Shown: positions 1 to 64,000 of the stretch, piece after piece
Position numbering within the stretch: the stretch's first letter is position 1
Layout: the number at the start of each line of letters is the position of its first letter
NCBI GenBank assembly: GCA_013151645.1
Contig: JAADHU010000013.1
Span: 1-64,000, forward strand
Length of the DNA: 64,000 nt
DNA from: Gammaproteobacteria bacterium
GTDB taxonomy: Bacteria > Pseudomonadota > Gammaproteobacteria > Steroidobacterales > Woeseiaceae
Reading direction: 5' to 3'
The notes under the pieces: generated by a model
Told to the model about the DNA's origin: nothing
The model's input: the letters and a program-made list of their open reading frames with translations, nothing else
Databases searched by the model: none
Translations under genes and position numbers: made by a program

Positions 1-157
1 TCCGCGTGGTACGAAAATCCTCCCGCGGGAGCTTTATTGAACGCAGTGGAAAACTTTGTGAAAGAACCGCCGGCGGCCGTTTATTGGCATTGACACACGG
101 CTGCAGCCTGTACGTTTTGCCCGGTTGGCCGCGTCCTGCCGTCGGGCGATTTCCCGC

Positions 158-2056
158 TCAGCTGGCGTTACACCGGTAGGGTAATTCGATCGGTTCTCTG
201 TGTTCGTCAATCTGATCACCGACCGCTTCCATGAGGTTAGGGAACGGACGTGGATCGAACATTCCATAGCCGAGAAAATTGGACATGGTTTTTATGTCAC
301 CGCGTCTATCGGTTTCCTGAAGATAGGCTTCCGCGTCGTCGTCGTTACCCATGATCTTGTTGACCAGCCAAATGGTTACCGTCTCGGTGTTTGCGCTCTC
401 TAGTTGATACGCTTTCTTGTAAAGCATCTCAGCATCACGCAATCGCTTTTCCGCGCATGCCTGGCGTAGTGAAGAAAGTAGTCGCACGGATGCCGGCAGG
501 TCGCTGGTATCGATTGCCGGTAGTATCTTGCTCGCACCGTCAATTGCCCCGGTCCAAAGCAAAGCGCGATGTGCCTGGTACATAGCTGAAGTGTTTTCAC
601 CAAATCGTTCCAGCGCAATCGCCGTCATCGCACTTAGTTGATTCATATCACCGGCGTAGAGAAGACCGGTTATTGAAGCGCCAACTACCGCCGGATCAAA
701 TCCATCGCGCTCGTAAAACTCCCGGACAGTGCTGCGCAGCGTTTCAAAGAGGCCGAGATTCTGGAGAAGGAACAGTTGAAGAATCTGCGCATCTTTGTCG
801 TTCGGCCGCTGCCTGAGGTATTCGGTATTGAGCTGCAAAGCTCGTTTATTGTCGAGCCGCTCGAACTCCCTGTTTGCCCGGTAAAACAGCTTTCGCACCG
901 AATCTTGCTCGTACTCTATGGCGCCCGCGATCGCGCTATAAAACATACTCATAACCTGCTCCGCTGGCAGATCAGTAACGCCTGAATGCGTAATCGTTAC
1001 GTTAGACTGGATTTGCCAGAATTGCGCCAGCTTCCAGTAGGCGAGCGCAAACTCGGGATCAATCGCTATGGCCTCCTCGAATGCTTCTTTGGCAGACAGT
1101 GATTCATAGGTATCGCCCGATGCGAACGAGCCGGCGTATTCGGCATTGCCACGCAGATAGGCTTCATAAGCGGTGATCGATCGAGTACCGGAGGAAACGA
1201 ATCGGGCAAGCGCTTCAGGATCAATCGCGGTCTTTAGCGCCAGGGCGATCTCAATCGCCACGTTTTCCTGGATGTCGATGAGATCGGCAATATTCCGATC
1301 GTAGTTTTGCGACCAGAGGTGAAAGCCGTCGCTTGCACGGATCAACTGTGCCGTCACGCGCAATCGCTCGCCGCTTCTTCGCACCGAACCTTCAAGCACG
1401 TGTTCCACGCCCAGGGCGGCGGCGATCGTCGGCAGGTCTTCCGTTGAATCCTTGTAGGCGAATGAAGACGTTCGCGCCGACACCAGCAGGTCGGGAGTGC
1501 GCGCCAGCGAGTTCAGGATTTCTTCGGTCAGACCGTCGGCAAACCACTCATGATCTTCATCGGCAGACATATTGACGAAGGGCAATACAGCGATCGAGCG
1601 TCGGGTTGGCCCGGCGTCAACGTTTGTTGACGCCGCCGGAACCGACGGCGTGTCTGTATCGGCGGCCGGCGATTCAGCGACGGCCACCGCATCCGGCCCT
1701 GGCATGCCTTCAGATTGTTGCCGTTCCCAAAGAAAATAACCGACGGCAATGACCAAAACGGCAATAATCATGCGATCAAGCTTGCGCCCGGTGTTGTGTG
1801 TGACGCTGTCACTGCGATCGACCGCTCTGGTGGTTTTCAAGCCTTCGGGCGTCAGTTCAAACGCCCAGGCGAAAAACAGCGAGAGCGGCAGACCGATCGC
1901 CAGCAACACCATGATCGCCTGTATTACCCAGGACGGTGCGCTTGTGTTTTCGAGTACCAGGTCGGCGAATTGCAGGATTAGCCATGCGACAACGACATAG
2001 GCCGCGCCAACGCGAACGACGTTACGACGTTTGAGTTCCTCGAAGATTCCCGCCAT
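158..2056 (-). CDS. Membrane-anchored TolB-like/TPR protein
   Basis: A 632-residue protein. It begins with an LKRRNVVRVGAAYVV-type segment and has membrane helices at about 14-33, 42-63 and 96-112, the second running into the ELTPEGLK motif. A TolB_N/FlgO-like domain follows at about 150-275 (RSIAVLPFVNMS, then FADGLTEEILNSLA and VLEGSVRRSGERLRV), then a helical TPR-like region to the C-terminus. In many Gammaproteobacteria this N-terminal module is attached to adenylate cyclases or DNA-binding domains; neither is present here. It is divergent from a paralogue that starts at 2316. A sensor or scaffold role is inference. GGAAAC lies about nine bases before the ATG. Confidence 0.85.
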   Translation of the reverse strand: MAGIFEELKRRNVVRVGAAYVVVAWLILQFADLVLENTSAPSWVIQAIMVLLAIGLPLSLFFAWAFELTPEGLKTTRAVDRSDSVTHNTGRKLDRMIIAVLVIAVGYFLWERQQSEGMPGPDAVAVAESPAADTDTPSVPAASTNVDAGPTRRSIAVLPFVNMSADEDHEWFADGLTEEILNSLARTPDLLVSARTSSFAYKDSTEDLPTIAAALGVEHVLEGSVRRSGERLRVTAQLIRASDGFHLWSQNYDRNIADLIDIQENVAIEIALALKTAIDPEALARFVSSGTRSITAYEAYLRGNAEYAGSFASGDTYESLSAKEAFEEAIAIDPEFALAYWKLAQFWQIQSNVTITHSGVTDLPAEQVMSMFYSAIAGAIEYEQDSVRKLFYRANREFERLDNKRALQLNTEYLRQRPNDKDAQILQLFLLQNLGLFETLRSTVREFYERDGFDPAVVGASITGLLYAGDMNQLSAMTAIALERFGENTSAMYQAHRALLWTGAIDGASKILPAIDTSDLPASVRLLSSLRQACAEKRLRDAEMLYKKAYQLESANTETVTIWLVNKIMGNDDDAEAYLQETDRRGDIKTMSNFLGYGMFDPRPFPNLMEAVGDQIDEHREPIELPYRCNAS

Positions 2057-2315
2057 TCAACTAGTTTCCTGACCGACCGGTTTGCAAAGTACACGTATGC
2101 GGCGGATATTGCATGAGTTTGACGCTCAAATATCGGGCGGGAACGTTCGAGAGTCGTCGTTAATCTGGTGTAAAAAGGTGTCAAACCAGAAAAAAGGCGT
2201 CGGGTCTATACTTACAACAATTAATCCTGACAGCTTTTTCACCGCAATTTCATCGTCATATCGTTCGCGCTATCATCGGGCATTCTTGCTATTCTTCGGC
2301 CCCGAGGGAGACGGC

Positions 2316-4523
2316 ATGGCGAAATCATTCATTCGGGAACTGAAACGACGTAACGTATTTCGCGTTGCCGTGATGTACTTCATCGTTAGCTGGATGCTGA
2401 TGCAGATCGGCGACCTCATGTTTCCGGCGCTGCTCTTGCCGGAGTGGAGCACGACGATGCTGGTCGCATTCTTGCTGCTCGGCTTTCCCGTCGCTCTGAT
2501 TCTCTCGTGGGCTTACGAGGCGACGCCCGAGGGTATCAAGCGCAGCGGTGGCGTTGCAGCGGACGAATCCATTGCGGCTGTGACCGGTCGAAAGATCAAC
2601 TATTCCATCATTGCCGTACTTATTATCGGCGTGATTTTCCTGCTCGCCAAAGATTTGTTGAGACCGGACCCGGGGTCGTCGACTGTTCCGACTGGCACGG
2701 ATCGATCGATTGCCGTGCTGCCGTTTGCCAATCGAAGTGCGGCGGAAGAGAACGCTGAGTTTTTCGCCGCTGGCGTACAGGATGAACTCCTGACACTGCT
2801 ATCGAAACTGGGTGGAATCAAGGTCATCTCGCGCACATCGGTTGAGAACCTCAAGGAAGGTCTTAGTATTGTTGAAATTGGCGAATTGCTCGGCGTCGCA
2901 ACGATTCTGGAAGGGCAGGTACAGCGCGCCGGCGACAGCCTGCGTATCAATGTGCAGCTGATAGACGCGGCGCACGAGGATCACTTGTGGGCGACCACCT
3001 ATGATCGGCAGTTGACGGCCGGCAACGTTTTCGAGGTGCAAAGCGAGATCGCAAGGACCATCGCAAACTCCCTGCATGCGGAGCTGTCTGACAGTGATGA
3101 AGCAATCCTGAACAAGGTTCCGACCGAAAACACAGAAGCGCTACGACTGTATATGCTGGGCCGGCAATTGATGGGTCGCAATTCATTCGATGCACTGAAA
3201 AAGGCCGAACACTATTTCAAGGAAGCCGTTTCCCTGGACCGGGAGTATGCAGAAGCCTGGACCGCATTGGCTGGCGTCTATTTAGCAATGCATTCGACCG
3301 GGTTAGTGGACGAAAGAGCGTATATTGCCGGCGCCGAACCTGCGGTCGCGAAGGCTTTGCAACTCGACCCTCGTTTGCCGGGAGCCTACGCGCAGCAAGG
3401 CATGCTGAAATGGCGTTCGGGAGACATGATCGCGGCCGAAACCTCATTTAGAAAAGCTCTGGACCTCAATTCGAAGGATTTGATCAGTTTGAGGTTCTAC
3501 GGAACGTATCTTCGCTTCCAGGGCCGCCCGGCGGAAGCGATGTCACTATTGGAACGATCGCTTGATGTCGATCCGCTCTCGGTGATTAACCTGTTCGAGC
3601 TAGGTCGAACGGAGCGATACGCCGGTCATCCGGAAAAGACGTTGGAATACGCACAGCGCATCCTGGAAATCGACCCTTCCAGCGTCTTCGGATACACCGC
3701 CGCCGCGCTGGCCTACAATACGATGGGCGAATACGCACTGTCGTGGCCGTGGTTGATAAAGATCATTAGAAGCGATCCGGACGATTTCGAAGCGGTCGCT
3801 CACATGGCTCTGATTGCGGACAATCTTGGCGCGCCGGAACTGGCGGACCGGTATTTGCGATTTGCCTATTCAATCGGCCTCGGCGAACCCGTAACGCTGA
3901 AATGCGAGGTGCAGATTCTGTATTACCGCGGACAGGTCGACGCGGCGTTGGCTATCGCGCGACAGGCGCTGGATGCCGACCTCGACAATCGGTGGTCATC
4001 GACGTCGGTATTTCTACGCACGATTCGGGACGATGCCCTAAGCAGCGGAGATCATACCGATGCGCTGGCGCGGTATCGTAATAAATATCCAGAACTCTTT
4101 CGCGACACCCCGGAAGTGGCTAGCGTCAATGTAAAGGCGGCTGCTAATTTGGCACTGCTGTTACGGCGCAACGGTGATTCGGTCTTCGCGACCGCGTTGA
4201 TCGACGCCTCGCTGGCATGGTATCGGGACACCCAGGTGGCGGGTGTTTACAACGAAGTTCTGGATGTCGTCTATGTCAGCTTGCTGGCACTCGACGGAGA
4301 TAAGCAAGCCGCTTTAGGTGCATTGCGCGACGCCGTCGACAGTGGCTGGCGCTGGGCCTGGCAATGGAGCCTGAGTGACAAGAATCTCGATTCGATTCGC
4401 GATGAGCCTGAGTTTCTGGCGATTGTTGCGGAACTGGAACGCGATATGGCCACGCAACTGGAAGCGATGCAACTGCTGCCTGACATGGGCCGGTTCGACT
4501 TGCGGAATAGAGAATTCGAATAG
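2316..4523 (+). CDS. Membrane-anchored TolB-like/TPR protein, paralogue
   Basis: A 735-residue protein. An upstream in-frame ATG at 2082 exists, but the ATG at 2316 has a GAGGGAG site before it and puts the conserved RELKRRNVFRVAV segment at the N-terminus, as in its divergent neighbour. Helices lie at about 16-34, 43-63 and 93-110, with EATPEGIK after the second. The TolB/FlgO-like domain spans about 128-255 (RSIAVLPFANRS, ILEGQVQRAGDSLRI). At least six TPR-like repeats follow (for example LDPRLPGAYAQQGMLKWRSG and LDLNSKDLISLRFYG). No catalytic domain is visible. Function is unknown; a protein-interaction role at the membrane is inferred from the repeats. Confidence 0.85.
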   Translation: MAKSFIRELKRRNVFRVAVMYFIVSWMLMQIGDLMFPALLLPEWSTTMLVAFLLLGFPVALILSWAYEATPEGIKRSGGVAADESIAAVTGRKINYSIIAVLIIGVIFLLAKDLLRPDPGSSTVPTGTDRSIAVLPFANRSAAEENAEFFAAGVQDELLTLLSKLGGIKVISRTSVENLKEGLSIVEIGELLGVATILEGQVQRAGDSLRINVQLIDAAHEDHLWATTYDRQLTAGNVFEVQSEIARTIANSLHAELSDSDEAILNKVPTENTEALRLYMLGRQLMGRNSFDALKKAEHYFKEAVSLDREYAEAWTALAGVYLAMHSTGLVDERAYIAGAEPAVAKALQLDPRLPGAYAQQGMLKWRSGDMIAAETSFRKALDLNSKDLISLRFYGTYLRFQGRPAEAMSLLERSLDVDPLSVINLFELGRTERYAGHPEKTLEYAQRILEIDPSSVFGYTAAALAYNTMGEYALSWPWLIKIIRSDPDDFEAVAHMALIADNLGAPELADRYLRFAYSIGLGEPVTLKCEVQILYYRGQVDAALAIARQALDADLDNRWSSTSVFLRTIRDDALSSGDHTDALARYRNKYPELFRDTPEVASVNVKAAANLALLLRRNGDSVFATALIDASLAWYRDTQVAGVYNEVLDVVYVSLLALDGDKQAALGALRDAVDSGWRWAWQWSLSDKNLDSIRDEPEFLAIVAELERDMATQLEAMQLLPDMGRFDLRNREFE

Positions 4524-4542
4524 GTCCGATTGTCGTTGCCTG

Positions 4543-5718
4543 TCATCGTGGTTCGAAAACCGGCGCGACTTCCGTTCGGGTTACGAGCACCCCATCGAAA
4601 TAGACCGACCAGTCTGCGGTAGTGAACCGGCCGAATAATCGGGATTGCGCAATACCGATTTCGCGCAGTGCTGACGCGTCCAGATAAGCCCAGTCCGTAC
4701 CCGCTTCGGTGGCCAGGTCTTCAAGTGAGCCTGGCGGTGCCTCGGGCAGTGGTTTGCTTTTCATCCCCGCCATGGAAGATTGTCCTGCAAATGCAGTCAG
4801 ACCGATAGCCGCAAGACGGTCTCCCCACTGATCGGAAAGCCAGGAGCCGAGAGGTTTGTGTTTGAGTCCCTGTTGCTGCCTGGCCGCGTGTACGGTCGCC
4901 GTCCAGATTACGAATTTACTGTCCGCGGGCATGTGCTTGCGATGCCAACGGAAGTTTCGATACATAGCCTCATCCCGATCCAGCACCTCCGGGGGATTGT
5001 TCCAGCGATCATAGAAGCCGGGCAGATTTTCGATCATCACTTGCCTGGGTGAGCCGATGCCGTGCTCCGATTTCGTCGCTATGGAATCAGCGGCGAGATG
5101 CGCGCATCGCTGAAGGGCGACCAATTCCTCGTCGTCGAACGGCTGCGCAGCGTCGTAGCGCCAGAATAAATTGCGTTCGATCTTCTGCTCGCATTCCGCC
5201 GCGTATTCCGCCGGCAGGTGAGCCGCCACCAGGCCGGGCAGGGTAGCCCGAGCGTAGTCCGATGATGCGCTGACCTGATCGTCCAGGCCGCCGATCAGTA
5301 GCTGACCATTGGTGGCCTGATCGAATAGCCATTGTCGCCAATCGCTCAACTCGCGGCTTGTCCAGAATCCCCCGATCGCTCTGTTGAGTTGTGCAGGCGC
5401 GGCCCGGTCTTCCGCCACGGCTTCCTGAAAGCCCAGGAAATCATAGATAGGCGCCTCGAAAAGCACGGCGTCGAAGCCGCACCGGTTGACGAGTCGCTCA
5501 ACGATCCTGGCCTTAAGTTGAAAACCCCGCGCTTCGCCATGGCTGGGTAATTCCCCCAGCACGACGACTTGCTTGTCGCAGACGAGATTCATAATCTGCT
5601 CTTCGATCAATGGTGACTGAGTTTGCTGCGCCCGTGTCTGGGCTGACGCAACCAGCAGAGCAATAGAAAATGCGATGCGGATTGTGCGTCCGCCATGGCT
5701 CGGTTCAACTAATTTCAC
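4543..5718 (-). CDS. Secreted erythromycin-esterase-like protein
   Basis: About 391 residues from a GTG at 5718, preceded by GGAGG 12 bases upstream. This start gives a normal signal peptide (IRIAFSIALLVASAQTRA then QQ); the longest frame, from 5787, would give an implausibly long n-region. The mature part carries the family signature: VVVLGELPSHGEARGFQLKA resembles the GExxHG motif with the catalytic His of EreA/EreB, and FEAPIYDF provides the next conserved Glu. The known family members hydrolyse macrolide lactones, but many homologues have other or unknown substrates. The secreted location and the absence of a resistance context make true macrolide resistance uncertain. It converges on the TPR gene with only a 19-base gap. 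Confidence 0.75.
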   Translation of the reverse strand: MKLVEPSHGGRTIRIAFSIALLVASAQTRAQQTQSPLIEEQIMNLVCDKQVVVLGELPSHGEARGFQLKARIVERLVNRCGFDAVLFEAPIYDFLGFQEAVAEDRAAPAQLNRAIGGFWTSRELSDWRQWLFDQATNGQLLIGGLDDQVSASSDYARATLPGLVAAHLPAEYAAECEQKIERNLFWRYDAAQPFDDEELVALQRCAHLAADSIATKSEHGIGSPRQVMIENLPGFYDRWNNPPEVLDRDEAMYRNFRWHRKHMPADSKFVIWTATVHAARQQQGLKHKPLGSWLSDQWGDRLAAIGLTAFAGQSSMAGMKSKPLPEAPPGSLEDLATEAGTDWAYLDASALREIGIAQSRLFGRFTTADWSVYFDGVLVTRTEVAPVFEPR

Positions 5719-5803
5719 TTTTCGAATATACCTCCGGGAAATGCCCTGGCCGTTTTGGCGTGGAGCCGTTCGCAGGCCGCCTACCACTGCAATGACGGTG
5801 TCA

Positions 5804-6862
5804 TCACCGACAGCATTCTTCGTAAGACGCTATCCCACTGCGTCTCTCATACCACGTTCGCGATTTGTTCACTATCCGAACCGCCACCAGCATGACCGGG
5901 ACCTCGACCAATACGCCTACGACGGTCGCCAGGGCGGCACCGGATTCGAAGCCGAACAAGGCGATCGCGGTGGCGACGGCCAGTTCGAAGAAGTTGCTGG
6001 CGCCAATCAACGCGGACGGGCCGGCGACGCAGTGCGGCGAACGCACCTGGCGATTCAACAGGTAGGCCAGCCCCGAATTCAAAAACACCTGGATGAGGAT
6101 CGGGATTGCCAGCAGCGCAATAATCAGCGGTTGGGCGATAATCTGTTTGCCCTGAAAGCCGAAGAGCAAAATCAGCGTCACCAATAGCGCGGCCAGTGAC
6201 AACGGGCCGAGGCAGTCAATGGTCTGTCTCAGTTGCGCCTGCCCGTTTTTGCGCTTCAAGAGGATACGCCGCCACCCGGTAGCAATGACTAGCGGCACCA
6301 CGATGTAGAGCAGTACCGACAAGAGCAGCGTGTTCCAGGGTACGGCTATCGCCGACAAGCCAAGCAGCAATGCGACGATGGGGGCAAACGCGACCACCAT
6401 GATTACGTCGTTTAAGGCAACTTGCGACAATGTAAAGTGCGGCTCACCGCGCATCAGGTGGCTCCAGACGAACACCATCGCGGTGCATGGCGCGGCGGCC
6501 AGGATCACCAGCCCGGCGATGTACGAACTAATTTGCCCGGCGGGCAGATAGTCGCGAAACAGATAGCCAACAAACAGCCAGGCGAGCAACGCCATCGAAA
6601 AAGGTTTGACGGCCCAGTTCACGAACAAAGTGACGGCAACACCCCGCCAGTGTTGCCTGACGCCAGTGAGTTTCTTAAGGTCTATCTTGATCAGCATTGG
6701 AATGATCATTAGCCAGACCAGCGCTGCCACGGGCAGGTTGATCCGGGCAATTTCGATACGACCTATGAACTGGAATACGCCGGGGAACAGCTGTCCGGCC
6801 CCGATGCCGACAACGATGCATAGTGCCACCCAGATTGTGAGGTAACGTTCGAACACACTCAT
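5804..6862 (-). CDS. acr3: Arsenite efflux transporter, Acr3 family
   Basis: A 352-residue inner-membrane protein with about ten hydrophobic helices. The start chosen is MSVFERYLTIWVALCIV, preceded by GAGGAAA; an alternative in-frame ATG at 6913 adds 17 polar residues. The fourth-helix signature AAPCTAMVFVWS carries the cysteine essential for As(III) transport in characterised Acr3 proteins, and the later LNDVIMVVAFAPIVALLLG segment is also typical. It exports arsenite using the proton gradient. It lies directly downstream of arsR on the same strand, so the two are expected to be co-transcribed and induced by As(III). No arsC or arsH lies in the window. Confidence 0.93.
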   Translation of the reverse strand: MSVFERYLTIWVALCIVVGIGAGQLFPGVFQFIGRIEIARINLPVAALVWLMIIPMLIKIDLKKLTGVRQHWRGVAVTLFVNWAVKPFSMALLAWLFVGYLFRDYLPAGQISSYIAGLVILAAAPCTAMVFVWSHLMRGEPHFTLSQVALNDVIMVVAFAPIVALLLGLSAIAVPWNTLLLSVLLYIVVPLVIATGWRRILLKRKNGQAQLRQTIDCLGPLSLAALLVTLILLFGFQGKQIIAQPLIIALLAIPILIQVFLNSGLAYLLNRQVRSPHCVAGPSALIGASNFFELAVATAIALFGFESGAALATVVGVLVEVPVMLVAVRIVNKSRTWYERRSGIASYEECCR

Positions 6863-6916
6863 CTGGTTGTTGCTTTCCTCGCGTTCACTCACCTTTCGAT
6901 TTCGGTCATGCATGCG

Positions 6917-7270
6917 TCAGGCACACCGCGCCGTACCGGGCCTGTTGGGCATCTGGGCCAGGGCGGCCAGGTCACGCGCATAGGGTTCTCGCTCGGCTGC
7001 GGCGTCGACGGCTGTTTGCAGAATCTGCAGTGCCCAGTCCGGCAGGTCCGGATGAAGCCGGTAGTAAATCCATTGGCCCGCACGGCGGTCAGCGACAACA
7101 CCGGTGTCGCGCAGGGCCGCCAGGTGGCGAGATACTTTGGGCTGGATTTCCTGCAGAGCATGGACGAGTTCGCAGACGCATAATTCTCCTTCCTGGTGGA
7201 TCAACAGCAGGCTGCGGAGCCGCGTGTCATCGGACAAAAGTTGAAAAAACTGACGGCACTGGATATTCAT
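6917..7270 (-). CDS. arsR: As(III)-responsive repressor ArsR
   Basis: A 117-residue winged-helix repressor of the ArsR/SmtB family. The metal-binding ELCVCEL motif lies near residues 29-35 in the helix before the recognition helix (PKVSRHLAALRDTGVV), followed by the wing GQWIYYRL. Two cysteines spaced CxC in this position are the classical As(III)/Sb(III) ligands. It should repress itself and acr3 until arsenite binds. The only good promoter upstream places transcription within a few bases of the ATG, and no Shine-Dalgarno sequence is visible, so the mRNA may be leaderless. Confidence 0.93.
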   Translation of the reverse strand: MNIQCRQFFQLLSDDTRLRSLLLIHQEGELCVCELVHALQEIQPKVSRHLAALRDTGVVADRRAGQWIYYRLHPDLPDWALQILQTAVDAAAEREPYARDLAALAQMPNRPGTARCA

Positions 7271-7278
7271 GGAAGGTA

Positions 7279-7315
7279 AATATACGGAAGAACGTATATA
7301 CGGTCAATCGTATAT
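7279..7315 (-). promoter_or_regulatory. arsR-acr3 promoter with overlapping ArsR operator
   Basis: On the minus strand a TTGACC -35 (7307-7302) is separated by exactly 17 bases from a TATATT -10 (7284-7279). Overlapping them are inverted and direct copies of CGTATAT/ATATACG: ATATACG at 7280-7286, CGTATATACG at 7293-7302 and CGTATAT at 7309-7315, with six-base spacers between facing half-sites. ArsR/SmtB repressors bind such AT-rich dyads over their own promoters, so this is a likely self-repression site; binding itself is inference. Confidence 0.7.
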
Positions 7316-7504
7316 AAGGGTTGCCGAATTATCTGTTACAAAATGTCGATAAATCATATAGATATCGGATTATTCTAAAATCTTCATCAATTTATTGGTG
7401 GCGAAAAGTTGGCCGCCAGAGTCAATAGGGCTAAGCTGTCCGGCAGTTCCACCGTAGAATGCAGGCGAAACTAATGACAACAAAAACCTTTCAGGGAGAA
7501 TCCA

Positions 7505-8077
7505 GTGACTATTAATCTATTGCAACTGTGGTTACCAATCGTCGTCGGTGCCGGTCTGGCCTGGATAGCAAGTGCGCTTATTCACATCTTAATCAAACAT
7601 CACCAATCCGATTATCAATCGTTGTCGAACGAAGCAGAAGTGATGTCCGCTGTGCGGAGTGGTTCACCAAGTCCCGGCATGCACACGTTTCCGTATTGCA
7701 GTGATATGGCGGAAATGGGCAAAGCGGATGTACAGGAGAAATTCAATCGGGGTCCGGTCGGAATGCTCACGGTATTGCCGAACGGTATGCCGAATATGGG
7801 CAAGCTGATGGCTCAACAGATATCGTTTTTTCTGCTGGGCTGTATCCTGATCGCGTACAGCGCGACGCTTGTCCTGGCGCCGGGTGCCGAGTATCGGGTG
7901 GTGTTTCGATTCGTCGCGACGGTGGGTTTCCTGACGTTCGGCTGGGCCGTCATACCGTACAGTATCTGGTTCGGACACCAATGGTCGATGACCGCAAAAT
8001 ACCTGCTGGACGCGTTGATCTACGGTCTGGTTGTAGCCGGTTCATTTGCCTGGTTATGGCCCTCATTGACGCCATAG
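7505..8077 (+). CDS. Uncharacterised four-helix membrane protein
   Basis: 190 residues from a GTG start with CAGGGAGAA upstream. Helices lie at about 7-30, 103-125, 132-152 and 163-187. Between the first two is a soluble stretch of about 70 residues containing MHTFPYCSDMAEMG and a Met/Pro/Gly-rich GPVGMLTVLPNGMPNMGK. I cannot name a function. It is followed on the same strand by an HPP-family protein, and the pair may share a transcript (gap 119 bases). It is divergent from arsR, but nothing in the protein points to metal handling beyond its several Met, Cys and His residues. Confidence 0.75.
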   Translation: MTINLLQLWLPIVVGAGLAWIASALIHILIKHHQSDYQSLSNEAEVMSAVRSGSPSPGMHTFPYCSDMAEMGKADVQEKFNRGPVGMLTVLPNGMPNMGKLMAQQISFFLLGCILIAYSATLVLAPGAEYRVVFRFVATVGFLTFGWAVIPYSIWFGHQWSMTAKYLLDALIYGLVVAGSFAWLWPSLTP

Positions 8078-8196
8078 TCAGAGCGCATTACTGTCTTTGC
8101 CGGGGCCGTCTGCCGGCATCGTAGCCGCTTCGCAGACCGGGCGGTCAGCCAATCCGACGATGAGTCGGTCAAATACATTCGTTCCAGGGAGCGTGC

Positions 8197-8913
8197 ATGA
8201 GCTTGCATGGGTTTTTCAATTTAGTCGGCTTTAGCCGCCACACTGCCAACTATCCTGAAAAACTAATTTCGGCTGCCGGCGGCTTTCTCGGAATTTTCGG
8301 CATCCTGATGGTCAGCCAATGGTGGCTTGATCCCAGGACGGCGGTGATGATTGTGCCCTCGATGGGCGCAAGCGCTGTCCTGCTTTTCGCCGCGCCTCAT
8401 GCGCCTTTTTCACAACCCTGGAACGTGATCGGCGGACATGGCTTGTCGGCAATCGTCGGTATCGCCTGCTGGCAATGGATTCCTGATCTGACCGTGGCGG
8501 CCTCTGCCAGCGTCGGTCTGTCTATTGGCATCATGTATTTCGCCCGTTGTATTCATCCGCCGGGCGGCGCGACTGCACTCGCGGCCGTGATCGGTTCGCA
8601 GCAACTGCATGATCTGGGCTACACCTACGGCTACGCACCCATATTGCTGAATGCCGTGACCATACTGCTGATTGGTATCGTATTTAACGGCCTGTTTCAC
8701 TGGCGCCGTTATCCGGCAGGCCTGCATGTCCGGAAAAAGGAAGCTCAGTCGAAAGATTCGGGCGGGAACCGGGGATATGCGCCAATCAAGCACGAAGATT
8801 TCGTGTACGCCCTGAGCCAGATTGATACCTTCGTCGATATAACCGAGGAGGACCTGCTGGCGATTTACGAGTTGGCAACCCAACGACGCGTGGAAACCGT
8901 CGGCGCGCCGTAG
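8197..8913 (+). CDS. HPP family integral membrane protein
   Basis: 238 residues preceded by a GGGAG site. Four to five membrane helices fill residues about 25-170. The defining motif is CIHPPGGATALAAVIG at about 122-137, with a preceding PSMGASAVLLFAAPHAPFSQPWNVIGGH. These match the HPP family (Pfam PF04982), members of which have been linked to nitrite or anion transport in plastids and cyanobacteria; the bacterial substrate here is unknown. The cytosolic C-terminal tail of about 65 residues (DFVYALSQIDTFVDITEEDLLAIYELA) lies outside the membrane core. Confidence 0.85.
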   Translation: MSLHGFFNLVGFSRHTANYPEKLISAAGGFLGIFGILMVSQWWLDPRTAVMIVPSMGASAVLLFAAPHAPFSQPWNVIGGHGLSAIVGIACWQWIPDLTVAASASVGLSIGIMYFARCIHPPGGATALAAVIGSQQLHDLGYTYGYAPILLNAVTILLIGIVFNGLFHWRRYPAGLHVRKKEAQSKDSGGNRGYAPIKHEDFVYALSQIDTFVDITEEDLLAIYELATQRRVETVGAP

Positions 8914-8926
8914 ATTCGGTAGCGTT

Positions 8927-9304
8927 TCAGGTGTCCTGCCCATCGGCAAGCCACCGTTTAGCCTCCACCTCGCTCGCGAACAGGCGCGCATTGAAGTATC
9001 GGTTGATCAGCACAGTCTCGAGGAAACGTATCGCCTCGAAAGCTTCCGCGTTCAATTCGACCCAGGCGATTCGATGTTTTCCGGTAATCCCGGAATCCTG
9101 GAGTAGTTGACCGAGATCGATTCCATCCATGACCGGCAATGCAGTGCTTGTGTTTGCGATCAGGAGTGCAGCGTAGCAATCGTACTGCCGACAGGCTTTA
9201 GCAACCCCGGACCAAAGTCTCGCAGAGTACTCAAAATCCCTGTCCTGATCGACGAGGATCTTTACGTACCGCTCTTCGAATGTTGCGGTAATCTGGCGCT
9301 TCAT
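8927..9304 (-). CDS. SpoIIAA/STAS-like small protein
   Basis: 125 residues if the start is the ATG at 9304 (MKRQITATFEERYVKI); an upstream frame would add 29 basic residues that look non-coding. The pattern of a beta strand, a helix with a mid-protein IANTSTALPVMDGIDLGQLL loop, and RIAWVELNAEAFEAIRFLETVLINRYFNARLFASEVEAKRWL resembles SpoIIAA-like/STAS-superfamily proteins of about 120 residues. Such proteins are usually cytosolic and of unknown role. It converges on the HPP gene with a 13-base gap. Confidence 0.7.
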   Translation of the reverse strand: MKRQITATFEERYVKILVDQDRDFEYSARLWSGVAKACRQYDCYAALLIANTSTALPVMDGIDLGQLLQDSGITGKHRIAWVELNAEAFEAIRFLETVLINRYFNARLFASEVEAKRWLADGQDT

Positions 9305-9417
9305 TTGCGACACATCGTTCGTCCTTCGTCCAGCGATTCTTTTCCGGCTCCGGATGCTACGTACGTCGTTCTTTTTCGTTATGGCAGGCATTCTAACGCC
9401 TGCAAATTCAAAGTGTG

Positions 9418-10059
9418 CTACTTATTGTGAATCCATCGCATCACTGGCTGTAACCACTCGTCTCTCGGTAAATAGAAAGCCGCATGATTCTTGCCCGTCG
9501 ATATTTCGATTTCCTCAAACGATACGGGCCCATCGCCGCGTTCCGCGAACGAGCGGCAACTGTGCGCAACCACATCCGATGTTTCAATGACTGAGAGGAT
9601 TCGCCCGGACAAGCGCAAATGCGGAAACCGCGGTGCCCAGTTGATACAGGCGGCCAGCAAAGCGTAGCGAATTTCGGGACGACGCAGGGAACTCGATACC
9701 TGCGTGGCGATGATGCCGCCTTTCGAAAAGCCGACCACGACGATCTGAGAGGGCTCCACGCCACGCGCGATCAATGCTTCGATCTGGCTGATGGTAATCC
9801 CGGCGTATTCGTAAATATTGGTGTTCCGCGCCCGCACTTCGGATATGACGGTAGCGCCCTGCGCAGACAACGCATCGACGATGGCCGGGTAGTCGTACAG
9901 TCCCCATTCAGGATGCATCGGCCGGGGTCCGGCATTTTCGATTATCTGGCCATGCAGATAAAATACAAAAGTTTCGGTCCCGGCTGCCAAGGCGGCGTTC
10001 ATTCGCAAGAGCACGGCGAGGGCGAAACCGATGAGCGTAAGTGTGTGTTTTGCTGGCAT
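9418..10059 (-). CDS. Secreted alpha/beta-hydrolase-like protein
   Basis: 213 residues with a signal peptide (LTLIGFALAVLLRMNAALA then AGTETF). FYLHGQIIEN provides the oxyanion-side HG motif, IVVVGFSKGGIIA is the nucleophile elbow (GxSxG), and the final KNHAAFYLP supplies a candidate catalytic His. The fold is therefore a small periplasmic or exported alpha/beta hydrolase; the substrate cannot be told from sequence. It lies just downstream of the DUF6152 protein on the same strand (29-base gap), so it is probably co-transcribed with it. Confidence 0.75.
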   Translation of the reverse strand: MPAKHTLTLIGFALAVLLRMNAALAAGTETFVFYLHGQIIENAGPRPMHPEWGLYDYPAIVDALSAQGATVISEVRARNTNIYEYAGITISQIEALIARGVEPSQIVVVGFSKGGIIATQVSSSLRRPEIRYALLAACINWAPRFPHLRLSGRILSVIETSDVVAHSCRSFAERGDGPVSFEEIEISTGKNHAAFYLPRDEWLQPVMRWIHNK

Positions 10060-10088
10060 CTGATGACCCTCTACGGAACCTGCACGCG

Positions 10089-11498
10089 TTATTCGTCGCT
10101 CGGCTGATTATTGAAGTAATCGTCAAGCACGCCGTCGAAATGCAGCCCGCGATAGAACGCGTCCGGGTCGCAGGGTGAGTACAGCAGGTCCGTGTCGTCG
10201 GAGCGGGTCCACAACAAGCGCTTGGTGATCGGACGCTGGTAGTACTTCGGATCATGCAAAGTAGCCACCATGACCAGGTCCCCGTCATCATTGAGCCAGT
10301 AACGTTCGAGGATTCTGGCATCCGCGGATATCGGCTCCGCGTTATGCGTCAGTACGGCTTCGGATAAATTGCGCGTATCGATCACGAGCGTTGACCCGTC
10401 CCAGCTGGCGAGGGATTCGCCCATGATGTCGTGATCCCGTTCGGTGCTGTGTTCTTTTCGGTCAAACCAGAATCGTCGAATGCCGTTGTCGTTCGCATAC
10501 AATACAGTCAGGCGATTGGTCGTTGCCATGATTTCTATGTCGCCGCGCCGCGCCTGTCGGCGCATTGGCCCGACCTCTATGCAGCGAAGAATCGGGTCGT
10601 ACGCGCCTTTCTGGTATTCGCGATGTCGTGCCGTCCCTGCCTCGGTCAGCTGCGGGTTGGTTCGGCCGATAGGACCGAGCACAATGGAGCGCTTCCAGAT
10701 GCCCGTCAGGTCAACCGGCGCCATGGGAGCCGGTGGTTTTGCTTGCCATACATCCGGCGTCGTGCGAACGGCGGAAAATGTCTTCGCATCCAACTCTGCA
10801 AAATTGCTGTATCCGGCAATCATGTTGAATACGCCTTCGATTTCACCGTCAACGAGCCTGCCGGTCAGTTCCAGTTTGGCCGGGAATCCCGCCCGATTCT
10901 CCCGACTCAAGACCATGACGAATGAGTCCTCACCGACAGCGACATCGATGACTTCGTCATCGAAGATCGCTCTCACGTTATCACCGTCACGTTCAAACTG
11001 GAGGTGTAACGGCGCGCCAGGCAGCGGTTTATCGACGTCAAAAGCCCAGTCACCAAGCAATTTTTCAATGAGAGGTGAGGTCGGATCGCTCACCAGTTCT
11101 GTCGCTGCCACGTTGACCTTGCGCCGCGCGGCGTCGCCGTACATGGAATACAGTTTTCCGGCGGCCGTTTGCATTGAATCCAGGTAGACCCTGTGGGCGC
11201 CATCGCGGCCCGCGTAGCCATTGACCGTGATCGAATCGCCGATGCTGATCGTCCTGGCAGACACACCGCTGCGCCGCATCACGATGACATTCTGGCCGGC
11301 GACGACCCATTGATTCGTTTGCCCGTCCGTATCGACATCCAGAAAATACTGGATATGAGGATTGCGAAACCGCACCTCGGTGACCGTGCCGGTCACGGCG
11401 ATAAATTTGTTGGCGTCAAATTCGGCTGAGAATGAGTGGTGCCCGTAGGCAGATACACTCGCAGCCAGTGAGATGACGAGTGTCAGGACTTTCTTCAT
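10089..11498 (-). CDS. Secreted DUF6152-containing protein
   Basis: 469 residues starting at the ATG at 11498, which follows a GGAG site and yields a signal peptide ending VSAYGHHSFSAEF. Residues about 20-125 form the DUF6152 domain (HHSFSAEFDANKF, VTGTVTEVRFRNPH, ITVNGYAGRDG). A linker or beta-rich domain follows at about 140-260. The C-terminal 200 residues show the ASWDGSTLVIDTRNL pattern found in many uncharacterised secreted proteins, with CIEVGPMRRQ and conserved aromatic residues. It appears to be a two-part fusion of domains usually met separately. Its function is unknown. Confidence 0.75.
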   Translation of the reverse strand: MKKVLTLVISLAASVSAYGHHSFSAEFDANKFIAVTGTVTEVRFRNPHIQYFLDVDTDGQTNQWVVAGQNVIVMRRSGVSARTISIGDSITVNGYAGRDGAHRVYLDSMQTAAGKLYSMYGDAARRKVNVAATELVSDPTSPLIEKLLGDWAFDVDKPLPGAPLHLQFERDGDNVRAIFDDEVIDVAVGEDSFVMVLSRENRAGFPAKLELTGRLVDGEIEGVFNMIAGYSNFAELDAKTFSAVRTTPDVWQAKPPAPMAPVDLTGIWKRSIVLGPIGRTNPQLTEAGTARHREYQKGAYDPILRCIEVGPMRRQARRGDIEIMATTNRLTVLYANDNGIRRFWFDRKEHSTERDHDIMGESLASWDGSTLVIDTRNLSEAVLTHNAEPISADARILERYWLNDDGDLVMVATLHDPKYYQRPITKRLLWTRSDDTDLLYSPCDPDAFYRGLHFDGVLDDYFNNQPSDE

Positions 11499-11514
11499 CG
11501 AGCGTGCTCCGTAA

Positions 11515-11859
11515 CTACGATTGTTCTTGCTTGACGCCCAGTTTATAGGAATCAATGATCCCGAACAGCCAGCACAGGCCGAGAACAATCGCGGACAGGT
11601 TAACTATTACGCTAGCCGAGTCACTTGTGGAATTTGAAGCCATCGTGACGACGCTGCCCACATCAACGGGGTTATCTCCCAGGCTGATCTGGTCGATAAT
11701 GGCCAACGCCTGTCGGACGACGATGGTCACGATGGCGGTCGATGCAGTCAACGCGACGACGATCAGGATTGAACCACGCAGGTAGTGCTTCAGCAGCAAG
11801 TGGCCAAGGCCGGGAAATACCAGTGCGGAGAGCAGCGCCGATTTGGTCGATTTCTTCAT
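11515..11859 (-). CDS. Small membrane protein
   Basis: 114 residues. A basic N-terminus leads into SALLSALVFPGLGHLLLKHYLRG, a motif seen in small multi-helix proteins of unknown role (PGLGH followed by a membrane helix). Helices lie at about 8-24, 30-50 and 82-104. It sits 16 bases upstream of the DUF6152 gene on the same strand and is divergent from the aminotransferase gene at 11977. No function can be assigned. Confidence 0.65.
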   Translation of the reverse strand: MKKSTKSALLSALVFPGLGHLLLKHYLRGSILIVVALTASTAIVTIVVRQALAIIDQISLGDNPVDVGSVVTMASNSTSDSASVIVNLSAIVLGLCWLFGIIDSYKLGVKQEQS

Positions 11860-11976
11860 TCGGCCACTATAGGCCCTTGTCAGGCTGTCGTCTTCGCGTC
11901 AATTCTCGCGCAAGAAGCGTTAAGATGCAGTATTGTCCTGATCCGGACTGGCCGGACCCTAAACCAAGGCACATTG

Positions 11977-13716
11977 ATGAGCAACGAAACCCTTGATCTC
12001 GGCTATTTACGCCAACAAATCGTTGGCGTGGATTCGACCTTCACGACGCCGTTCGGCGAACGTCTGATGACCTATTGTGACTACACTGCGTCGGGCCGTT
12101 GCCTGAAATTCGTAGAATCGTATCTGCAGAGCCTGCAGGAAATTTATGCCAATACCCATACCGAGGACGATATCACCGGCCGCAGTATGAGCCAGTTGTT
12201 GCACGAGGCCGAAGAGAGCATCAAGAAGTCGGTCAATGCGGGACCCAGTGGGCGAATTATTGCGGCGGGTACCGGTGCGACCGGCGCCATTCACCAGCTG
12301 CAGCAGATCGTCGGCGTTGCTATCGCGCCGGCTACGCGCGGCAACTTCTATGCATTACTGGAAAAGTCCGATCTTGATGTGACTGCAGCGGATATCAACA
12401 ATGTCTTCGCGCAAGGCCAGCCCGTGGTTTTTATCGGACCGTACGAGCATCACTCGAACGAGATTTCATGGCGCGAGTCGCTGGCAACGACGGTCGAGGT
12501 ACGGATGGATGTGGCCGGCAACATCGACCTGAATCATCTTGAAGAACTCTTGCAGGACCCGACTTACCAAAACCGGCTGCGCATCGGCTCTTTTTCCGCG
12601 GCGTCCAACGTAACAGGCATCCGCTCGGACGTACGCCGTATCGCCAGTTTATTGCACAAGTATGACGCCATGGCCTGTTTTGACTATGCCGCGAGTGCGC
12701 CCTACGTGGACATTGACATGAACCCTGAACCATCGGGCGAGGGAGACGATCCATCGATCGACGCCGTATTTATTTCGCCGCACAAGTTTCTCGGTGGGCC
12801 TGGCTCGAGCGGCGTGCTCGTATTCAATGAGCGCATTTATCATCGGGAATTGCCACCAACCATGAGTGCCGGCGGAACGGTCGACTACGTGGGTCTGCAT
12901 GGGCAGGACTTTATCAGCGGTATCGAAGAACGCGAAAAAGCCGGCACGCCCGGTGTGTTGCAGACGCTCAAAGCGGGACTCGTCTTTCAGATCAAAGACC
13001 GTGTCGGCGTGAAACGTATCAATAAACGCGAGCATGAATTGACGGAGCGTGCGTTGAAGAGTTGGGGCGATGACGAAAACGTCGAGATTCTTGGCAATCC
13101 GGATCCGTCCATGCGCGTCGGCATTATGTCGTTCAACGTAAAAGACTCAAAGGGCAGTTACCTGCACCATAAATTCGTCACCGCTTTATTGAACGATTTA
13201 TTCGGCATTCAATCGCGCGCCGGCTGTTCCTGCGCCGGACCTTACGGACATCGCTTGCTGGACATTGATGAGGATACGTCCGATCGTTTTCGCGACGTTG
13301 TGCAAAGCGGGTATTGTGGCCTCAAGCCGGGCTGGTGCCGAGTCGGGCTTCATTGGGTGATGGACGACGCGGAAGCCGACTACGTCATTGATGCCGTACA
13401 TTTTGTCGCGCGACACGGTTACCGGTTCTTGTCTTTGTATGATTTCGATCTTTGCAGCGGCACCTGGTCGCATCGAAAAGTGAAAGACGAACTGCAGGCG
13501 TTCTCACTGGATTCCGCGTTGGCGGCTGACGAGCATGATCCCGCAGTATTGAGCGATCCGCTGCGCAGGCAACTGTACGATCACTACATGACGGAAGCCA
13601 ATCGCTGGGTCGAGCGCCTGAAAGACGAAACAGCGGCATCCTTGATGACACTCGACGGTGAATTGGGCGAGTTGCAGTTTTTTGCCTTGCCTGAACACGT
13701 GAATCAGTCGCATTAG
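11977..13716 (+). CDS. Class V aminotransferase / cysteine-desulfurase-like enzyme
   Basis: 579 residues from MSNETLDLGYLRQQIVG; the frame is open further upstream, but the ATG at 11977 starts the conserved part. The PLP fold covers about 1-440: YCDYTASGRCLKFVE near the start, GTGATGAIHQLQ, ACFDYAASAPYVD, and the PLP lysine in ISPHKFLGGPGSSG at residue 270. SRAGCSCAGPYGHRLL near 410-425 occupies the position of the catalytic-cysteine loop in SufS-like desulfurases. The C-terminal 130 residues are an extension not usual in SufS or IscS. It probably acts on a sulfur- or amino-containing substrate; true desulfurase activity is not established. No suf or isc genes are adjacent. Confidence 0.85.
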   Translation: MSNETLDLGYLRQQIVGVDSTFTTPFGERLMTYCDYTASGRCLKFVESYLQSLQEIYANTHTEDDITGRSMSQLLHEAEESIKKSVNAGPSGRIIAAGTGATGAIHQLQQIVGVAIAPATRGNFYALLEKSDLDVTAADINNVFAQGQPVVFIGPYEHHSNEISWRESLATTVEVRMDVAGNIDLNHLEELLQDPTYQNRLRIGSFSAASNVTGIRSDVRRIASLLHKYDAMACFDYAASAPYVDIDMNPEPSGEGDDPSIDAVFISPHKFLGGPGSSGVLVFNERIYHRELPPTMSAGGTVDYVGLHGQDFISGIEEREKAGTPGVLQTLKAGLVFQIKDRVGVKRINKREHELTERALKSWGDDENVEILGNPDPSMRVGIMSFNVKDSKGSYLHHKFVTALLNDLFGIQSRAGCSCAGPYGHRLLDIDEDTSDRFRDVVQSGYCGLKPGWCRVGLHWVMDDAEADYVIDAVHFVARHGYRFLSLYDFDLCSGTWSHRKVKDELQAFSLDSALAADEHDPAVLSDPLRRQLYDHYMTEANRWVERLKDETAASLMTLDGELGELQFFALPEHVNQSH

Positions 13717-13745
13717 CAGACCGTCGTTTTGATCAAGAGGGCCGT

Positions 13746-14195
13746 ATGAGTAAGGAATCGAAGAACCGATCAGGACATGGCCGGGACATATCGTTTGGCG
13801 GATTTCTCCTGCGCTTCGTTGCTGCGCTTATCCTTGTCCTGGCGACCTACAATCCGGGTGACTGGTCCTACGTTGACTGGCTGCGCCAGGCGCTGGCCGA
13901 TGGTGCGCTGGGTTCTCAGCACTTCTTTGTTGGTGTTCTGATTCTGATTGGCTGGACCGTGTTCATCGTTGCCACAATTCGTTCGCTGGGTACGCTGGGC
14001 CTGATTCTCGGTGCCGCGTTCTTTGCGACACTGATCTGGGTGCTCATAGATTTCGGTATTCTTGCCGCGGATTCTGCCAAGTCTGTGACCTGGATTGCCC
14101 TGGTCTGCATCGCCGGCTTGCTGGCGATCGGTGTGTCATGGTCACACGTGTGGCGAAAAGTAACCGGTCAGCTGGAAGTTAACGACGACGATTGA
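13746..14195 (+). CDS. DUF6524 family membrane protein
   Basis: 149 residues with four predicted helices (about 20-38, 58-78, 83-105, 113-133). The FGGFLLRFVAALILVLATYNPGDWSY segment near the start is characteristic of this family of short inner-membrane proteins of unknown function, found in marine Gamma- and Alphaproteobacteria. GAGGGCC precedes the ATG. It lies 29 bases after the aminotransferase gene, and its 3' end overlaps that of the convergent APC permease by 28 bases. Confidence 0.8.
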   Translation: MSKESKNRSGHGRDISFGGFLLRFVAALILVLATYNPGDWSYVDWLRQALADGALGSQHFFVGVLILIGWTVFIVATIRSLGTLGLILGAAFFATLIWVLIDFGILAADSAKSVTWIALVCIAGLLAIGVSWSHVWRKVTGQLEVNDDD

Positions 14196-15502
14196 TCGGT
14201 TCGGGTCCTGGCCGACAGGAAATAGAACAGCAGCCCGGCGGCGATAATGCCAAGCCCGAAAAGTCCTTCTTTGGGCTTACTGATGAGCACGAAATACAGC
14301 GTCCAGCCGGTCAACGCCAGGTAGATAAGCGGCGGGATCGGGTAGGCGAAGGTCCGATACGGGCGGGGAAGATCGGGTTGCCGCACACGCAAGACGAAGA
14401 TTCCCATGACTGTCGCGAAACTATTCAGGGCCAGCGTGAAGCCGGCGAAGATCAAAATCGATTCAAAGCTGGAGGTCAACACGAACAGCAGTGTGAGTGC
14501 CGACTGGATGTAGATCGCCCTGGAAGGAATGCCATCGGCATTGGTTTTTGCCAGGAATCGCAGTCCACGAAAGTCCTCCCCGATGACCTGCAAGACACGA
14601 GGGCCGGCGATTGTCATCGCGCTGACCGTGGAGATCAGCAGCATCGCCAGGACGATGCCGGTGAATCGTCCGCCCAGACTACCGAATGCCGATTTTGCCG
14701 CAATAACGCCTATTTCCACCTGACCCGTCATGGAATCCATCGAGGCGACCTTGAGAAAGACATAGTTAAGAGCGACATACAGAATCATCACGATCGACGT
14801 TCCACTGATCAGGATCCACGGCAAAGTTCGCTGTGGATTCTCCAGTTCGCTGCTCAGATAGGTTGCTGCGTTCCAGCCGGTGTAGGCGTAACTGACATAG
14901 ATGAGCGAGACGGCAAAAGCACCGCTGGTCATGAGTGCACCGTCGCTGCGGCTCGGAAGAAAAGTCACGGGTTGTGCGACGTCGACGGCATACAATGCGG
15001 CGCTGCAAAAAATGACGATAACAGCGACTTTCAAAACGGTAAAAATGACCTGCAGGCCACCGCTGTTTCGCCGGCGGCCGCTATGGATGATCATCATGAT
15101 GATGACCAGTGTGCAGGCGAGGAGTTTTCGTATCCACGGATTTGGATCGCCGGGGAGGATGGAGGTCGCGTAGGCCGCGAAAGTGATGGCGGCCAGGGCC
15201 GTCGGAGCAGCGAAACCGATAGTTGCGGATACCCACCCGGATACGAAGCCGGCCGCGGGGTGATAAATTCTGCTGAGGAAGTTGTACTCGCCGCCTGAGC
15301 GCGGTAAGGCGGCGCCCAATTCAGCATAGGTCATGGCACCGCATACCGCGATAATGCCACCGATAGCCCACAGCGCCAGCAAGACGAAACCGGAGCGTAG
15401 TTCGAACAACTGGAAACCGAGGCTGGTAAATACGCCTGTGCCGATCATGTTGGCGATAACGATGGCCACCACTGTTGTATGTCGAAATTTCGCTCTGGCC
15501 AT
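14168..15502 (-). CDS. APC-family amino-acid permease
   Basis: 444 residues with 12 hydrophobic segments. The first-helix motif VIANMIGTGVFTSLGFQ holds the GTG-type unwound substrate-binding turn of the APC superfamily, and ALPRSGGEYNFLSRIYHPAAGFVSGW is the conserved loop of the LAT/APA subgroup. The enzyme-free context gives no specific substrate; amino-acid uptake or exchange across the inner membrane is the family role. It is about 100 bases from the omega-amidase end on the same strand and is probably a separate or last gene of that direction. Confidence 0.9.
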   Translation of the reverse strand: MARAKFRHTTVVAIVIANMIGTGVFTSLGFQLFELRSGFVLLALWAIGGIIAVCGAMTYAELGAALPRSGGEYNFLSRIYHPAAGFVSGWVSATIGFAAPTALAAITFAAYATSILPGDPNPWIRKLLACTLVIIMMIIHSGRRRNSGGLQVIFTVLKVAVIVIFCSAALYAVDVAQPVTFLPSRSDGALMTSGAFAVSLIYVSYAYTGWNAATYLSSELENPQRTLPWILISGTSIVMILYVALNYVFLKVASMDSMTGQVEIGVIAAKSAFGSLGGRFTGIVLAMLLISTVSAMTIAGPRVLQVIGEDFRGLRFLAKTNADGIPSRAIYIQSALTLLFVLTSSFESILIFAGFTLALNSFATVMGIFVLRVRQPDLPRPYRTFAYPIPPLIYLALTGWTLYFVLISKPKEGLFGLGIIAAGLLFYFLSARTRTDQSSSLTSS

Positions 15503-15600
15503 GATTCGCGCGCTTTACTCAGGAACACACGGCATTATCATCGGGAATGTCCGCGTCGTCCAATCGGTATCGGGATGAAGTTTCGCGCTGAAAGGCGGCG

Positions 15601-16386
15601 TTACACGGGCAACGTGGAAATCAGGAAATCGTCGGCATCCTGATCAAACGCGAATTTCTTGCGAAACTTGTTCAGAACCGCCAGATCCAGAGAGGCAGTA
15701 GCAATACCTGTTTTGTCGCCGAGATTCGCCAGGTCATTACCCAGGTGGTCGATGATGGCACTGCCGCCGGCATAGGGGTGATCGTTGCCGTCGGTACCCA
15801 CTCGATTGACGCCCGCGACGTAGGCCAGATTCTCGATAGCGCGTGCGCGAATCAGCGTTTCCCACGCGAGGTGGCGTGGGCTCGGCCAGTTAGCTACGTA
15901 GAGTAATAAATCGTAGCGATCCCGATTTCGACTCCAGACGGGAAAGCGCAGGTCGTAGCAAATCATCGGGCAAATTCGAAAGCCGTTAATTTCGAACGTT
16001 ACCAGCTCATTGCCCGCTGAGTAATGCCGGTCTTCATCCGCCAGTCGAAACAAATGGCGTTTGTCATACAGTGCATGCGATCCGTCGGGTCTCATCAGGA
16101 TAAAGCGATTATAGAAATGGCCGTTGTCTTCAATGATCAAACTGCCGCACAGGCAGGTTTTCTGTTCCGCGCTGACGCGGCGCATCCATTTTACCGAGGG
16201 CCCGTTCCAGCGCTCAGCCTGGGTCTGTGCTTCCATCGTGAAACCGGTACTGAACATCTCCGGTAGCACGATCAGGTCGCCCGGGCTGTCGAGACCATTG
16301 ATGACGTCTTCAAAATAACCGCAATTCTTGCTGGCGTCGTGCCAATGCAGGTCTGCTTGTACGATGGTGACATCTAGAGCTGACAT
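15601..16386 (-). CDS. yafV: Omega-amidase, nitrilase superfamily (YafV-like)
   Basis: 261 residues from MSALDVTIVQADLHWHDASKN; the longer frame to 16470 runs into the upstream gene. The nitrilase triad is visible: Glu in VLPEMFSTGF, Lys in YDKRHLFRLADE and Cys in CPMICYDLRFPVW. The HWHD-type N-terminus and the FSTGFTM loop match the YafV/Nit2 omega-amidases, which hydrolyse alpha-ketoglutaramate or alpha-ketosuccinamate to the keto acid and ammonia. It overlaps the 3' end of the aminotransferase by 13 bases, consistent with removal of the amide keto acid formed when glutamine is the amino donor. Confidence 0.9.
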   Translation of the reverse strand: MSALDVTIVQADLHWHDASKNCGYFEDVINGLDSPGDLIVLPEMFSTGFTMEAQTQAERWNGPSVKWMRRVSAEQKTCLCGSLIIEDNGHFYNRFILMRPDGSHALYDKRHLFRLADEDRHYSAGNELVTFEINGFRICPMICYDLRFPVWSRNRDRYDLLLYVANWPSPRHLAWETLIRARAIENLAYVAGVNRVGTDGNDHPYAGGSAIIDHLGNDLANLGDKTGIATASLDLAVLNKFRKKFAFDQDADDFLISTLPV

Positions 16387-17525
16387 AATTTTCCTGCGGC
16401 CTCTTCGAGTATGGCGTCGTCTTTTGCAAAACAAAAACGCAGTTTTCGCCCCGGGGGTGGTTGCTCGCAAAAAACGGAAACAGGAATTGAAGCGACCCCA
16501 ATCTCCCGGGTTAACCGGCGTGAATAGTTTACATCGTCTTCTTCGCTAATTTCGCTGAAATCGAGTACCTGAAAAAAGGTACCTGCTGCCGGCGTAAAAG
16601 TGAAACGCGAATTCCTCACGAGATCGCAGAATCGATCGCGTTTTTTCTCGTAGAAACGCGGCAATTCGCGATAGTGTTCCGGCGTGAGCGTCATGAAGTC
16701 CGCCAGTGCATGCTGCAGCGGCGTTACGACTGAATAGCAGGCCCACTGGTGAATATTCCGGAATTCCGCCATGAGCTTTGACGGTGCGATGCAATAGCCG
16801 ACCTTCCAGCCGGTCACGTGGTAGGTCTTGCCGAATGAGGAAACAATAAACGTGCGTTGCCACAATTCATCGTGGCACGCCAGGCTCTGGTGTGCCTGGT
16901 CATCAAAAATAATGTGCTCATAGACTTCATCGGACAACAGGTAGATTGACGTATCGCGAGTCACTTCGGCGAGGGCATCGAGATCATCCGCGGTGAGAAT
17001 GACGCCGGTCGGATTTTGCGGGAAATTCAGGATGATGAGTCGTGTGCGACTGTTGATACTTTGTGCGAGCTGCTGCCAGTCGATGTGAAAATCGGGCCGG
17101 TCCCTGGTGATGACGAGCGGCAAATGCCGGGTGACTCCCCCGGCGAGCGTAACGGCGGGCTCATAGGAATCGTAGGCAGGATCAAATACGATGACCTCGT
17201 CGCCGGAACCAACCACTGCCTGAATGGTGCTGAACAATCCTTCCGTCGCTCCGTCACAGACCGTTATTTCGGTATCGGCGTCGATTTGTCTGCCGTACAA
17301 GTCCGCGGTTTTTTTGGCGATTGCGTGGCGCAATGCCGGTACGCCTGACATTGGTGCGTATTGATTGGCACCCGCGTGCAGGTGTTTATTCGCGAGTTCG
17401 AGCAAGCGTTCGTCCGGATTGAAGCTGGGGAAGCCTTGCGCTAGATTGATTGCGCCGCAATCGTTGGCAAGCTGCGTCATCACAGCGAAAATCGACATGC
17501 CGGTATCGGGTAATTTGCTATCCAT
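16374..17525 (-). CDS. ybdL: Methionine/glutamine-type PLP aminotransferase (YbdL/KAT-like)
   Basis: 383 residues, fold-type I. INLAQGFPSFNPDERL and NQYAPMSGVPALRHAIA are signatures of the YbdL / kynurenine aminotransferase (glutamine transaminase K) group. LNFPQNPTGVIL binds PLP-phosphate neighbours, YLLSDEVYEHIIFD carries the PLP-ring Asp/Tyr, and SSFGKTYHVTGWKVGY holds the Schiff-base lysine. The family prefers methionine, aromatic amino acids and glutamine. It overlaps both operon neighbours: 8 bases with the ALDH gene upstream and 13 with the omega-amidase gene downstream. This is strong support for a glutamine transaminase/omega-amidase pair acting in methionine salvage or keto-acid reamination. 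Confidence 0.9.
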   Translation of the reverse strand: MDSKLPDTGMSIFAVMTQLANDCGAINLAQGFPSFNPDERLLELANKHLHAGANQYAPMSGVPALRHAIAKKTADLYGRQIDADTEITVCDGATEGLFSTIQAVVGSGDEVIVFDPAYDSYEPAVTLAGGVTRHLPLVITRDRPDFHIDWQQLAQSINSRTRLIILNFPQNPTGVILTADDLDALAEVTRDTSIYLLSDEVYEHIIFDDQAHQSLACHDELWQRTFIVSSFGKTYHVTGWKVGYCIAPSKLMAEFRNIHQWACYSVVTPLQHALADFMTLTPEHYRELPRFYEKKRDRFCDLVRNSRFTFTPAAGTFFQVLDFSEISEEDDVNYSRRLTREIGVASIPVSVFCEQPPPGRKLRFCFAKDDAILEEAAGKLCQL

Positions 17526-19128
17526 GAGGAGGCTCCGCCGCGCTTACGCTGACGGCGGGCATTGACCAGCCAGCCGGTTGCGGCCCCTGATCCATGATGA
17601 TCTCACGGTGTCCGCTCCAGGTGCTGACAATGGCCTCGGGCGTACCGATTCCCGCCGCGCGTGGATCGCCGCAGGGACCGAACCAGTGATTCTGCGGCGC
17701 ACCCGTGGTGCGGGCACGCATGCCACAATACGTCGTGCCGTTGACCGTAGCGCCCAGCACGCGCTGTTGAAACGCGTTGTCGGCGCTGACCACCGCCGCC
17801 GTCAGGTGGTGCGACAGCCGTTCCAGAATGCCGAGAACGGTGTCGATATCATCATCGGTGTATTCGGCCACAACCTGGAACGGGCCAAACAACTCGGTGG
17901 TGGCGAGGTGAAAATGTTCGCCCGCCAACGCACTCAATGGTACTTGCACCGCGGTTGCTTCCATCGCGCCGTAGCACGGTGGAATCGAATGCCCGCTCAG
18001 TTCCTGGCCACCAAACAGCAGTTTGGCGCCGGGGATCGCGCAAAGTGCGTCGATGTGCGCCCGCATCCGCTCGTTTGTCCAGCTCAGGACCGGTCCCAGC
18101 GTCAGATCGTCCAGTTTGCGTCCTGCGGCGAGTTCAGCGAGTTTAGGTAGCAGCGCCTCGCTCCAGTTTTTGTGCAGTAACAGCATACTCTGCGCGGAGC
18201 ATTTCTGGCCGGACGCGTTGTAGGCATCCTGGTCTGCCTGCCAGGCCACGTAGTCCAGCCAGGCGGGATCGTAGTCGGGTCCAATGACCTTCCAGTCAAA
18301 ACCGGCGTCTTCGAGTCGTACACAACCGTTGACAACGTTGGAAGTCAGCTCCGCGACGGCGCTCGAACCGGTGAACTGGACCAGTCGAATGTAATCCGTG
18401 GCAGACGCGACCAGTTCGCCCATCTTGACGCCTCGGCAGTGAATGAGGTCAATATCCGTGGCTGGCAGCCCGCATTCAATGAGCATGCGCAAGAACTGCT
18501 CGAAAACGACGCTGACCTTGGAGTCGGCTTTGGCCAGCGGGCGATTGCCCATGAAGAGCGCGCCGAGCGCCTGCAAGGCCGGGATTTCCAATGGAAAGTT
18601 AAACGGCGCCACCACGACGACGGCGCCGAATGGCCAGCGATAGCCGCGCGATTCCTGTCCGTTGTGGTCACCCGGATTGGAAAAGCCGCGGCCGAGAAAA
18701 CGTACGCCGTCGCCGGCAAAATTTTCGAGAAAAATCCGCGTTACGACCACTTCCCCCAGGGATTGTGCGCGGCTCTTCGGCATGACACGCTGAATCAGGC
18801 GGACAAAGTAGTCTTCGACTTCCGGCTGCGCGAGCAGCGCTGCGGCCCGGGCGCAGACACGGCCCAGCATCACATAGCGATCGGGATGGTGGAACGGATT
18901 GTGTAGCCCGTATTTCGGGCAGCCCCTGAGTCCTGCAATGAAGGGTTCCAGCTCCTGGGTCTCCGGTACCGCCAGGAATGGCTCGCCATTCATGGGGTCG
19001 GGTATATCGTCGCGCGTTTTGCCGCCGTCTGTCCACTCGCCCGCAAGCAGATTGCAGACAATACCGGGTTTCGTCGCGGTCATCCCGTCGAACGGGTCGA
19101 CAGTCGCAAATCCGGGTACCTTGGCCAT
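17518..19128 (-). CDS. Aldehyde dehydrogenase, P5C-dehydrogenase-like (ALDH12 type)
   Basis: 536 residues, start preceded by AGGAG. The nucleotide-binding segment is VVVVAPFNFPLEIPALQALG, the catalytic cysteine lies in SGQKCSAQSMLLLH, and the usual ELGGK motif is replaced by RLEDAGFDWKVIGPD. That replacement is diagnostic of the plant-type delta-1-pyrroline-5-carboxylate dehydrogenases (ALDH12) and their bacterial homologues, which oxidise P5C/glutamate semialdehyde to glutamate with NAD. It is the first gene of an overlapping three-gene operon with an aminotransferase and omega-amidase, so it may feed glutamate to the same pathway. Substrate assignment rests on motif likeness. Confidence 0.85.
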   Translation of the reverse strand: MAKVPGFATVDPFDGMTATKPGIVCNLLAGEWTDGGKTRDDIPDPMNGEPFLAVPETQELEPFIAGLRGCPKYGLHNPFHHPDRYVMLGRVCARAAALLAQPEVEDYFVRLIQRVMPKSRAQSLGEVVVTRIFLENFAGDGVRFLGRGFSNPGDHNGQESRGYRWPFGAVVVVAPFNFPLEIPALQALGALFMGNRPLAKADSKVSVVFEQFLRMLIECGLPATDIDLIHCRGVKMGELVASATDYIRLVQFTGSSAVAELTSNVVNGCVRLEDAGFDWKVIGPDYDPAWLDYVAWQADQDAYNASGQKCSAQSMLLLHKNWSEALLPKLAELAAGRKLDDLTLGPVLSWTNERMRAHIDALCAIPGAKLLFGGQELSGHSIPPCYGAMEATAVQVPLSALAGEHFHLATTELFGPFQVVAEYTDDDIDTVLGILERLSHHLTAAVVSADNAFQQRVLGATVNGTTYCGMRARTTGAPQNHWFGPCGDPRAAGIGTPEAIVSTWSGHREIIMDQGPQPAGWSMPAVSVSAAEPPHG

Positions 19129-19233
19129 TCGTGACTCCTGTTCGGCTTATTGAAAACGGGTGCATGATAACCCGAAGGTGCGGGTCTGTGGCATTTTGCG
19201 GGCACTCGCTGGACACACCGATGACGATTGCGA

Positions 19234-19262
19234 TTGAGTCTTTCGCAGGAGACAGCGATAAT
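19234..19262 (+). promoter_or_regulatory. Sigma70 promoter of ffs
   Basis: TTGAGT (19234-19239) and GATAAT (19257-19262) are separated by exactly 17 bases, and the predicted 4.5S RNA 5' end at 19270 lies 8 bases after the -10. The match of spacing and start is good support for the promoter and for the RNA end. Confidence 0.75.
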
Positions 19263-19269
19263 CGCCGCC

Positions 19270-19372
19270 GGTCCGCGTTGGCTTCCCCGCGACGATTAGC
19301 CGTGAACCCCGTCAGGCCCGGAAGGGAGCAGCGGCAGCGGTGAAGGGTGCCGGGGAGTAGCTGGCGCGGACC
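19270..19372 (+). ncRNA. ffs: Signal recognition particle 4.5S RNA
   Basis: About 103 nt. The universally conserved Ffh-binding loop is present (GTCAGGCCCGGAAGGGAGCAG around 19311-19331), followed by the matching strand with GGTGCCGGGGAGTAGCTGGC. The ends pair perfectly: GGTCCGCG at 19270-19277 with CGCGGACC at 19365-19372, and ACTTTTC follows the closing stem. It forms the SRP with Ffh for co-translational targeting of membrane proteins. The gene lies immediately upstream of dnaX, an arrangement common in Gammaproteobacteria. Confidence 0.95.
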
Positions 19373-19493
19373 ACTTTTCACCCGCTTGCGGTTGGACGGC
19401 GTTCTCGGGAGGGTCTTGTTCCGTGTGCGCCATTCGTTACACTGTCGGCTCTGATCGATAAGCAGCCGGCGCCGGCACGTCACGGATTCACCC

Positions 19494-21125
19494 ATGAGCT
19501 ACCTTGTTCTCGCCCGCAAATGGCGACCTAAAAACTTTGTCGAGACCGTCGGGCAGGAGCATGTCCTCAAAGCATTGACGAATGCGCTGGAAACCCAGCG
19601 CTTGCATCATGCCTACCTTTTTGCCGGCACCCGGGGTGTCGGCAAAACGACCATTGCGCGCATTCTCGCAAAGGCATTGAATTGCGAATCCGGTGTGACC
19701 GCCAGTCCCTGCGGCGAGTGTGGCGCTTGTCGTGAAATCAACGAAGGCCGGTTCGTCGACCTGATTGAAGTTGATGCGGCCTCGAAGACCAAGGTCGAAG
19801 ATACGCGGGAGCTGCTGGACAATGTTCAGTTTGCGCCGGCGGTTGGCCGTTACAAGGTCTATCTGATTGACGAAGTGCACATGCTGACCAAGCATTCGTT
19901 TAACGCATTGCTGAAGACGCTGGAAGAACCTCCGCCGCACGTGAAGTTCCTGCTTGCAACGACAGATCCGCAAAAACTACCGGTGACGGTATTGTCGCGT
20001 TGTCTGCAATTTAACCTGAAACGCCTGACACCCAAGTTGATTCGCGATCGTCTGCAATACATTTGCGGTGAGGAGGATATCGAGGCCGAGTCGGCCGCTT
20101 TGGCGATGATGGCCCGCGCCGCCGACGGCAGTATGCGGGATGCTCTGAGCTTGCTGGATCAGGCGATCGCTTTCTGCGGTGGCAACGTTGTCGAAGACGC
20201 TGTGGCCTCAATGCTCGGTACAATAGATCGGCAGCACGTGTCGCAATTGCTGAATTTCCTCGCTGACAGAGACGCTCCCGGCCTGATGGCGGCGATTGCC
20301 GAAGTCGATCAGCAATTCCCGGACTACGCTCAGTTGCTGGACGACATTGCGCGAATTCTGCAACGCATCGCGGTGTACCAGGTTGTCGGTCCGAGCGAGG
20401 TTGAGGAAGACCTGTCTGCGGAAGATTTGAGTCACTTCGCCGACGTCATTGCGGCGGAAGATGTGCAGCTTTTCTATCAGACGGCCATTCTCGGGCGGCG
20501 GGATTTGCATCTCGCACCGGACCCTCGAAGTGGAACCGAGATGACGTTGCTGCGCATGCTGGCCTTTCAACCCCCGCAAAGCGGCGAGCGCGCAGCCACG
20601 CCGGCCCGTATCCCGTCCGCGAGCGCCGCACCCGTACCGCAAACTAAAAAGTCGGCACCTGAGCCGGTGGTGGCGCCGCCGGCCATTTCGATACACGAAG
20701 AAAAAAAGGCACAACCGGTAGCCGAGGACGACTGGGCGGACCTGATCAAGACGCTCGGTCTTAGCGGCGCGACGAAATTGCTTGCGAACAATTGCGCCAT
20801 GCTGCGACGCGAGGGAAATATTATTTTCCTGGACCTCGATAGTCGTTCGGAGTCATTGCTCACACCGCAACGGCAGCAAGCGCTGGGTGAGGCGTTGTCG
20901 TCACATTTTGCGGAGACGTTGCGGGTCGATATTTCGCTGGGTCACGCGAAAAAGGAAACGCCGGTACAAGAAGAGGTGCGCCGCGGAGATGAAGCATTGC
21001 AGGCCGCGCGACAATCGCTCGAGTCGGACCCGAACGTGCAGACGCTGAAAGATATGTTCGGTGCAACTTTGAATACGGATTCTGTTCAAATCCTCAATGA
21101 ACAGTCGTCAGGAAGTCAGGAGTAA
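19494..21125 (+). CDS. dnaX: DNA polymerase III subunits gamma/tau
   Basis: 543 residues. The clamp-loader ATPase occupies about 1-360: Walker A in FAGTRGVGKTTIARI, the zinc-binding cysteines in CESGVTASPCGECGAC, Walker B in VYLIDEVHMLTKHSFNALLKTLEEPP and the SRC box in TVLSRCLQFNL. A proline/alanine linker and a C-terminal tau domain that contacts the polymerase follow. The codons at 20702-20708 read A AAA AAG; a -1 slip there would add 18 codons and stop at TAG 20762-20764, giving a 423-residue gamma form as in E. coli. It is followed 3 bases later by ybaB and then recR in one operon. Confidence 0.97.
   Translation: MSYLVLARKWRPKNFVETVGQEHVLKALTNALETQRLHHAYLFAGTRGVGKTTIARILAKALNCESGVTASPCGECGACREINEGRFVDLIEVDAASKTKVEDTRELLDNVQFAPAVGRYKVYLIDEVHMLTKHSFNALLKTLEEPPPHVKFLLATTDPQKLPVTVLSRCLQFNLKRLTPKLIRDRLQYICGEEDIEAESAALAMMARAADGSMRDALSLLDQAIAFCGGNVVEDAVASMLGTIDRQHVSQLLNFLADRDAPGLMAAIAEVDQQFPDYAQLLDDIARILQRIAVYQVVGPSEVEEDLSAEDLSHFADVIAAEDVQLFYQTAILGRRDLHLAPDPRSGTEMTLLRMLAFQPPQSGERAATPARIPSASAAPVPQTKKSAPEPVVAPPAISIHEEKKAQPVAEDDWADLIKTLGLSGATKLLANNCAMLRREGNIIFLDLDSRSESLLTPQRQQALGEALSSHFAETLRVDISLGHAKKETPVQEEVRRGDEALQAARQSLESDPNVQTLKDMFGATLNTDSVQILNEQSSGSQE
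20702..20708 (+). promoter_or_regulatory. Candidate -1 frameshift (or transcript slippage) site in dnaX
   Basis: The heptamer A AAA AAG is in the correct phase (codons 404 AAA and 405 AAG) and is part of a run of seven A. The -1 frame stops after 18 codons at 20762. E. coli uses the same heptamer in dnaX to make gamma. I see no clear upstream Shine-Dalgarno-like stimulator and only a weak downstream hairpin (CCGGT with ACTGG around 20717-20738), so the efficiency is unknown. Confidence 0.6.
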
Positions 21126-21128
21126 ACG

Positions 21129-21452
21129 ATGAAAGGTGGTATTGGCCAGCTCATGAAGCAGGCTCAGAAAATGCAGGCTGATATGCAAAAGGCGCAGGAG
21201 GAAATGTCCAGCATTACGGTAACGGGCGAGTCCGGTGGCGGCATGGTCAGTTTAACGATGAGTTGTAAACATGACGTGAGGGAACTCAATATCGATGATG
21301 TGCTGTTAAGCGACGACAAGGATATGCTGGAGGATCTGATCGTCGCCGCTTTCAATGACGCCGTGCGACGAGTCGAGCAAACCGTGCAGGAGAAATTTTC
21401 CGGCATGGCTTCGGGCTTGAGTTTACCGCCGGGAATGAAGCTGCCGTTCTAG
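21129..21452 (+). CDS. ybaB: YbaB/EbfC nucleoid-associated protein
   Basis: 107 residues, matching the family length. A helical N-terminus rich in Met, Gln and Lys ([19 protein letters not shown]) leads into a strand pair containing [25 protein letters not shown], then the C-terminal helix and [10 protein letters not shown] tail. The dimeric protein binds DNA with weak specificity and compacts it. It is the middle gene of dnaX-ybaB-recR, a conserved trio linked to recombination and replication. Confidence 0.95.
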
Positions 21453-21465
21453 GGGATTGATCGAC

Positions 21466-22065
21466 GTGTCCTATTCTCCTTTGTTAATCCGGCTGATCGA
21501 CACTTTGCGCTGCATGCCGGGCGTCGGTCAAAAGTCAGCGCAACGCATCGCATTCCATCTGTTGGAGCGGGATCGAACCGGCGCTGAACAATTGTCGCAG
21601 GCATTGGCAGAGGCCGCTTCGGGTATTGGTCATTGCGAACGTTGTCGAATGTTCAGCGAACACAAGTTATGCAATATTTGTTCGGCAAGCAGCCGGGACG
21701 GAGCGCAGGTTTGCGTGGTTGAATCGCCGGCGGATGTCATGGCCGTTGAGGACGCAACCGGATTTCGGGGCCAATACTTTGTCTTGATGGGGCATTTGTC
21801 GCCACTGGATGGAATCGGTCCGCAAGAACTGGGGCTTGAGCTTCTGGAAGAAAGGCTGCGCAAAGAGAATGTGCAGGAACTGATTATCGCGACCAATCCG
21901 ACGGTCGAAGGAGACGCAACGGCGCACTGTCTCGCGGACCTGGCCGCAAAGCACAATATCGTGGCGAGCCGCATCGCGCATGGCGTACCCTTGGGCGGCG
22001 AACTGGAGTACGTCGATGGTGGCACGTTATCGCATGCATTTTTCGGTCGTCGTGTGGTGGATTAG
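21466..22065 (+). CDS. recR: Recombination mediator RecR
   Basis: 199 residues from a GTG at 21466 ([25 protein letters not shown]), preceded by AGGGG at a good distance; a TTG nine bases upstream is less likely. The helix-hairpin-helix [17 protein letters not shown] is followed by the C4 zinc finger ([16 protein letters not shown]) and the Toprim domain ([27 protein letters not shown]). It works with RecO and RecF to load RecA at gaps. The start lies 13 bases after the ybaB stop. Confidence 0.96.
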
Positions 22066-22085
22066 TACGAATAAGTGAGGTGCGT

Positions 22086-22436
22086 ATGGCCGATGCAGAC
22101 TGTTTGTTTTGTAAGATTTCCTCCGGCGAAATTGCCGCTGATCGGGTATTTGAAAACGACAGTGTTGTCGCTTTTCGGGACATAAATCCGCAGGCGCCGA
22201 CGCACGTACTGATCATTCCTCGCCGGCACGTAGCGACCATCAATGACCTGACTGACGGCGAAAGCGGCGATATCAACCTGCTTTTTGAGGCCGCAGCCAT
22301 AATCGCCCGGACAGAAGGGATTGCCGAGGATGGTTACCGGGTAACGATGAATTGCAATGCGGCGGCAGGGCAGACCGTTTTCCACCTCCACTTGCACTTG
22401 CTGGGTGGTCGTCAAATGACCTGGCCGCCGGGCTAG
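22086..22436 (+). CDS. HIT-family nucleotide hydrolase (HinT-like)
   Basis: 116 residues from MADADCLFCKISSGEIAAD; the ATG at 22086 is preferred over the in-frame GTG two codons earlier because AGTGAGGTGC provides a ribosome site. CLFCKI near the start and FHLHLHLLGGRQM at the end (the HxHxHxx triad) define the PKCI/HinT branch, which cleaves adenosine phosphoramidates. It follows recR by 20 bases and is probably the last gene of the dnaX operon; the rsgA gene converges 6 bases later. Confidence 0.93.
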   Translation: MADADCLFCKISSGEIAADRVFENDSVVAFRDINPQAPTHVLIIPRRHVATINDLTDGESGDINLLFEAAAIIARTEGIAEDGYRVTMNCNAAAGQTVFHLHLHLLGGRQMTWPPG

Positions 22437-22442
22437 GGCAGA

Positions 22443-23351
22443 CTACGCGCGTCGCGTCTGCACCAGGTCATCAGTCAACCGGTACAGGCGCTTGTAGCTT
22501 TCATAACGGCGCGCGCTGATCTCACGGGATTCCACGGCTTCTTTGACGGCGCAATGCGGTTCGCGAAGATGCCGGCAATTGGCGAATCGGCAATACTGCC
22601 CGACGAGCGATATTTCTTTGAAACCGGTTACTACCTTCTCGATGGAATCGATGGCCGGTGCGTAATCTCTTACGCCGGGCGAGTCGATGACCGCGCCGCC
22701 GCCGGGTAAACTCAACATTGAGGAATTGACGGTCGTATGCCGGCCTTCGCCGCTGGCCGACGAAACCTCTGCGACGCGTTGGCTGGAGTCGTTCGTTAAT
22801 CGATTGATAATACTCGACTTTCCGACACCGGACTGGCCGACAAAAATACCAGTTTCTCCCTTGAGGAGGGTTGCGATCGCGGCCAGGTTGGTGCCGGTTT
22901 GAGCGCTCGATTCGATCGTGGGATAGCCGATTTGACGATACTCCTCGAGGATCTCCTGCAATGCGTCCACATCGCGCACCAGATCGACTTTGTTGTAGAC
23001 GACAGCCGAGCGGATGGCCATTATTTCCGCGGCACAGAGATAGCGATCCACAATAAACCAATCCGGCCGGGGTGGGTCCGCCGCGACCGCGATCAGCAGT
23101 GTTAGATTGGCGGCCAGAATTTCGGTCTCGCCGCGCATGTTCGGTCGTGCCAATCGATTCCGGCGGGGCAAAACAGCGGTGATCAGCCACTCACGTTCAT
23201 TTCGTAGTGGTTCGACCGTAATCTCATCGCCACAAACCGGCCGGAGTCGTCGGCCTTTAACCCGCGCAGACACCTCTGAACCATCCGCCAAACGAACGTT
23301 CATGCGGCCTCGAAACGTCGCGGTGACCAATGCTTTGACCGCGTCGCTCAT
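22443..23351 (-). CDS. rsgA: Ribosome small-subunit biogenesis GTPase RsgA
   Basis: 302 residues from MSDAVKALVTATFRGRMNVRLADG; the frame extends upstream, but that part overlaps the orn promoter region. An OB-fold N-terminus (VRLADGSEVSARVKGR) precedes a circularly permuted GTPase with the motifs in the order VVYNKVDLV, GQSGVGKSSIIN and VIDSPGVRDY. The C-terminal zinc site is CRFANCRHLREPHC. It assists late maturation of the 30S subunit in the cytosol. It is divergent from orn, as in E. coli. Confidence 0.96.
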   Translation of the reverse strand: MSDAVKALVTATFRGRMNVRLADGSEVSARVKGRRLRPVCGDEITVEPLRNEREWLITAVLPRRNRLARPNMRGETEILAANLTLLIAVAADPPRPDWFIVDRYLCAAEIMAIRSAVVYNKVDLVRDVDALQEILEEYRQIGYPTIESSAQTGTNLAAIATLLKGETGIFVGQSGVGKSSIINRLTNDSSQRVAEVSSASGEGRHTTVNSSMLSLPGGGAVIDSPGVRDYAPAIDSIEKVVTGFKEISLVGQYCRFANCRHLREPHCAVKEAVESREISARRYESYKRLYRLTDDLVQTRRA

Positions 23352-23496
23352 CGTCGTCTTGCGAACGGCTGTGTGATGATGACTACCATGCGACGAAGTA
23401 TGCCGGTACTGAGGAGGTCGTGCATCATCGCTCGCTGCTACACTAGACAAAAGGCAGAATATTCGGCCAACAGGCCGCAGCGCAATTGAGGGAAAC

Positions 23497-24078
23497 ATGG
23501 CAGAACAAAAGCAATCGACAAAAAGCGGGAATTTGATCTGGATTGATCTCGAAATGACGGGGCTCGACACTGTCAGCGACCAGATTATCGAAATTGCCAC
23601 TGTAGTGACAGACATCCACCTCACCGAAGTTGTCGAGGGCCCGGTGCTGGCTATTCATCAATCCGCGGAAACGATGCGCGAAATGGACGACTGGAATACG
23701 CGCCAGCACGGTGAGTCCGGCCTGACAGAGCGGGTGCTATCGAGCCGGGTGAGCGTGCAGGAGGCGGAGCGACAAACGCTGGAATGCCTCGAAAAATACG
23801 TAGAGCAGGGCGCGTCGCCGATGTGCGGCAACAGTATTTGCCAGGACCGGCGATTCCTCGCGCGGCAAATGCCTCGACTCGAGGCGTTTTTCCACTACCG
23901 CAATCTCGATGTCACGACGTTGAAAATTCTGGCGCAGTACTGGGCGCCAAATGTTCTGAAATCGCTCAACAAGGCGTCGAGTCATCGAGCGCTGGATGAC
24001 ATTCGCGATTCGATCGCGGAGCTTGCGCACTATCGGCAGCATCTGCTGGATCAGGACGCAATCGGGGCGAGCCAGTGA
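23497..24078 (+). CDS. orn: Oligoribonuclease
   Basis: 193 residues, a DEDDh 3'-5' exonuclease. The motifs are [11 protein letters not shown] (Asp, Glu), [21 protein letters not shown] (Asp) and [17 protein letters not shown] (His, Asp). It degrades 2-5 nt RNAs and pGpG, and so affects cyclic-di-GMP turnover. It overlaps the next gene by 4 bases (GTGA) and is therefore likely translationally coupled to it. Confidence 0.97.
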
Positions 24079-24680
24079 GCGACAAACCCAGTGCGCCGGC
24101 GACTGAGCGGAATCGCGAGGCGATTCTTGAAGTGCTTGCTGATGAGCTCCGCGATCACACGGCGGTACTGGAAATCGGCTCGGGCACAGGCCAGCACGCG
24201 GTGTATTTCGCGGACCATCTGCGCAACCTCACATGGCAGACCAGTGACCGCAAACAAAACCACGTCGGCATCGAGGCCTGGATCGAGTCCGCGAACGTCG
24301 CCAACGTCCGGCGTCCGCTGGAACTCGACGTTGAGGCGCCGCCAAAACTGGATGCGTCATACGATGCGGTGTTCTCGGCAAACACGGCGCATATCATGAG
24401 TATGCACGCCGTCGAATGCATGTTTGCGCTGGTCGGGCAACTGCTGCCGGCCGCCGGCAAGTTTTGCCTGTACGGACCGTTCAATCGAGACGGCGAGTTC
24501 ACCAGTGAAAGCAACGAGACATTCGATGCGTCATTGCGGAGTCAGGACCCGTCGATGGGAATCCGCAATCTTGAAGACCTGGAATCGCTTGCAGAAACCG
24601 CAGGGATGCAACGCAGCAGCCTGCACGCAATGCCGGCCAACAATTTTATCGTCGTCTGGCGTCGCGCTGACAGCCTTTGA
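24075..24680 (+). CDS. DUF938 SAM-dependent methyltransferase-like protein
   Basis: 201 residues from a GTG that overlaps the orn stop. The SAM-binding motif I is [19 protein letters not shown] and motif II/III includes [19 protein letters not shown], both characteristic of the DUF938 family. [11 protein letters not shown] at the N-terminus is typical. The substrate is unknown; the family has about 200 residues and is widespread in Proteobacteria. The C-terminal [10 protein letters not shown] is a family ending. Confidence 0.9.
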
Positions 24681-24770
24681 GTATCCGCACCAGCGCAATG
24701 CCTGCAGTGCTGGAAAGAGCAACATGCATGGCATATAGTTGCCGCATTCAGGTTCGGGCGATTTGAATTA

Positions 24771-25457
24771 ATGATGATGCAATTTTCTAAGCAGACTTGT
24801 CGTTTGCTGGGACTCGGTCTTTTCCTGTCCGCTGGTCTTGCGACAGCCGAGTCAGTTTGGGTGAGCGACCAGTTCGAAGTCATGTTACGGAGCGGACCCG
24901 CCACGTCGAACGCGATCGAGCGGATGCTCACCAGTGGTACTCAGCTGGAGGTTCTGGAACAGGACCGGGATAGCGGCTATTCCCGTGTGCAAACTCAGGC
25001 GGGAACCGAAGGATGGGTGCTGACGCGCTATCTGATGCAAGAGCCCAGTGCGCGGGAGCAGCTGGCGACATTGAGCAGTCAGTTATCCAGTGCCAGCGAA
25101 CGCGGCTCGTCGATGGGCGCTCAATTGGATGCTATTCGCCGCGAACAACAGAACGCGGCCAGCCAGATTCAGACGCTTGAACGTGAAAAGGCCGAGCTGG
25201 AAGCGGAGCTTGCGAAAATCAAGCGAACGGCGGCCAATGTTCTTGCGATCGACAGGCAAAATGAAACGATGCAACAACGACTGACCGCGTTTGAAATTCA
25301 GGTTGGCGCGCTTGAGAAGGAGAACGAGGAACTTGCGAGCAAAACCACTCGCAACTGGTTTATGGTGGGCGCCGTGGTCTTGTTCATCGGAGTGCTGCTG
25401 GGATTGATTCTGCCGCGAATGCGCTGGCAGAAACGCTCACGCTACGACAGCTTCTAG
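24771..25457 (+). CDS. SH3-domain membrane protein (YgiM-like)
   Basis: 228 residues. A signal peptide (LLGLGLFLSAGLATA) is followed by a bacterial SH3 domain at about 28-90 (VSDQFEVMLRSGPATSN, GWVLTRYLM), a coiled coil at about 95-185 (TLEREKAELEAELAKIKR) and a C-terminal membrane helix at about 194-214, then a short basic tail. This order matches the TIGR04211/YgiM family, anchored in the inner membrane with the SH3 domain in the periplasm, where it may recognise peptidoglycan. Three tandem ATG codons make the exact start ambiguous. Confidence 0.9.
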   Translation: MMMQFSKQTCRLLGLGLFLSAGLATAESVWVSDQFEVMLRSGPATSNAIERMLTSGTQLEVLEQDRDSGYSRVQTQAGTEGWVLTRYLMQEPSAREQLATLSSQLSSASERGSSMGAQLDAIRREQQNAASQIQTLEREKAELEAELAKIKRTAANVLAIDRQNETMQQRLTAFEIQVGALEKENEELASKTTRNWFMVGAVVLFIGVLLGLILPRMRWQKRSRYDSF

Positions 25458-25491
25458 TGCCGACCAATCAAAGAGACGAAATTCTTCGCGC

Positions 25492-27855
25492 CTAGACTGA
25501 TTTGCCGGCAAGAAACATCCACGTTTCGACCACGGTATCCGGGTTGAGCGACATGCTTTCAATGCCTTGTTCAACCAGCCACATAGCGAGGTCCGGATGA
25601 TCCGACGGGCCTTGTCCGCAGATGCCCACGTATTTGCCGTTTCTCTTGCACGCTTCGATGGTCATCGACAGCATGGCTTTGACGGCATCGTCTCGCTCAT
25701 CGAACAGGTCCGCGATAAGGGCTGAATCTCGATCCAGCCCGAGCGTGAGCTGTGTCATGTCATTCGAGCCGATCGACATGCCGTCGAAATATTGCAGAAA
25801 CTGATCGGCCAACAGGGCATTCGAAGGCAACTCCGACATCATGATGATCTTGAGGTCGTCTTTTCCGCGTTCCAGGCCGTTTTGAGCCAGCAGATCAATG
25901 ACCTGTTTGCCTTGTGCAACGGTACGGACGAACGGGATCATTATTTGTACGTTTGTAAGGCCCATGTCGTGGCGGACCTTTTTCAGCGCCTCGCATTCCA
26001 GGTCGAAACAGGGACGAAAGCTTTCTGATACGTATCGGGCAGCGCCACGAAAGCCGAGCATTGGATTCTCTTCCTCCGGCTCGTAAGCTTCGCCGCCAAT
26101 CAGGTTCGCGTACTCATTCGATTTGAAATCAGACATGCGCACAATCACTGGTTCAGGTGCGAAGGCGGCGGCAATGGTACTTATTCCCTCAGCGAGTTTG
26201 TCCACGAAAAAAATCACCGGGTCGCTGTAGCCGGCCATTTGCTCGTCGATTGCCTGTCGCGTTTCGGCTGAGACCGTATCGTATTCGAGCAGCGCATTCG
26301 GATGAACGCCAATCATTCGGTTAATAATGAACTCAAGCCGGGCCAGGCCGACGCCGCTGTTGGGGATATTCGCGAAATCGAAGGCCCGATCCGGATTGCC
26401 AACATTCATCATGATTTTTACGGGGATTTCAGGCAGCGCATCCAGTTCGATGGTCTTTTCGGCAAACTCGAGTATGCCGTCATAGACGATGCCTTCGTCA
26501 CCCTCGGCACAGCTCACAGTAACCTGGGCGCCATCATTAATGGACCTGGTTGCGTCGCCACAACCGACGACGGCGGGAATACCAAGCTCCCTGGCAATAA
26601 TCGCCGCGTGACAGGTGCGTCCGCCACGGTTAGTGACGATTGCCGATGCCTTTTTCATGACCGGTTCCCAATCGGGGTCGGTCATATCGGACACGAGTAC
26701 ATCACCGGGTTGAATGCGTTCCATTTCGCTCGCATCCTTGATCACTTTTGCCGTTCCGGCACCGATTTTGCTACCGATACTGCGTCCGCGTGACAACACG
26801 GTCGAATGACTCTTGAGGGTGAAACGCTCAATCGTTTTGCCGCTGCGACTTTGCACCGTTTCAGGACGTGCTTGCAGAATGTAGAGACGGCCATCCAGAC
26901 CGTCTTTGCCCCATTCAATGTCCATCGGCCGGTCGTAGTGTTTTTCAATGGTCATCGCCATTTTCGACAACGCGATAATGTCATCCTCGGACAGCGAGAA
27001 CCTCAGGCTGTCCTCTTCCTCGACATCGATCGTCTCCACGGTATTGCCGTCGTCCTGATTTTCGCAAAAAATCATTTTTACCGCTTTACTGCCGATATTT
27101 TTTCGCAGAATCGGATGTTTGCCGTTTTCCAGTGCCGGTTTGTAGACGTAGAACTCGTCTGGGTTGACGGCTCCCTGGACCACGGTTTCGCCGAGTCCGT
27201 ACGATGAAGTGATAAAAACCACGTCCCTGAAACCGGATTCGGTATCCAGTGTGAAGATGACGCCGGACGAAGCAATGTCGCTGCGAACCATGTATTGGAC
27301 GCCGACCGATAGTGCGACCAGCGAATGATCAAAGCCCTGATGGACCCGATAGGCGATGGCGCGATCCGTAAATAGCGATGCATAGACCTTGTGCAGCGCA
27401 GCGACGAGATTGTCGAGACCCCGAATATTCAGAAAGGATTCCTGTTGCCCGGCAAAAGAGGCGTCTGGCAAGTCCTCAGCGGTCGCGGAGGATCGTACGG
27501 CGACGGCGATATCCTTCCCCGCAGACATTTCCTGCCACGCAGACTCGATATCCTGCATGAGCTTCTCAGGCAATGCGGTATTCAGAATCCATTCGCGAAT
27601 CGATCGGCCGGCGGCGGCCAGTGCGGCGATATCGTCGACATCCAGATCGTCAAGTGTGGTGCGAATCTTTTCGTCCAGCCCGTCGTTGCTCAGAAAATCC
27701 CGATAAGCCGCCGACGTTGTGGCGAATCCTCCCGGAACCGTCACACCGAGCTTATGAAGATTGCTGATCATTTCACCAAGGGAGGCGTTCTTCCCGCCAA
27801 CCGTTTCGACATCCTGCATTCCAAGCTGATCAAGCTTGATTACGTACGGCTCCAA
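25492..27855 (-). CDS. ppsA: Phosphoenolpyruvate synthase
   Basis: 787 residues, full length. The N-terminal ATP-grasp domain ([39 protein letters not shown]) is followed by the phosphohistidine domain with catalytic His in [15 protein letters not shown], and the PEP/pyruvate-binding barrel ending [28 protein letters not shown] with its catalytic Cys. It converts pyruvate, ATP and water to PEP, AMP and phosphate for gluconeogenesis. It is divergent from ppsR, whose product switches it by phosphorylation of the Thr next to the active His (RTCHA). Confidence 0.97.
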
Positions 27856-27958
27856 AACTTGCTCCCCTCAATGACTTCCTGTGCAATCAATAATCGAATA
27901 TGGTTAGAAATACAGCGTCGCAGCCCGCGGCTGAAATAGCCAAGAGAAAAGGACCCCA

Positions 27959-28783
27959 ATGAACGAACGCACTGTATTTTTTCTGTCTGATCAAACCGGT
28001 GTTACTGCGGAAACGCTGGGACATAGTCTGCTAACTCAATTCGACGGCCAGAAGTTTCGCCAGGTGACTTTGCCATTTATAGATTCCGAAGACAAGGCAC
28101 GGGAGGCCGTTCACAAGATTGACGCATTGGCGAAAGAGGCGGTGGTGCGGCCGATCGTTTTCTCCACGCTGGTTCAGGATGATTTGCGCTCTATTATTGC
28201 CGAGGCAAACGGCTTGCATCTGGATATATTTAACGTCTTCTTACAGCCGCTGGAGGTGGAATTCAAGCAAACGGCCACCCGTACCGCGGGGCGCGCCCAC
28301 GGCATGAGCGACATCGACAGTTACATGAAGCGCATTGAGGCGACCAATTTCGCCCTGGCTAACGACGACGGTGGTATGACTCGAAATTATGAACGGGCTG
28401 ACGTCATACTGCTTGGTGTATCGCGCTCAGGTAAAACGCCAACCTGCCTGTATCTTGCCTTGCAATACGGCGTCTATGCCGCTAACTATCCGTTAACCGA
28501 CGACGAGATCGACACCGGTACGCTGCCGGATATCTTGCTGGAGTGCCGCGAAAAACTGTTCGGACTCAGCATCGCCCCGGCGCGATTGCGTCAGATTCGC
28601 AAGGAGAGGCGAGCACTCGGCAAGTACTCTTCGATACAACAAGTGACCTACGAGCTGCGTGAAGCGAAGAAAATATTCAAGCGCTACAACATTCCACACA
28701 TCGATACCACGGAATTTTCCATTGAGGAGATCTCGAGCCGGATACTCGAGAGCACCGGTGTCGAACGCAGAGTTCGACCCTGA
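27959..28783 (+). CDS. ppsR: PEP synthase regulatory kinase/pyrophosphorylase
   Basis: 274 residues, DUF299 family. FFLSDQTGVTAETLGHSLLTQF begins the protein, and the P-loop is GVSRSGKTPTCLYLAL at about residue 157. ANYPLTDDE and the RRYESYK-like basic ends of the family are conserved (GKYSSIQQVTYELREAK). The enzyme uses ADP to inactivate PpsA by threonine phosphorylation and reverses this with phosphate. Being divergent from ppsA across about 100 bases supports the assignment. AAAGGACCCCA precedes the ATG. Confidence 0.96.
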   Translation: MNERTVFFLSDQTGVTAETLGHSLLTQFDGQKFRQVTLPFIDSEDKAREAVHKIDALAKEAVVRPIVFSTLVQDDLRSIIAEANGLHLDIFNVFLQPLEVEFKQTATRTAGRAHGMSDIDSYMKRIEATNFALANDDGGMTRNYERADVILLGVSRSGKTPTCLYLALQYGVYAANYPLTDDEIDTGTLPDILLECREKLFGLSIAPARLRQIRKERRALGKYSSIQQVTYELREAKKIFKRYNIPHIDTTEFSIEEISSRILESTGVERRVRP

Positions 28784-28858
28784 CGAAATTCAAAAAGGCA
28801 CTGCTGGCCCTGTATTTGCATGCCTTTCGCTGTCGAGGTGCTGTGCTATATTGATTGC

Positions 28859-29314
28859 ATGTTGTTTGATCACGAACTGGTACCGCAAGCCGCTGCGAAG
28901 CCACGGAGCTTTATCGGCTTGATGTCGATTTATGAAAGCAACTACTTGCGCTTATTACGGGTCATACCGGAGCTGGAACGACTCGATGGTTATTATCAAT
29001 CGCGGGTCGCCGGCGATTGCAGTCTGCATCTGGAGATCATTGAACGGACGCGTTATACAGTCACTTTGTCTCTTTCTTATTTTTTTTCCGAAAATGGCAA
29101 ACGCGTCGCGGATCCGGATCTTAAGATACGTGCCTATCTTGACGGACACCTGGCAGAGGCGATGAATCTGGATGGCAGCCATCGGCATTTGGCATTGCGA
29201 CGTCTCTGCCGTGAATACCGCTGCGAACTGGATCAACGCTGGCGCCGGAACATTGTTCTAAACAAATGGTTGGAATACCTAGTCGATCAGGGCCATCTGA
29301 TCCTCGAACGCTAG
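28859..29314 (+). CDS. DUF1249 family protein (YqiB-like)
   Basis: 151 residues from the ATG at 28859; an earlier ATG at 28820 would add 13 residues of poor fit, and neither has a strong ribosome site. SFIGLMSIYESNYLRLLRVIPEL at the start, SLHLEIIERTRYTVTLSLSYFF in the middle and DPDLKIRAYLDGHLAEAMNLDGSHR are hallmarks of DUF1249, which in E. coli (YqiB) lies in the nudF-cpdA region. It is probably cytosolic and its role is unknown. It follows ppsR by 75 bases on the same strand. Confidence 0.85.
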   Translation: MLFDHELVPQAAAKPRSFIGLMSIYESNYLRLLRVIPELERLDGYYQSRVAGDCSLHLEIIERTRYTVTLSLSYFFSENGKRVADPDLKIRAYLDGHLAEAMNLDGSHRHLALRRLCREYRCELDQRWRRNIVLNKWLEYLVDQGHLILER

Positions 29315-29464
29315 ACATAAGCACGCCGGCGGCAGAACAATACGCTGCCGACCAATCCCGAAAAACGTCGATTCAATCAAGGTCTGCTGACGCAGACGTT
29401 GTCATAATTCTATCGTCGCGCCCGTTCGGTGGCCCTCGGTATGGATTATGTTAAGGAGTGGAAA

Positions 29465-30496
29465 TTGTCGAGTTTGACTGCAATTTTCGGGAGTTCCGAA
29501 GAGGATTCGCCTGACAACGAAAAACTGCTGCATCTTTACTGGAATCGAAACGCACTCAAGAAGGAGTTCGCCGGTTTGCGCAATGAGCAGTTCCGGCTGA
29601 AGGAGAAAATCCGTCAGCAGGAAGGCGTCAGCGCGGGTTTACAGCAAAAGCTCGATCACATGGAAAACCTTCTGCTCGATCCGGAGTGGTCTCGAAGTGT
29701 GGCCGTTTTTTACCAGCTTCGTGCCGTAGCGTTGCAATGCGAGGGCAAGCTGGCCCGATTTGCGGAACGAATCAAGCAGCAGCACGAGCGCAAGCAAAAT
29801 GACAAACTGCTCGCCAGTTGGAACGAAATCCGGGCAAAAGATTCAGCGCCATTGAAAATGGAAATCCTTGAGCGGCGTGACGCCATTCAATGTCTTGAGG
29901 ATCAGTCACAATCAGATCGGCGTCAATTACGGGAACTAAACGGGCTATTCAGGTTTTTCAAACGACGTTCACTTCGTTCCAATATTGCAGAGCGGGCGGA
30001 TCGAATCCAGGTCGCGAAACTGGAAGAGGCGGCGCTCAAGGCGCAGTTAGACGACGTGAAATCTCGTACACCACCGGATACGATGGGCCTGGATACTCGC
30101 GCCAAGCGATCGGTAAATTTCATGATCCTCGCCTATACGCAGCATCTGTATCTGCAGATCGGTGATCGCACACTTGTTGGCCTCGTTAAGGAATCGCGGG
30201 ACAAAAGTGTTGGCTCGGTCAACTATGGCAGTGAGAAGGAATGTGCCGAACTTCTGAAACTCGTCCCGGGTTGCATTGCTGCAATCGATGGCGAATCCAA
30301 TTTCGCCGAAGCGCTGCAAAAGCGCGCCAAGCTAATCAGCGAAAAAGCGCAATTCTACAAAGAGGATGATGCGGTGCCCGTTCCGGGAACCGTTTCCACG
30401 CTGCTAGAGATCGATGCCGACGGGCAGGTGCATGAATCGGATGTGAACTTGCTCGGCGACAACTACTGGCGGATTGCAGCGACGCTGAGCCGATAG
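29465..30496 (+). CDS. Coiled-coil protein of unknown function
   Basis: 343 residues if the TTG at 29465 is the start, because AAGGAG lies six bases before it; the frame is open from 29429 and has an ATG at 29441. Residues about 20-205 are strongly helical and charged, with a heptad-like pattern (LKEKIRQQEGVSAGLQQKL; QCLEDQSQSDRRQLRELNG). The C-terminal 130 residues look globular (SVNFMILAYTQHLYLQIGDRTLVGLVKES; VPGTVSTLLEIDADGQVHESDVNLLGDNYWRIAATL). No signal peptide or membrane helix is seen. I do not recognise the family. Confidence 0.7.
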   Translation: MSSLTAIFGSSEEDSPDNEKLLHLYWNRNALKKEFAGLRNEQFRLKEKIRQQEGVSAGLQQKLDHMENLLLDPEWSRSVAVFYQLRAVALQCEGKLARFAERIKQQHERKQNDKLLASWNEIRAKDSAPLKMEILERRDAIQCLEDQSQSDRRQLRELNGLFRFFKRRSLRSNIAERADRIQVAKLEEAALKAQLDDVKSRTPPDTMGLDTRAKRSVNFMILAYTQHLYLQIGDRTLVGLVKESRDKSVGSVNYGSEKECAELLKLVPGCIAAIDGESNFAEALQKRAKLISEKAQFYKEDDAVPVPGTVSTLLEIDADGQVHESDVNLLGDNYWRIAATLSR

Positions 30497-30504
30497 TGCT
30501 GCGG

Positions 30505-31038
30505 CTAGATATCGGTACGATACATTTGCCGCTGAAAGTGCGGTTTCGTATCGACGGGCGCAGAGAATTCAGACGCTTCCAGCGTCGGTAAGGATCGCCG
30601 TTTTGAATTACTTTCCGCGACTGGTGGCGTGGAAACATCGTGTTTCGATTGTGCGCTTTGCGGCCACTGTTTTTGGCCAGGCGTTACGTCTGAAGAAGAT
30701 GCATCGTCGTTAAAAACTTCCCGCAACATGGACGTCACTCTCGACGCCAGGTAGAGAAACGGGGCGGTTGAATCCGACGCGGTGCCGGTCACTTCCAGCG
30801 ACTTGTCGAGACTCAGCTTGGTATTTCTATCAGGAAGATCGACAAGCGAAATAGAAAATTCTGTTGCAGGCGGCTCAGGTCGCGGCGACGAGTCGCTGAA
30901 ATGCTGACAATTAATGGTCAGACTCGAAGCGCCCAGGGTGGTAACACTCCATCCAAGCAACAGCATACCCAGCAGACTAACGGTGCGGGATACCGCTGAT
31001 CCGATAGCCCGTGAGCGAGGTGCTGTGACTGTTGCCAT
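30505..31038 (-). CDS. Exported protein of unknown function
   Basis: 177 residues from the ATG at 31038, which follows a GGAG site. A basic N-terminus and a hydrophobic stretch (SLLGMLLLGWSVTTLGASS) indicate a signal peptide or anchor. The remainder is polar and rich in Ser, Pro and Thr, with little predicted structure after residue 100. It lies downstream of prc on the same strand, behind a long inverted repeat at 31067-31104, and its 3' end is 8 bases from that of the convergent coiled-coil gene. No homology is recognised. Confidence 0.55.
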   Translation of the reverse strand: MATVTAPRSRAIGSAVSRTVSLLGMLLLGWSVTTLGASSLTINCQHFSDSSPRPEPPATEFSISLVDLPDRNTKLSLDKSLEVTGTASDSTAPFLYLASRVTSMLREVFNDDASSSDVTPGQKQWPQSAQSKHDVSTPPVAESNSKRRSLPTLEASEFSAPVDTKPHFQRQMYRTDI

Positions 31039-31066
31039 AGAGGTCTCCACATCCGGGCCATACCAT

Positions 31067-31104
31067 GAGACCCCGGTGTTATAGCAGAGTATAACACCGG
31101 TCTC
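31067..31104. repeat. Long perfect inverted repeat between prc and the exported-protein gene
   Basis: CCGGTGTTATA (31073-31083) pairs with TATAACACCGG (31090-31100) across a six-base loop GCAGAG, and the flanks GAGA (31067-31070) and TCTC (31101-31104) extend the stem after a two-base bulge. There is no T-run on either strand, so an operator or an RNA processing hairpin is as likely as a terminator for prc. Confidence 0.6.
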
Positions 31105-31134
31105 AGTGCAGGCAAGCGCCCCGAAGCCGCTACC

Positions 31135-33252
31135 TCAGGGCTTAACCTGAGCGGTTTGTGCCGGACGTATGTTGTCCTGACGCTGTTCAATCACCATATC
31201 GGTCACAATTGCGGCGGCCTGGTCAAGTTGCACATCGGGTAGATCTTCATCGTCCAGGTCTTCAATGGTTTCAACAGGTTCGAGGCCAAGCGAGACCCGG
31301 CGTTCATTTTCCCGTTGCAGTCTTCGGGCCGTGTCAGACTTGCGTTCTTCCTGCCTGACGTCGAAGTTCAGGGACACTGTCTTGCGCAACCGCGATTCTT
31401 CAATTTCCTGAATACCGTCCACCAGGAACTTGAAATCAGGATCCGATTTCGTGCGTGCAATATAGTTGCTGGTCAGCGTCGCGATCGTACTATCCAATGC
31501 TTCTCCCGCCGTGAATTTAGTGGTTCGGATCGTATCCCACGGCAGGGCGGATTCGCGCACACTCTCACCGACAGTCGCCGCATCAATCTGCGAGGGCAGC
31601 TCAATGTCGGGGTTGACACCACGATGCTGCGTGCTTTCGCCGGTCACCCGATAATACTTGCCGATCGTCAACGTCAGCTGGCCGAGGCCGTCGGCCTCCG
31701 GGCGCCGTACATATTGATCCAGGGAATAAAGGTTTTGCACGGTGCCTTTGCCGAACGTTTGTTGGCCGATAATCAATCCACGCGCGTAGTCCTGGATAGC
31801 GGCGGCGAATATTTCCGATGCCGAGGCGCTGTAACGATTGACCAAAACGGCCAACGGCCCGTTGTAGGCAACGCGTGGCACAGGGTCCGGGTCGTCGAGC
31901 CGGCTAATTCGCCCGTTGGCATTTCGCAGTTGCACGACCGGACCATTGTCGATGAACAATCCTGACAAAGCGGTCGCTTCCGTCAGGTGCCCGCCGCCGT
32001 TGTTGCGCAGATCCAGGACCAGGCCGTCGATGCCTTGCTCCTCGAGTTCCTCAATCAGGCGTTTTACGTCTTTGGTCGTGCTCGTGTAATTCTTGTCGCC
32101 GTTGCTGAGCGCTCGATAGTCCCGATAGAAGCTGGGAACGTCGATGACGCCGATGTTCCAGTCACGCCCATCGCGCGGTACGGTGACGATTTCACTTTTG
32201 GCGGCCTGCTCCTCAAGTTTGACCTGGTTGCGAGTCAGGCTGATGACCTTTTCGGGCGCGCCGGGTAGAGCTCCCTCAGGCATTATCTGCAACCGCACCA
32301 CGGACTCCGCGGGACCACGAATGAGCTGCACAACATCGTCCAGTCGCCAGCCGATAACGTCGACAAGCTCCTCATCCCCTTGCGCGACGGCGGTGATGCG
32401 GTCTTTCGGCTGCAATTCTCCGTCGATTGCGGCGGGACCACCCGGAATGATGTTGACGACCAGTACGTAATCATCGTCTGTCTGCAATGAGGCACCGATG
32501 CCAAAATACGAAAGGCTCATTGCAATTCGGTATTCTTCTGAATTTCGTGGCGACAGGTAGCTCGAGTGTGGATCCAGCGTATGTGCAAACGCATTCATGA
32601 AGGTTTCGAATACGTCGTCATTCTTGAGCTGATCCATACGTTTCAGGAATCGCAAATAACGTTTGCTCAGGACTTCCTGCACGCCTTCCCAGTCTTTGTC
32701 GGCCAGCGTGAGGTTCAAGGCGTCATTCTTCACGCGTTTGCGCCATATTTCGTCGAGTTCTTCGGTGGTCTCTGCCCAGTCCATTTCCGAACGGTCGAAC
32801 TTGAAGTCTTCGTCGAGCGAAAAGTCGGGCTCCGTATCCAGTTGCTTCAAGGCGTAGTTCAGCCGTTCCCGGGCGCGAGTGCGGTAGACCTCGAACATGT
32901 CGAAAACCGGTTCGAGCGATTCGGGGCCCACCATGTCATCCAGCTTGTCGCGGTAGGCATCGAACGCCTTGATATCGCTGGTTAGAAAATACATGCGGTT
33001 ACTGTCCAGCGACTTGATATAATTGTCGAGTACTAGCGAAGATAAGTCGTCGTCGACCTCAGCATGCCGATAGTGGGATTTCTGAATAAATTCCTTCACC
33101 AACTGGCCGATTTTTTCGTGCCGAGGTTGCGGTGCGAAATCCTGAGAATCCATCGGGGATTCCGTCGTCGCCAGTGCCGAAAGGGCGGCGGCGGCCAGCA
33201 ATACAGCGGTGGCTGTCGTAAGGATGCCCGTTACACGGTTATTCAAACTCAT
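31135..33252 (-). CDS. prc: Tail-specific periplasmic protease
   Basis: 705 residues. A signal peptide (ILTTATAVLLAAAALSALA) leads into an N-terminal helical domain, a PDZ domain at about 240-330 (GIGASLQTDDDYVLVVNIIPGGPAAIDGELQPKDRI) and an S41 protease core. The catalytic Ser477 lies in YSASASEIFAAAIQDYARG and Lys502 in FGKGTVQNLY, the same 25-residue spacing as E. coli Ser452/Lys477. A C-terminal DUF3340 helical region follows. It degrades SsrA-tagged and misfolded periplasmic proteins and trims lipoproteins or peptidoglycan hydrolases. A regulatory partner such as NlpI is not encoded here. Confidence 0.95.
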   Translation of the reverse strand: MSLNNRVTGILTTATAVLLAAAALSALATTESPMDSQDFAPQPRHEKIGQLVKEFIQKSHYRHAEVDDDLSSLVLDNYIKSLDSNRMYFLTSDIKAFDAYRDKLDDMVGPESLEPVFDMFEVYRTRARERLNYALKQLDTEPDFSLDEDFKFDRSEMDWAETTEELDEIWRKRVKNDALNLTLADKDWEGVQEVLSKRYLRFLKRMDQLKNDDVFETFMNAFAHTLDPHSSYLSPRNSEEYRIAMSLSYFGIGASLQTDDDYVLVVNIIPGGPAAIDGELQPKDRITAVAQGDEELVDVIGWRLDDVVQLIRGPAESVVRLQIMPEGALPGAPEKVISLTRNQVKLEEQAAKSEIVTVPRDGRDWNIGVIDVPSFYRDYRALSNGDKNYTSTTKDVKRLIEELEEQGIDGLVLDLRNNGGGHLTEATALSGLFIDNGPVVQLRNANGRISRLDDPDPVPRVAYNGPLAVLVNRYSASASEIFAAAIQDYARGLIIGQQTFGKGTVQNLYSLDQYVRRPEADGLGQLTLTIGKYYRVTGESTQHRGVNPDIELPSQIDAATVGESVRESALPWDTIRTTKFTAGEALDSTIATLTSNYIARTKSDPDFKFLVDGIQEIEESRLRKTVSLNFDVRQEERKSDTARRLQRENERRVSLGLEPVETIEDLDDEDLPDVQLDQAAAIVTDMVIEQRQDNIRPAQTAQVKP

Positions 33253-33390
33253 TCTCCGTCAATTTGTTGCAATGGTTTTGGAATTTCCCCAAGCGTACTA
33301 GGCTAGTGGGCATGGGGTCGTCAATCAAGGGCATAACCGCCAAAATTGGCCGGAAACGCCCGGCCGAGAGGATAAACGCGAGCAGATGAA

Positions 33391-33675
33391 ATGAGGCCAT
33401 TGACCGTCGTCACCGGTATTTTGCTGGGTTCCTGCCTGTCCATAACGGTTAGCCTGGCCGCCGTTTTGTTCATTTTCGTGCTCCTGGGCGATGAATATCC
33501 ACGTTTGAGCTATGAATACTCCGCGCTTGTCGTTAGCTTGTTTATCTTTATTGCTATGACCGCAATATCGGCACTGAGTTTCTATTGGATGCTAATCAGT
33601 CATCCTCAGCGCAGGTTGGCGCAGTTGCTGCTTTGGGCCGGCCTCGCGGCAACCGCCTATTACTATTGGCCATGA
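33391..33675 (+). CDS. Small three-helix membrane protein
   Basis: 94 residues with hydrophobic segments at about 4-31, 43-69 and 77-92 and few charged residues (one loop with GDEYPRLSYEY, another with SHPQRRLAQ). There is an ATG but only a weak ribosome site. It is divergent from prc and convergent with the DUF1232 gene, separated from it by a hairpin. No family is recognised; the hydrophobic pattern over its full length supports a real gene. Confidence 0.55.
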   Translation: MRPLTVVTGILLGSCLSITVSLAAVLFIFVLLGDEYPRLSYEYSALVVSLFIFIAMTAISALSFYWMLISHPQRRLAQLLLWAGLAATAYYYWP

Positions 33676-33681
33676 AATCGT

Positions 33682-33709
33682 ACCCTGACATTATGTCAAA
33701 TGTCGGGGT
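33682..33709. terminator. Hairpin between convergent genes
   Basis: ACCCTGACATT (33682-33692) pairs with AATGTCGGGGT (33699-33709) around the loop ATGTCA, an 11-bp stem with one G-T wobble. It fills the 37-base gap between two converging genes and probably ends transcription from either side, although there is no strong T-run. Confidence 0.45.
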
Positions 33710-33712
33710 CGA

Positions 33713-34282
33713 TCAGAAGAGCCGCATGGACGGTTTGCCCGAGCTCTTGCCGTCGCGGCGCTTGCGGCGCCGCCGCATTCTTTCCTGAAGCTCGTTACGA
33801 CGCCCGGACAGCCAGTCGTCACGCGTAATATCCGTTGTTTTCATCTTGACGCCGGCGCGTGGCTCCATGCGCTCGCGAAAATCGCAGAAATCCCGGTAGG
33901 CCTCGATTTCGTGGCGCAGTTCGCGAACCACCAGTTCGATCATGATGGCATCGTCAAGAAAGCCCAAAGCGGGTATGTGGTCCGGGATAAGGTCTTCAGG
34001 CTCGCTGAAATAGGCCAGCGCACTGAGTACGCGCGATGTTTCCAGGTCGGGCAGGCGCCACTCGTGATCCTTTAACATACGGATCAAGAATTGCAGCCGC
34101 TCCAGCCGATCGCGGACAAACCGCGGAATACGGGCCGATTCGACGTCGACCAGCAGTTTCTCAGCCGCCGCAACAATATCTTCGGGCCAGGCATGGCTGG
34201 TGTTTTTTCGTGCCTGCTGCATGATCAGGCGAAAGTGTTGCAGGTCATCTTCATCCAGGTTGAATGAAATTCTGAGACTCAA
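33713..34282 (-). CDS. DUF1232 domain protein
   Basis: 189 residues from a TTG preceded by GGAG. Residues about 85-125 carry the DUF1232 motif (LSALAYFSEPEDLIPDHIPALGFLDDAIMIELVV), preceded by a helical region. The tail is very basic (ERMRRRRKRRDGK), suggesting contact with nucleic acid or acidic lipids. DUF1232 occurs in YkvA-type proteins of unknown function that often sit near membranes. It is the last gene of a minus-strand run that includes the FHA and AAA+ genes. Confidence 0.8.
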   Translation of the reverse strand: MSLRISFNLDEDDLQHFRLIMQQARKNTSHAWPEDIVAAAEKLLVDVESARIPRFVRDRLERLQFLIRMLKDHEWRLPDLETSRVLSALAYFSEPEDLIPDHIPALGFLDDAIMIELVVRELRHEIEAYRDFCDFRERMEPRAGVKMKTTDITRDDWLSGRRNELQERMRRRRKRRDGKSSGKPSMRLF

Positions 34283-34402
34283 AACCCTGCTCCTGCCAAG
34301 CCGTTAGGCGATGCAGACTACCGTTGCCTCGGAGGCTCGTCAATTTGAGATTTCGCAGCGTGGTGAGCTTGATGGACCGGCCGGACGCCCGACCCGCCGG
34401 CA

Positions 34403-34771
34403 TCACTTGCCGGTTCGTGAGTTCCAGTTTTGAGAACGATCGAAACGGCCGGTATTGTACGGATCGAAACCCGCTTCTTCACCGGTCTCAATGACCGATT
34501 CGTCGATGATCTTCAGTGCATCATGGGTACCCGTGTTCTCGCGCACGTATTTGTTACGTATGAGAACATTCTTACCGGGTCCGCCATCTTCGATACGACC
34601 CTGCAACTCGGTGTCGAGAACGGCAGTACGCGGTTTGGCCGTTTTGCCGGGCGGCCGATGCGGCGGCCCTAAGTGGCTCCTGGATTTCGGACGAATACCG
34701 GTGAGACGCTGCCTGGGCTCCGGCTTCTTTGGAAATAATTTCATTCCCAGCCATTTTAGAAAGCGTTGCAT
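34403..34771 (-). CDS. Hypothetical basic protein
   Basis: 122 residues if started at MQRFLKWLGMKLFPKKPEP. The N-terminus is an amphipathic basic helix; the middle is rich in Pro, Arg and Lys and likely disordered, and the C-terminal half (NVLIRNKYVRENTGTHDALKIIDESVIETGEEAGFDPYNTGRFDRSQNW) is acidic and polar. A C-terminal GFDPYNTG motif is reminiscent of short conserved tails but not identifiable. It lies on the same strand as its neighbours. It may be real; no homologue is recognised. Confidence 0.5.
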   Translation of the reverse strand: MQRFLKWLGMKLFPKKPEPRQRLTGIRPKSRSHLGPPHRPPGKTAKPRTAVLDTELQGRIEDGGPGKNVLIRNKYVRENTGTHDALKIIDESVIETGEEAGFDPYNTGRFDRSQNWNSRTGK

Positions 34772-34940
34772 CAATTTCGTCCAGCAGTCGTCAGGGTGAT
34801 GGGCAGTACTACAACGTCGTTGCACTGCACGTTAAGCATGTTTCATGCATCATCCATTTTGTACGAACGAGGAGGTTTTTTCCTGTCGATTTCAGGGAAC
34901 TGTGAACCATGTCACGGTATCCGGCGCGTCGTAATAACGT

Positions 34941-35246
34941 CTAACGTGATCGCGTTGTTGTGGTCGGCGCACCGTGCCGAAAGAGCCATATCGTGGCGCG
35001 GAGTCCCTGCCAACCCAGGTATGGCGACAAAACGAGAAACCAGACAACACCATCGCCGGAGGGAAGGCCGCGATATATTTGTTCGAAAAAGCCGGTGAGC
35101 CCCGATCCGCCATAATTTCCAAAGACCAGCTGGCCGACAACGTAAATGGCGATGGGCAAGAGGATCAGACCGACCAGTAGCAACGTAACAAAGATCAACG
35201 CTTCACGCGCTGCGGGTTTTTCAAGAATAGAGCGGGATGCAGTCAT
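34941..35246 (-). CDS. Small two-helix membrane protein
   Basis: 101 residues with helices at about 17-40 (ALIFVTLLLVGLILLPIAIYVVGQLVF) and 66-90 (GVVWFLVLSPYLGWQGLRATIWLF) and a GNYGGSGLTGFFEQIYRGLPSGDG loop between. This is a plausible inner-membrane protein. It lies on the same strand as the FHA/AAA+ genes and the other small membrane genes. Function is unknown. Confidence 0.6.
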   Translation of the reverse strand: MTASRSILEKPAAREALIFVTLLLVGLILLPIAIYVVGQLVFGNYGGSGLTGFFEQIYRGLPSGDGVVWFLVLSPYLGWQGLRATIWLFRHGAPTTTTRSR

Positions 35247-35340
35247 GCCTGGCTGGCCAGTTGCGTCAGATGGTGCAATCCTTGAACAAGCGGAGCGCTA
35301 CGTCAAGATCGAATCCCGAAAATGATCTCGCTCGGGCGAT

Positions 35341-35631
35341 TCAGGTCGATGAATCCTTCTCGCGGCGACGTCGCCGCTTGCCCATTATTGCAAAGGCAAG
35401 ATGGCAGACGGCTGCCGAGAACAGCAGGTAGTGCGGTAAGACCCAAAACCAGTCACTGATGTACAAAGTCGCGAAAAAAGCGGCGAAGCCGGCGGTCAGG
35501 TAAAAATAGGGTAGGGCGTCATACACTATTTTGGGGAGCCAGATCTTGCGCGTGAGCAGGGCGCTGGCCTTGTGGCTCACATCCTGTGTTGCACTGAGAT
35601 CCATTCCTTTGGAATCTGCTTTCGATATCAT
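35341..35631 (-). CDS. Small two-helix membrane protein
   Basis: 96 residues. A polar N-terminus is followed by helices at about 40-60 (PYFYLTAGFAAFFATLYISDWF) and 65-83 (LPHYLLFSAAVCHLAFAIMG), ending in a very basic KRRRRREK tail on the presumed cytosolic side. A second in-frame ATG lies nine codons in. It is 192 bases downstream of the FHA gene, on the same strand; function is unknown. Confidence 0.6.
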   Translation of the reverse strand: MISKADSKGMDLSATQDVSHKASALLTRKIWLPKIVYDALPYFYLTAGFAAFFATLYISDWFWVLPHYLLFSAAVCHLAFAIMGKRRRRREKDSST

Positions 35632-35823
35632 CGTCTTCTGCGCGCCGCGGTTTTTTACAATTCACCGCTACGATAACCTGCCACGCAGAAAGATTCCGTG
35701 ATTGCTCTCACACAACGATTGATGATCCCATGGCGGTCGCTGGAATCGCCCGGATTGTGCTGGCTGAGAGAACTCTCGATAGCCCGCAAGAGTAGCGCAG
35801 CACCGATCGACAAAGACGTCGGT

Positions 35824-37620
35824 TTAGCGTTTCGGGCGTTCTTCGAAGACGAATTCTGCGGTGCCAATGGCAACTTTGTCACCGCTTCGCAGCCGCTGTT
35901 CGGAAACTCGTACACCGTTTACGGCAACGCCATTCTTGCTGCCCCAGTCGATGATGCGTGAGCCACTCTCGTCACTGATGACGACGGCATGCCTGCGGCT
36001 GATGTACTGAGCATTCAATTGAATATCATTCTGCTGAGTTCGACCAATAGTGAGCCGTTCCTTAAATAACGGAAACTGCAGCTCCTGTCCGCCGATTCTT
36101 CCAGTCAGGAGTCGAGTCGGCCGGTCGCGATCCTGGCTGCCACGCTCATCGATGCGTTCGGACATTTTTCCGTCGATTTCATGAATGACGTTGCCGATAT
36201 CACCGATGGACTCCATCGCCTGACTCTTACTTGCGAGTTCGCTGAGCAATGCGGAAATGGCCGCATCTTTTGTCGCAATCTTGTGTTCACGATCTTCCAG
36301 TTGTTTCTCCAGCCGCCGGCCTTGCTTTTCCAGTCGAGATGTCGTGGCTTTGTGTTTTTCATCAGCGTCACTCAATTGAGTTTCGAGCGCCAGACGGTAA
36401 TGTGTGTTGTCGATCAGGTCGGACGCCAACTCCTCATTGACCGATTCATAGTCGCCGATGGTTTGCTGCGCCGCACCCAGTTCAAAACGAATAAGTTTGG
36501 CCTCTTTCTCAAAGTCTTTCTTGATATCGGTCATAGCCGATTCAAGATCGGCCTTGAGCAAACGTTCTGCATCCAGTTGCTCTTGTAACTCGCGCAACTG
36601 GTCGGTCGCCTGGCGTAGCGAGGCAGCAAGTTGCTGTCGCTCGGTGTCCGTTTGAGTCGATGCGATATCCAGTGTCCGCAGACTATCTCTGAGCCCGTCG
36701 GCGTATTGTTCGGACCGCGCAATCTGATTCTTCAGGTCGGTCAACTCATCGTTGTTGCTTACAAGGCGTCCTGATTGTTCGGCAAGACGATGTTCGACAT
36801 TGAACTGGGCATTGTTCTGGTAGTCATCAATGTCCTGAATCAGTGCCCGGTTTTTCTCGCGCAGTTTTCTGCAGCGCGCTTGCTCCTTTTCAAATTTCGA
36901 CTGCAGCCGTTCGATACGGGCTGCCTCGTTCTCGATCGTTTTTTCGCTGACCAGGAGTTCCGATTCAAGCTTTGTGACGGTGGCGTCCTTGCCGCTGAGT
37001 GACACTTTGAAGCCTTCAATTTCCTCGTGGAGTCGCACCCAGTCGTTCTGGCGTCCGTCGATATAAGTCTTGAGTTCGGATACGGTAAGGCGTGCTCGCT
37101 CGAGTTGCTCTCGCAAAGAGTCGGCACTATCGCCTTCGGTATTCGTACGCTCGAATTTCGCCTCGGCTATTTCCGCGCCCGCTCTTGAAGGTTCAGGTAC
37201 GTTACCTTGTTCAAGTTCGGTAATCCTGGAGTTCAGAGATTCGATTTCACGTTCTTGCCGTCGGACCAGTTTGTTTCGCGTAGATCGCTCTTTGTGCGCT
37301 TCACGAAGATCTTGCTGCAGAATCTTGGTCAGTTCCTCACGAGTCTCGATTTCCTTTTCGAGGCCGGTCCAGCGAGCGCGCAATTGCTCCGCGTCAAACT
37401 GAAGTTTGCCTATGCGCTCGTTGCGTGACCGTAAATCCGATCGAAGGCTATCTACTGACTGGCCGTCAGGACTATCGTCATCGAAGGCATAGGTGCTTGC
37501 ATCTGCTTCGTATTCAATGTCAGGGCGCGGCGAATTTGCTTCGATAATCGCCAATTCCGATGTTGTATCATCGTCTGTACAAGCATCGACTGTATTTTTA
37601 TTTTTATTATCAATAGCCAT
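35824..37620 (-). CDS. Coiled-coil protein with C-terminal FHA domain
   Basis: 598 residues. Residues about 55-480 are an almost continuous coiled coil (RSDLRSRNERIGKLQFDAEQ and ELEQ/LEKE repeats). The FHA domain occupies about 507-598: GR at 526-527 in LTIGRTQQNDI, SRRH at 541-544, and WGSKNG ending at Gly564, so the phosphothreonine-binding residues are intact. No kinase is fused or adjacent. The AAA+ gene lies 177 bases upstream on the same strand. A scaffold that binds a phosphorylated partner is inferred; there is no signal peptide, so it is cytosolic. The start is the only ATG before the acidic low-complexity head. Confidence 0.85.
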   Translation of the reverse strand: MAIDNKNKNTVDACTDDDTTSELAIIEANSPRPDIEYEADASTYAFDDDSPDGQSVDSLRSDLRSRNERIGKLQFDAEQLRARWTGLEKEIETREELTKILQQDLREAHKERSTRNKLVRRQEREIESLNSRITELEQGNVPEPSRAGAEIAEAKFERTNTEGDSADSLREQLERARLTVSELKTYIDGRQNDWVRLHEEIEGFKVSLSGKDATVTKLESELLVSEKTIENEAARIERLQSKFEKEQARCRKLREKNRALIQDIDDYQNNAQFNVEHRLAEQSGRLVSNNDELTDLKNQIARSEQYADGLRDSLRTLDIASTQTDTERQQLAASLRQATDQLRELQEQLDAERLLKADLESAMTDIKKDFEKEAKLIRFELGAAQQTIGDYESVNEELASDLIDNTHYRLALETQLSDADEKHKATTSRLEKQGRRLEKQLEDREHKIATKDAAISALLSELASKSQAMESIGDIGNVIHEIDGKMSERIDERGSQDRDRPTRLLTGRIGGQELQFPLFKERLTIGRTQQNDIQLNAQYISRRHAVVISDESGSRIIDWGSKNGVAVNGVRVSEQRLRSGDKVAIGTAEFVFEERPKR

Positions 37621-37797
37621 AAAAACAGTTTAGCACGGGACGCCGTACCGAATGCGGTTTGCAGCGATGCCCTCACGCGTTGTTTGCGTTCGCTTCTCAG
37701 CGCAGGTATTAGGTTAAATCGGTGTCGCGTATTTGATGCACGGGTGTTTCATTTCACGCGAATGCTATTCGCTCATCAAACCGGGTTTGTTGGATTA

Positions 37798-39288
37798 TTA
37801 GTCACACGGAACCGTGCGTTCAGACGCCCAACTTCGTAGTGCGACGATACGTTCCTTCATGACGACCGACAGCGGTCGCGTGCGTTGGCTTTCGGCGACG
37901 ATATGTTCCGTTGTAAGTGATTTTTGTTGTGCCTGGGCGGCGTAAAGTGCCGACACGATTACCTGCTCGATTTCCGCTCCGGAGAAGCCACGCGTCGCAA
38001 TCGCAAGTTTGTCGAGATCGAAGTTGTCGGCATCTTGTCGGCGCTTCGCCAGGTGAATGCCGAAAATGCTCTTGCGTACGCCGGACCTGGGCAGATCAAC
38101 GAAGAATATTTCATCGAATCGACCTTTGCGAACCAGTTCAGGTGGCAGCGACGTAATGTCATTCGCTGTGGCCACAACGAAGACCTTGCTGTTTTTTTCT
38201 GCCATCCAGGTAAGAAAATTACCCAGAATTCGCTGCGTGGTCCCCGTTTCACCGCCGCGGCCTGCGAGTCCTTTTTCGATTTCATCAATCCACAGCACGC
38301 ACGGTGCCATGATATCGGCCGTACTTAGCGATTCGCGCAGATTGCGTTCCGTTTCGCCATGATACTTGTCATAAATCGCGCTGAAATCCAGGCGCAGAAT
38401 CGGCACGCCGAGTATGCCTGCCGTCGCCTTCGCCGCAAGACTCTTGCCACAACCCTGAACACCGATCAGCAATACACCTTTGGGTGTATCAAGAACGTCG
38501 TTGCTGCCGGACGTGCGGAACGCGGTTTTTCGATGAGAAAGCCATTGCTTCAATTTTTTCAGTCCACCGATATCGCTGAATTTCGCAGTGTCGTATTCAA
38601 AATGGAGAATGCCGGCCTTGTTCAGCAGATCGTATTTCGCCTGCATCACACCTGGCAGGTCGCTGCTGGAAATAGCACCGTCATTGTAAATTGCATTGCG
38701 CGCCAATTGCTCTGTGGCGCCATGGGTGAGTCCCGCCAGGTTCTGTACCAGCATTCCGTAGGCCTTGGGGTCGAACTGGACGACCGTCCCCGGGTGCTGA
38801 TCGGCATATTCGGCCGACACGCGCTTCACGATGTCACCGCGTTCTCTTGCCGATGGCAAGGTCATCTCAAAACGTGCGCAAAAGCTCTCGAGTTCGGTCG
38901 GTAACTCGACACGGTGACTGACCATGATCAATTGCCGCGATACGCGCTCATAGCGAATACAAATATCCTTTAACAGCCGAACATTGACCGGGTTTTCCAG
39001 GTAGGGATGGAAGTCCAGCAGGATGTAAACACCCGCTTTGGTCACTGCACGAATATGCCGTAGAACATCGTCCGGATCGGAATTGTGCATTTGGGGTTCA
39101 AGCGAAATATCGAGTCGCTGCAGCCCATCGGTGACGGTCCAGCGGAATAACGGGAGGTAGTCACCTTTCGTCCGGCCAACCGTTATCGATGTGATCATTT
39201 CGAGAACGCGCGATTCGTCTCGCGTTTCGATGATGACGATCGGTGTTCGTGACTGCAAAACCAGTTCGAGATCGCGTTGCGAATCCAT
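37798..39288 (-). CDS. Ycf46-like AAA+ ATPase
   Basis: 496 residues. The N-terminal 230 residues resemble the Ycf46-type domain ([33 protein letters not shown]), a degenerate ATPase-like fold. The AAA+ core follows: [15 protein letters not shown], Walker A GVQGCGKS at 276-283, Walker B VLWIDE at 331-336, sensor 1 ATAND at 373-377, candidate Arg fingers in RKGRFDEIF. It lies 14 bases after the metallopeptidase gene on the same strand, so the two should share a transcript. In cyanobacteria Ycf46 relates to carbon or light responses; here the role is unknown. Confidence 0.88.
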
Positions 39289-39302
39289 TCTGTGAGAATT
39301 CC

Positions 39303-40607
39303 TTATTCGGCGCAGCCGGGCAAATTGTCCGGGTCAAGCGCGGCGGGCAGCGAGCCGGTCAGTCGTTTGGCGGCATTCCGGAGGCTCTGGATTGTTATTG
39401 TGGTGTTACTTGTTATCAGATTAGCGACCAGGTCGTCCAGGCTGTAGTCCACGTTCCCATCATCGTCTTGTCTGAGTTCGGTGTCGAGCGCGAAGAAAAT
39501 CGCGGTAGCACGAGCGGTGGTGGCCCCGGTTGACTGTTTTTGACACAAATCGACGACCTGTTCCCCCCACTCTTGCAGTTGCTTGATCGCTTTGGCGTGC
39601 CGGCGTCTGCTGATGGTGTGACTTCGTCGCAGCAATTCCAGACCATAATATTCTGCGAGGCCCTCGACGATCCAGTCGGCGTCGTCATCCGCCCGCAGAG
39701 CAAGCCCGACGTGCATTATTTCGTGCAACAGCGTGCTCGTGCCGTTTTCGCTGATGAGTGGCATATTGGCATGGATGAACAGCGATTTCGGTGCGGACAG
39801 GCCACCTCGCCACATGGGATCAGCGGCGCTGAATATCGTCAGGCGGCGTGGAAAATCAGGCAAAATGCGGCGAATTTCCGGCAGGGTCCAGTGCAGCAGG
39901 GCCAGCATGTCCAGTCGACGTACCGAGTGGCCCACGGGCCCGGCAACCACGACGCGAATCCCGTCGATATCGTCGTTGCGTTCACCCAGTTTGCCCAGGA
40001 GCATCCAGCCGGTCGGCTGATCAAAGCGGCGCGCGGGGTTTTCGATACGATAGTCGTTTTTTCGACCAAAATATTGCGTCGTCGATGACCAGTCCTGCGG
40101 CAAAGCGAATTCAAGACGAGTGACACTGGTGGCTCCTTTCAGTGTTCGAGTGCGCGCCGCGGGGATGATGTCTTCGCCGCGAAACAGTGCCCATGAGTCG
40201 CTCATGTAAGCGTCGTAGGTATCTCCCGAACGTACGTGGTTTACCGCGACGAACCATCGCAATACGCCCCCTTCGGCGGGCGGCTGCCACACCAGTCGAT
40301 TGCCGTGCCGACTCAGCTCACCGTCTGCAGTAACGCGACTAACGTCAACACCGCTCAGGCGCATATCCAATTCTCGCAACAGGCGTCGTGATTGACGAAG
40401 CGTCAGTTCAACCACCACGCCCTGCTGCTCGGGTTTCGGGGTTACTTTATAGTCCACGTAATAAAGCAAAGAGCGATCAAGCGTCGTCCTGGTGAGATCA
40501 GAGGCGGGCGCGTCACACGCGGACAGGACCACAAGGGCCGCGGCCACCCCTATTGCCATGACGTGGCGGTGAATGTTTCTTAGTGCCGCGTGCCGGTATT
40601 CACCCAT
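39303..40607 (-). CDS. Lipoprotein-type gluzincin metallopeptidase
   Basis: 434 residues from the ATG at 40607, one of several candidate starts (40667, 40625, 40559). The lipobox VLSAC follows a hydrophobic segment (AIGVAAALVV), giving an outer-membrane or inner-membrane lipoprotein. HEIMH at about 295-299 with the third ligand Glu in WIVEGLAEYYG at about 315 is the HExxH...E gluzincin pattern, closest in style to M61 glycyl aminopeptidases. The N-terminal 250 residues are beta-rich. It is divergent from the NlpC/P60 lipoprotein gene and precedes the AAA+ gene. The natural substrate is unknown. Confidence 0.75.
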   Translation of the reverse strand: MGEYRHAALRNIHRHVMAIGVAAALVVLSACDAPASDLTRTTLDRSLLYYVDYKVTPKPEQQGVVVELTLRQSRRLLRELDMRLSGVDVSRVTADGELSRHGNRLVWQPPAEGGVLRWFVAVNHVRSGDTYDAYMSDSWALFRGEDIIPAARTRTLKGATSVTRLEFALPQDWSSTTQYFGRKNDYRIENPARRFDQPTGWMLLGKLGERNDDIDGIRVVVAGPVGHSVRRLDMLALLHWTLPEIRRILPDFPRRLTIFSAADPMWRGGLSAPKSLFIHANMPLISENGTSTLLHEIMHVGLALRADDDADWIVEGLAEYYGLELLRRSHTISRRRHAKAIKQLQEWGEQVVDLCQKQSTGATTARATAIFFALDTELRQDDDGNVDYSLDDLVANLITSNTTITIQSLRNAAKRLTGSLPAALDPDNLPGCAE

Positions 40608-40684
40608 TCCCGGGATGCAGTTCATGGCTTGAAGGGTCTCATAGCGGTATCTTGTTCGGTATCCCACAGACCGGAGTGGCGCCT

Positions 40685-41209
40685 ATGTTATCCCAGACAG
40701 TCCGAAATCACTGCATCGCGAGTATTGCCGTGATCCTGATGGTGAGCGGCTGTTCGGGTCAGCCGTCGAGAACGACGGCCTCGGCGGTGCCGCAGGCTGT
40801 TCCGGCGCCGATGCCCGTTCCGGCGCATCGAGGTGCTCGCCGTACACTGGCTCAATCCGCCGCCATAACAGCGACACGCCAAGTCGGTGTTCCTTATCAG
40901 TACGGTGGCAGCACGACCCGCGGATTCGACTGCAGTGGCCTCATTAGTTATGCCTATGCCACGGCGGGCAAGGCCATGCCGCGCACGACTTCAGGGTTGT
41001 GGCGTGAATTGAAGCCGGTTGACGCCAACAATCTGCAAGTCGGTGACGTGCTGTTTTTCAGCATTGAGGGCAAGATGTCGCATGTGGGGCTTTATCTTGG
41101 CGACCGCCGCTTTGTGCACGCTCCGTCCAGCGGAAAAACGGTTACCGTCGGGAGCCTTGATTCAGGTTTTTATCGTCGCGCCCTGATTCGCGGTGGACGC
41201 CCTCGTTAG
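40685..41209 (+). CDS. NlpC/P60 endopeptidase lipoprotein
   Basis: 174 residues from MLSQTVRNHCIASIAVILMVSGC; the lipobox cysteine follows VSG. After a Pro/Ala linker, the C40 domain spans about 60-174: catalytic Cys in GFDCSGLISYAYATAG, His in MSHVGLYLGDRRF and the polar third residue in FVHAPSSGKTVTV. VGVPYQYGGSTTRG precedes the nucleophile as in Spr/MepS. It cleaves peptidoglycan stem peptides from the outer-membrane face. It is divergent from the lipoprotein metallopeptidase. Confidence 0.92.
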   Translation: MLSQTVRNHCIASIAVILMVSGCSGQPSRTTASAVPQAVPAPMPVPAHRGARRTLAQSAAITATRQVGVPYQYGGSTTRGFDCSGLISYAYATAGKAMPRTTSGLWRELKPVDANNLQVGDVLFFSIEGKMSHVGLYLGDRRFVHAPSSGKTVTVGSLDSGFYRRALIRGGRPR

Positions 41210-41216
41210 TGGCGGG

Positions 41217-41918
41217 TCAGATCGGTTCCGGTTCGTCAATAATAAACAGCTTGAGCTGATCCGAAAGCCCCTTGCACGCCTTGGACTGCGTTCGTGCAAG
41301 CAAGGGTATCGGCACAATTATCGCCGGCAGGAAAGAGGTACCGCTGAAGTCAGCGACAACGGTGCCGGCATCTTCGAGTCCGGACAGGTCCCAGACGGAG
41401 GCTTCGTATTTGGCGTCGTTCGTCCACCACGCGAAACCGAAACATCCGCCCCCACCCGGTCCGGCGGCGCAGGACATGCTGCCGCCCCCGGCCACGCGGT
41501 CGGTGTTACCGTCAAGCCATATCACGTAGCGCACACCCTTATCCTTGATCATCTGCGCAACCCCGGGGCGCAACATGAGATCCGGCAATCCCTTGGTATC
41601 GGCCGGCGCGGTGCGTGGTTCGAACCAGGGAAATAAAGCGTCAACGAATTCCTGATTTGGCACGACTCTCAACCCCTCCCGGCCTCGTCCAATCGAGTTG
41701 CCGACGCAATTGATAAAGTCATTTTCCGTCTCGTTGCCGAGGTGGTAACTCTTGGCCATGATGACCACACCTTCGCCTGTTTCAAGACCGGTAACGCCTT
41801 CGCGTTCGCCTTCGATGCTGGACGTTACACACGCCCCCAGCGATAGTGAGGTCAGCGCCAGCAATGAGCTTCGTAATATCATGCCGGCATAGGGGGTTGA
41901 TGGTTTATGGAGCATCAT
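41217..41918 (-). CDS. Lipoprotein of unknown function
   Basis: 233 residues from the ATG at 41918, which overlaps the end of the upstream lipoprotein gene by 14 bases; an ATG at 41882 is an alternative. The lipobox is LSLGAC. The mature protein includes a Gly-rich, Cys-containing stretch (MSCAAGPGGGGCFGFAWWTND) and ends DQLKLFIIDEPEPI. The overlap implies translational coupling with the other lipoprotein, so the two may form a complex. The family is not recognised. Confidence 0.65.
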   Translation of the reverse strand: MMLHKPSTPYAGMILRSSLLALTSLSLGACVTSSIEGEREGVTGLETGEGVVIMAKSYHLGNETENDFINCVGNSIGRGREGLRVVPNQEFVDALFPWFEPRTAPADTKGLPDLMLRPGVAQMIKDKGVRYVIWLDGNTDRVAGGGSMSCAAGPGGGGCFGFAWWTNDAKYEASVWDLSGLEDAGTVVADFSGTSFLPAIIVPIPLLARTQSKACKGLSDQLKLFIIDEPEPI

Positions 41919-42576
41919 CGCCTTGTTCCTCCACGGCGGTCTGTCGTGCCGCCGGTTCACCCGTTACGGGCCGTGTGTCGTCGTTACTGACGAGCGTGCT
42001 GATACCCGTCGACTTGTCCATTTGCATGATGATCAGAGCCGCCGCATCGCGCATCGCTAAAACCGCGGCACGCCGCAGCGCTTCATCGCCACCGAAGGTT
42101 TTGGTCTGGCTTTTGCCATACGCACTGATGGGCCAGTTCGCGATTTGCGTGCCGAGACGATCGAAAATCTTGATGCGATAGCGTATCCACACGGCGAAGG
42201 AATCCGTTTGACTCTGCTCAGGTACGGAAAATTCGAAGGCATCGATACTGGGCTCGATCAGGGCGTCGAGACCCAGAGTAGCCGGGTCGGCGGCATCATC
42301 GACGATACGCACTTCGGCAAACATGGCGCCAAACAGCTTATTGAATAACATTTTGTTTGACGCGCCGAGGTCAATGGACCATTTTTCCTTGCCAATTACC
42401 TGCTCTTCATGCACAAAGTGGTCAAACGATTGCGGGTAACGAACGCCGATCGATAGTGGCATGGCGGCAATCAGCGGATCGGGGATGTGCGGGTCTTGTA
42501 CCGACACCTGCGTTGAGCAAGCCGACACCGCCGCGATCAGCAGTGTCACAAAAAACGTTTTTCCCCAAGCTGACAT
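41905..42576 (-). CDS. Lipoprotein of unknown function
   Basis: 223 residues with signal FFVTLLIAAVSAC (lipobox VSAC). The core (LSIGVRYPQSFDHFVHEEQV, FGAMFAEVRIV, IDAFEFSVPEQSQTDSFAVWIRYRIKIFDRLG, ALRRAAVLAMRDAAALIIMQM) has the alternating strands and C-terminal helix of small envelope lipoproteins of the YajG/LptE-like kind; this is a resemblance only. The last 40 residues are polar. It overlaps the next lipoprotein gene. No regulatory site is evident in the 190 bases upstream. Confidence 0.65.
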   Translation of the reverse strand: MSAWGKTFFVTLLIAAVSACSTQVSVQDPHIPDPLIAAMPLSIGVRYPQSFDHFVHEEQVIGKEKWSIDLGASNKMLFNKLFGAMFAEVRIVDDAADPATLGLDALIEPSIDAFEFSVPEQSQTDSFAVWIRYRIKIFDRLGTQIANWPISAYGKSQTKTFGGDEALRRAAVLAMRDAAALIIMQMDKSTGISTLVSNDDTRPVTGEPAARQTAVEEQGDDAP

Positions 42577-42766
42577 TACCGTTGTCGTATCCCCGCAGAG
42601 GTCATTTGACCTCGATGAATCGTCGTCTTAGAGCCGTTTTGAGCGATAGAGTTCCACTCAATCATCGTATTCAAAGACGTGGGCCTGACTGTAGACCGGG
42701 AAAATCTTCAGCGCAACCACTGGTCGATGATTGCTTCCGCCGGCCAGATTGTCGGTGCCGGGAGAA

Positions 42767-43786
42767 CTAGCCTTGCCAATACAGGGGCTCTTCGTCGATG
42801 AGTGCTGCCTGTTCGCGCAATGTCAGGATATGTTCATCCCAATAGCGCGGTAAATTGAACCAGGGAAAGGCTGTTTTGAACGCAGGATCGTCCCACCGGC
42901 GTGCAATCCAGGCCGCATAATGCATGATTCTCAGCGTTCTGAGTGCTTCGATCAGGTGCAATTCGCGGGCATCGAACGAGCGAAATTCCTGATAGCCGTC
43001 GAGCAGGTTGTTCAGTTGCGGGGCTTGTTCGTGCCGGTCGCCCGAAAGAAACATCCAAAGGTCCTGAACGGCCGGGCCCGTGCGCGCATCGTCAAAATCG
43101 ACGATATGCAGCTGTAACTCGTTGACCAGCACGTTACCGGGATGAAAATCGCCGTGCAGACGAATCTGTCGAACGTTGCCCGCGCGGTCAAAACTCGCTT
43201 CGATGCTGTCGAACAAATGCTGTGTGATACCGCTGTACACCTCTTCGAGTTCCGGCGGAATGAATTCGTGTTCGAGCAGGAATTCCTGGGATTCGTAGCC
43301 GAATCCTTCCAGGTCAATGGTCGGGCGATGTTGGAAGTCCGTTGTTTCGCCGTGCAGGTGAATACGAGCAATCAGCCGACCGATCTGGCGCTGCAAATCG
43401 GCATTGTCAAGATCCGGGGCGCGGCCGCCGTGGCAAGGCGATACCGACAAGCGAAACGGCCCGTAGCGATGCAGCGTTTCTCCGTCGATCGGCAATGGTG
43501 GAACCACCGGAATATCGCTCGCCGCCAACTCTTCCGTAAATCGATGTTCTTCCTGGATCGCCGCATCGCTCCAGCGGCCCGGACGGTAAAACTTCGCGAC
43601 CACGGCCGCCTCGTCCTCGATACCGATCTGATAAACGCGGTTTTCGTAACTGTTAAGCGCAAGGAAGCGACCATTGCAACGAAATCCGAGCCCTTCCAGG
43701 GCGGCCAGAATGTCATCGGGTTGCAGCGCCGCATAGGCATGCGTTGATGCGTCTTCCTCTGTCGAGACCGAATTCATGCGTTCCAT
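42767..43786 (-). CDS. srkA: Stress response kinase SrkA (YihE)
   Basis: 339 residues, close to the E. coli length. An APH-like kinase fold: LALNSYENRVYQIG nucleotide-binding loop, catalytic loop LHGDFHPGNVLV, metal-binding VDFDDARTGPAVQDLWMFLSGD. The N-terminal segment before DILAALEGLGFRC may be non-native: the ATG at 43786 or the second Met at residue 4 could start translation. SrkA in E. coli counters the MazF/Cpx stress death pathway and phosphorylates Ser/Thr. It is followed by typA upstream on the same strand (20-base gap). Confidence 0.93.
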   Translation of the reverse strand: MERMNSVSTEEDASTHAYAALQPDDILAALEGLGFRCNGRFLALNSYENRVYQIGIEDEAAVVAKFYRPGRWSDAAIQEEHRFTEELAASDIPVVPPLPIDGETLHRYGPFRLSVSPCHGGRAPDLDNADLQRQIGRLIARIHLHGETTDFQHRPTIDLEGFGYESQEFLLEHEFIPPELEEVYSGITQHLFDSIEASFDRAGNVRQIRLHGDFHPGNVLVNELQLHIVDFDDARTGPAVQDLWMFLSGDRHEQAPQLNNLLDGYQEFRSFDARELHLIEALRTLRIMHYAAWIARRWDDPAFKTAFPWFNLPRYWDEHILTLREQAALIDEEPLYWQG

Positions 43787-43805
43787 CCCGCCTATGCCAA
43801 AATCC

Positions 43806-45629
43806 TCAGTCCCGACTGCGCGATGCGCGTTTGCGGTCTACTTCGGTCAGTAACTTCTTGCGCAGGCGTAAATTGAGTGGCGTCACTTCCACCAATTCAT
43901 CGTCATCGACGAACTCGAGTGCCTGTTCGAGTGAGAATCGAACACGCGGCGTCAGCACGATATTCTCGTCGGTGCCGGCGGCCCGAATATTGGTCAACTG
44001 TTTCGCCTTTGTCGGGTTAACGATCATATCGTCGCGGCGCTTGTTGATGCCGATGAGCATACCTTCATAGACCGGATCGCTGTGGCCCACCATCAGGCGA
44101 CCACGTTCCTGCAGATTGAACAACGCGTAAGCCAGCGCTTTTCCCTGCACCATGGAGACCATCACGCCGTTACTCCGCTGGCCCAGCGAGACTGGCACAA
44201 AGTAGTCGTATTGGTCGAACACGTGATACATCAGACCGGTACCGGACGTGGCCGTGAGATATTCCGTGCGAAAGCCGATCAGGCCCCGTGTCGGAATTTT
44301 GTAATCCAGACGAACGCGGCCCTTGCCGTCCGGAACCATCGTCAGTAATTCACCCTTGCGATCGGCAAGTCGGGTCATCACCGCACCCTGGAAGCTCTCT
44401 TCGAAATCGACGGTTAGTTGCTCCCACGGCTCCTGCTTGACACCGTCTTTTTCGTGAATGATGACTTCCGGCCTGGACACGGCAAGTTCAAAGCCTTCGC
44501 GGCGCATGGTTTCGATGAGTACGGAGAGGTGCAGTTCACCACGACCGGAGACGCGGAATTTGTCCGGATCTTCCGTTGGTGCAACGCGCAACGCGACATT
44601 GTGGCGGAGTTCCTGCTCGAGTCGTTCGCGAATCTGTCGGCTGGTGAGAAACTTGCCGTCCTGCCCCGCGAAAGGCGACTTATTGACCTGGAAGGTCATG
44701 CTGATCGTGGGTTCATCGACCGCCAGGGCGGGCAGGGCCTCCGGATGGTTGCGCGGGCAAATCGTATCCGAGATATCCAGGTTGTCGATGCCGCTGAAAA
44801 TAACGATATCGCCCGCACTTGCCTCGGGTACTTTTTTCCGCTCGAGTCCGTCGAATCCGTACAGATCGAGGATTCTGCCGTTGCGCGTGGTGCCGTCGGC
44901 CGTCACGATGCAAACGGGAGAATTCGCCTCGACAATGCCGCGCTGTATACGGCCGATGCCCAGCACGCCCACGTAGGAATTGTAATCCAGGCTGGAAACC
45001 TGCAGCTGCAGCGGACCCTCGGCATCAACGTCGGGCGCCGCAACATGGGCGACGATGGCTTCGAAAAGCGCCGTCATGTCATCGCCGTCGCCGTCGGGTT
45101 CGTTGCGCGCATAACCCTCCAGTGCCGATGCGTAGACGACCGGAAAATCGAGTTGCTCGTCGGTCGCCCCAAGGCGGTCAAACAAATCGAATGTCTGATC
45201 CAGGACCCAGTCGGGGCGGGATCCGTCACGGTCAATTTTGTTGATCACCACGATGGGCACGAGTCCCTGTGCAAACGCCTTCTGGGTCACGAAGCGGGTT
45301 TGCGGCATGGGGCCTTCGACCGCGTCAACGAGCAACAGTACGCTTTCGACCATCGACAGTACCCGCTCAACTTCGCCTCCGAAGTCGGCGTGGCCCGGTG
45401 TGTCGACGATGTTGATTCGAAAGTCCTGCCAGACTATCGAGGTATTTTTCGCCAGAATCGTGATGCCGCGTTCGCGCTCGAGTTCGTTGGAATCCATCAC
45501 TCGGTCGGGGGTTGCCGCACGTTCGCCCAGGGTGCCCGATTGCTGCAGGAGCTGGTCGACGAGAGTGGTCTTGCCATGATCGACGTGGGCGATGATGGCG
45601 ATGTTGCGGAGGTGTTCTACGCTGCTCAT
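43806..45629 (-). CDS. typA: Ribosome-associated translational GTPase TypA/BipA
   Basis: 607 residues, full length. The G motifs are [31 protein letters not shown] and [14 protein letters not shown]. Domain II, the EF-G-like domains III and V, and the BipA-specific C-terminal domain ([35 protein letters not shown]) are all present. It binds 70S ribosomes and is needed at low temperature and for ribosome assembly. The start is preceded by an AT-poor region with a promoter not obvious; it is divergent from the HAD-PlsC gene. Confidence 0.97.
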
Positions 45630-45817
45630 GATATTGTCGGGACTATGTCCGGGGATACCGCTGGTGGCGAATAAGGGTGGCGGATTATAGAGACGGTCCG
45701 CCGTAATAGATACGGCTTTTGCCGGTCGGCGCCGGGCCGGTTTCGGACTTTGGTGAACGATGTGTGAGCCACTCGGTGTACACTTTGCAACCTGCGACCG
45801 TGTACAAGCCGGATTCT

Positions 45818-47275
45818 ATGGATATCTACGACAATATTACCCAGGAAATCGATGACAGCCCGCGTGGCCCGGGAACCGTCGCCTTCTTCGATCTGGATGG
45901 CACGCTTATTTTCGGTTTCTCCATTCTGTCGATTTTTCGTGAACGGGTCACGAGCGGGGAACTTGCACCCTACGATGCTTTCCAGCAATTTTTTTCATTG
46001 CTGAGTCATGGACTCAATGGCAGCGAATACCCGCGCATTCTTGCGGAAGCCGCAGAGACGCTTGAAGATGTGTCCGAGCAGGAGTTCATTGCACTGGGTG
46101 AAAGCGTATTTGAGAAGTACGTTGCCGGTTCGATCTATCCCGAGTCGCGGGCGCTGGTGCGGGCACATCTGAAGCGTGGGCATACCGTGGTTGTGCTGTC
46201 GTCCGCGACGACCTATCAAGTCGCCCCGGTGGCGAAAGAGCTGGGTATCGACCACGTATTGTGCAATGAGTTCGAGGTTGAAGATGGCGTATTTACGGGC
46301 GAGATTCGTCAGCCTGTTTACTACGCCGAGGGAAAACTCGACGCCGCGAAGAAATTTTGCGCGCGACGTAATGCTCAGTTGAGCAACAGCTATTTTTACA
46401 GTGACGGCATTGAGGATGTGACTCTGCTGGACGCCGTCGGTTTCCCGAGACCGCTGAATCCCGACCAGACCCTTGAGGTCGTCGCGCGTCGACGCAACTG
46501 GCCGGTGCGCCGGTTTACGAGTCGCGGTATTCCCGGAATCAAGGAAGTCGTGCGCACCGGACTGGTCTACGGCGCTTTTTTCTCTGCGGCATTGCAGATA
46601 ATTCCGACCTGGATACTGAATCAGTCACGCCGCGATGCCGTGAACCTTGCCGTGACTACCTGGGGTGAATTCGGCAGCGCGCTGGCAGGAATCAAAACCA
46701 GGATTCGCGGCGAGCAACATTTGTGGGAGCAGCGGCCCGCGGTATTTCTTTTCAATCATCAGAGTGCGATCGATGTTCTGATCATCGCCAAGCTTCTGCG
46801 GCGGGATTTTACGGCAATTGCAAAGCAGGAAATTGCCACCAATCCGCTCGTCGGACCGGTATTTCGCGTGGCCGATACCGTCTTTATCGATCGCCGCAAC
46901 CAGACCAAGGCCATTGAGGCCTTAAAACCGGTGGTCAAGACGCTGCAGGACGGCCTGTCTGTTGCGATTGCTCCCGAGGGGACGCGTAGCGTTGGCGACC
47001 GTCTCGGCCCCTTTAAGAAGGGCCCGTTCCATATTGCGATGCAGGCCGGGGTACCGATCATCCCCATCGTTATTCATAACGCCACGGACGTATTGCCGAA
47101 GGGCGGATTTTTTGTGCGGCCATCAACCGTGCATGTCGACGTTTTGCCACCTCTGAAGACGGACACATGGTCCGCGGAAACCGTTGAGCAACACGTTGCC
47201 GAGGTGCGCCAGTTGTTTCTTCAGGCGCTGGGCCAGACCTCGTCGTCAGCCGCCAGACTCAAGCGAGTCAAGTAA
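45818..47275 (+). CDS. HAD-phosphatase / PlsC acyltransferase fusion
   Basis: 485 residues from MDIYDNITQEIDDSPRG; upstream codons to 45719 have no start-site support. Domain 1, about 15-240, is a HAD-IB phosphatase (VAFFDLDGTLIFG, HTVVVLSSATTYQ, YFYSDGIEDVTLLDAVG). Domain 2, about 275-470, is an acyltransferase with NHQSAIDVLIIAK (the NHx4D motif) and APEGTRSVGDRLGPFKKG. This fusion is known in mycobacterial PlsC-like proteins and in Gammaproteobacteria; it may acylate lysophosphatidate and dephosphorylate a lipid-linked or serine phosphate. The membrane helix near 265 anchors it. Its end overlaps the convergent reductase by 8 bases. Confidence 0.9.
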   Translation: MDIYDNITQEIDDSPRGPGTVAFFDLDGTLIFGFSILSIFRERVTSGELAPYDAFQQFFSLLSHGLNGSEYPRILAEAAETLEDVSEQEFIALGESVFEKYVAGSIYPESRALVRAHLKRGHTVVVLSSATTYQVAPVAKELGIDHVLCNEFEVEDGVFTGEIRQPVYYAEGKLDAAKKFCARRNAQLSNSYFYSDGIEDVTLLDAVGFPRPLNPDQTLEVVARRRNWPVRRFTSRGIPGIKEVVRTGLVYGAFFSAALQIIPTWILNQSRRDAVNLAVTTWGEFGSALAGIKTRIRGEQHLWEQRPAVFLFNHQSAIDVLIIAKLLRRDFTAIAKQEIATNPLVGPVFRVADTVFIDRRNQTKAIEALKPVVKTLQDGLSVAIAPEGTRSVGDRLGPFKKGPFHIAMQAGVPIIPIVIHNATDVLPKGGFFVRPSTVHVDVLPPLKTDTWSAETVEQHVAEVRQLFLQALGQTSSSAARLKRVK

Positions 47276-48524
47276 CAGCCGAGGGCTCCAGCTCGAAGCT
47301 CAGACCGGCATTGGCTTGCAGGCGGTTGAGCAAAGGGTCGCCCATTGCCGAGGCAGGCGTCCAGAAGCCGCCGCTGACGTCGAGATGATCGCGTGCAAGA
47401 CACACGGCGCTCTCGCTCATCATCTTGCTGGTTGAGCCGTATCCCGGATCGCGATCGCCTTTGACCCGGACCTCAACGCGCTCGCCGGTTGCGGTCGTGC
47501 CGACCAGGATAAGATTGAAAAAACCGTTCTGCCTTTCCTGCTCATCCGGTCCCTCGCCGGGTTTCGGCAGGAAGCGGCGCACGAGACGATCGCGTGTCCA
47601 CTCGATTGAACTTGCCAGCATGAAGGCGCCAAGGCCGGTGGTCCCCAGCAGCGCCTTGAGCCAACCCGTGGGACCGGAACCCGTAATGGTTGCCTCGTTA
47701 TACGAGAAATCCTCGCCGTATTCGAACTCGAGCAAGGCATTGCTTCGCCGCACGATGCGCATGTTGATCGCACCCATCACGAAAGGCATGGTCCAGACTC
47801 CCTGTGCCCGGTTGAAGCGGATACCGGTTTGGTCGCGGCCATCCGGTCCCTGGCGCATGCCTTCCGGGTTCAGGCTGTACGGGTCCACCATTATTTGCGC
47901 AATCGCGCGGTCGCCTTTTGCTTCTTCGACCGCGTTCAACAGGCTCGCGATCGTTCCTCCGCTGGCGCCGCCCCGCAGTGCCTTGACCAGAAGGGAAACG
48001 CTTTGACAGGGAGTGCCATGGCGCTCGCGCGAGTTTTTTTGCAGGAAATAGACGCCCATGTCGGACGGGATTGAATCAAAACCACAGGAGTGCACGATAC
48101 GGGCACCGCTTTTCTCCGCATCGAGCTGATGGCGATCGATCATTTTTCGCATCCACTGGACCTCGCCAGCGAGGTCACAGTAGTCGGTGCCGTGCCGGAC
48201 ACACGCCGCGACCAATGGTGAGCCGTATTTAGCGTAGGGACCGACCGTCGTGAGGACGACTCGTGTATTCGCGGCGATGGCGTCCAGGGAGGGCAGGTCG
48301 TTGCTGTCAGCGACGAGTATCGGCAAAGCATTCGCCTCGATACCGGTTTCGGCCAATACGCTTTGCAGCTTGTCGCGGCTTCTGCCGGCGATCGCCCAAC
48401 GCAGTCCGGACGACGGCGGATATTGGCGCTGCAAATATTCCACGACCAGGCGCCCGGTAAAACCACTCGCGCCGAAAACGACAACGTCAAACTGGCGGCT
48501 GCGGCCGGTAGATTGGGTATTCAT
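47268..48524 (-). CDS. Saccharopine-dehydrogenase-like reductase
   Basis: 418 residues. The Rossmann start FDVVVFGASGFTGRLVVEYL and the ALPILVADSNDLPSLDAIAANTRVVLTTVGPYAKYG continuation match the Sccpdh/trans-acting enoyl reductase group. HGTDYCDLAGEVQWMRKMID and IVHSCGFDSIPSDMGVYFLQ are also family motifs. In mycobacteria relatives act on phthiocerol or other polyketides; the bacterial substrate here is unknown. It is divergent from the monooxygenase gene (175-base gap), which may indicate joint lipid or steroid metabolism. Confidence 0.87.
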   Translation of the reverse strand: MNTQSTGRSRQFDVVVFGASGFTGRLVVEYLQRQYPPSSGLRWAIAGRSRDKLQSVLAETGIEANALPILVADSNDLPSLDAIAANTRVVLTTVGPYAKYGSPLVAACVRHGTDYCDLAGEVQWMRKMIDRHQLDAEKSGARIVHSCGFDSIPSDMGVYFLQKNSRERHGTPCQSVSLLVKALRGGASGGTIASLLNAVEEAKGDRAIAQIMVDPYSLNPEGMRQGPDGRDQTGIRFNRAQGVWTMPFVMGAINMRIVRRSNALLEFEYGEDFSYNEATITGSGPTGWLKALLGTTGLGAFMLASSIEWTRDRLVRRFLPKPGEGPDEQERQNGFFNLILVGTTATGERVEVRVKGDRDPGYGSTSKMMSESAVCLARDHLDVSGGFWTPASAMGDPLLNRLQANAGLSFELEPSAVT

Positions 48525-48699
48525 GGTGGAAGACTAGCAGCCCGTTGAGCCAGTGTCCCACTGTCTCAACAAACGCACAGGACGAAGATGAGCGAGATCC
48601 GTCGACCTGCGGGCTGGTACCGTGCCGGGGTACGCGTAATAATCGTCTCTCACATGATTTTCCGCGCTTCCTGGGCGGCCCGGTAACGGCAATACGAGT

Positions 48700-50184
48700 A
48701 TGACGAACCCTGAATTATCCGCAGACGACGCCGTTCATGACGTCGTCATCATTGGTGCCGGTTTTTCCGGTATCTGCATGGGGATCAAGCTCCGCGAAGC
48801 GGGTATCGAAAATTTCGTGATCCTGGAGCGCGCCGACGATGCAGGCGGAACCTGGCGCGCCAATGACTACCCCGGTTGTGCCTGCGATATTCCGTCGCAC
48901 CTGTATTCTTATTCGTTCGAACAGAAGCCTGATTGGTCGCGCCTGTTTCCCTGCCAGGCGGAAATTCAGGGATACCTGTTGCAGTGCATCGAAAAGTACG
49001 GACTCAGGGCGCACCTGCGAACGAATACGACGCTCGAACAGGCTACGTATGACGACGAGAATCACCGCTGGAAAATGTTGACCCGCGAGGGCGAAACCTA
49101 TATCGCCCGTGCGCTGGTATCCGCAATGGGCGGGCTGAGTCGGGCGGCGATTCCCGCTTTGCCCGGACTGGAAACCTTTAAAGGCCGGACTTTTCACTCG
49201 GCGCAGTGGAATCATGACTACGACCTGTGCGGCAAGCAGGTCGCGGTGATTGGTACGGGTGCGAGCGCTGTTCAGTTTGTGCCGCAAATCGTCGATAAGG
49301 TTGAGCAACTGGTTTTGTTTCAGCGCACGCCGCCGTGGATCGTGCCGCGTCCCGATCGGCGTATCTTTGCCTGGGAAAAGTGGCTGTATCGCCACATTCC
49401 TTTTACACAACGCCTGTTTCGGACTTTTATATACTGGCGTCAGGAAATGCGCGGTATCGGCTTTACGATCAGTTCGAAACTGATGGGAAAAGCAACGGAC
49501 ATCGCGATGAAACACCTGCAAAACAGTGTCGCCGACCCCGGTTTGCGCCAGGCGCTGACGCCGGACTACATAATCGGCTGTAAACGAATTCTTATCTCGA
49601 ACGACTACTATGCGGCCTTGCAAAAAGAGAATTTGACGCTCGTCACGAGCGGCATTCAGCGGATTACGGAAGCAGGCATCGTTACTGACGATGGGCACAA
49701 GCATCCGCTTGATGCCATTATTTTCGGCACTGGTTTTCATGCGACCGACCCGCTGACGCCAACGAGAATTTTCGGCATTGGTGGGCGAGAGCTGGCGGAT
49801 GACTGGAAAGACGGGCCGGAAGCCTTTCTGGGGATCAGCGTAAACGGCTATCCGAACATGTTCTTATTAATGGGCCCGAACACCGGACTCGGCCACAATT
49901 CCATGGTTTTCATGATTGAGGCGCAGGTTCGATATACGCTGAGCCTGTTGCAGGCGCTGTTGTCCGGCCGGATCGATGCCATCGACGTCAAAGCAGGCGA
50001 TCAGGCCACTTACAACACGAAATTGCAGGAGGTGCTTGCCGGGACCGTGTGGGCGTCCGGTTGCGATAGCTGGTACCAGACGGACGAAGGCCGGCAGGCC
50101 GTGCTGTGGCCGGGATTTACCTTCAGCTACTGGTTTCGAACCCGGCGACCCGATCTCGGTCATTACACGATCCGGGAACGCTGA
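48700..50184 (+). CDS. FAD-dependent monooxygenase, Baeyer-Villiger type
   Basis: 494 residues. FAD-binding motif VVIIGAGFSGICMGIKLREAG near the N-terminus, a second Rossmann motif KQVAVIGTGASAVQFVPQI for NADPH, and between them FKGRTFHSAQWNHDYD, a variant of the BVMO fingerprint FxGxxxHxxxWP with Asn in place of Pro. LIGCKRILISNDYYAAL and GPNTGLGHNSMVFMIEAQVRY are typical of the HAPMO/ethionamide-monooxygenase branch. It would insert oxygen next to a ketone, often in steroid or terpenoid breakdown. The substrate is not determinable. Confidence 0.9.
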   Translation: MTNPELSADDAVHDVVIIGAGFSGICMGIKLREAGIENFVILERADDAGGTWRANDYPGCACDIPSHLYSYSFEQKPDWSRLFPCQAEIQGYLLQCIEKYGLRAHLRTNTTLEQATYDDENHRWKMLTREGETYIARALVSAMGGLSRAAIPALPGLETFKGRTFHSAQWNHDYDLCGKQVAVIGTGASAVQFVPQIVDKVEQLVLFQRTPPWIVPRPDRRIFAWEKWLYRHIPFTQRLFRTFIYWRQEMRGIGFTISSKLMGKATDIAMKHLQNSVADPGLRQALTPDYIIGCKRILISNDYYAALQKENLTLVTSGIQRITEAGIVTDDGHKHPLDAIIFGTGFHATDPLTPTRIFGIGGRELADDWKDGPEAFLGISVNGYPNMFLLMGPNTGLGHNSMVFMIEAQVRYTLSLLQALLSGRIDAIDVKAGDQATYNTKLQEVLAGTVWASGCDSWYQTDEGRQAVLWPGFTFSYWFRTRRPDLGHYTIRER

Positions 50185-50305
50185 AAACACGGTTTTTGGC
50201 TATTCCATGTCGGCTTGTTTTGCACCGGCAAATGTGACCGGAGGCAGTGACAGCGGGCCTGCAAGGCGTTACTGTGGCGGCCGGAATTGAAACGGATTAT
50301 CACCC

Positions 50306-52054
50306 ATGACGAATATCAGGTTCTTGAGAGTTGTACTCGTTTTTTGCAGTATCGCGCTGGTGACGAGCGCGTGCAGCCGTTCGGCTGACGAGGACTCATC
50401 GGCCACACTGCAAAGTGCCGACGGATTGTTGCAATACGTGCCGGCCGACACCTCGTACGCTTTCGCAATGGCTGAGCCGCTGCCCCAGGAAGTTATCGAC
50501 AAGATGCAACCGCATCTCGAAGCCATCCTTTTGTCCTACCGGGATATATGGAGTCTCGCGACTAGTGAGAAAACCGGCGATCTCGATGAGGATTCGGAGA
50601 ATGCCGCGCAGGCGGCACAAGTCCTGACCATGGCGTCAGAGATTGCGGCAATGATGAGCAGTGAGGGACTGAGCGACGCGGGCCTGTCTTTGCGATCGAG
50701 ATCCGCACTGTACGGTGTCGGATTGGTGCCGGTCATGCGTATCGAATTGACCGACGTCGATGCGTTCGAGGCAACCATCGCCCGACTCGAGGAAAAAGGC
50801 GGCAATGAGATGTCCGTCGCCAGTATCGACGGGCAGTCCTACCGATATGTCGGCAATGATGAGGCGCGCCTCATTATTGCGGTGATCGACAGTTATCTGG
50901 TGGTTTCCGCCGTACCAACGGCACTGCCTGACGAGCAGCTATCCGCCGTGCTTGGGCTGACTCTGCCGAAAGAAAACATCGGTTCCGCGGGTATCCTGGG
51001 CAAGCTTGCCGACGAGTATGGCTATACGCCTCACGCACTTGGATTCATTGACATGGAGCGATTGGCGGCAACATTCCTGGATCAGCAATCTGGTGTGAAT
51101 GCCGAGCTGCTTGAGTTGATGGACTTTGACGCTTCGGCACTGTCGGATGTCTGCCGGGCGGAAATACGCGACATGTCCGGCGTCATGCCACGCATTGTCG
51201 CTGGCTACACAGAATTAAATGCGGAGCGAATTCGCTCCAATGCGGTCTTTGAGATTCGCAACGACATTGCCACTGGTCTGGCCAAGCTGGCGGCGGCGGT
51301 TCCTGGTCTTGGTGAGGACAATGGCGGGCTTCTGTCTTTCGGCATGAGTCTGGATTTGCTCGCCGCGCGGGATTTCTACAGCGCGAGACTCGACGCGCTC
51401 GAAGCTGACCCCTACAAATGCGAATTGTTTGCGGAACTGCAAAATGGCGTCGCGAAAGGGCGTGCGGCGCTTAATCAGCCAATCCCGCCAATCGCCTATG
51501 GTTTCAAGGGCTTTCTCGCAGTCGTCGACAGTATTGAAGGTTTTGATCTGGCGACCCGGCGACCACCAACGGATATCGACGCGCGATTCCTGGTTGCGAT
51601 CGACAACGCGGCAGGATTGTTAGCGATGGGTACGATGTTCAGCCCGGAATTGGCCGCACTGGATTTACAGCCCGATGGTAAGCCCGTCAAATTCGACGTG
51701 CCGCAGCTCGTATCGCAGTTTGGTTCCGCCTACGTTGCGATGACCGACAATGCACTGGGTATGGCGGTCGGCACCAACGCCGAATCGGACCTTACTGGTT
51801 TCCTGGTCGCCGATGGTGGCGCACCACCGCCCGTAGTCAGCCTGCATATGGACGCCGGTACCTACTATGAATTTCTTGGCGAGGCGATGCTGGTCGGTGG
51901 CGATGAAGAGCCGGTTGAGACTTCAGCCGAATTACTCGAAGCAGTCAGCAACGTCATGACGCAGGTCGGCGATCTGCTCGATCGCATGTCCTTCAACATC
52001 GTATTCACAGAACAGGGTATTGAATTTCAGTCGTTGGTGACATTGAGTGACTAG
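50306..52054 (+). CDS. Large lipoprotein of unknown function
   Basis: 582 residues with signal and lipobox (VVLVFCSIALVTSACSRS). The mature part is acidic and mixed alpha/beta, with repeated modules such as ALYGVGLVPVMRIELTDVDAFEATIARLEEKGG and VVSAVPTALPDEQLSAVLGLTLPKEN; these suggest an internal duplication reminiscent of DUF3352-like chaperone-style proteins, but I cannot assign a family. It is followed 28 bases later by a rhodanese-loop exported protein, so both are likely envelope-located and co-expressed. Confidence 0.75.
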   Translation: MTNIRFLRVVLVFCSIALVTSACSRSADEDSSATLQSADGLLQYVPADTSYAFAMAEPLPQEVIDKMQPHLEAILLSYRDIWSLATSEKTGDLDEDSENAAQAAQVLTMASEIAAMMSSEGLSDAGLSLRSRSALYGVGLVPVMRIELTDVDAFEATIARLEEKGGNEMSVASIDGQSYRYVGNDEARLIIAVIDSYLVVSAVPTALPDEQLSAVLGLTLPKENIGSAGILGKLADEYGYTPHALGFIDMERLAATFLDQQSGVNAELLELMDFDASALSDVCRAEIRDMSGVMPRIVAGYTELNAERIRSNAVFEIRNDIATGLAKLAAAVPGLGEDNGGLLSFGMSLDLLAARDFYSARLDALEADPYKCELFAELQNGVAKGRAALNQPIPPIAYGFKGFLAVVDSIEGFDLATRRPPTDIDARFLVAIDNAAGLLAMGTMFSPELAALDLQPDGKPVKFDVPQLVSQFGSAYVAMTDNALGMAVGTNAESDLTGFLVADGGAPPPVVSLHMDAGTYYEFLGEAMLVGGDEEPVETSAELLEAVSNVMTQVGDLLDRMSFNIVFTEQGIEFQSLVTLSD

Positions 52055-52082
52055 CAAACGTGGAAAATATGGAGAGAGTTCG

Positions 52083-52610
52083 ATGAAAAAAATGGTCGTT
52101 TTGTCTTGTTTTCTAATGTTGGCCGTTGGCGTTGCGACGGCAAGTGACGAGACCGAAACAATTACCAGGATCGACACGGAACAGATGTCCAGGAACCCGG
52201 ATGTTTTGCCGGAACGTGGCATTGTATCCAGCGGGCAGCCCGATGAGGCTGCGTTCAGGAATCTTGCGGCGGCAGGCTACAGCGCCGTGATCGATATGCG
52301 TGCAGAGGATGAAGATCGAGGACTCGACGAAGAGCGTCTGGTCGAGGGATTGGGCATGACTTACCTGTCATTCCCGATCGCCAGCAAAGAAGATATCAGT
52401 TTCGACAAGGCAGCGGCGCTGGACAAGATTTTGGGTGAACTCGATGGACCGGTACTGGTGCACTGCGCCAGTGGTAACCGTGTCGGCGCTTTATTTGCGT
52501 TGCGTGCAAAAAATAACGGCGCCAGCAGCGCCGATGCCCTGGCGATCGGCAAGGCGGCCGGCATGACGCGATTGACTACACTGGTTCAGGAGAGGCTCGA
52601 CACCAAATAG
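52083..52610 (+). CDS. Exported phosphatase-like protein with rhodanese-type loop
   Basis: 175 residues from MKKMVVLSCFLMLAVGVATA, a signal peptide; the longer frame from 52047 is not needed because GAGAGTTCG lies before the ATG. The fold is that of DSP/BLH (DUF442-like) proteins: SSGQPDEAAFRNLAAAGYSAVIDMRAEDED, then the active loop VLVHCASGNRVGALFAL. The loop has four residues between Cys and Arg (C-x4-R), the rhodanese spacing, not the five of tyrosine phosphatases. It may act as a periplasmic sulfurtransferase. It follows the lipoprotein gene closely. Confidence 0.85.
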   Translation: MKKMVVLSCFLMLAVGVATASDETETITRIDTEQMSRNPDVLPERGIVSSGQPDEAAFRNLAAAGYSAVIDMRAEDEDRGLDEERLVEGLGMTYLSFPIASKEDISFDKAAALDKILGELDGPVLVHCASGNRVGALFALRAKNNGASSADALAIGKAAGMTRLTTLVQERLDTK

Positions 52611-52627
52611 TCGGCGACGGCCGGATA

Positions 52628-52656
52628 GTGCACGGCGGTCTGCTACCGTCGTGCAC
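52628..52656. terminator. Hairpin between convergent genes
   Basis: GTGCACGGCGGT (52628-52639) pairs with ACCGTCGTGCAC (52645-52656) across the loop CTGCT: 12 pairs with one G-T wobble. It lies at the 3' ends of the converging rhodanese-loop and S9 peptidase genes and overlaps the latter's stop. No T-run follows, so a bidirectional stop or stabilising hairpin is likely. Confidence 0.55.
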
Positions 52657-54601
52657 CGATGTACTGGTCGAAAAATGCCAGGATCTCGCGATACATCCGT
52701 TCCTTGTTCTGTGGGTTGCCGGGCGTGTGTTCTTCATTTTTAAGTGCAATCAGGCGTGGCTCAGGTTTACCCGCCGCCGTCATCGCTTTTTGCAGGGCCC
52801 GGGCATGCTCTATCGGTACCCGGCTGTCTTCTTCGCCATGAACCAACAGCAGGGGTGTCTGGATCCGATCAACGAAAGTGGTCGGTGAGGCCTGTCGGCG
52901 GTCTTGCCGCGTCGGGCCGATCACTTTGTCAATGTACTTTCTCCCCCAGAGCGTGCCCTTGGCGAAGTCTGAACCCGTGTATTGAACGTCCTGGTCATAA
53001 ACGCCGGCGCCCGATACCGCACATTTGTACAGCTCCGGTTCCCGGGTGATGCTCATCACCGCGGCATAGCCACCGTAACTCCAGCCAAATATACAGATTC
53101 GTTCGGGATCGGCGATGCCCTGGTCGATTGCCCAGCGGACCGAATCCGTCAGGTCGTCCTGCATTTTTCCGGCCCACTCGCCGTGGCCCATGCGCTCGAA
53201 TTTCGGCCCATAGCCGCCCGACCCCCGATAGTTGATTTGCAACATCGCGTAGCCGCCCGTCGGGATGAAACCCTCGAACCACTGATAACCCCAGGAATCG
53301 CGGGGACCGTGAGGGCCGCCATGGGGCACGATGACCAGTGGCACATTCTTGCCGTCGCTGCCGACCGGCAGCGTCAGGTAGCCATGCAGTTCCACACCGT
53401 CTCTTGCGGTTACAGTGATGGGCTGCATTGCAGCCAGTTTTGAGTCATCTACCCAGGGGCGTGAATCGAACAATTGGTTCAGCCGGTTGTTCTCAGTATC
53501 AAACAGAAAGAACTCCGGTGTTTTCGTGTCCTGAATGATGTTGACGATCATGAGCCGATTGTCGTCGGTGGAACTGGTGATACGAACCGAACCGTCGGGA
53601 AACACTCTTTGCAGCCCCATCACGGCTCTCGACCAGGGATGATTTTCGTCGAGTGACGTAAATTCAATCTTGCCAGGCATCGTATAAACGCCGTACGGGA
53701 TGCCCGCGCTATCGTCCGCGACCCTGGCATCAACAAACTCGTGACGATAAACCTCCTCGAACGATCCGTTCTCCGGATTTACCGTGTAAACCCCGTAAGG
53801 TCCTTCGTCCGGCGAATGTCGGACGTAAAGAGTGCCATCTTCGAGCACCGCAATCGGTGTGGTCTCCGCCTCGCCGTAGGGTGTTCTTGAAAATTCCGTC
53901 CAGCGTCCGGTGTCCGGGTTGCGAACGTGAATAACCGAATTCTGGTCTGAATCCGTGAAAAAACTGAATTTGATCTCACCCTTATTATCAGCGATGAGAA
54001 AAGCATTCGGGGCCGGTGCCCGTACCCGCCTCGATTGCTTGCCTGAGTAGATATCCAACCACACCGTTTCGACGTAATTACTGAAGCCGCTTGACCATTT
54101 GCTAACCTGAATCAGTACTTTCGAGGGATGGTCAGGCAACCGGTTCATGATGGAGGCGCTGGCATATTGCGTCTGCAGTTTTCGTTTGACACGACCGGAC
54201 GCGGCGTTGCCTCCTGCCCGGTATCCAAACAGGTATTTCTTCTTGCTGCCATCGGCGTTCATGCCGATGAGTTCGCCGGTCGACCGGGCGGCTTCATAAC
54301 GATCGGATTGCCGCAGCAGAGACGCGAGGACCCTTTCATCGCTCGCCCACCAGAAACTACCCACCTGATCATTGCCGGGATAAGTCAACATGCTGGAGAA
54401 CTTCATGTCGGGAAAAGTAAAAATAACCAGCGAACGCTTGTCCTCGGCAATTCTCAATACGCCGAGATAGTCACCTCCCGGTGAAATCTTGGCGCTCAGA
54501 ATCTCGGCATTTCGTGCCAGATCCGCGATGATGTCTGCAGTTGCCGTCGTCGAGATTAAAAGGCACCACACGCATATACAGTTTCTTAGAATCTTCATCA
54601 T
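52643..54601 (-). CDS. Exported S9 (prolyl oligopeptidase) family peptidase
   Basis: 652 residues from MMKILRNCICVWCLLISTTATA, a signal peptide; a further upstream ATG at 54634 is possible. The N-terminal 380 residues form a beta-propeller-like region; the C-terminal alpha/beta hydrolase holds Ser508 in FGWSYGGYAAVMS, Asp in LLVHGEEDSRVPIEHA and His in KNEEHTPGNPQN. The family cleaves short peptides or dipeptides after proline or acyl residues and is often used for scavenging of peptides by marine bacteria. It is separate from its mer neighbours and convergent with the rhodanese-loop gene. Confidence 0.93.
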   Translation of the reverse strand: MMKILRNCICVWCLLISTTATADIIADLARNAEILSAKISPGGDYLGVLRIAEDKRSLVIFTFPDMKFSSMLTYPGNDQVGSFWWASDERVLASLLRQSDRYEAARSTGELIGMNADGSKKKYLFGYRAGGNAASGRVKRKLQTQYASASIMNRLPDHPSKVLIQVSKWSSGFSNYVETVWLDIYSGKQSRRVRAPAPNAFLIADNKGEIKFSFFTDSDQNSVIHVRNPDTGRWTEFSRTPYGEAETTPIAVLEDGTLYVRHSPDEGPYGVYTVNPENGSFEEVYRHEFVDARVADDSAGIPYGVYTMPGKIEFTSLDENHPWSRAVMGLQRVFPDGSVRITSSTDDNRLMIVNIIQDTKTPEFFLFDTENNRLNQLFDSRPWVDDSKLAAMQPITVTARDGVELHGYLTLPVGSDGKNVPLVIVPHGGPHGPRDSWGYQWFEGFIPTGGYAMLQINYRGSGGYGPKFERMGHGEWAGKMQDDLTDSVRWAIDQGIADPERICIFGWSYGGYAAVMSITREPELYKCAVSGAGVYDQDVQYTGSDFAKGTLWGRKYIDKVIGPTRQDRRQASPTTFVDRIQTPLLLVHGEEDSRVPIEHARALQKAMTAAGKPEPRLIALKNEEHTPGNPQNKERMYREILAFFDQYIGARR

Positions 54602-54682
54602 TCGAATTACCATTGTCGTCAGGGATAAATGCAAATAATTGCGCGGGTCAGGGTCGGCGGAAGAGCCACTATCGTAAGGTAT

Positions 54683-55105
54683 TCAGGGGGCTGCCTGCAA
54701 CGGCAAATCGTGAGCGAACAATGTGTCGATGATGGGGCAGTCGGGTATGTCGCCTCCGGCGCATTCGTCGATCATCGTGGTCAGTGCTCGCTCCAGTTTT
54801 CGCAGGTCTTTGATTTTGTTGCGAACGGTTAAACGTTGTTTGACGGTGATATCGCGCACTTCAGCGCAGGTGTATTGATGCTCGTCGACCAGCGTGAGTA
54901 GCTTGCGGACTTCCGCCTGACTGAAACCCAATTCGCGACTGCGGCGAATGAACGACAAGCGCTCGAGATGAGGCGCCGAATAAATCCGGTACCCCGAACT
55001 GTTTCGCGGAGGGTGCGGCAACAGGCCTATTTTTTCGTAGTATCGAATGGTCTCGATGTTGACATCGGTGCGCTTCGATAATTCGCCAATTGTGAACTCG
55101 GTCAC
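54683..55105 (-). CDS. merR: Mercury-responsive regulator MerR
   Basis: 140 residues. The HTH (TIGELSKRTDVNIETIRYYEKIGLLP) and the YRIYSAPHLERLSFIRRSRELGFSQAEVRKLL wing are the MerR consensus. The three Hg(II) ligand cysteines are present: Cys in YTCAEV, ECAGGD and DCPIIDTL, at the positions of Cys82, 117 and 126 of Tn501 MerR. It binds between the -35 and -10 of the divergent mer promoter, repressing it until Hg(II) binds and then untwisting the DNA. It is transcribed divergently from merTPA. Confidence 0.95.
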   Translation of the reverse strand: MTEFTIGELSKRTDVNIETIRYYEKIGLLPHPPRNSSGYRIYSAPHLERLSFIRRSRELGFSQAEVRKLLTLVDEHQYTCAEVRDITVKQRLTVRNKIKDLRKLERALTTMIDECAGGDIPDCPIIDTLFAHDLPLQAAP

Positions 55106-55125
55106 TCGTGTACCCCGGAAAAAGC

Positions 55126-55156
55126 TTGCGCCTGTAGTTACTACAGGTTGTATAGT
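55126..55156 (+). promoter_or_regulatory. mer promoter with MerR operator
   Basis: The -35 TTGCGC (55126-55131) and -10 TATAGT (55151-55156) are 19 bases apart, the abnormal spacing required for MerR activation. Between them lies a perfect dyad CCTGTAG-TTA-CTACAGG (55131-55147). The geometry is the same as in Tn21/Tn501, which strongly supports regulation of merT by the divergent MerR. Confidence 0.9.
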
Positions 55157-55189
55157 TACTTTTTATTGAAGGCAATTCAAGGTTCATCG

Positions 55190-55558
55190 ATGGAATCCAC
55201 ACAAGACAGCGACGAAGGACGAAAAAGCCTTGTTGCCGCCGGCGGCGTCATTGGTGCACTACTGGCGTCTTCGTGCTGCATCGCACCGCTACTGTTGTTG
55301 ACGCTCGGCGTGAGCGGCGCATGGATGGGCAGCCTTACCGCGATGGCGCCTTATCAGAGTTACTTCATCACGGCGACGTTGCTGTTCATTGGTGCGGGCC
55401 ACTGGTACGTCTACTGGAAACCGAAAAAGGCCTGCGAAGAGGGCTCTTACTGTGCCTCGCCGACGTCCGACCGTGTCGTCAAAATTGCCTTGTGGTTCGC
55501 GACCGTATTGGTTGCACTGGCACTGGGTGTCAATTTTATTTTGCCGTATTTTATTTAG
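55190..55558 (+). CDS. merT: Mercuric transport protein MerT
   Basis: 122 residues from MESTQDSDEGRKSLVAAGGVIG. Three membrane helices; the first carries the vicinal cysteine pair SSCCIAPLLLLTLG that moves Hg(II) inward, and a second pair (CEEGSYC) is in the cytoplasmic loop. The protein takes mercury from MerP and hands it to MerA. It is the first gene after the MerR-controlled promoter; merP follows after 4 bases. Confidence 0.95.
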   Translation: MESTQDSDEGRKSLVAAGGVIGALLASSCCIAPLLLLTLGVSGAWMGSLTAMAPYQSYFITATLLFIGAGHWYVYWKPKKACEEGSYCASPTSDRVVKIALWFATVLVALALGVNFILPYFI

Positions 55559-55562
55559 GAGC

Positions 55563-57303
<1,741 letters not shown>

Positions 57304-57413
57304 ACGGGTTAGCCGCGACGGGTCGGACCCGAAGCACCGGTGTGATCGCAGAATGTATCCATTTGTGTGAGCAGTCATTGTATTCACGATGTGAAACTGT
57401 GTAGGCTACGTGT

Positions 57414-57737
57414 ATGCGCGAGAAACTCCTGAAATTGCTGATAGCGGCAATGCTCTTCGCGAGCATGGAGGGCATGGCGGATTCGATTGACAATCTGACC
57501 ATCGGCCTGGCGAGCGACGCAGGCTCTCTTGATTCGGCGAATCAACCGTTGCTTGACGATAACGCCGACGATAGCGAGGGCGACCTTTGCAATCATTATT
57601 GTCACGCGCATTTTGTAGGTCTGATGACGAACTACGCGGTCGTAAGCCCACCGCGATATCGGTTTTTCTCTCCCGCGGCTTCATCTCGCGCTGTCGTCAT
57701 TAGTGCGGCTCCGCCGATTCCACCCCCTAACATCTAA
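57414..57737 (+). CDS. CzcI-like small periplasmic protein
   Basis: 107 residues with a short signal peptide (KLLIAAMLFASMEGMA) and a polar mature part. Metal-binding-like residues cluster in DLCNHYCHAHFVG, and the tail ends in Pro-rich PPIPPPNI. Small His/Cys proteins with such Pro-rich ends (CzcI) precede Czc-type efflux operons. It sits between merA and the RND genes on the same strand. Assignment is by context and composition only. A strong intrinsic terminator follows 16 bases after its stop. Confidence 0.6.
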   Translation: MREKLLKLLIAAMLFASMEGMADSIDNLTIGLASDAGSLDSANQPLLDDNADDSEGDLCNHYCHAHFVGLMTNYAVVSPPRYRFFSPAASSRAVVISAAPPIPPPNI

Positions 57738-57753
57738 ACGCCCATCTGTCGTT

Positions 57754-57791
57754 CGCTCGCTGGCCGTTTGCTAACGGCCGGCGAGCGTTTT
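57754..57791 (+). terminator. Strong intrinsic terminator or attenuator before czcB
   Basis: CGCTCGCTGGCCGTT (57754-57768) and AACGGCCGGCGAGCG (57773-57787) form a 15-bp stem with one G-T wobble and a TGCT loop, followed directly by TTTT (57788-57791). This is the best terminator signal in the window. It lies between the CzcI-like gene and czcB, so either the resistance genes form two transcripts or read-through is controlled. Confidence 0.85.
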
Positions 57792-57893
57792 CGCGTTCCG
57801 GGACCGGCTCAACGAACGACCGTGAATTCGCACGCGAATGTCGACAGTTCATGCGGCGTGCCGGACGGAATGGCATGGCGTATTGAGGCAGGT

Positions 57894-57939
57894 CAAACGT
57901 TCGGTGAGCATAAATACCGTACGGCGAGCGAAACGTTTG
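57894..57939. promoter_or_regulatory. Inverted repeat upstream of czcB, possible operator
   Basis: CAAACGTT (57894-57901) and AACGTTTG (57932-57939) are perfectly inverted, and CCGTACGG (57917-57924) is a palindrome between them. The interval lies after the terminator and before czcB, where a separate promoter is needed. No convincing -35/-10 pair is visible, so an operator role is inference. Confidence 0.35.
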
Positions 57940-57964
57940 CCGGATCGAATTGAGGAAGAAGGCG

Positions 57965-59074
57965 ATGTATAGAATTCATTTACTGATGGTTTGCGTGCTG
58001 TTCGCGGCCAGCGCTCCAGTATCCGCCGGCGAGGTGGTCGGTGACGGGGAGGCAGAAAGTAACGTCGTCGAAATGTCTGCTGCACAAAGACTGGCCGCGG
58101 GGATCAGCATCGGCGTTGCAGGTGAGCACGCGCTGAATGAACGCATCAGACTGCCGGCGGAGGTGGTCGTGAACGCCTATCGATCCGCCAGCGTTACGAC
58201 CCGAATCGTCGCCGAAGTGGTATCGCGGCATGCCCGGCTCGGTGATGTGGTGAGGTCGGGCGACCGGCTGGTCACCTTGTCGGGTGTTGAAATGGCGGAT
58301 GCACAGGGAGAGCTGCTGATCGCTGATCGCGAGTGGCAACGGGTGAAAATGCTGGGAAAAAGCGCCGTGTCGGAACGCCGTTACACAGCGGCGCAAGTGC
58401 TGCAAAGACAGGCACTGGCCAAAGTTCTCGCCTATGGTATGACCGCAGTACAAGCCGCTTCATTTATCAAGTCGGGCGATGCCGCGCTGGCAACCGGTCA
58501 GTTCGATTTGTTTGCGCCGCAACAAGGTACCGTGCTGGAGGACGACTTCATTGTCGGAGAATTGATCGAACCAGGTCGCGTGCTGTTTAGTATCACTGAC
58601 GAGAGCACACTCTGGGTCGAAGCCAGTGCCGTGCCCAGTGATCTGACTCGATTCGAGGTGGGCGAGCCTGCGCGCGTTTCTCACCACGGTGAACACTGGA
58701 TCGACGGGCGCATCGTTCAGTTGCAGCACCGGCTAAACGACACCACGCGCAGGCAGGGTTTGCGTATAGAGATTGATAATGCAGACGATCACCTGCATCC
58801 CGGTGAATTTACCGAAGTTGAGATCAGCACAGGGGATGGGCCGATCGTGCTGGCGATTCCCGATGCGGCGATTACCCTTATCCGCGGTACGCCTGCGGTC
58901 TTCCGCTTGCAGGCTGATACCGAACTGCACGTACAGCCCGTTGAACCGGGGCAATCGGCGGGTGGTTGGACGGCAATCGAAAGTGGTCTGACGGCCGGCG
59001 ACAAGATTGCGGTGAGCGGTGTCTTCACACTCAAGTCCTTGTTGCTCAAATCTTCCATCGGCGATGTGGACTAG
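57965..59074 (+). CDS. czcB: RND efflux periplasmic adaptor (CzcB family)
   Basis: 369 residues from the ATG at 57965, which follows GAGGAAGAA. A signal peptide (LLMVCVLFAASAPVSA) is followed by membrane-fusion-protein domains: a barrel-sandwich hybrid (VVSRHARLGDVVRSGDRLVTL), a helical hairpin (REWQRVKMLGKSAVSERRYTAAQVLQRQ), beta-barrel (TLWVEASAVPSDLTRFEVGEPARV) and a membrane-proximal part (AAITLIRGTPAVFRL). It links the inner-membrane pump CzcA to an outer-membrane channel. No metal-binding extension and no adjacent outer-membrane factor are present. It is followed by czcA after 9 bases. Confidence 0.9.
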   Translation: MYRIHLLMVCVLFAASAPVSAGEVVGDGEAESNVVEMSAAQRLAAGISIGVAGEHALNERIRLPAEVVVNAYRSASVTTRIVAEVVSRHARLGDVVRSGDRLVTLSGVEMADAQGELLIADREWQRVKMLGKSAVSERRYTAAQVLQRQALAKVLAYGMTAVQAASFIKSGDAALATGQFDLFAPQQGTVLEDDFIVGELIEPGRVLFSITDESTLWVEASAVPSDLTRFEVGEPARVSHHGEHWIDGRIVQLQHRLNDTTRRQGLRIEIDNADDHLHPGEFTEVEISTGDGPIVLAIPDAAITLIRGTPAVFRLQADTELHVQPVEPGQSAGGWTAIESGLTAGDKIAVSGVFTLKSLLLKSSIGDVD

Positions 59075-59083
59075 GAGCTTGTT

Positions 59084-62000
59084 ATGTTAAACAGTCTCGT
59101 CGAAGCCTCATTGAGGTACAAGTTTCTGGTCCTGATCGGGTTTTCGGTGATCGCATTTCTGGGCTGGCGGGCGGCAGCGACCGTGGCGATCGATGCATTC
59201 CCCGACGTAACGCCGGTACAGGTGAACATTTATACGGAATCGCCCGGGCTTGCGGCAGAGGACATAGAACAGCTACTAACGTTCCCGGTTGAATCCAGCA
59301 TGGCGGGCTTGCCGGGCGTGCAGGAGATTCGATCTGTCAGTCTGTTTGGACTGTCTTATGTTGCCGTCTACTTTGCTGACGATATCGATATCTATTTCGC
59401 GCGCAGGCTGGTTATGGAGCGGTTGCAGGAAGTCGGCGATCTGATTCCGGACGGCTACGGAACGCCGGCAATGGGCCCCAACACCTCGGGCCTGGGACAG
59501 GTGTTCTGGTATACGATCGAACGTGCGGATGAGCAGCTAAATGCCGCCATTACCGATATGGATCTCAAAACCTTGCATGACTGGACGATACGGCTCATTT
59601 TGAGGACGGCGCCGGGCGTCGACGATGTCATGTCCTGGGGCGGCCAGGAGCGGCAGTTCCAGGTGATCATAGAGCCGTTGAGCCTGATCAAATTTGACCT
59701 GACGTTCACGAACGTCATGGAAGTAATCGCGGCCAACAATCGGCAGGTTGGCGGTCAGTACATCGACGTTAACGCCGAGCAATACCTTGTGCGTGGTCTC
59801 GGACTGGTCAAAGACGAGCAGGATCTCGGCATGATGGTTGTCAAGGTTGAAGATGGTGTGCCGGTGTATTTGCACGACGTTGCCACGATCAGGCAGGGTC
59901 CCGCTTTGCGTTTCGGTGCGGTCACGCGCGATGGCAAGGAAGTCGTATTGGGGATGGCGTTGGCTCGCATCGGTGAGAACGCGGCCAGCGTCGTGGAAGC
60001 GGTGAAAGAGAAGGTGGCCATCGTTAATGATGCGATGCCGGAGGGCATTGTTCTGCGACCCGTGTATGACCGCACCGTCCTCGTTGACAAAGCCGTTGGT
60101 ACCGCCGTCAAGGCCCTGGTCGAGGGTTCGATCCTGGTGGCGATCGTGTTGTTCCTTTTTCTCGGAGAATTGCGTTCGGCATTCGTGGTTATTACCGCAC
60201 TGCCGCTTGCGATGCTGATCGCATTTATTTTTATGGGCCAGGCGGGGCTCTCGGCCAATCTCATGTCACTGGCGGGGCTCGCGGTCGGCATCGGTATGAT
60301 GGTCGATGGCGCCGTCGTGATGGTCGAGAATGCGTTTCGCATCATGGCGGAGCGTAGAAAATCGGGCGAACCGGTCGACCGCAGTAGCGCAGTGCTGGCC
60401 GCGGCCCGCGAGGTGGCCAACCCCATTGCTTTTGCGATCATGATCATTATCGTGGTGTTCCTGCCGCTTTTCGCACTCGAAGGTCTGGAAGGCAAGCTGT
60501 TCAAGCCGATGGCTTTCACCATTAGTTTCGCCATGGCAGGTTCCCTGGTTCTGACGTTGACGATCATTCCGGTGTTCGCCGCCTTGATTCTTGTACCCAG
60601 GGAAGAGCGGGATACGATGCTGGTACGAGTTATCAAGAAACGCTACTTGCCGTTTCTCGAATGGGCGCTGGTCAACAAGAAAAAGGTCGTTCTGTCCGCC
60701 GTCGGCCTGTTGCTGGTAAGCCTCGCCTTGTTTCCGTTCCTTGGTAAGGAATTCATGCCGCAACTTCAGGAAGGTTCGATCATGTGGCGGGTTACCTCGA
60801 TACCGTCGGCGTCGCTCGATCAGTCGATAGAGATTTCGAAAGACATCGAAAATGCACTGACGAAATTCCCCGAGGTCAAAACAACAGTCGCGATGATAGG
60901 TCGGGCTGAAAGAGGGGAAACCGCCGATGTGAACTACATGGAAATATTTACGGAGCTTAACCCGGCAAGCGAATGGCCGCAGAAGCGGTCAGTACCGGAG
61001 CTCGCCGACGAAATGCGCGAAGTTCTCGAGGAAGTTGTGCCGACAGCGGTCATCGCATTTACACAGCCTATCCAGATGCGCGTAGAGGAACTTATTTCCG
61101 GCGTACGAGCGACGCTCGCGGCGAAGATATACGGCGAAGATTTAGGTGAACTTGACCGGTTGAGCGAGGAAATAAAGAACGCGATAGCCACTGTGCCGGG
61201 TGTCGCTGATTTGTCGCTGGAGGCCAACATCGGCAAGCCGCAGATTCGTATTCAGGTCAATCGCATGCAGCTGGCCCGTTACGGTATGAACGCGGACGAT
61301 GTGCTGTCCGTGGTGCGCACGGGTATAGGCAATGAGCCGGTGTCGACACTCATCGACGGTGTTCGTCGCTTTGCGATCACTGCGCGCATTGCAGACGCGT
61401 CCAAAACGTCAGTACAGGCGATCGAAAATATTCCCATTCGTACTGCATCCGGCGCCGTAGTTTCTCTGTCGACCGTTGCGGACGTCAGTGTTGCCGAAGG
61501 CTACTCGTTCATTCGACGAGAACAATTGCAGCGCTACGCCGTCATCCAGATGGATGTGCGAGGTCGGGATATTGACGGCTTCGTTCAGGATGCCGATGCC
61601 GCGGTCGCGGCAAACGTGGAGTTACCGCCGGGCTACTGGATCGAGTGGGGCGGGGCGTTTGAAAATCAGCAACGAGCATTGACCCGATTGTCGATTATTG
61701 TTCCGTTGACTGTGTTCTTTATTTTCGTTCTGCTGTATACCGCGTTCAATTCGGCCAAGTTCGCGACCATGATTATTGCGAATGTGCCGTTTGCGACGAT
61801 TGGCGGAATCTTTGCGTTGTTCCTCAGTCAGCAATATGTGTCAGTACCATCGGCAATTGGCTTTATCGCGGTATTTGGCGTGGCGATGTTAAACGGTATC
61901 GTGCTGGTTAGTTTCATCAACGAATTGCGCGACAAGGGCTTGTCCGTTTCGGAGGCGGTGCGCCAGGGTGCGGAAATGCGCTTGCGACCGGTGTTGATGA

Positions 62001-62182
62001 CGGCCAGTGTCGCAATTCTCGGGCTTATCCCGATGCTTCTGTCGACCGGCGTCGGTGCAGAAACTCAACGGCCGCTGGCGTCAGTGGTGGTGGGCGGCCT
62101 GATCACCTCCACATTGCTGACATTGATTCTGCTGCCCGTGATTTACGAGTGGTCCGAGACGAAAACGGAGAATCGAGCATGA
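59084..62182 (+). CDS. czcA: Heavy-metal efflux RND pump (CzcA family)
   Basis: 1032 residues with 12 membrane helices and two large periplasmic loops, as in the HME family. Asp408 and Glu415 of the fourth helix are present (MMVDGAVVMVENAFR), but the position of Asp402 in Cupriavidus CzcA is Gly here (VGIGMMVDG, numbering identical). The N-terminal LVLIGFSVIAFLGWRA and the C-terminal VFGVAMLNGIVLVSFINELRDKG are typical. It exports cations by proton antiport; the missing Asp leaves specificity between Zn/Co/Cd and Cu/Ag types uncertain. Its stop overlaps the next start (ATGA). Confidence 0.92.
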   Translation: MLNSLVEASLRYKFLVLIGFSVIAFLGWRAAATVAIDAFPDVTPVQVNIYTESPGLAAEDIEQLLTFPVESSMAGLPGVQEIRSVSLFGLSYVAVYFADDIDIYFARRLVMERLQEVGDLIPDGYGTPAMGPNTSGLGQVFWYTIERADEQLNAAITDMDLKTLHDWTIRLILRTAPGVDDVMSWGGQERQFQVIIEPLSLIKFDLTFTNVMEVIAANNRQVGGQYIDVNAEQYLVRGLGLVKDEQDLGMMVVKVEDGVPVYLHDVATIRQGPALRFGAVTRDGKEVVLGMALARIGENAASVVEAVKEKVAIVNDAMPEGIVLRPVYDRTVLVDKAVGTAVKALVEGSILVAIVLFLFLGELRSAFVVITALPLAMLIAFIFMGQAGLSANLMSLAGLAVGIGMMVDGAVVMVENAFRIMAERRKSGEPVDRSSAVLAAAREVANPIAFAIMIIIVVFLPLFALEGLEGKLFKPMAFTISFAMAGSLVLTLTIIPVFAALILVPREERDTMLVRVIKKRYLPFLEWALVNKKKVVLSAVGLLLVSLALFPFLGKEFMPQLQEGSIMWRVTSIPSASLDQSIEISKDIENALTKFPEVKTTVAMIGRAERGETADVNYMEIFTELNPASEWPQKRSVPELADEMREVLEEVVPTAVIAFTQPIQMRVEELISGVRATLAAKIYGEDLGELDRLSEEIKNAIATVPGVADLSLEANIGKPQIRIQVNRMQLARYGMNADDVLSVVRTGIGNEPVSTLIDGVRRFAITARIADASKTSVQAIENIPIRTASGAVVSLSTVADVSVAEGYSFIRREQLQRYAVIQMDVRGRDIDGFVQDADAAVAANVELPPGYWIEWGGAFENQQRALTRLSIIVPLTVFFIFVLLYTAFNSAKFATMIIANVPFATIGGIFALFLSQQYVSVPSAIGFIAVFGVAMLNGIVLVSFINELRDKGLSVSEAVRQGAEMRLRPVLMTASVAILGLIPMLLSTGVGAETQRPLASVVVGGLITSTLLTLILLPVIYEWSETKTENRA

Positions 62183-62502
62183 ATAAAAGAGAGATCAAAG
62201 CGTACGTTCACCGTAACCGCATTGGCGACGTTGTCGGCGCACTTTCCGCCGCAGGGTTTAGCAACCTGAGCGTTGTCGACGTACAGGGATTGTTGCAGGC
62301 GCTGGACAAAAAGGAGCAGCAATATTCGGTGGAGATCGGTCAGAAAGTGATCACCGAGGTCAAGCTCGAACTGGTCTGCGAGGATGAGTCAAGAACAGCA
62401 GAGGCCGTCTCGTTGATTCGAGAGCATGGCAAAACGGGTCAGCCCGAGGCCGGTTGGATTTATGTCACCGAAATCCGGGAGAGTTTCGAGATTGGGAACT
62501 GA
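62179..62502 (+). CDS. PII-like protein of the metal-efflux group
   Basis: 107 residues from an ATG overlapping the czcA stop (ATGA). The fold pattern of a ferredoxin-like alpha/beta GlnB protein is visible: KREIKAYVHRNRIGDVVGALSAAGFSNLSVVDVQG, then a shortened T-loop (LLQALDKKEQQYSVEIGQKV), then TEVKLELVCEDESRTAEAVSLIREHGKTGQPEAGWIYV. PII-superfamily members next to CzcA-type pumps form a described group (PII-NG) that lacks the nitrogen-sensing T-loop tyrosine, as here. A role in sensing metal or nucleotide for the pump is inference. Confidence 0.85.
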   Translation: MNKREIKAYVHRNRIGDVVGALSAAGFSNLSVVDVQGLLQALDKKEQQYSVEIGQKVITEVKLELVCEDESRTAEAVSLIREHGKTGQPEAGWIYVTEIRESFEIGN

Positions 62503-62511
62503 GTTTGCCTG

Positions 62512-62549
62512 TTGGTGGCGGCATCATCATCGGACATTGCTGCCATCAA
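62512..62549. terminator. Hairpin between convergent genes
   Basis: TTGGTGGCGGCA (62512-62523) pairs with TGCTGCCATCAA (62538-62549) with two G-T wobbles and a 14-base loop. It lies between the PII-like gene and the convergent amidotransferase and overlaps the latter's last codons. No T-run is present, so confidence is moderate. Confidence 0.4.
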
Positions 62550-63358
62550 ACACGCATCAGTACTTCGCCACCTTTTATGGCAAGTACAGTGCCCTCCGGC
62601 AACGGCTCCCAGCCCTGCTCTTGCAGCGGAACCGAGGCGAGCAGCACGGTTTCGCGATCCGCCAGGCGGACTTTAAGACCGGGGCAGGCGATGTCTTCCA
62701 GCGATGCGCTGTTACAGTTTTGCTTAATGTGCAGACCCGGGGGCTTCGGGGCACTCAGCGCACCCGATTCTTCGTAAATGCGCTTGTCGGCGTGTGCGAA
62801 CAGCACTTCGCCATCGTAGTACAGAAAGTTACTGGGACCGATCGTTTTCATGTCTGAACACAGGCTTGAAAACACATCGAAGCGAGATTTAAGTGAGGGT
62901 GTTTCCTGCCCCGCATAAAGCGGGCTGAGCCTTGATAGCAACAGACAAAACACGAGTTCGGAATCTGTTTCGCCGACCGGTTGGTAGAACATTTCCTGCC
63001 AGTCGATGAGTTTCTCGATGCCGGGCAAGGTTCCGTTGTGAGCGAATAAATGGACGCGTGGGCCCAACGTGCGACGAAACGGGTGGGTATTTTCCATGGT
63101 GTGTTCGCCGCGCGTGGCGAAGCGGACATGCGCGAGTGCGGCCGTGGTTTCGATCGATTGACTGGCGATGAACCTGATCCAGGCGCTGTCAGTAGCCGGT
63201 TTCGGTTCTTTTACCAGGACCGCCTCGCGATCACGCGCAAAGGCGATTCCCCAGCCATCGCGATTGTGCCGAAGCTGCGCTCCATGGCTGGCGAACTCTT
63301 CCAGCGAAAACGATATGCCCGTGGGCGTACGGCTGCTCATGGCAAATAGCTCACACAT
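62546..63358 (-). CDS. Class II glutamine amidotransferase (YafJ-like)
   Basis: 270 residues, Ntn hydrolase fold. The N-terminal MCELFAMSSRTPT puts the catalytic cysteine at position 2; HNRDGWGIAFARDREAVLVKEPKPA, FATRGEHTMENTHPFRR and LFAHNGTLPGIEKL are the conserved glutaminase motifs of the YafJ/DUG3 group. The protein would hydrolyse the glutamine amide or a gamma-glutamyl bond; no synthase partner is adjacent. It converges on the PII-like gene with a gap of about 43 bases. Confidence 0.92.
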   Translation of the reverse strand: MCELFAMSSRTPTGISFSLEEFASHGAQLRHNRDGWGIAFARDREAVLVKEPKPATDSAWIRFIASQSIETTAALAHVRFATRGEHTMENTHPFRRTLGPRVHLFAHNGTLPGIEKLIDWQEMFYQPVGETDSELVFCLLLSRLSPLYAGQETPSLKSRFDVFSSLCSDMKTIGPSNFLYYDGEVLFAHADKRIYEESGALSAPKPPGLHIKQNCNSASLEDIACPGLKVRLADRETVLLASVPLQEQGWEPLPEGTVLAIKGGEVLMRV

Positions 63359-63656
63359 CAGATTATCCTTTCGAAATAAGCGATAACGTATTGAAAAAAC
63401 ACTAATTACATAGTGATGTTCACCGAGCTAACGGTGATTCCTGCCGCCTGCAAATATACCCGTTTAACGGTGGCGCGGTTGACATGGTTATACCGCATCG
63501 CGGTTATTGGCAACCGGTCGAAGCGGCGTCCGACGGCGGGCGGTGCCGGTAGCAAGTCGTGTGGCAACTCACTCGGGACGGTTGTTGCATAGGTACTCAC
63601 CAACCGCAAATTCGGGTTTTCCCTATTGGCGCGGGACGAAGCAACAGGTGCAATGG
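63359..63656. other. Intergenic region upstream of the amidotransferase and the last gene
   Basis: This is the longest gene-free stretch in the window, shared by two divergent genes. A TTGACA at 63479-63484 could be a -35 for the plus-strand lipoprotein gene, but the -10 options (GGTTAT at 63502, GTTATT at 63503) are weak. A minus-strand open frame at 63406-63717 has an unconvincing sequence and is not called. No repeat or RNA was recognised. Confidence 0.4.
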
Positions 63657-64000
63657 ATGAGGGCCAGGAATAATTCGTTGAGACTACCAAGCACAGTGCG
63701 CTGCCAAAGTGAAACACGCCGAATACCGGTGTTCTTCACAATTGCCGTGGTGGGGCTGAGTCTCATGCTGCAATCGTGCACGCTCGCGGCAACGACGCCC
63801 ATGCCGTTGTCGCCACTGGCGACAATTGACCTTCGGACAGATGGCGCATTGGCGGATGCGGTGCAAGACAGCGGCAACGGTGCATGCCGCTCAATGCCGG
63901 TAACGAGTGAATGTTGTTGCGCTTCCGCCGGTATTTACGATGGTTCGGAGACATCGAATCGCGGCCCGTTGCCCCGCAACGAGGACGATCAATTCACCCT
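63657..64000 (+). CDS. Putative lipoprotein, truncated by window end
   Basis: A reading frame open to the last base (114 codons), starting ATGAGGGCCAGG. A basic N-terminus (RCQSETRRIPV) and hydrophobic FFTIAVVGLSLMLQSC end in a lipobox-like LQSC, giving a lipoprotein signal. The mature part seen so far includes cysteine-rich ACRSMPVTSECCCASAG. No stop codon occurs, so the end lies beyond the window. An overlapping minus-strand frame is less convincing. No family is recognised. Confidence 0.45.
   Translation, partial: MRARNNSLRLPSTVRCQSETRRIPVFFTIAVVGLSLMLQSCTLAATTPMPLSPLATIDLRTDGALADAVQDSGNGACRSMPVTSECCCASAGIYDGSETSNRGPLPRNEDDQFT

Follow-up and report, generated by a model that had tools for sequence, protein, structure and literature searches.

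The locus described here, from Woeseiaceae (marine Gammaproteobacteria), encodes an FHA protein whose sequence combines an acidic threonine motif in the N-terminal tail with an FHA domain at the C terminus, and what appears to be new in it is that this pattern of self-recognition is split by a long coiled coil. A tentative reading, to which we give somewhat less than an even chance, is that the locus is centred on a coiled-coil scaffold switched by phosphothreonine, with the AAA protein as an accessory remodeller. The gene is one of seven consecutive, intact ORFs on the minus strand at positions 33713-40607 of the window, the 64-kb stretch of DNA that was analysed (Table 1). A preliminary description had listed seven minus-strand genes in a row, with 14 bases between the lipoprotein and AAA genes (39289-39302); the genes are real and the gap is present. 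In relatives, where gene starts were chosen by script, this gap has a median of 8 bases (both quartiles 8, n = 37), and the AAA gene lies upstream of and adjacent to the FHA gene, at a distance of 70-83 bases in most loci. A search of the window against Rfam returned nothing besides SRP RNA, and neither the terminator-like sites (15, against 10.0 in shuffles, sd 3.0) nor the promoter-like sites (3, against 4.5) were informative. No paper on this cluster was found in a search of mostly open-access literature.

Table 1. Features of the locus and its immediate context.
Feature	Position	Strand	Remarks
M1/M61-fold zinc metallopeptidase-like lipoprotein, 434 aa	39303..40607	-	signal peptide, Cys in LSAC; fold from model
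HEIMH zinc motif, residues 295-299	39711..39725	-	invariant in 29/29 rows; third ligand presumed E315
Ycf46-like AAA+ ATPase, 496 aa	37798..39288	-	degenerate AAA module (about 1-222), then active AAA module
Walker A GVQGCGKS, residues 276-283	38440..38463	-	AAA alignment
FHA protein, 598 aa	35824..37620	-	coiled coil between a short acidic N-terminal tail and a C-terminal FHA domain
Acidic T-x-x-L motif DDDTTSELA, Thr20, Leu23	37549..37575	-	conserved
FHA domain, residues 524-586	35863..36051	-	canonical Arg, Ser-Arg-x-His, Asn-Gly residues
s1, 96 aa	35341..35631	-	a single clear hydrophobic segment; 16 rows share 21 invariant residues
s2, 101 aa	34941..35246	-	N-terminal half hydrophobic
s3, 122 aa from ATG at 34771	34403..34771	-	conserved GTHxxLKI and DPYNTGxF motifs
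DUF1232 protein, 189 aa, TTG start	33713..34282	-	PF06803
Context: SrkA-type serine/threonine kinase (APH fold)	42767..43786	-	NF008738, 463.6 bits, cut-off 194
Context: NlpC/P60 lipoprotein-like hydrolase	40583..41209	+	neighbour
Context: Prc-type tail-specific protease	31135..33252	-	neighbour

The FHA protein and its N-terminal tail

The FHA domain is intact (Pfam PF00498, E 2.2e-17), and its key residues recur as GR...[ND]DI in 42, SR[RQ]HA in 43 and GS[KR]NG in 42 of the 44 sequences compared. Over residues 61-480 the hydrophobic share of heptad positions a and d averages 0.649, whereas none of 200 shuffles exceeds 0.576, in agreement with the FHA domain and 400-residue coiled coil of the preliminary description. 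An acidic N-terminal T-x-x-L/M motif is found in all 44 FHA proteins (43 located by script, and that of L060 by following its ORF farther upstream), with T-x-x-L in 43 and T-x-x-M in L056. In 500 shuffles it was found in a mean of 13.9 and at most 22 of 44, although the motif is short, these shuffles control only in part for a generally acidic tail, and the 44 rows are related, some being near-identical. Conservation reaches at least 90% at Thr20 and 100% at Leu23, in a protein whose mean column identity is 33%. A comparable motif occurs within the first 75 residues of one of the nine other FHA proteins of the genome, two of these nine having been chosen through weak matches. The protein has two marks of the self-recognising FHA type, an intact FHA domain and a conserved tail threonine with a hydrophobic residue at +3; the third, a phosphorylated tail bound by the protein's own FHA domain, is predicted.

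The same genome encodes 17 Hanks kinase domains (Pkinase matches above cut-off). The earlier statement that no kinase is present therefore holds within the seven genes and fails beyond them, given these matches and the nearby SrkA-type gene. SrkA was considered as a dedicated kinase and set aside, as it was not found in two loci that retain the FHA gene (L099 and L100).

From the motif, domain, coil and kinases, all evident in the sequence, we infer that a Hanks-type kinase from another locus of the genome may phosphorylate Thr20 in the acidic tail, and that the FHA domain at the opposite end would then bind the phosphothreonine with its Leu at +3. Since 300-400 residues of coiled coil part the tail from the FHA domain, an intermolecular, head-to-tail contact like that of TIFA would be likelier than closure within one chain. 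Phosphorylation would then assemble FHA-protein rods or chains, presumably on the inner membrane or close to it. The same tail motif and FHA domain could also serve a closed switch like that of GarA and OdhI, which are among the solved structures nearest to the FHA domain of L099: the phosphorylated tail would bind an FHA domain of the same dimer, through a bent or antiparallel coil, and prevent a client from binding, for instance s3, which has a conserved Thr-rich motif. This arrangement is unlikely, in view of the long coil between tail and domain; we know of no such coil in GarA or OdhI. Nor do the s3 motif and the cluster FHA gene track each other, for the motif is kept in L103 and L032, which have no cluster FHA gene, and lost in L099 and L100, which have one; s3 was accordingly rejected as an FHA ligand.

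The AAA ATPase, the lipoprotein and the smaller genes

The ATPase belongs to the classical AAA proteins (Cdc48/FtsH/Vps4 clade; PF00004, E 4.8e-30) and is intact, as had been proposed: Walker A (G276, G279, G281, K282, S283) and Walker B (D335, E336) are unchanged in 25/25 aligned rows, and the sensor 1 Asn and the GR[FL]D finger are likewise invariant in these rows except for the Phe of GRFD. The second module keeps all catalytic residues and the aromatic pore-loop sequence KYHGETE, which we take to resemble the loop of substrate-threading AAA proteins. The predicted structure aligns with p97 (7lmz_C; Z 27.1, rmsd 5.2, 455 residues aligned over residues 1-492), both modules matching D1-D2 of p97/Cdc48; unlike p97, the first module has no Walker A, there is no N domain and identity is about 20%. 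On this model the ATPase has two modules arranged in the shape of p97, the first of them degenerate. The IetA anti-phage family was not reached (NF042959, 73.4 bits against a cut-off of 510), and a role in anti-phage defence was discarded, the PADLOC and NCBIfam IetA matches being confined to the shared AAA module.

In the scaffold reading this ATPase would have an accessory, remodelling role and dismantle either the scaffold or a client. A stronger version, a kinase-driven, cytoskeleton-like system in which tail phosphorylation yields FHA filaments beneath the envelope and the adjacent two-ring AAA protein disassembles them, strikes us as improbable. Equally improbable is an unfoldase adaptor, in which the FHA domain would read a phosphothreonine that SrkA or a Hanks kinase has made on another protein and would hand this protein over to the AAA protein; the complete catalytic residues and pore loop of module 2 and the presence of SrkA within the block in 40/62 loci would fit this, but SrkA was not found in the FHA-retaining loci L099 and L100, and the AAA gene persists without FHA.

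The intact zinc site previously noted in the lipoprotein is borne out by H295, E296, H299 and E315, unchanged in 29/29 aligned rows. Its predicted structure (pLDDT 87.8) matches 4fgm (Z 26.9, rmsd 3.3, 363 aligned), and the fold, HExxH and a downstream Glu place it in the M1/M61 fold group (gluzincins), with the role of E315 presumed. Membership of peptidase family M61 is not supported by Pfam (PF05299, 17.1 bits against a cut-off of 22, E 0.0075), and a profile search against sequences of solved structures gave no match at E 1. With M1 and M61 aminopeptidases the protein has the fold and zinc site in common, but it lacks a PDZ domain, and the place that GxMEN occupies in M1 enzymes is taken by GGLSAP, so that recognition of a free N terminus is improbable. 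The surface location given in the preliminary description is no more than putative: the residue after the lipid Cys is Asp, which in E. coli is a signal for retention in the inner membrane, and Cys is absent from this column in 3/29 rows. The peptidase would be co-expressed with the AAA protein and work independently in the periplasm. An analogue of NlpI-Prc-MepS, with a MepS-type NlpC/P60 protein beside Prc, was also considered and set aside (NF008096 gives 63.3 bits, its cut-off being 186).

Orthologues of the three short ORFs occur in 43, 45 and 43 of 62 loci, which marks these as genes rather than chance ORFs; none matched a Pfam family above cut-off, and s3 has no hydrophobic segment. The DUF1232 assignment is clear (PF06803, 39.2 bits against a cut-off of 23, E 5.6e-10), with two paralogues elsewhere in the genome.

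Conservation and separate loss

The seven genes recur in the same order in Woeseiaceae. Of 52 fetched loci (L029-L080, retrieved with AAA as query, which is therefore present in all by design), 38 have FHA after AAA, and both genes occur in 19 of 37 Woeseiaceae genomes, a table in which the AAA gene of G005 (82% complete) is truncated by a contig end and a single genus of small genomes accounts for 8 of the 12 genomes without either gene. The genes are thus adjacent in relatives, and AAA and FHA co-occur, so that neither outcome named as refuting the preliminary description arose. In one of the 19 genomes (G035) both genes are interrupted, which fits the expectation for a pair decaying together.

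Synteny is weakened as proof of function, however, because the genes sit in a long collinear block. The window is collinear with G006, G009 and G032 well past the seven genes, and in the deeper relatives G037, G052 and G007 retention of the seven genes does not exceed that of the other genes in the block (4/7, 3/7 and 5/7, against 13/18, 16/18 and 17/18 for the other 18 genes of the span, a one-sided comparison in which short genes are harder to detect). Four genomes keep AAA with no FHA found when the window protein served as query (G006, a single contig, G007 and those of L032 and L043), two keep FHA while AAA is a remnant (G008 and G027), and the lipoprotein is also lost separately. A quick Prc tree, built without bootstrap and with long branches for L102, L236, L238 and L240, implies four changes for FHA and three for AAA over 43 labelled rows. 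Outside the family, no FHA match lies within about 6 kb of AAA in any of 17 genomes examined, drawn from 32 of the class with an AAA match.

It is therefore a real possibility, though short of probable, that no machine is shared and that seven mostly independent genes owe their order to a slowly rearranging stretch of chromosome. Collinearity, separate loss and the 17 distant loci all agree with this; the 8-base lipoprotein-AAA spacing of most loci, which suggests a dicistron, does not, nor does the adjacency of AAA and FHA in L099 and L100, from another family, amid different surrounding genes. The same three observations weaken the case for one machine. Of the envelope-quality or signalling machine first envisaged, the signalling part is strengthened by the FHA tail motif, a single machine is no more than putative, and the envelope part draws only on the lipoprotein and on neighbouring genes. 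Alignments A1, A2 and A3 have 25, 29 and 20 rows, chosen from 59, 40 and 43 script-complete loci plus the window; a few loci marked complete by script are fragments, some rows are near-identical (e.g. L072/L108), certain G genomes may duplicate records listed under a name, and many genomes are metagenome bins.

Comparison with known systems

If the tail motif is the FHA ligand, a long coiled-coil protein of Gammaproteobacteria would join the cases of phosphothreonine self-recognition; in this class, to our knowledge, little is known of Hanks-kinase targets outside type VI secretion. The analysis also gives distinct, testable roles to a widespread two-module AAA protein and an unusual M1/M61-fold lipoprotein. 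The group is among the most abundant of marine sediment bacteria; the share of Woeseiales in the 16S sequences recovered from such sediments is 1-22% (PMC7082342).

Cyanobacterial plasmids encode full-length homologues of the AAA protein, one of them 36.7% identical over 99% of the query and adjoining genes for DUF1257, presumably Ycf35, and DUF2997. The link that these plasmid homologues offer to Ycf46/Slr0374 of cyanobacteria is tentative; the gene neighbours of the window AAA differ, and the role reported for Ycf46 is in carbon fixation (PMC7496141). The PpkA-Fha-ClpV pathway of type VI secretion likewise brings together, within a single bacterium, Hanks kinases, an FHA protein and an AAA protein, but the window AAA is not ClpV-like, and no type VI secretion genes are among the identified genes of the 64-kb window. 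A type VI reading of the cluster was set aside as weak.

The closest parallels concern the FHA protein. In DgcB of Bdellovibrio the FHA domain binds the N-terminal phosphothreonine of the same protein, and GarA and OdhI of actinobacteria, like TIFA, are related in mechanism, with emphasis on position +3 (PMC6733907). The window protein resembles DgcB, GarA and OdhI in having an FHA domain and an N-terminal threonine with a hydrophobic +3 residue in one chain; it differs in that its FHA domain is C-terminal behind a coil of 300-400 residues, with no catalytic domain, and its binding is putative. TIFA of animal innate immunity assembles head to tail via pThr9 (PMC7083832); it too joins an acidic N-terminal phosphothreonine tail (predicted in the window protein) to an FHA domain, and its assembly would follow the same principle as that proposed here, although TIFA is a short globular dimer and the window protein has a long coil.

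Gene layout and collinearity with relatives

The window corresponds to contig C34 in a gammaproteobacterial assembly (3.96 Mb, 98% complete, 83 contigs); judged by the AAA gene, its closest named relatives are largely Woeseiaceae bins. The run of seven minus-strand genes noted in the preliminary description was confirmed, in the order lipoprotein, Ycf46-like AAA, FHA, three short genes (s1, s2, s3) and DUF1232. It is flanked on the opposite strand by an NlpC/P60 gene at one end and a small membrane gene at the other and, farther out, by two short lipoprotein-like genes and the kinase gene SrkA on one side and the protease gene Prc on the other.

Among 62 loci collected with AAA as query, which is hence present in 62/62 by design, orthologues were found for lipoprotein (45), FHA (44), s1 (43), s2 (45), s3 (43) and DUF1232 (40). 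AAA is followed by FHA in 38 of 52 fetched loci and directly by s1, without FHA, in two (L032, L043); a contig end interrupts three (L038, L069, L075), and nine distant loci (AAA identity 46-65%; L079 36%) gave no FHA match. Because 8 bases (the median) separate lipoprotein from AAA in most loci, this pair is likely cotranscribed, and the other genes of the run may be as well (median gaps of ~76 bases for AAA-FHA and ~98 bases for FHA-s1).

Collinearity with two genomes of the same family (G006, G009) extends in the window from ~14-16 kb to 45-52 kb, and it is seen in part with G032, where there is less contig to compare. Between 19.5 and 42.6 kb the window has 18 other genes, of which 13 were found in G037, 16 in G052 (both of another family) and 17 in G007, which belongs to the same family but is a deep member; the seven cluster genes were found in 4, 3 and 5 cases, respectively. 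Detection is less sure for short genes, and two of the G037 misses fall at the edge of the fetched sequence. Even with these caveats, conserved order among relatives does not point in particular to a joint function.

Features and their coordinates
Feature	Sequence	Position	Remark
Seven-gene run	window	40607-33713	minus strand
Small signal recognition particle RNA	window	19276-19369	RF00169, 63.9 bits
DUF1232 paralogue	G000 (window's genome), C28	116553-117092	nearby protein ends in GFDPYNSR, resembling the s3 motif DPYNTG
DUF1232 paralogue	G000, C74	27914-28444
Hanks kinase domain close to FHA domain	G000, C35	37855-39844
Hanks kinase domain close to FHA domain	G000, C59	7324-8459
Two short AAA fragments	L233 (G008)	~7959-8245	between intact-looking lipoprotein and FHA genes
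Dps-like protein (by eye)	L099	14274-14741	between s3 and DUF1232 or Prc block end
Dps-like protein (by eye)	L102	6539-7051	as for L099
DUF1257, DUF2997, GrpE and Hsp70 genes adjoining AAA homologue	L241 (Pseudanabaena plasmid)	2720-6527

Association and separate loss of AAA and FHA

AAA was matched in 22 of 37 family genomes. Both genes occur in 19, including G035, where both are interrupted (in-frame TGA and TAA in AAA at locus L020, FHA matching in two different frames); AAA alone occurs in three (G005, which is incomplete and cut, G006 and G007), FHA alone in three (G008, G027, G033) and neither in 12, eight of these being small genomes of one genus. Lipoprotein and FHA are retained in G008, with AAA down to two fragments, and in G027, with one AAA fragment; G033 yielded no match to lipoprotein, AAA or s1, and FHA matched in its second half only. 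G011 has lost AAA and FHA and still carries lipoprotein, s1, s2, s3 and DUF1232. On a quick Prc tree with 43 labelled rows, FHA requires four changes and AAA three. The two genes are associated, yet neither needs the other.

The earlier suggestion of a single envelope-quality or signalling machine is supported only in part: the genes are conserved neighbours, but the collinear block and these separate losses weaken it. The same two observations favour independent genes within a conserved block, a somewhat doubtful reading that ranks next after a phosphothreonine-controlled scaffold.

Lipoprotein and AAA protein

The lipoprotein is modelled (pLDDT 87.8) with an M1/M61 fold, and the zinc motif is invariant in the alignment. 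GGLSAP, five of its six positions invariant, lies 27 residues ahead of the first zinc His, the distance at which GxMEN is found in M1 enzymes. Should GGLSAP occupy the place of that motif, the lipoprotein is probably not an aminopeptidase.

The AAA profile best matches the second AAA module of p97/Cdc48, and residues 1-492 of the model (pLDDT 85.0) align with both p97 modules (Z 27.1); Walker A is absent from the sequence of the first module. Of 184 class genomes, 34 have a homologue; plasmids of Treponema and of cyanobacteria also carry one, with ~37% identity along the entire length. No FHA match lies within ~6 kb either side of AAA in the 17 class genomes examined outside the family; coq7 is nearby in three of them, and by reading also adjoins AAA in L067, L071 and L080.

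The FHA protein and its tail motif

FHA orthologues range from 384 to 696 aa, with coils of varying length. An acidic T-x-x-L motif occurs within the first 25 residues in 43 of 44 by script, and in 44 of 44 with L060 read further upstream, compared with at most 22 for shuffled tails; another Thr, residue 43 of the window protein, reaches at least 90% conservation in the alignment. The window's genome has 17 kinases. A phosphothreonine-controlled coiled-coil scaffold is, tentatively, the most likely overall reading, and the tail motif is its best mechanistic lead: by sequence and analogy, the FHA protein may be its own phosphothreonine partner, in place of the unknown partner envisaged in the preliminary description. 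According to two published accounts (PMC6733907, PMC7083832), such a tail is the ligand of the protein's own FHA domain in DgcB, GarA, OdhI and TIFA.
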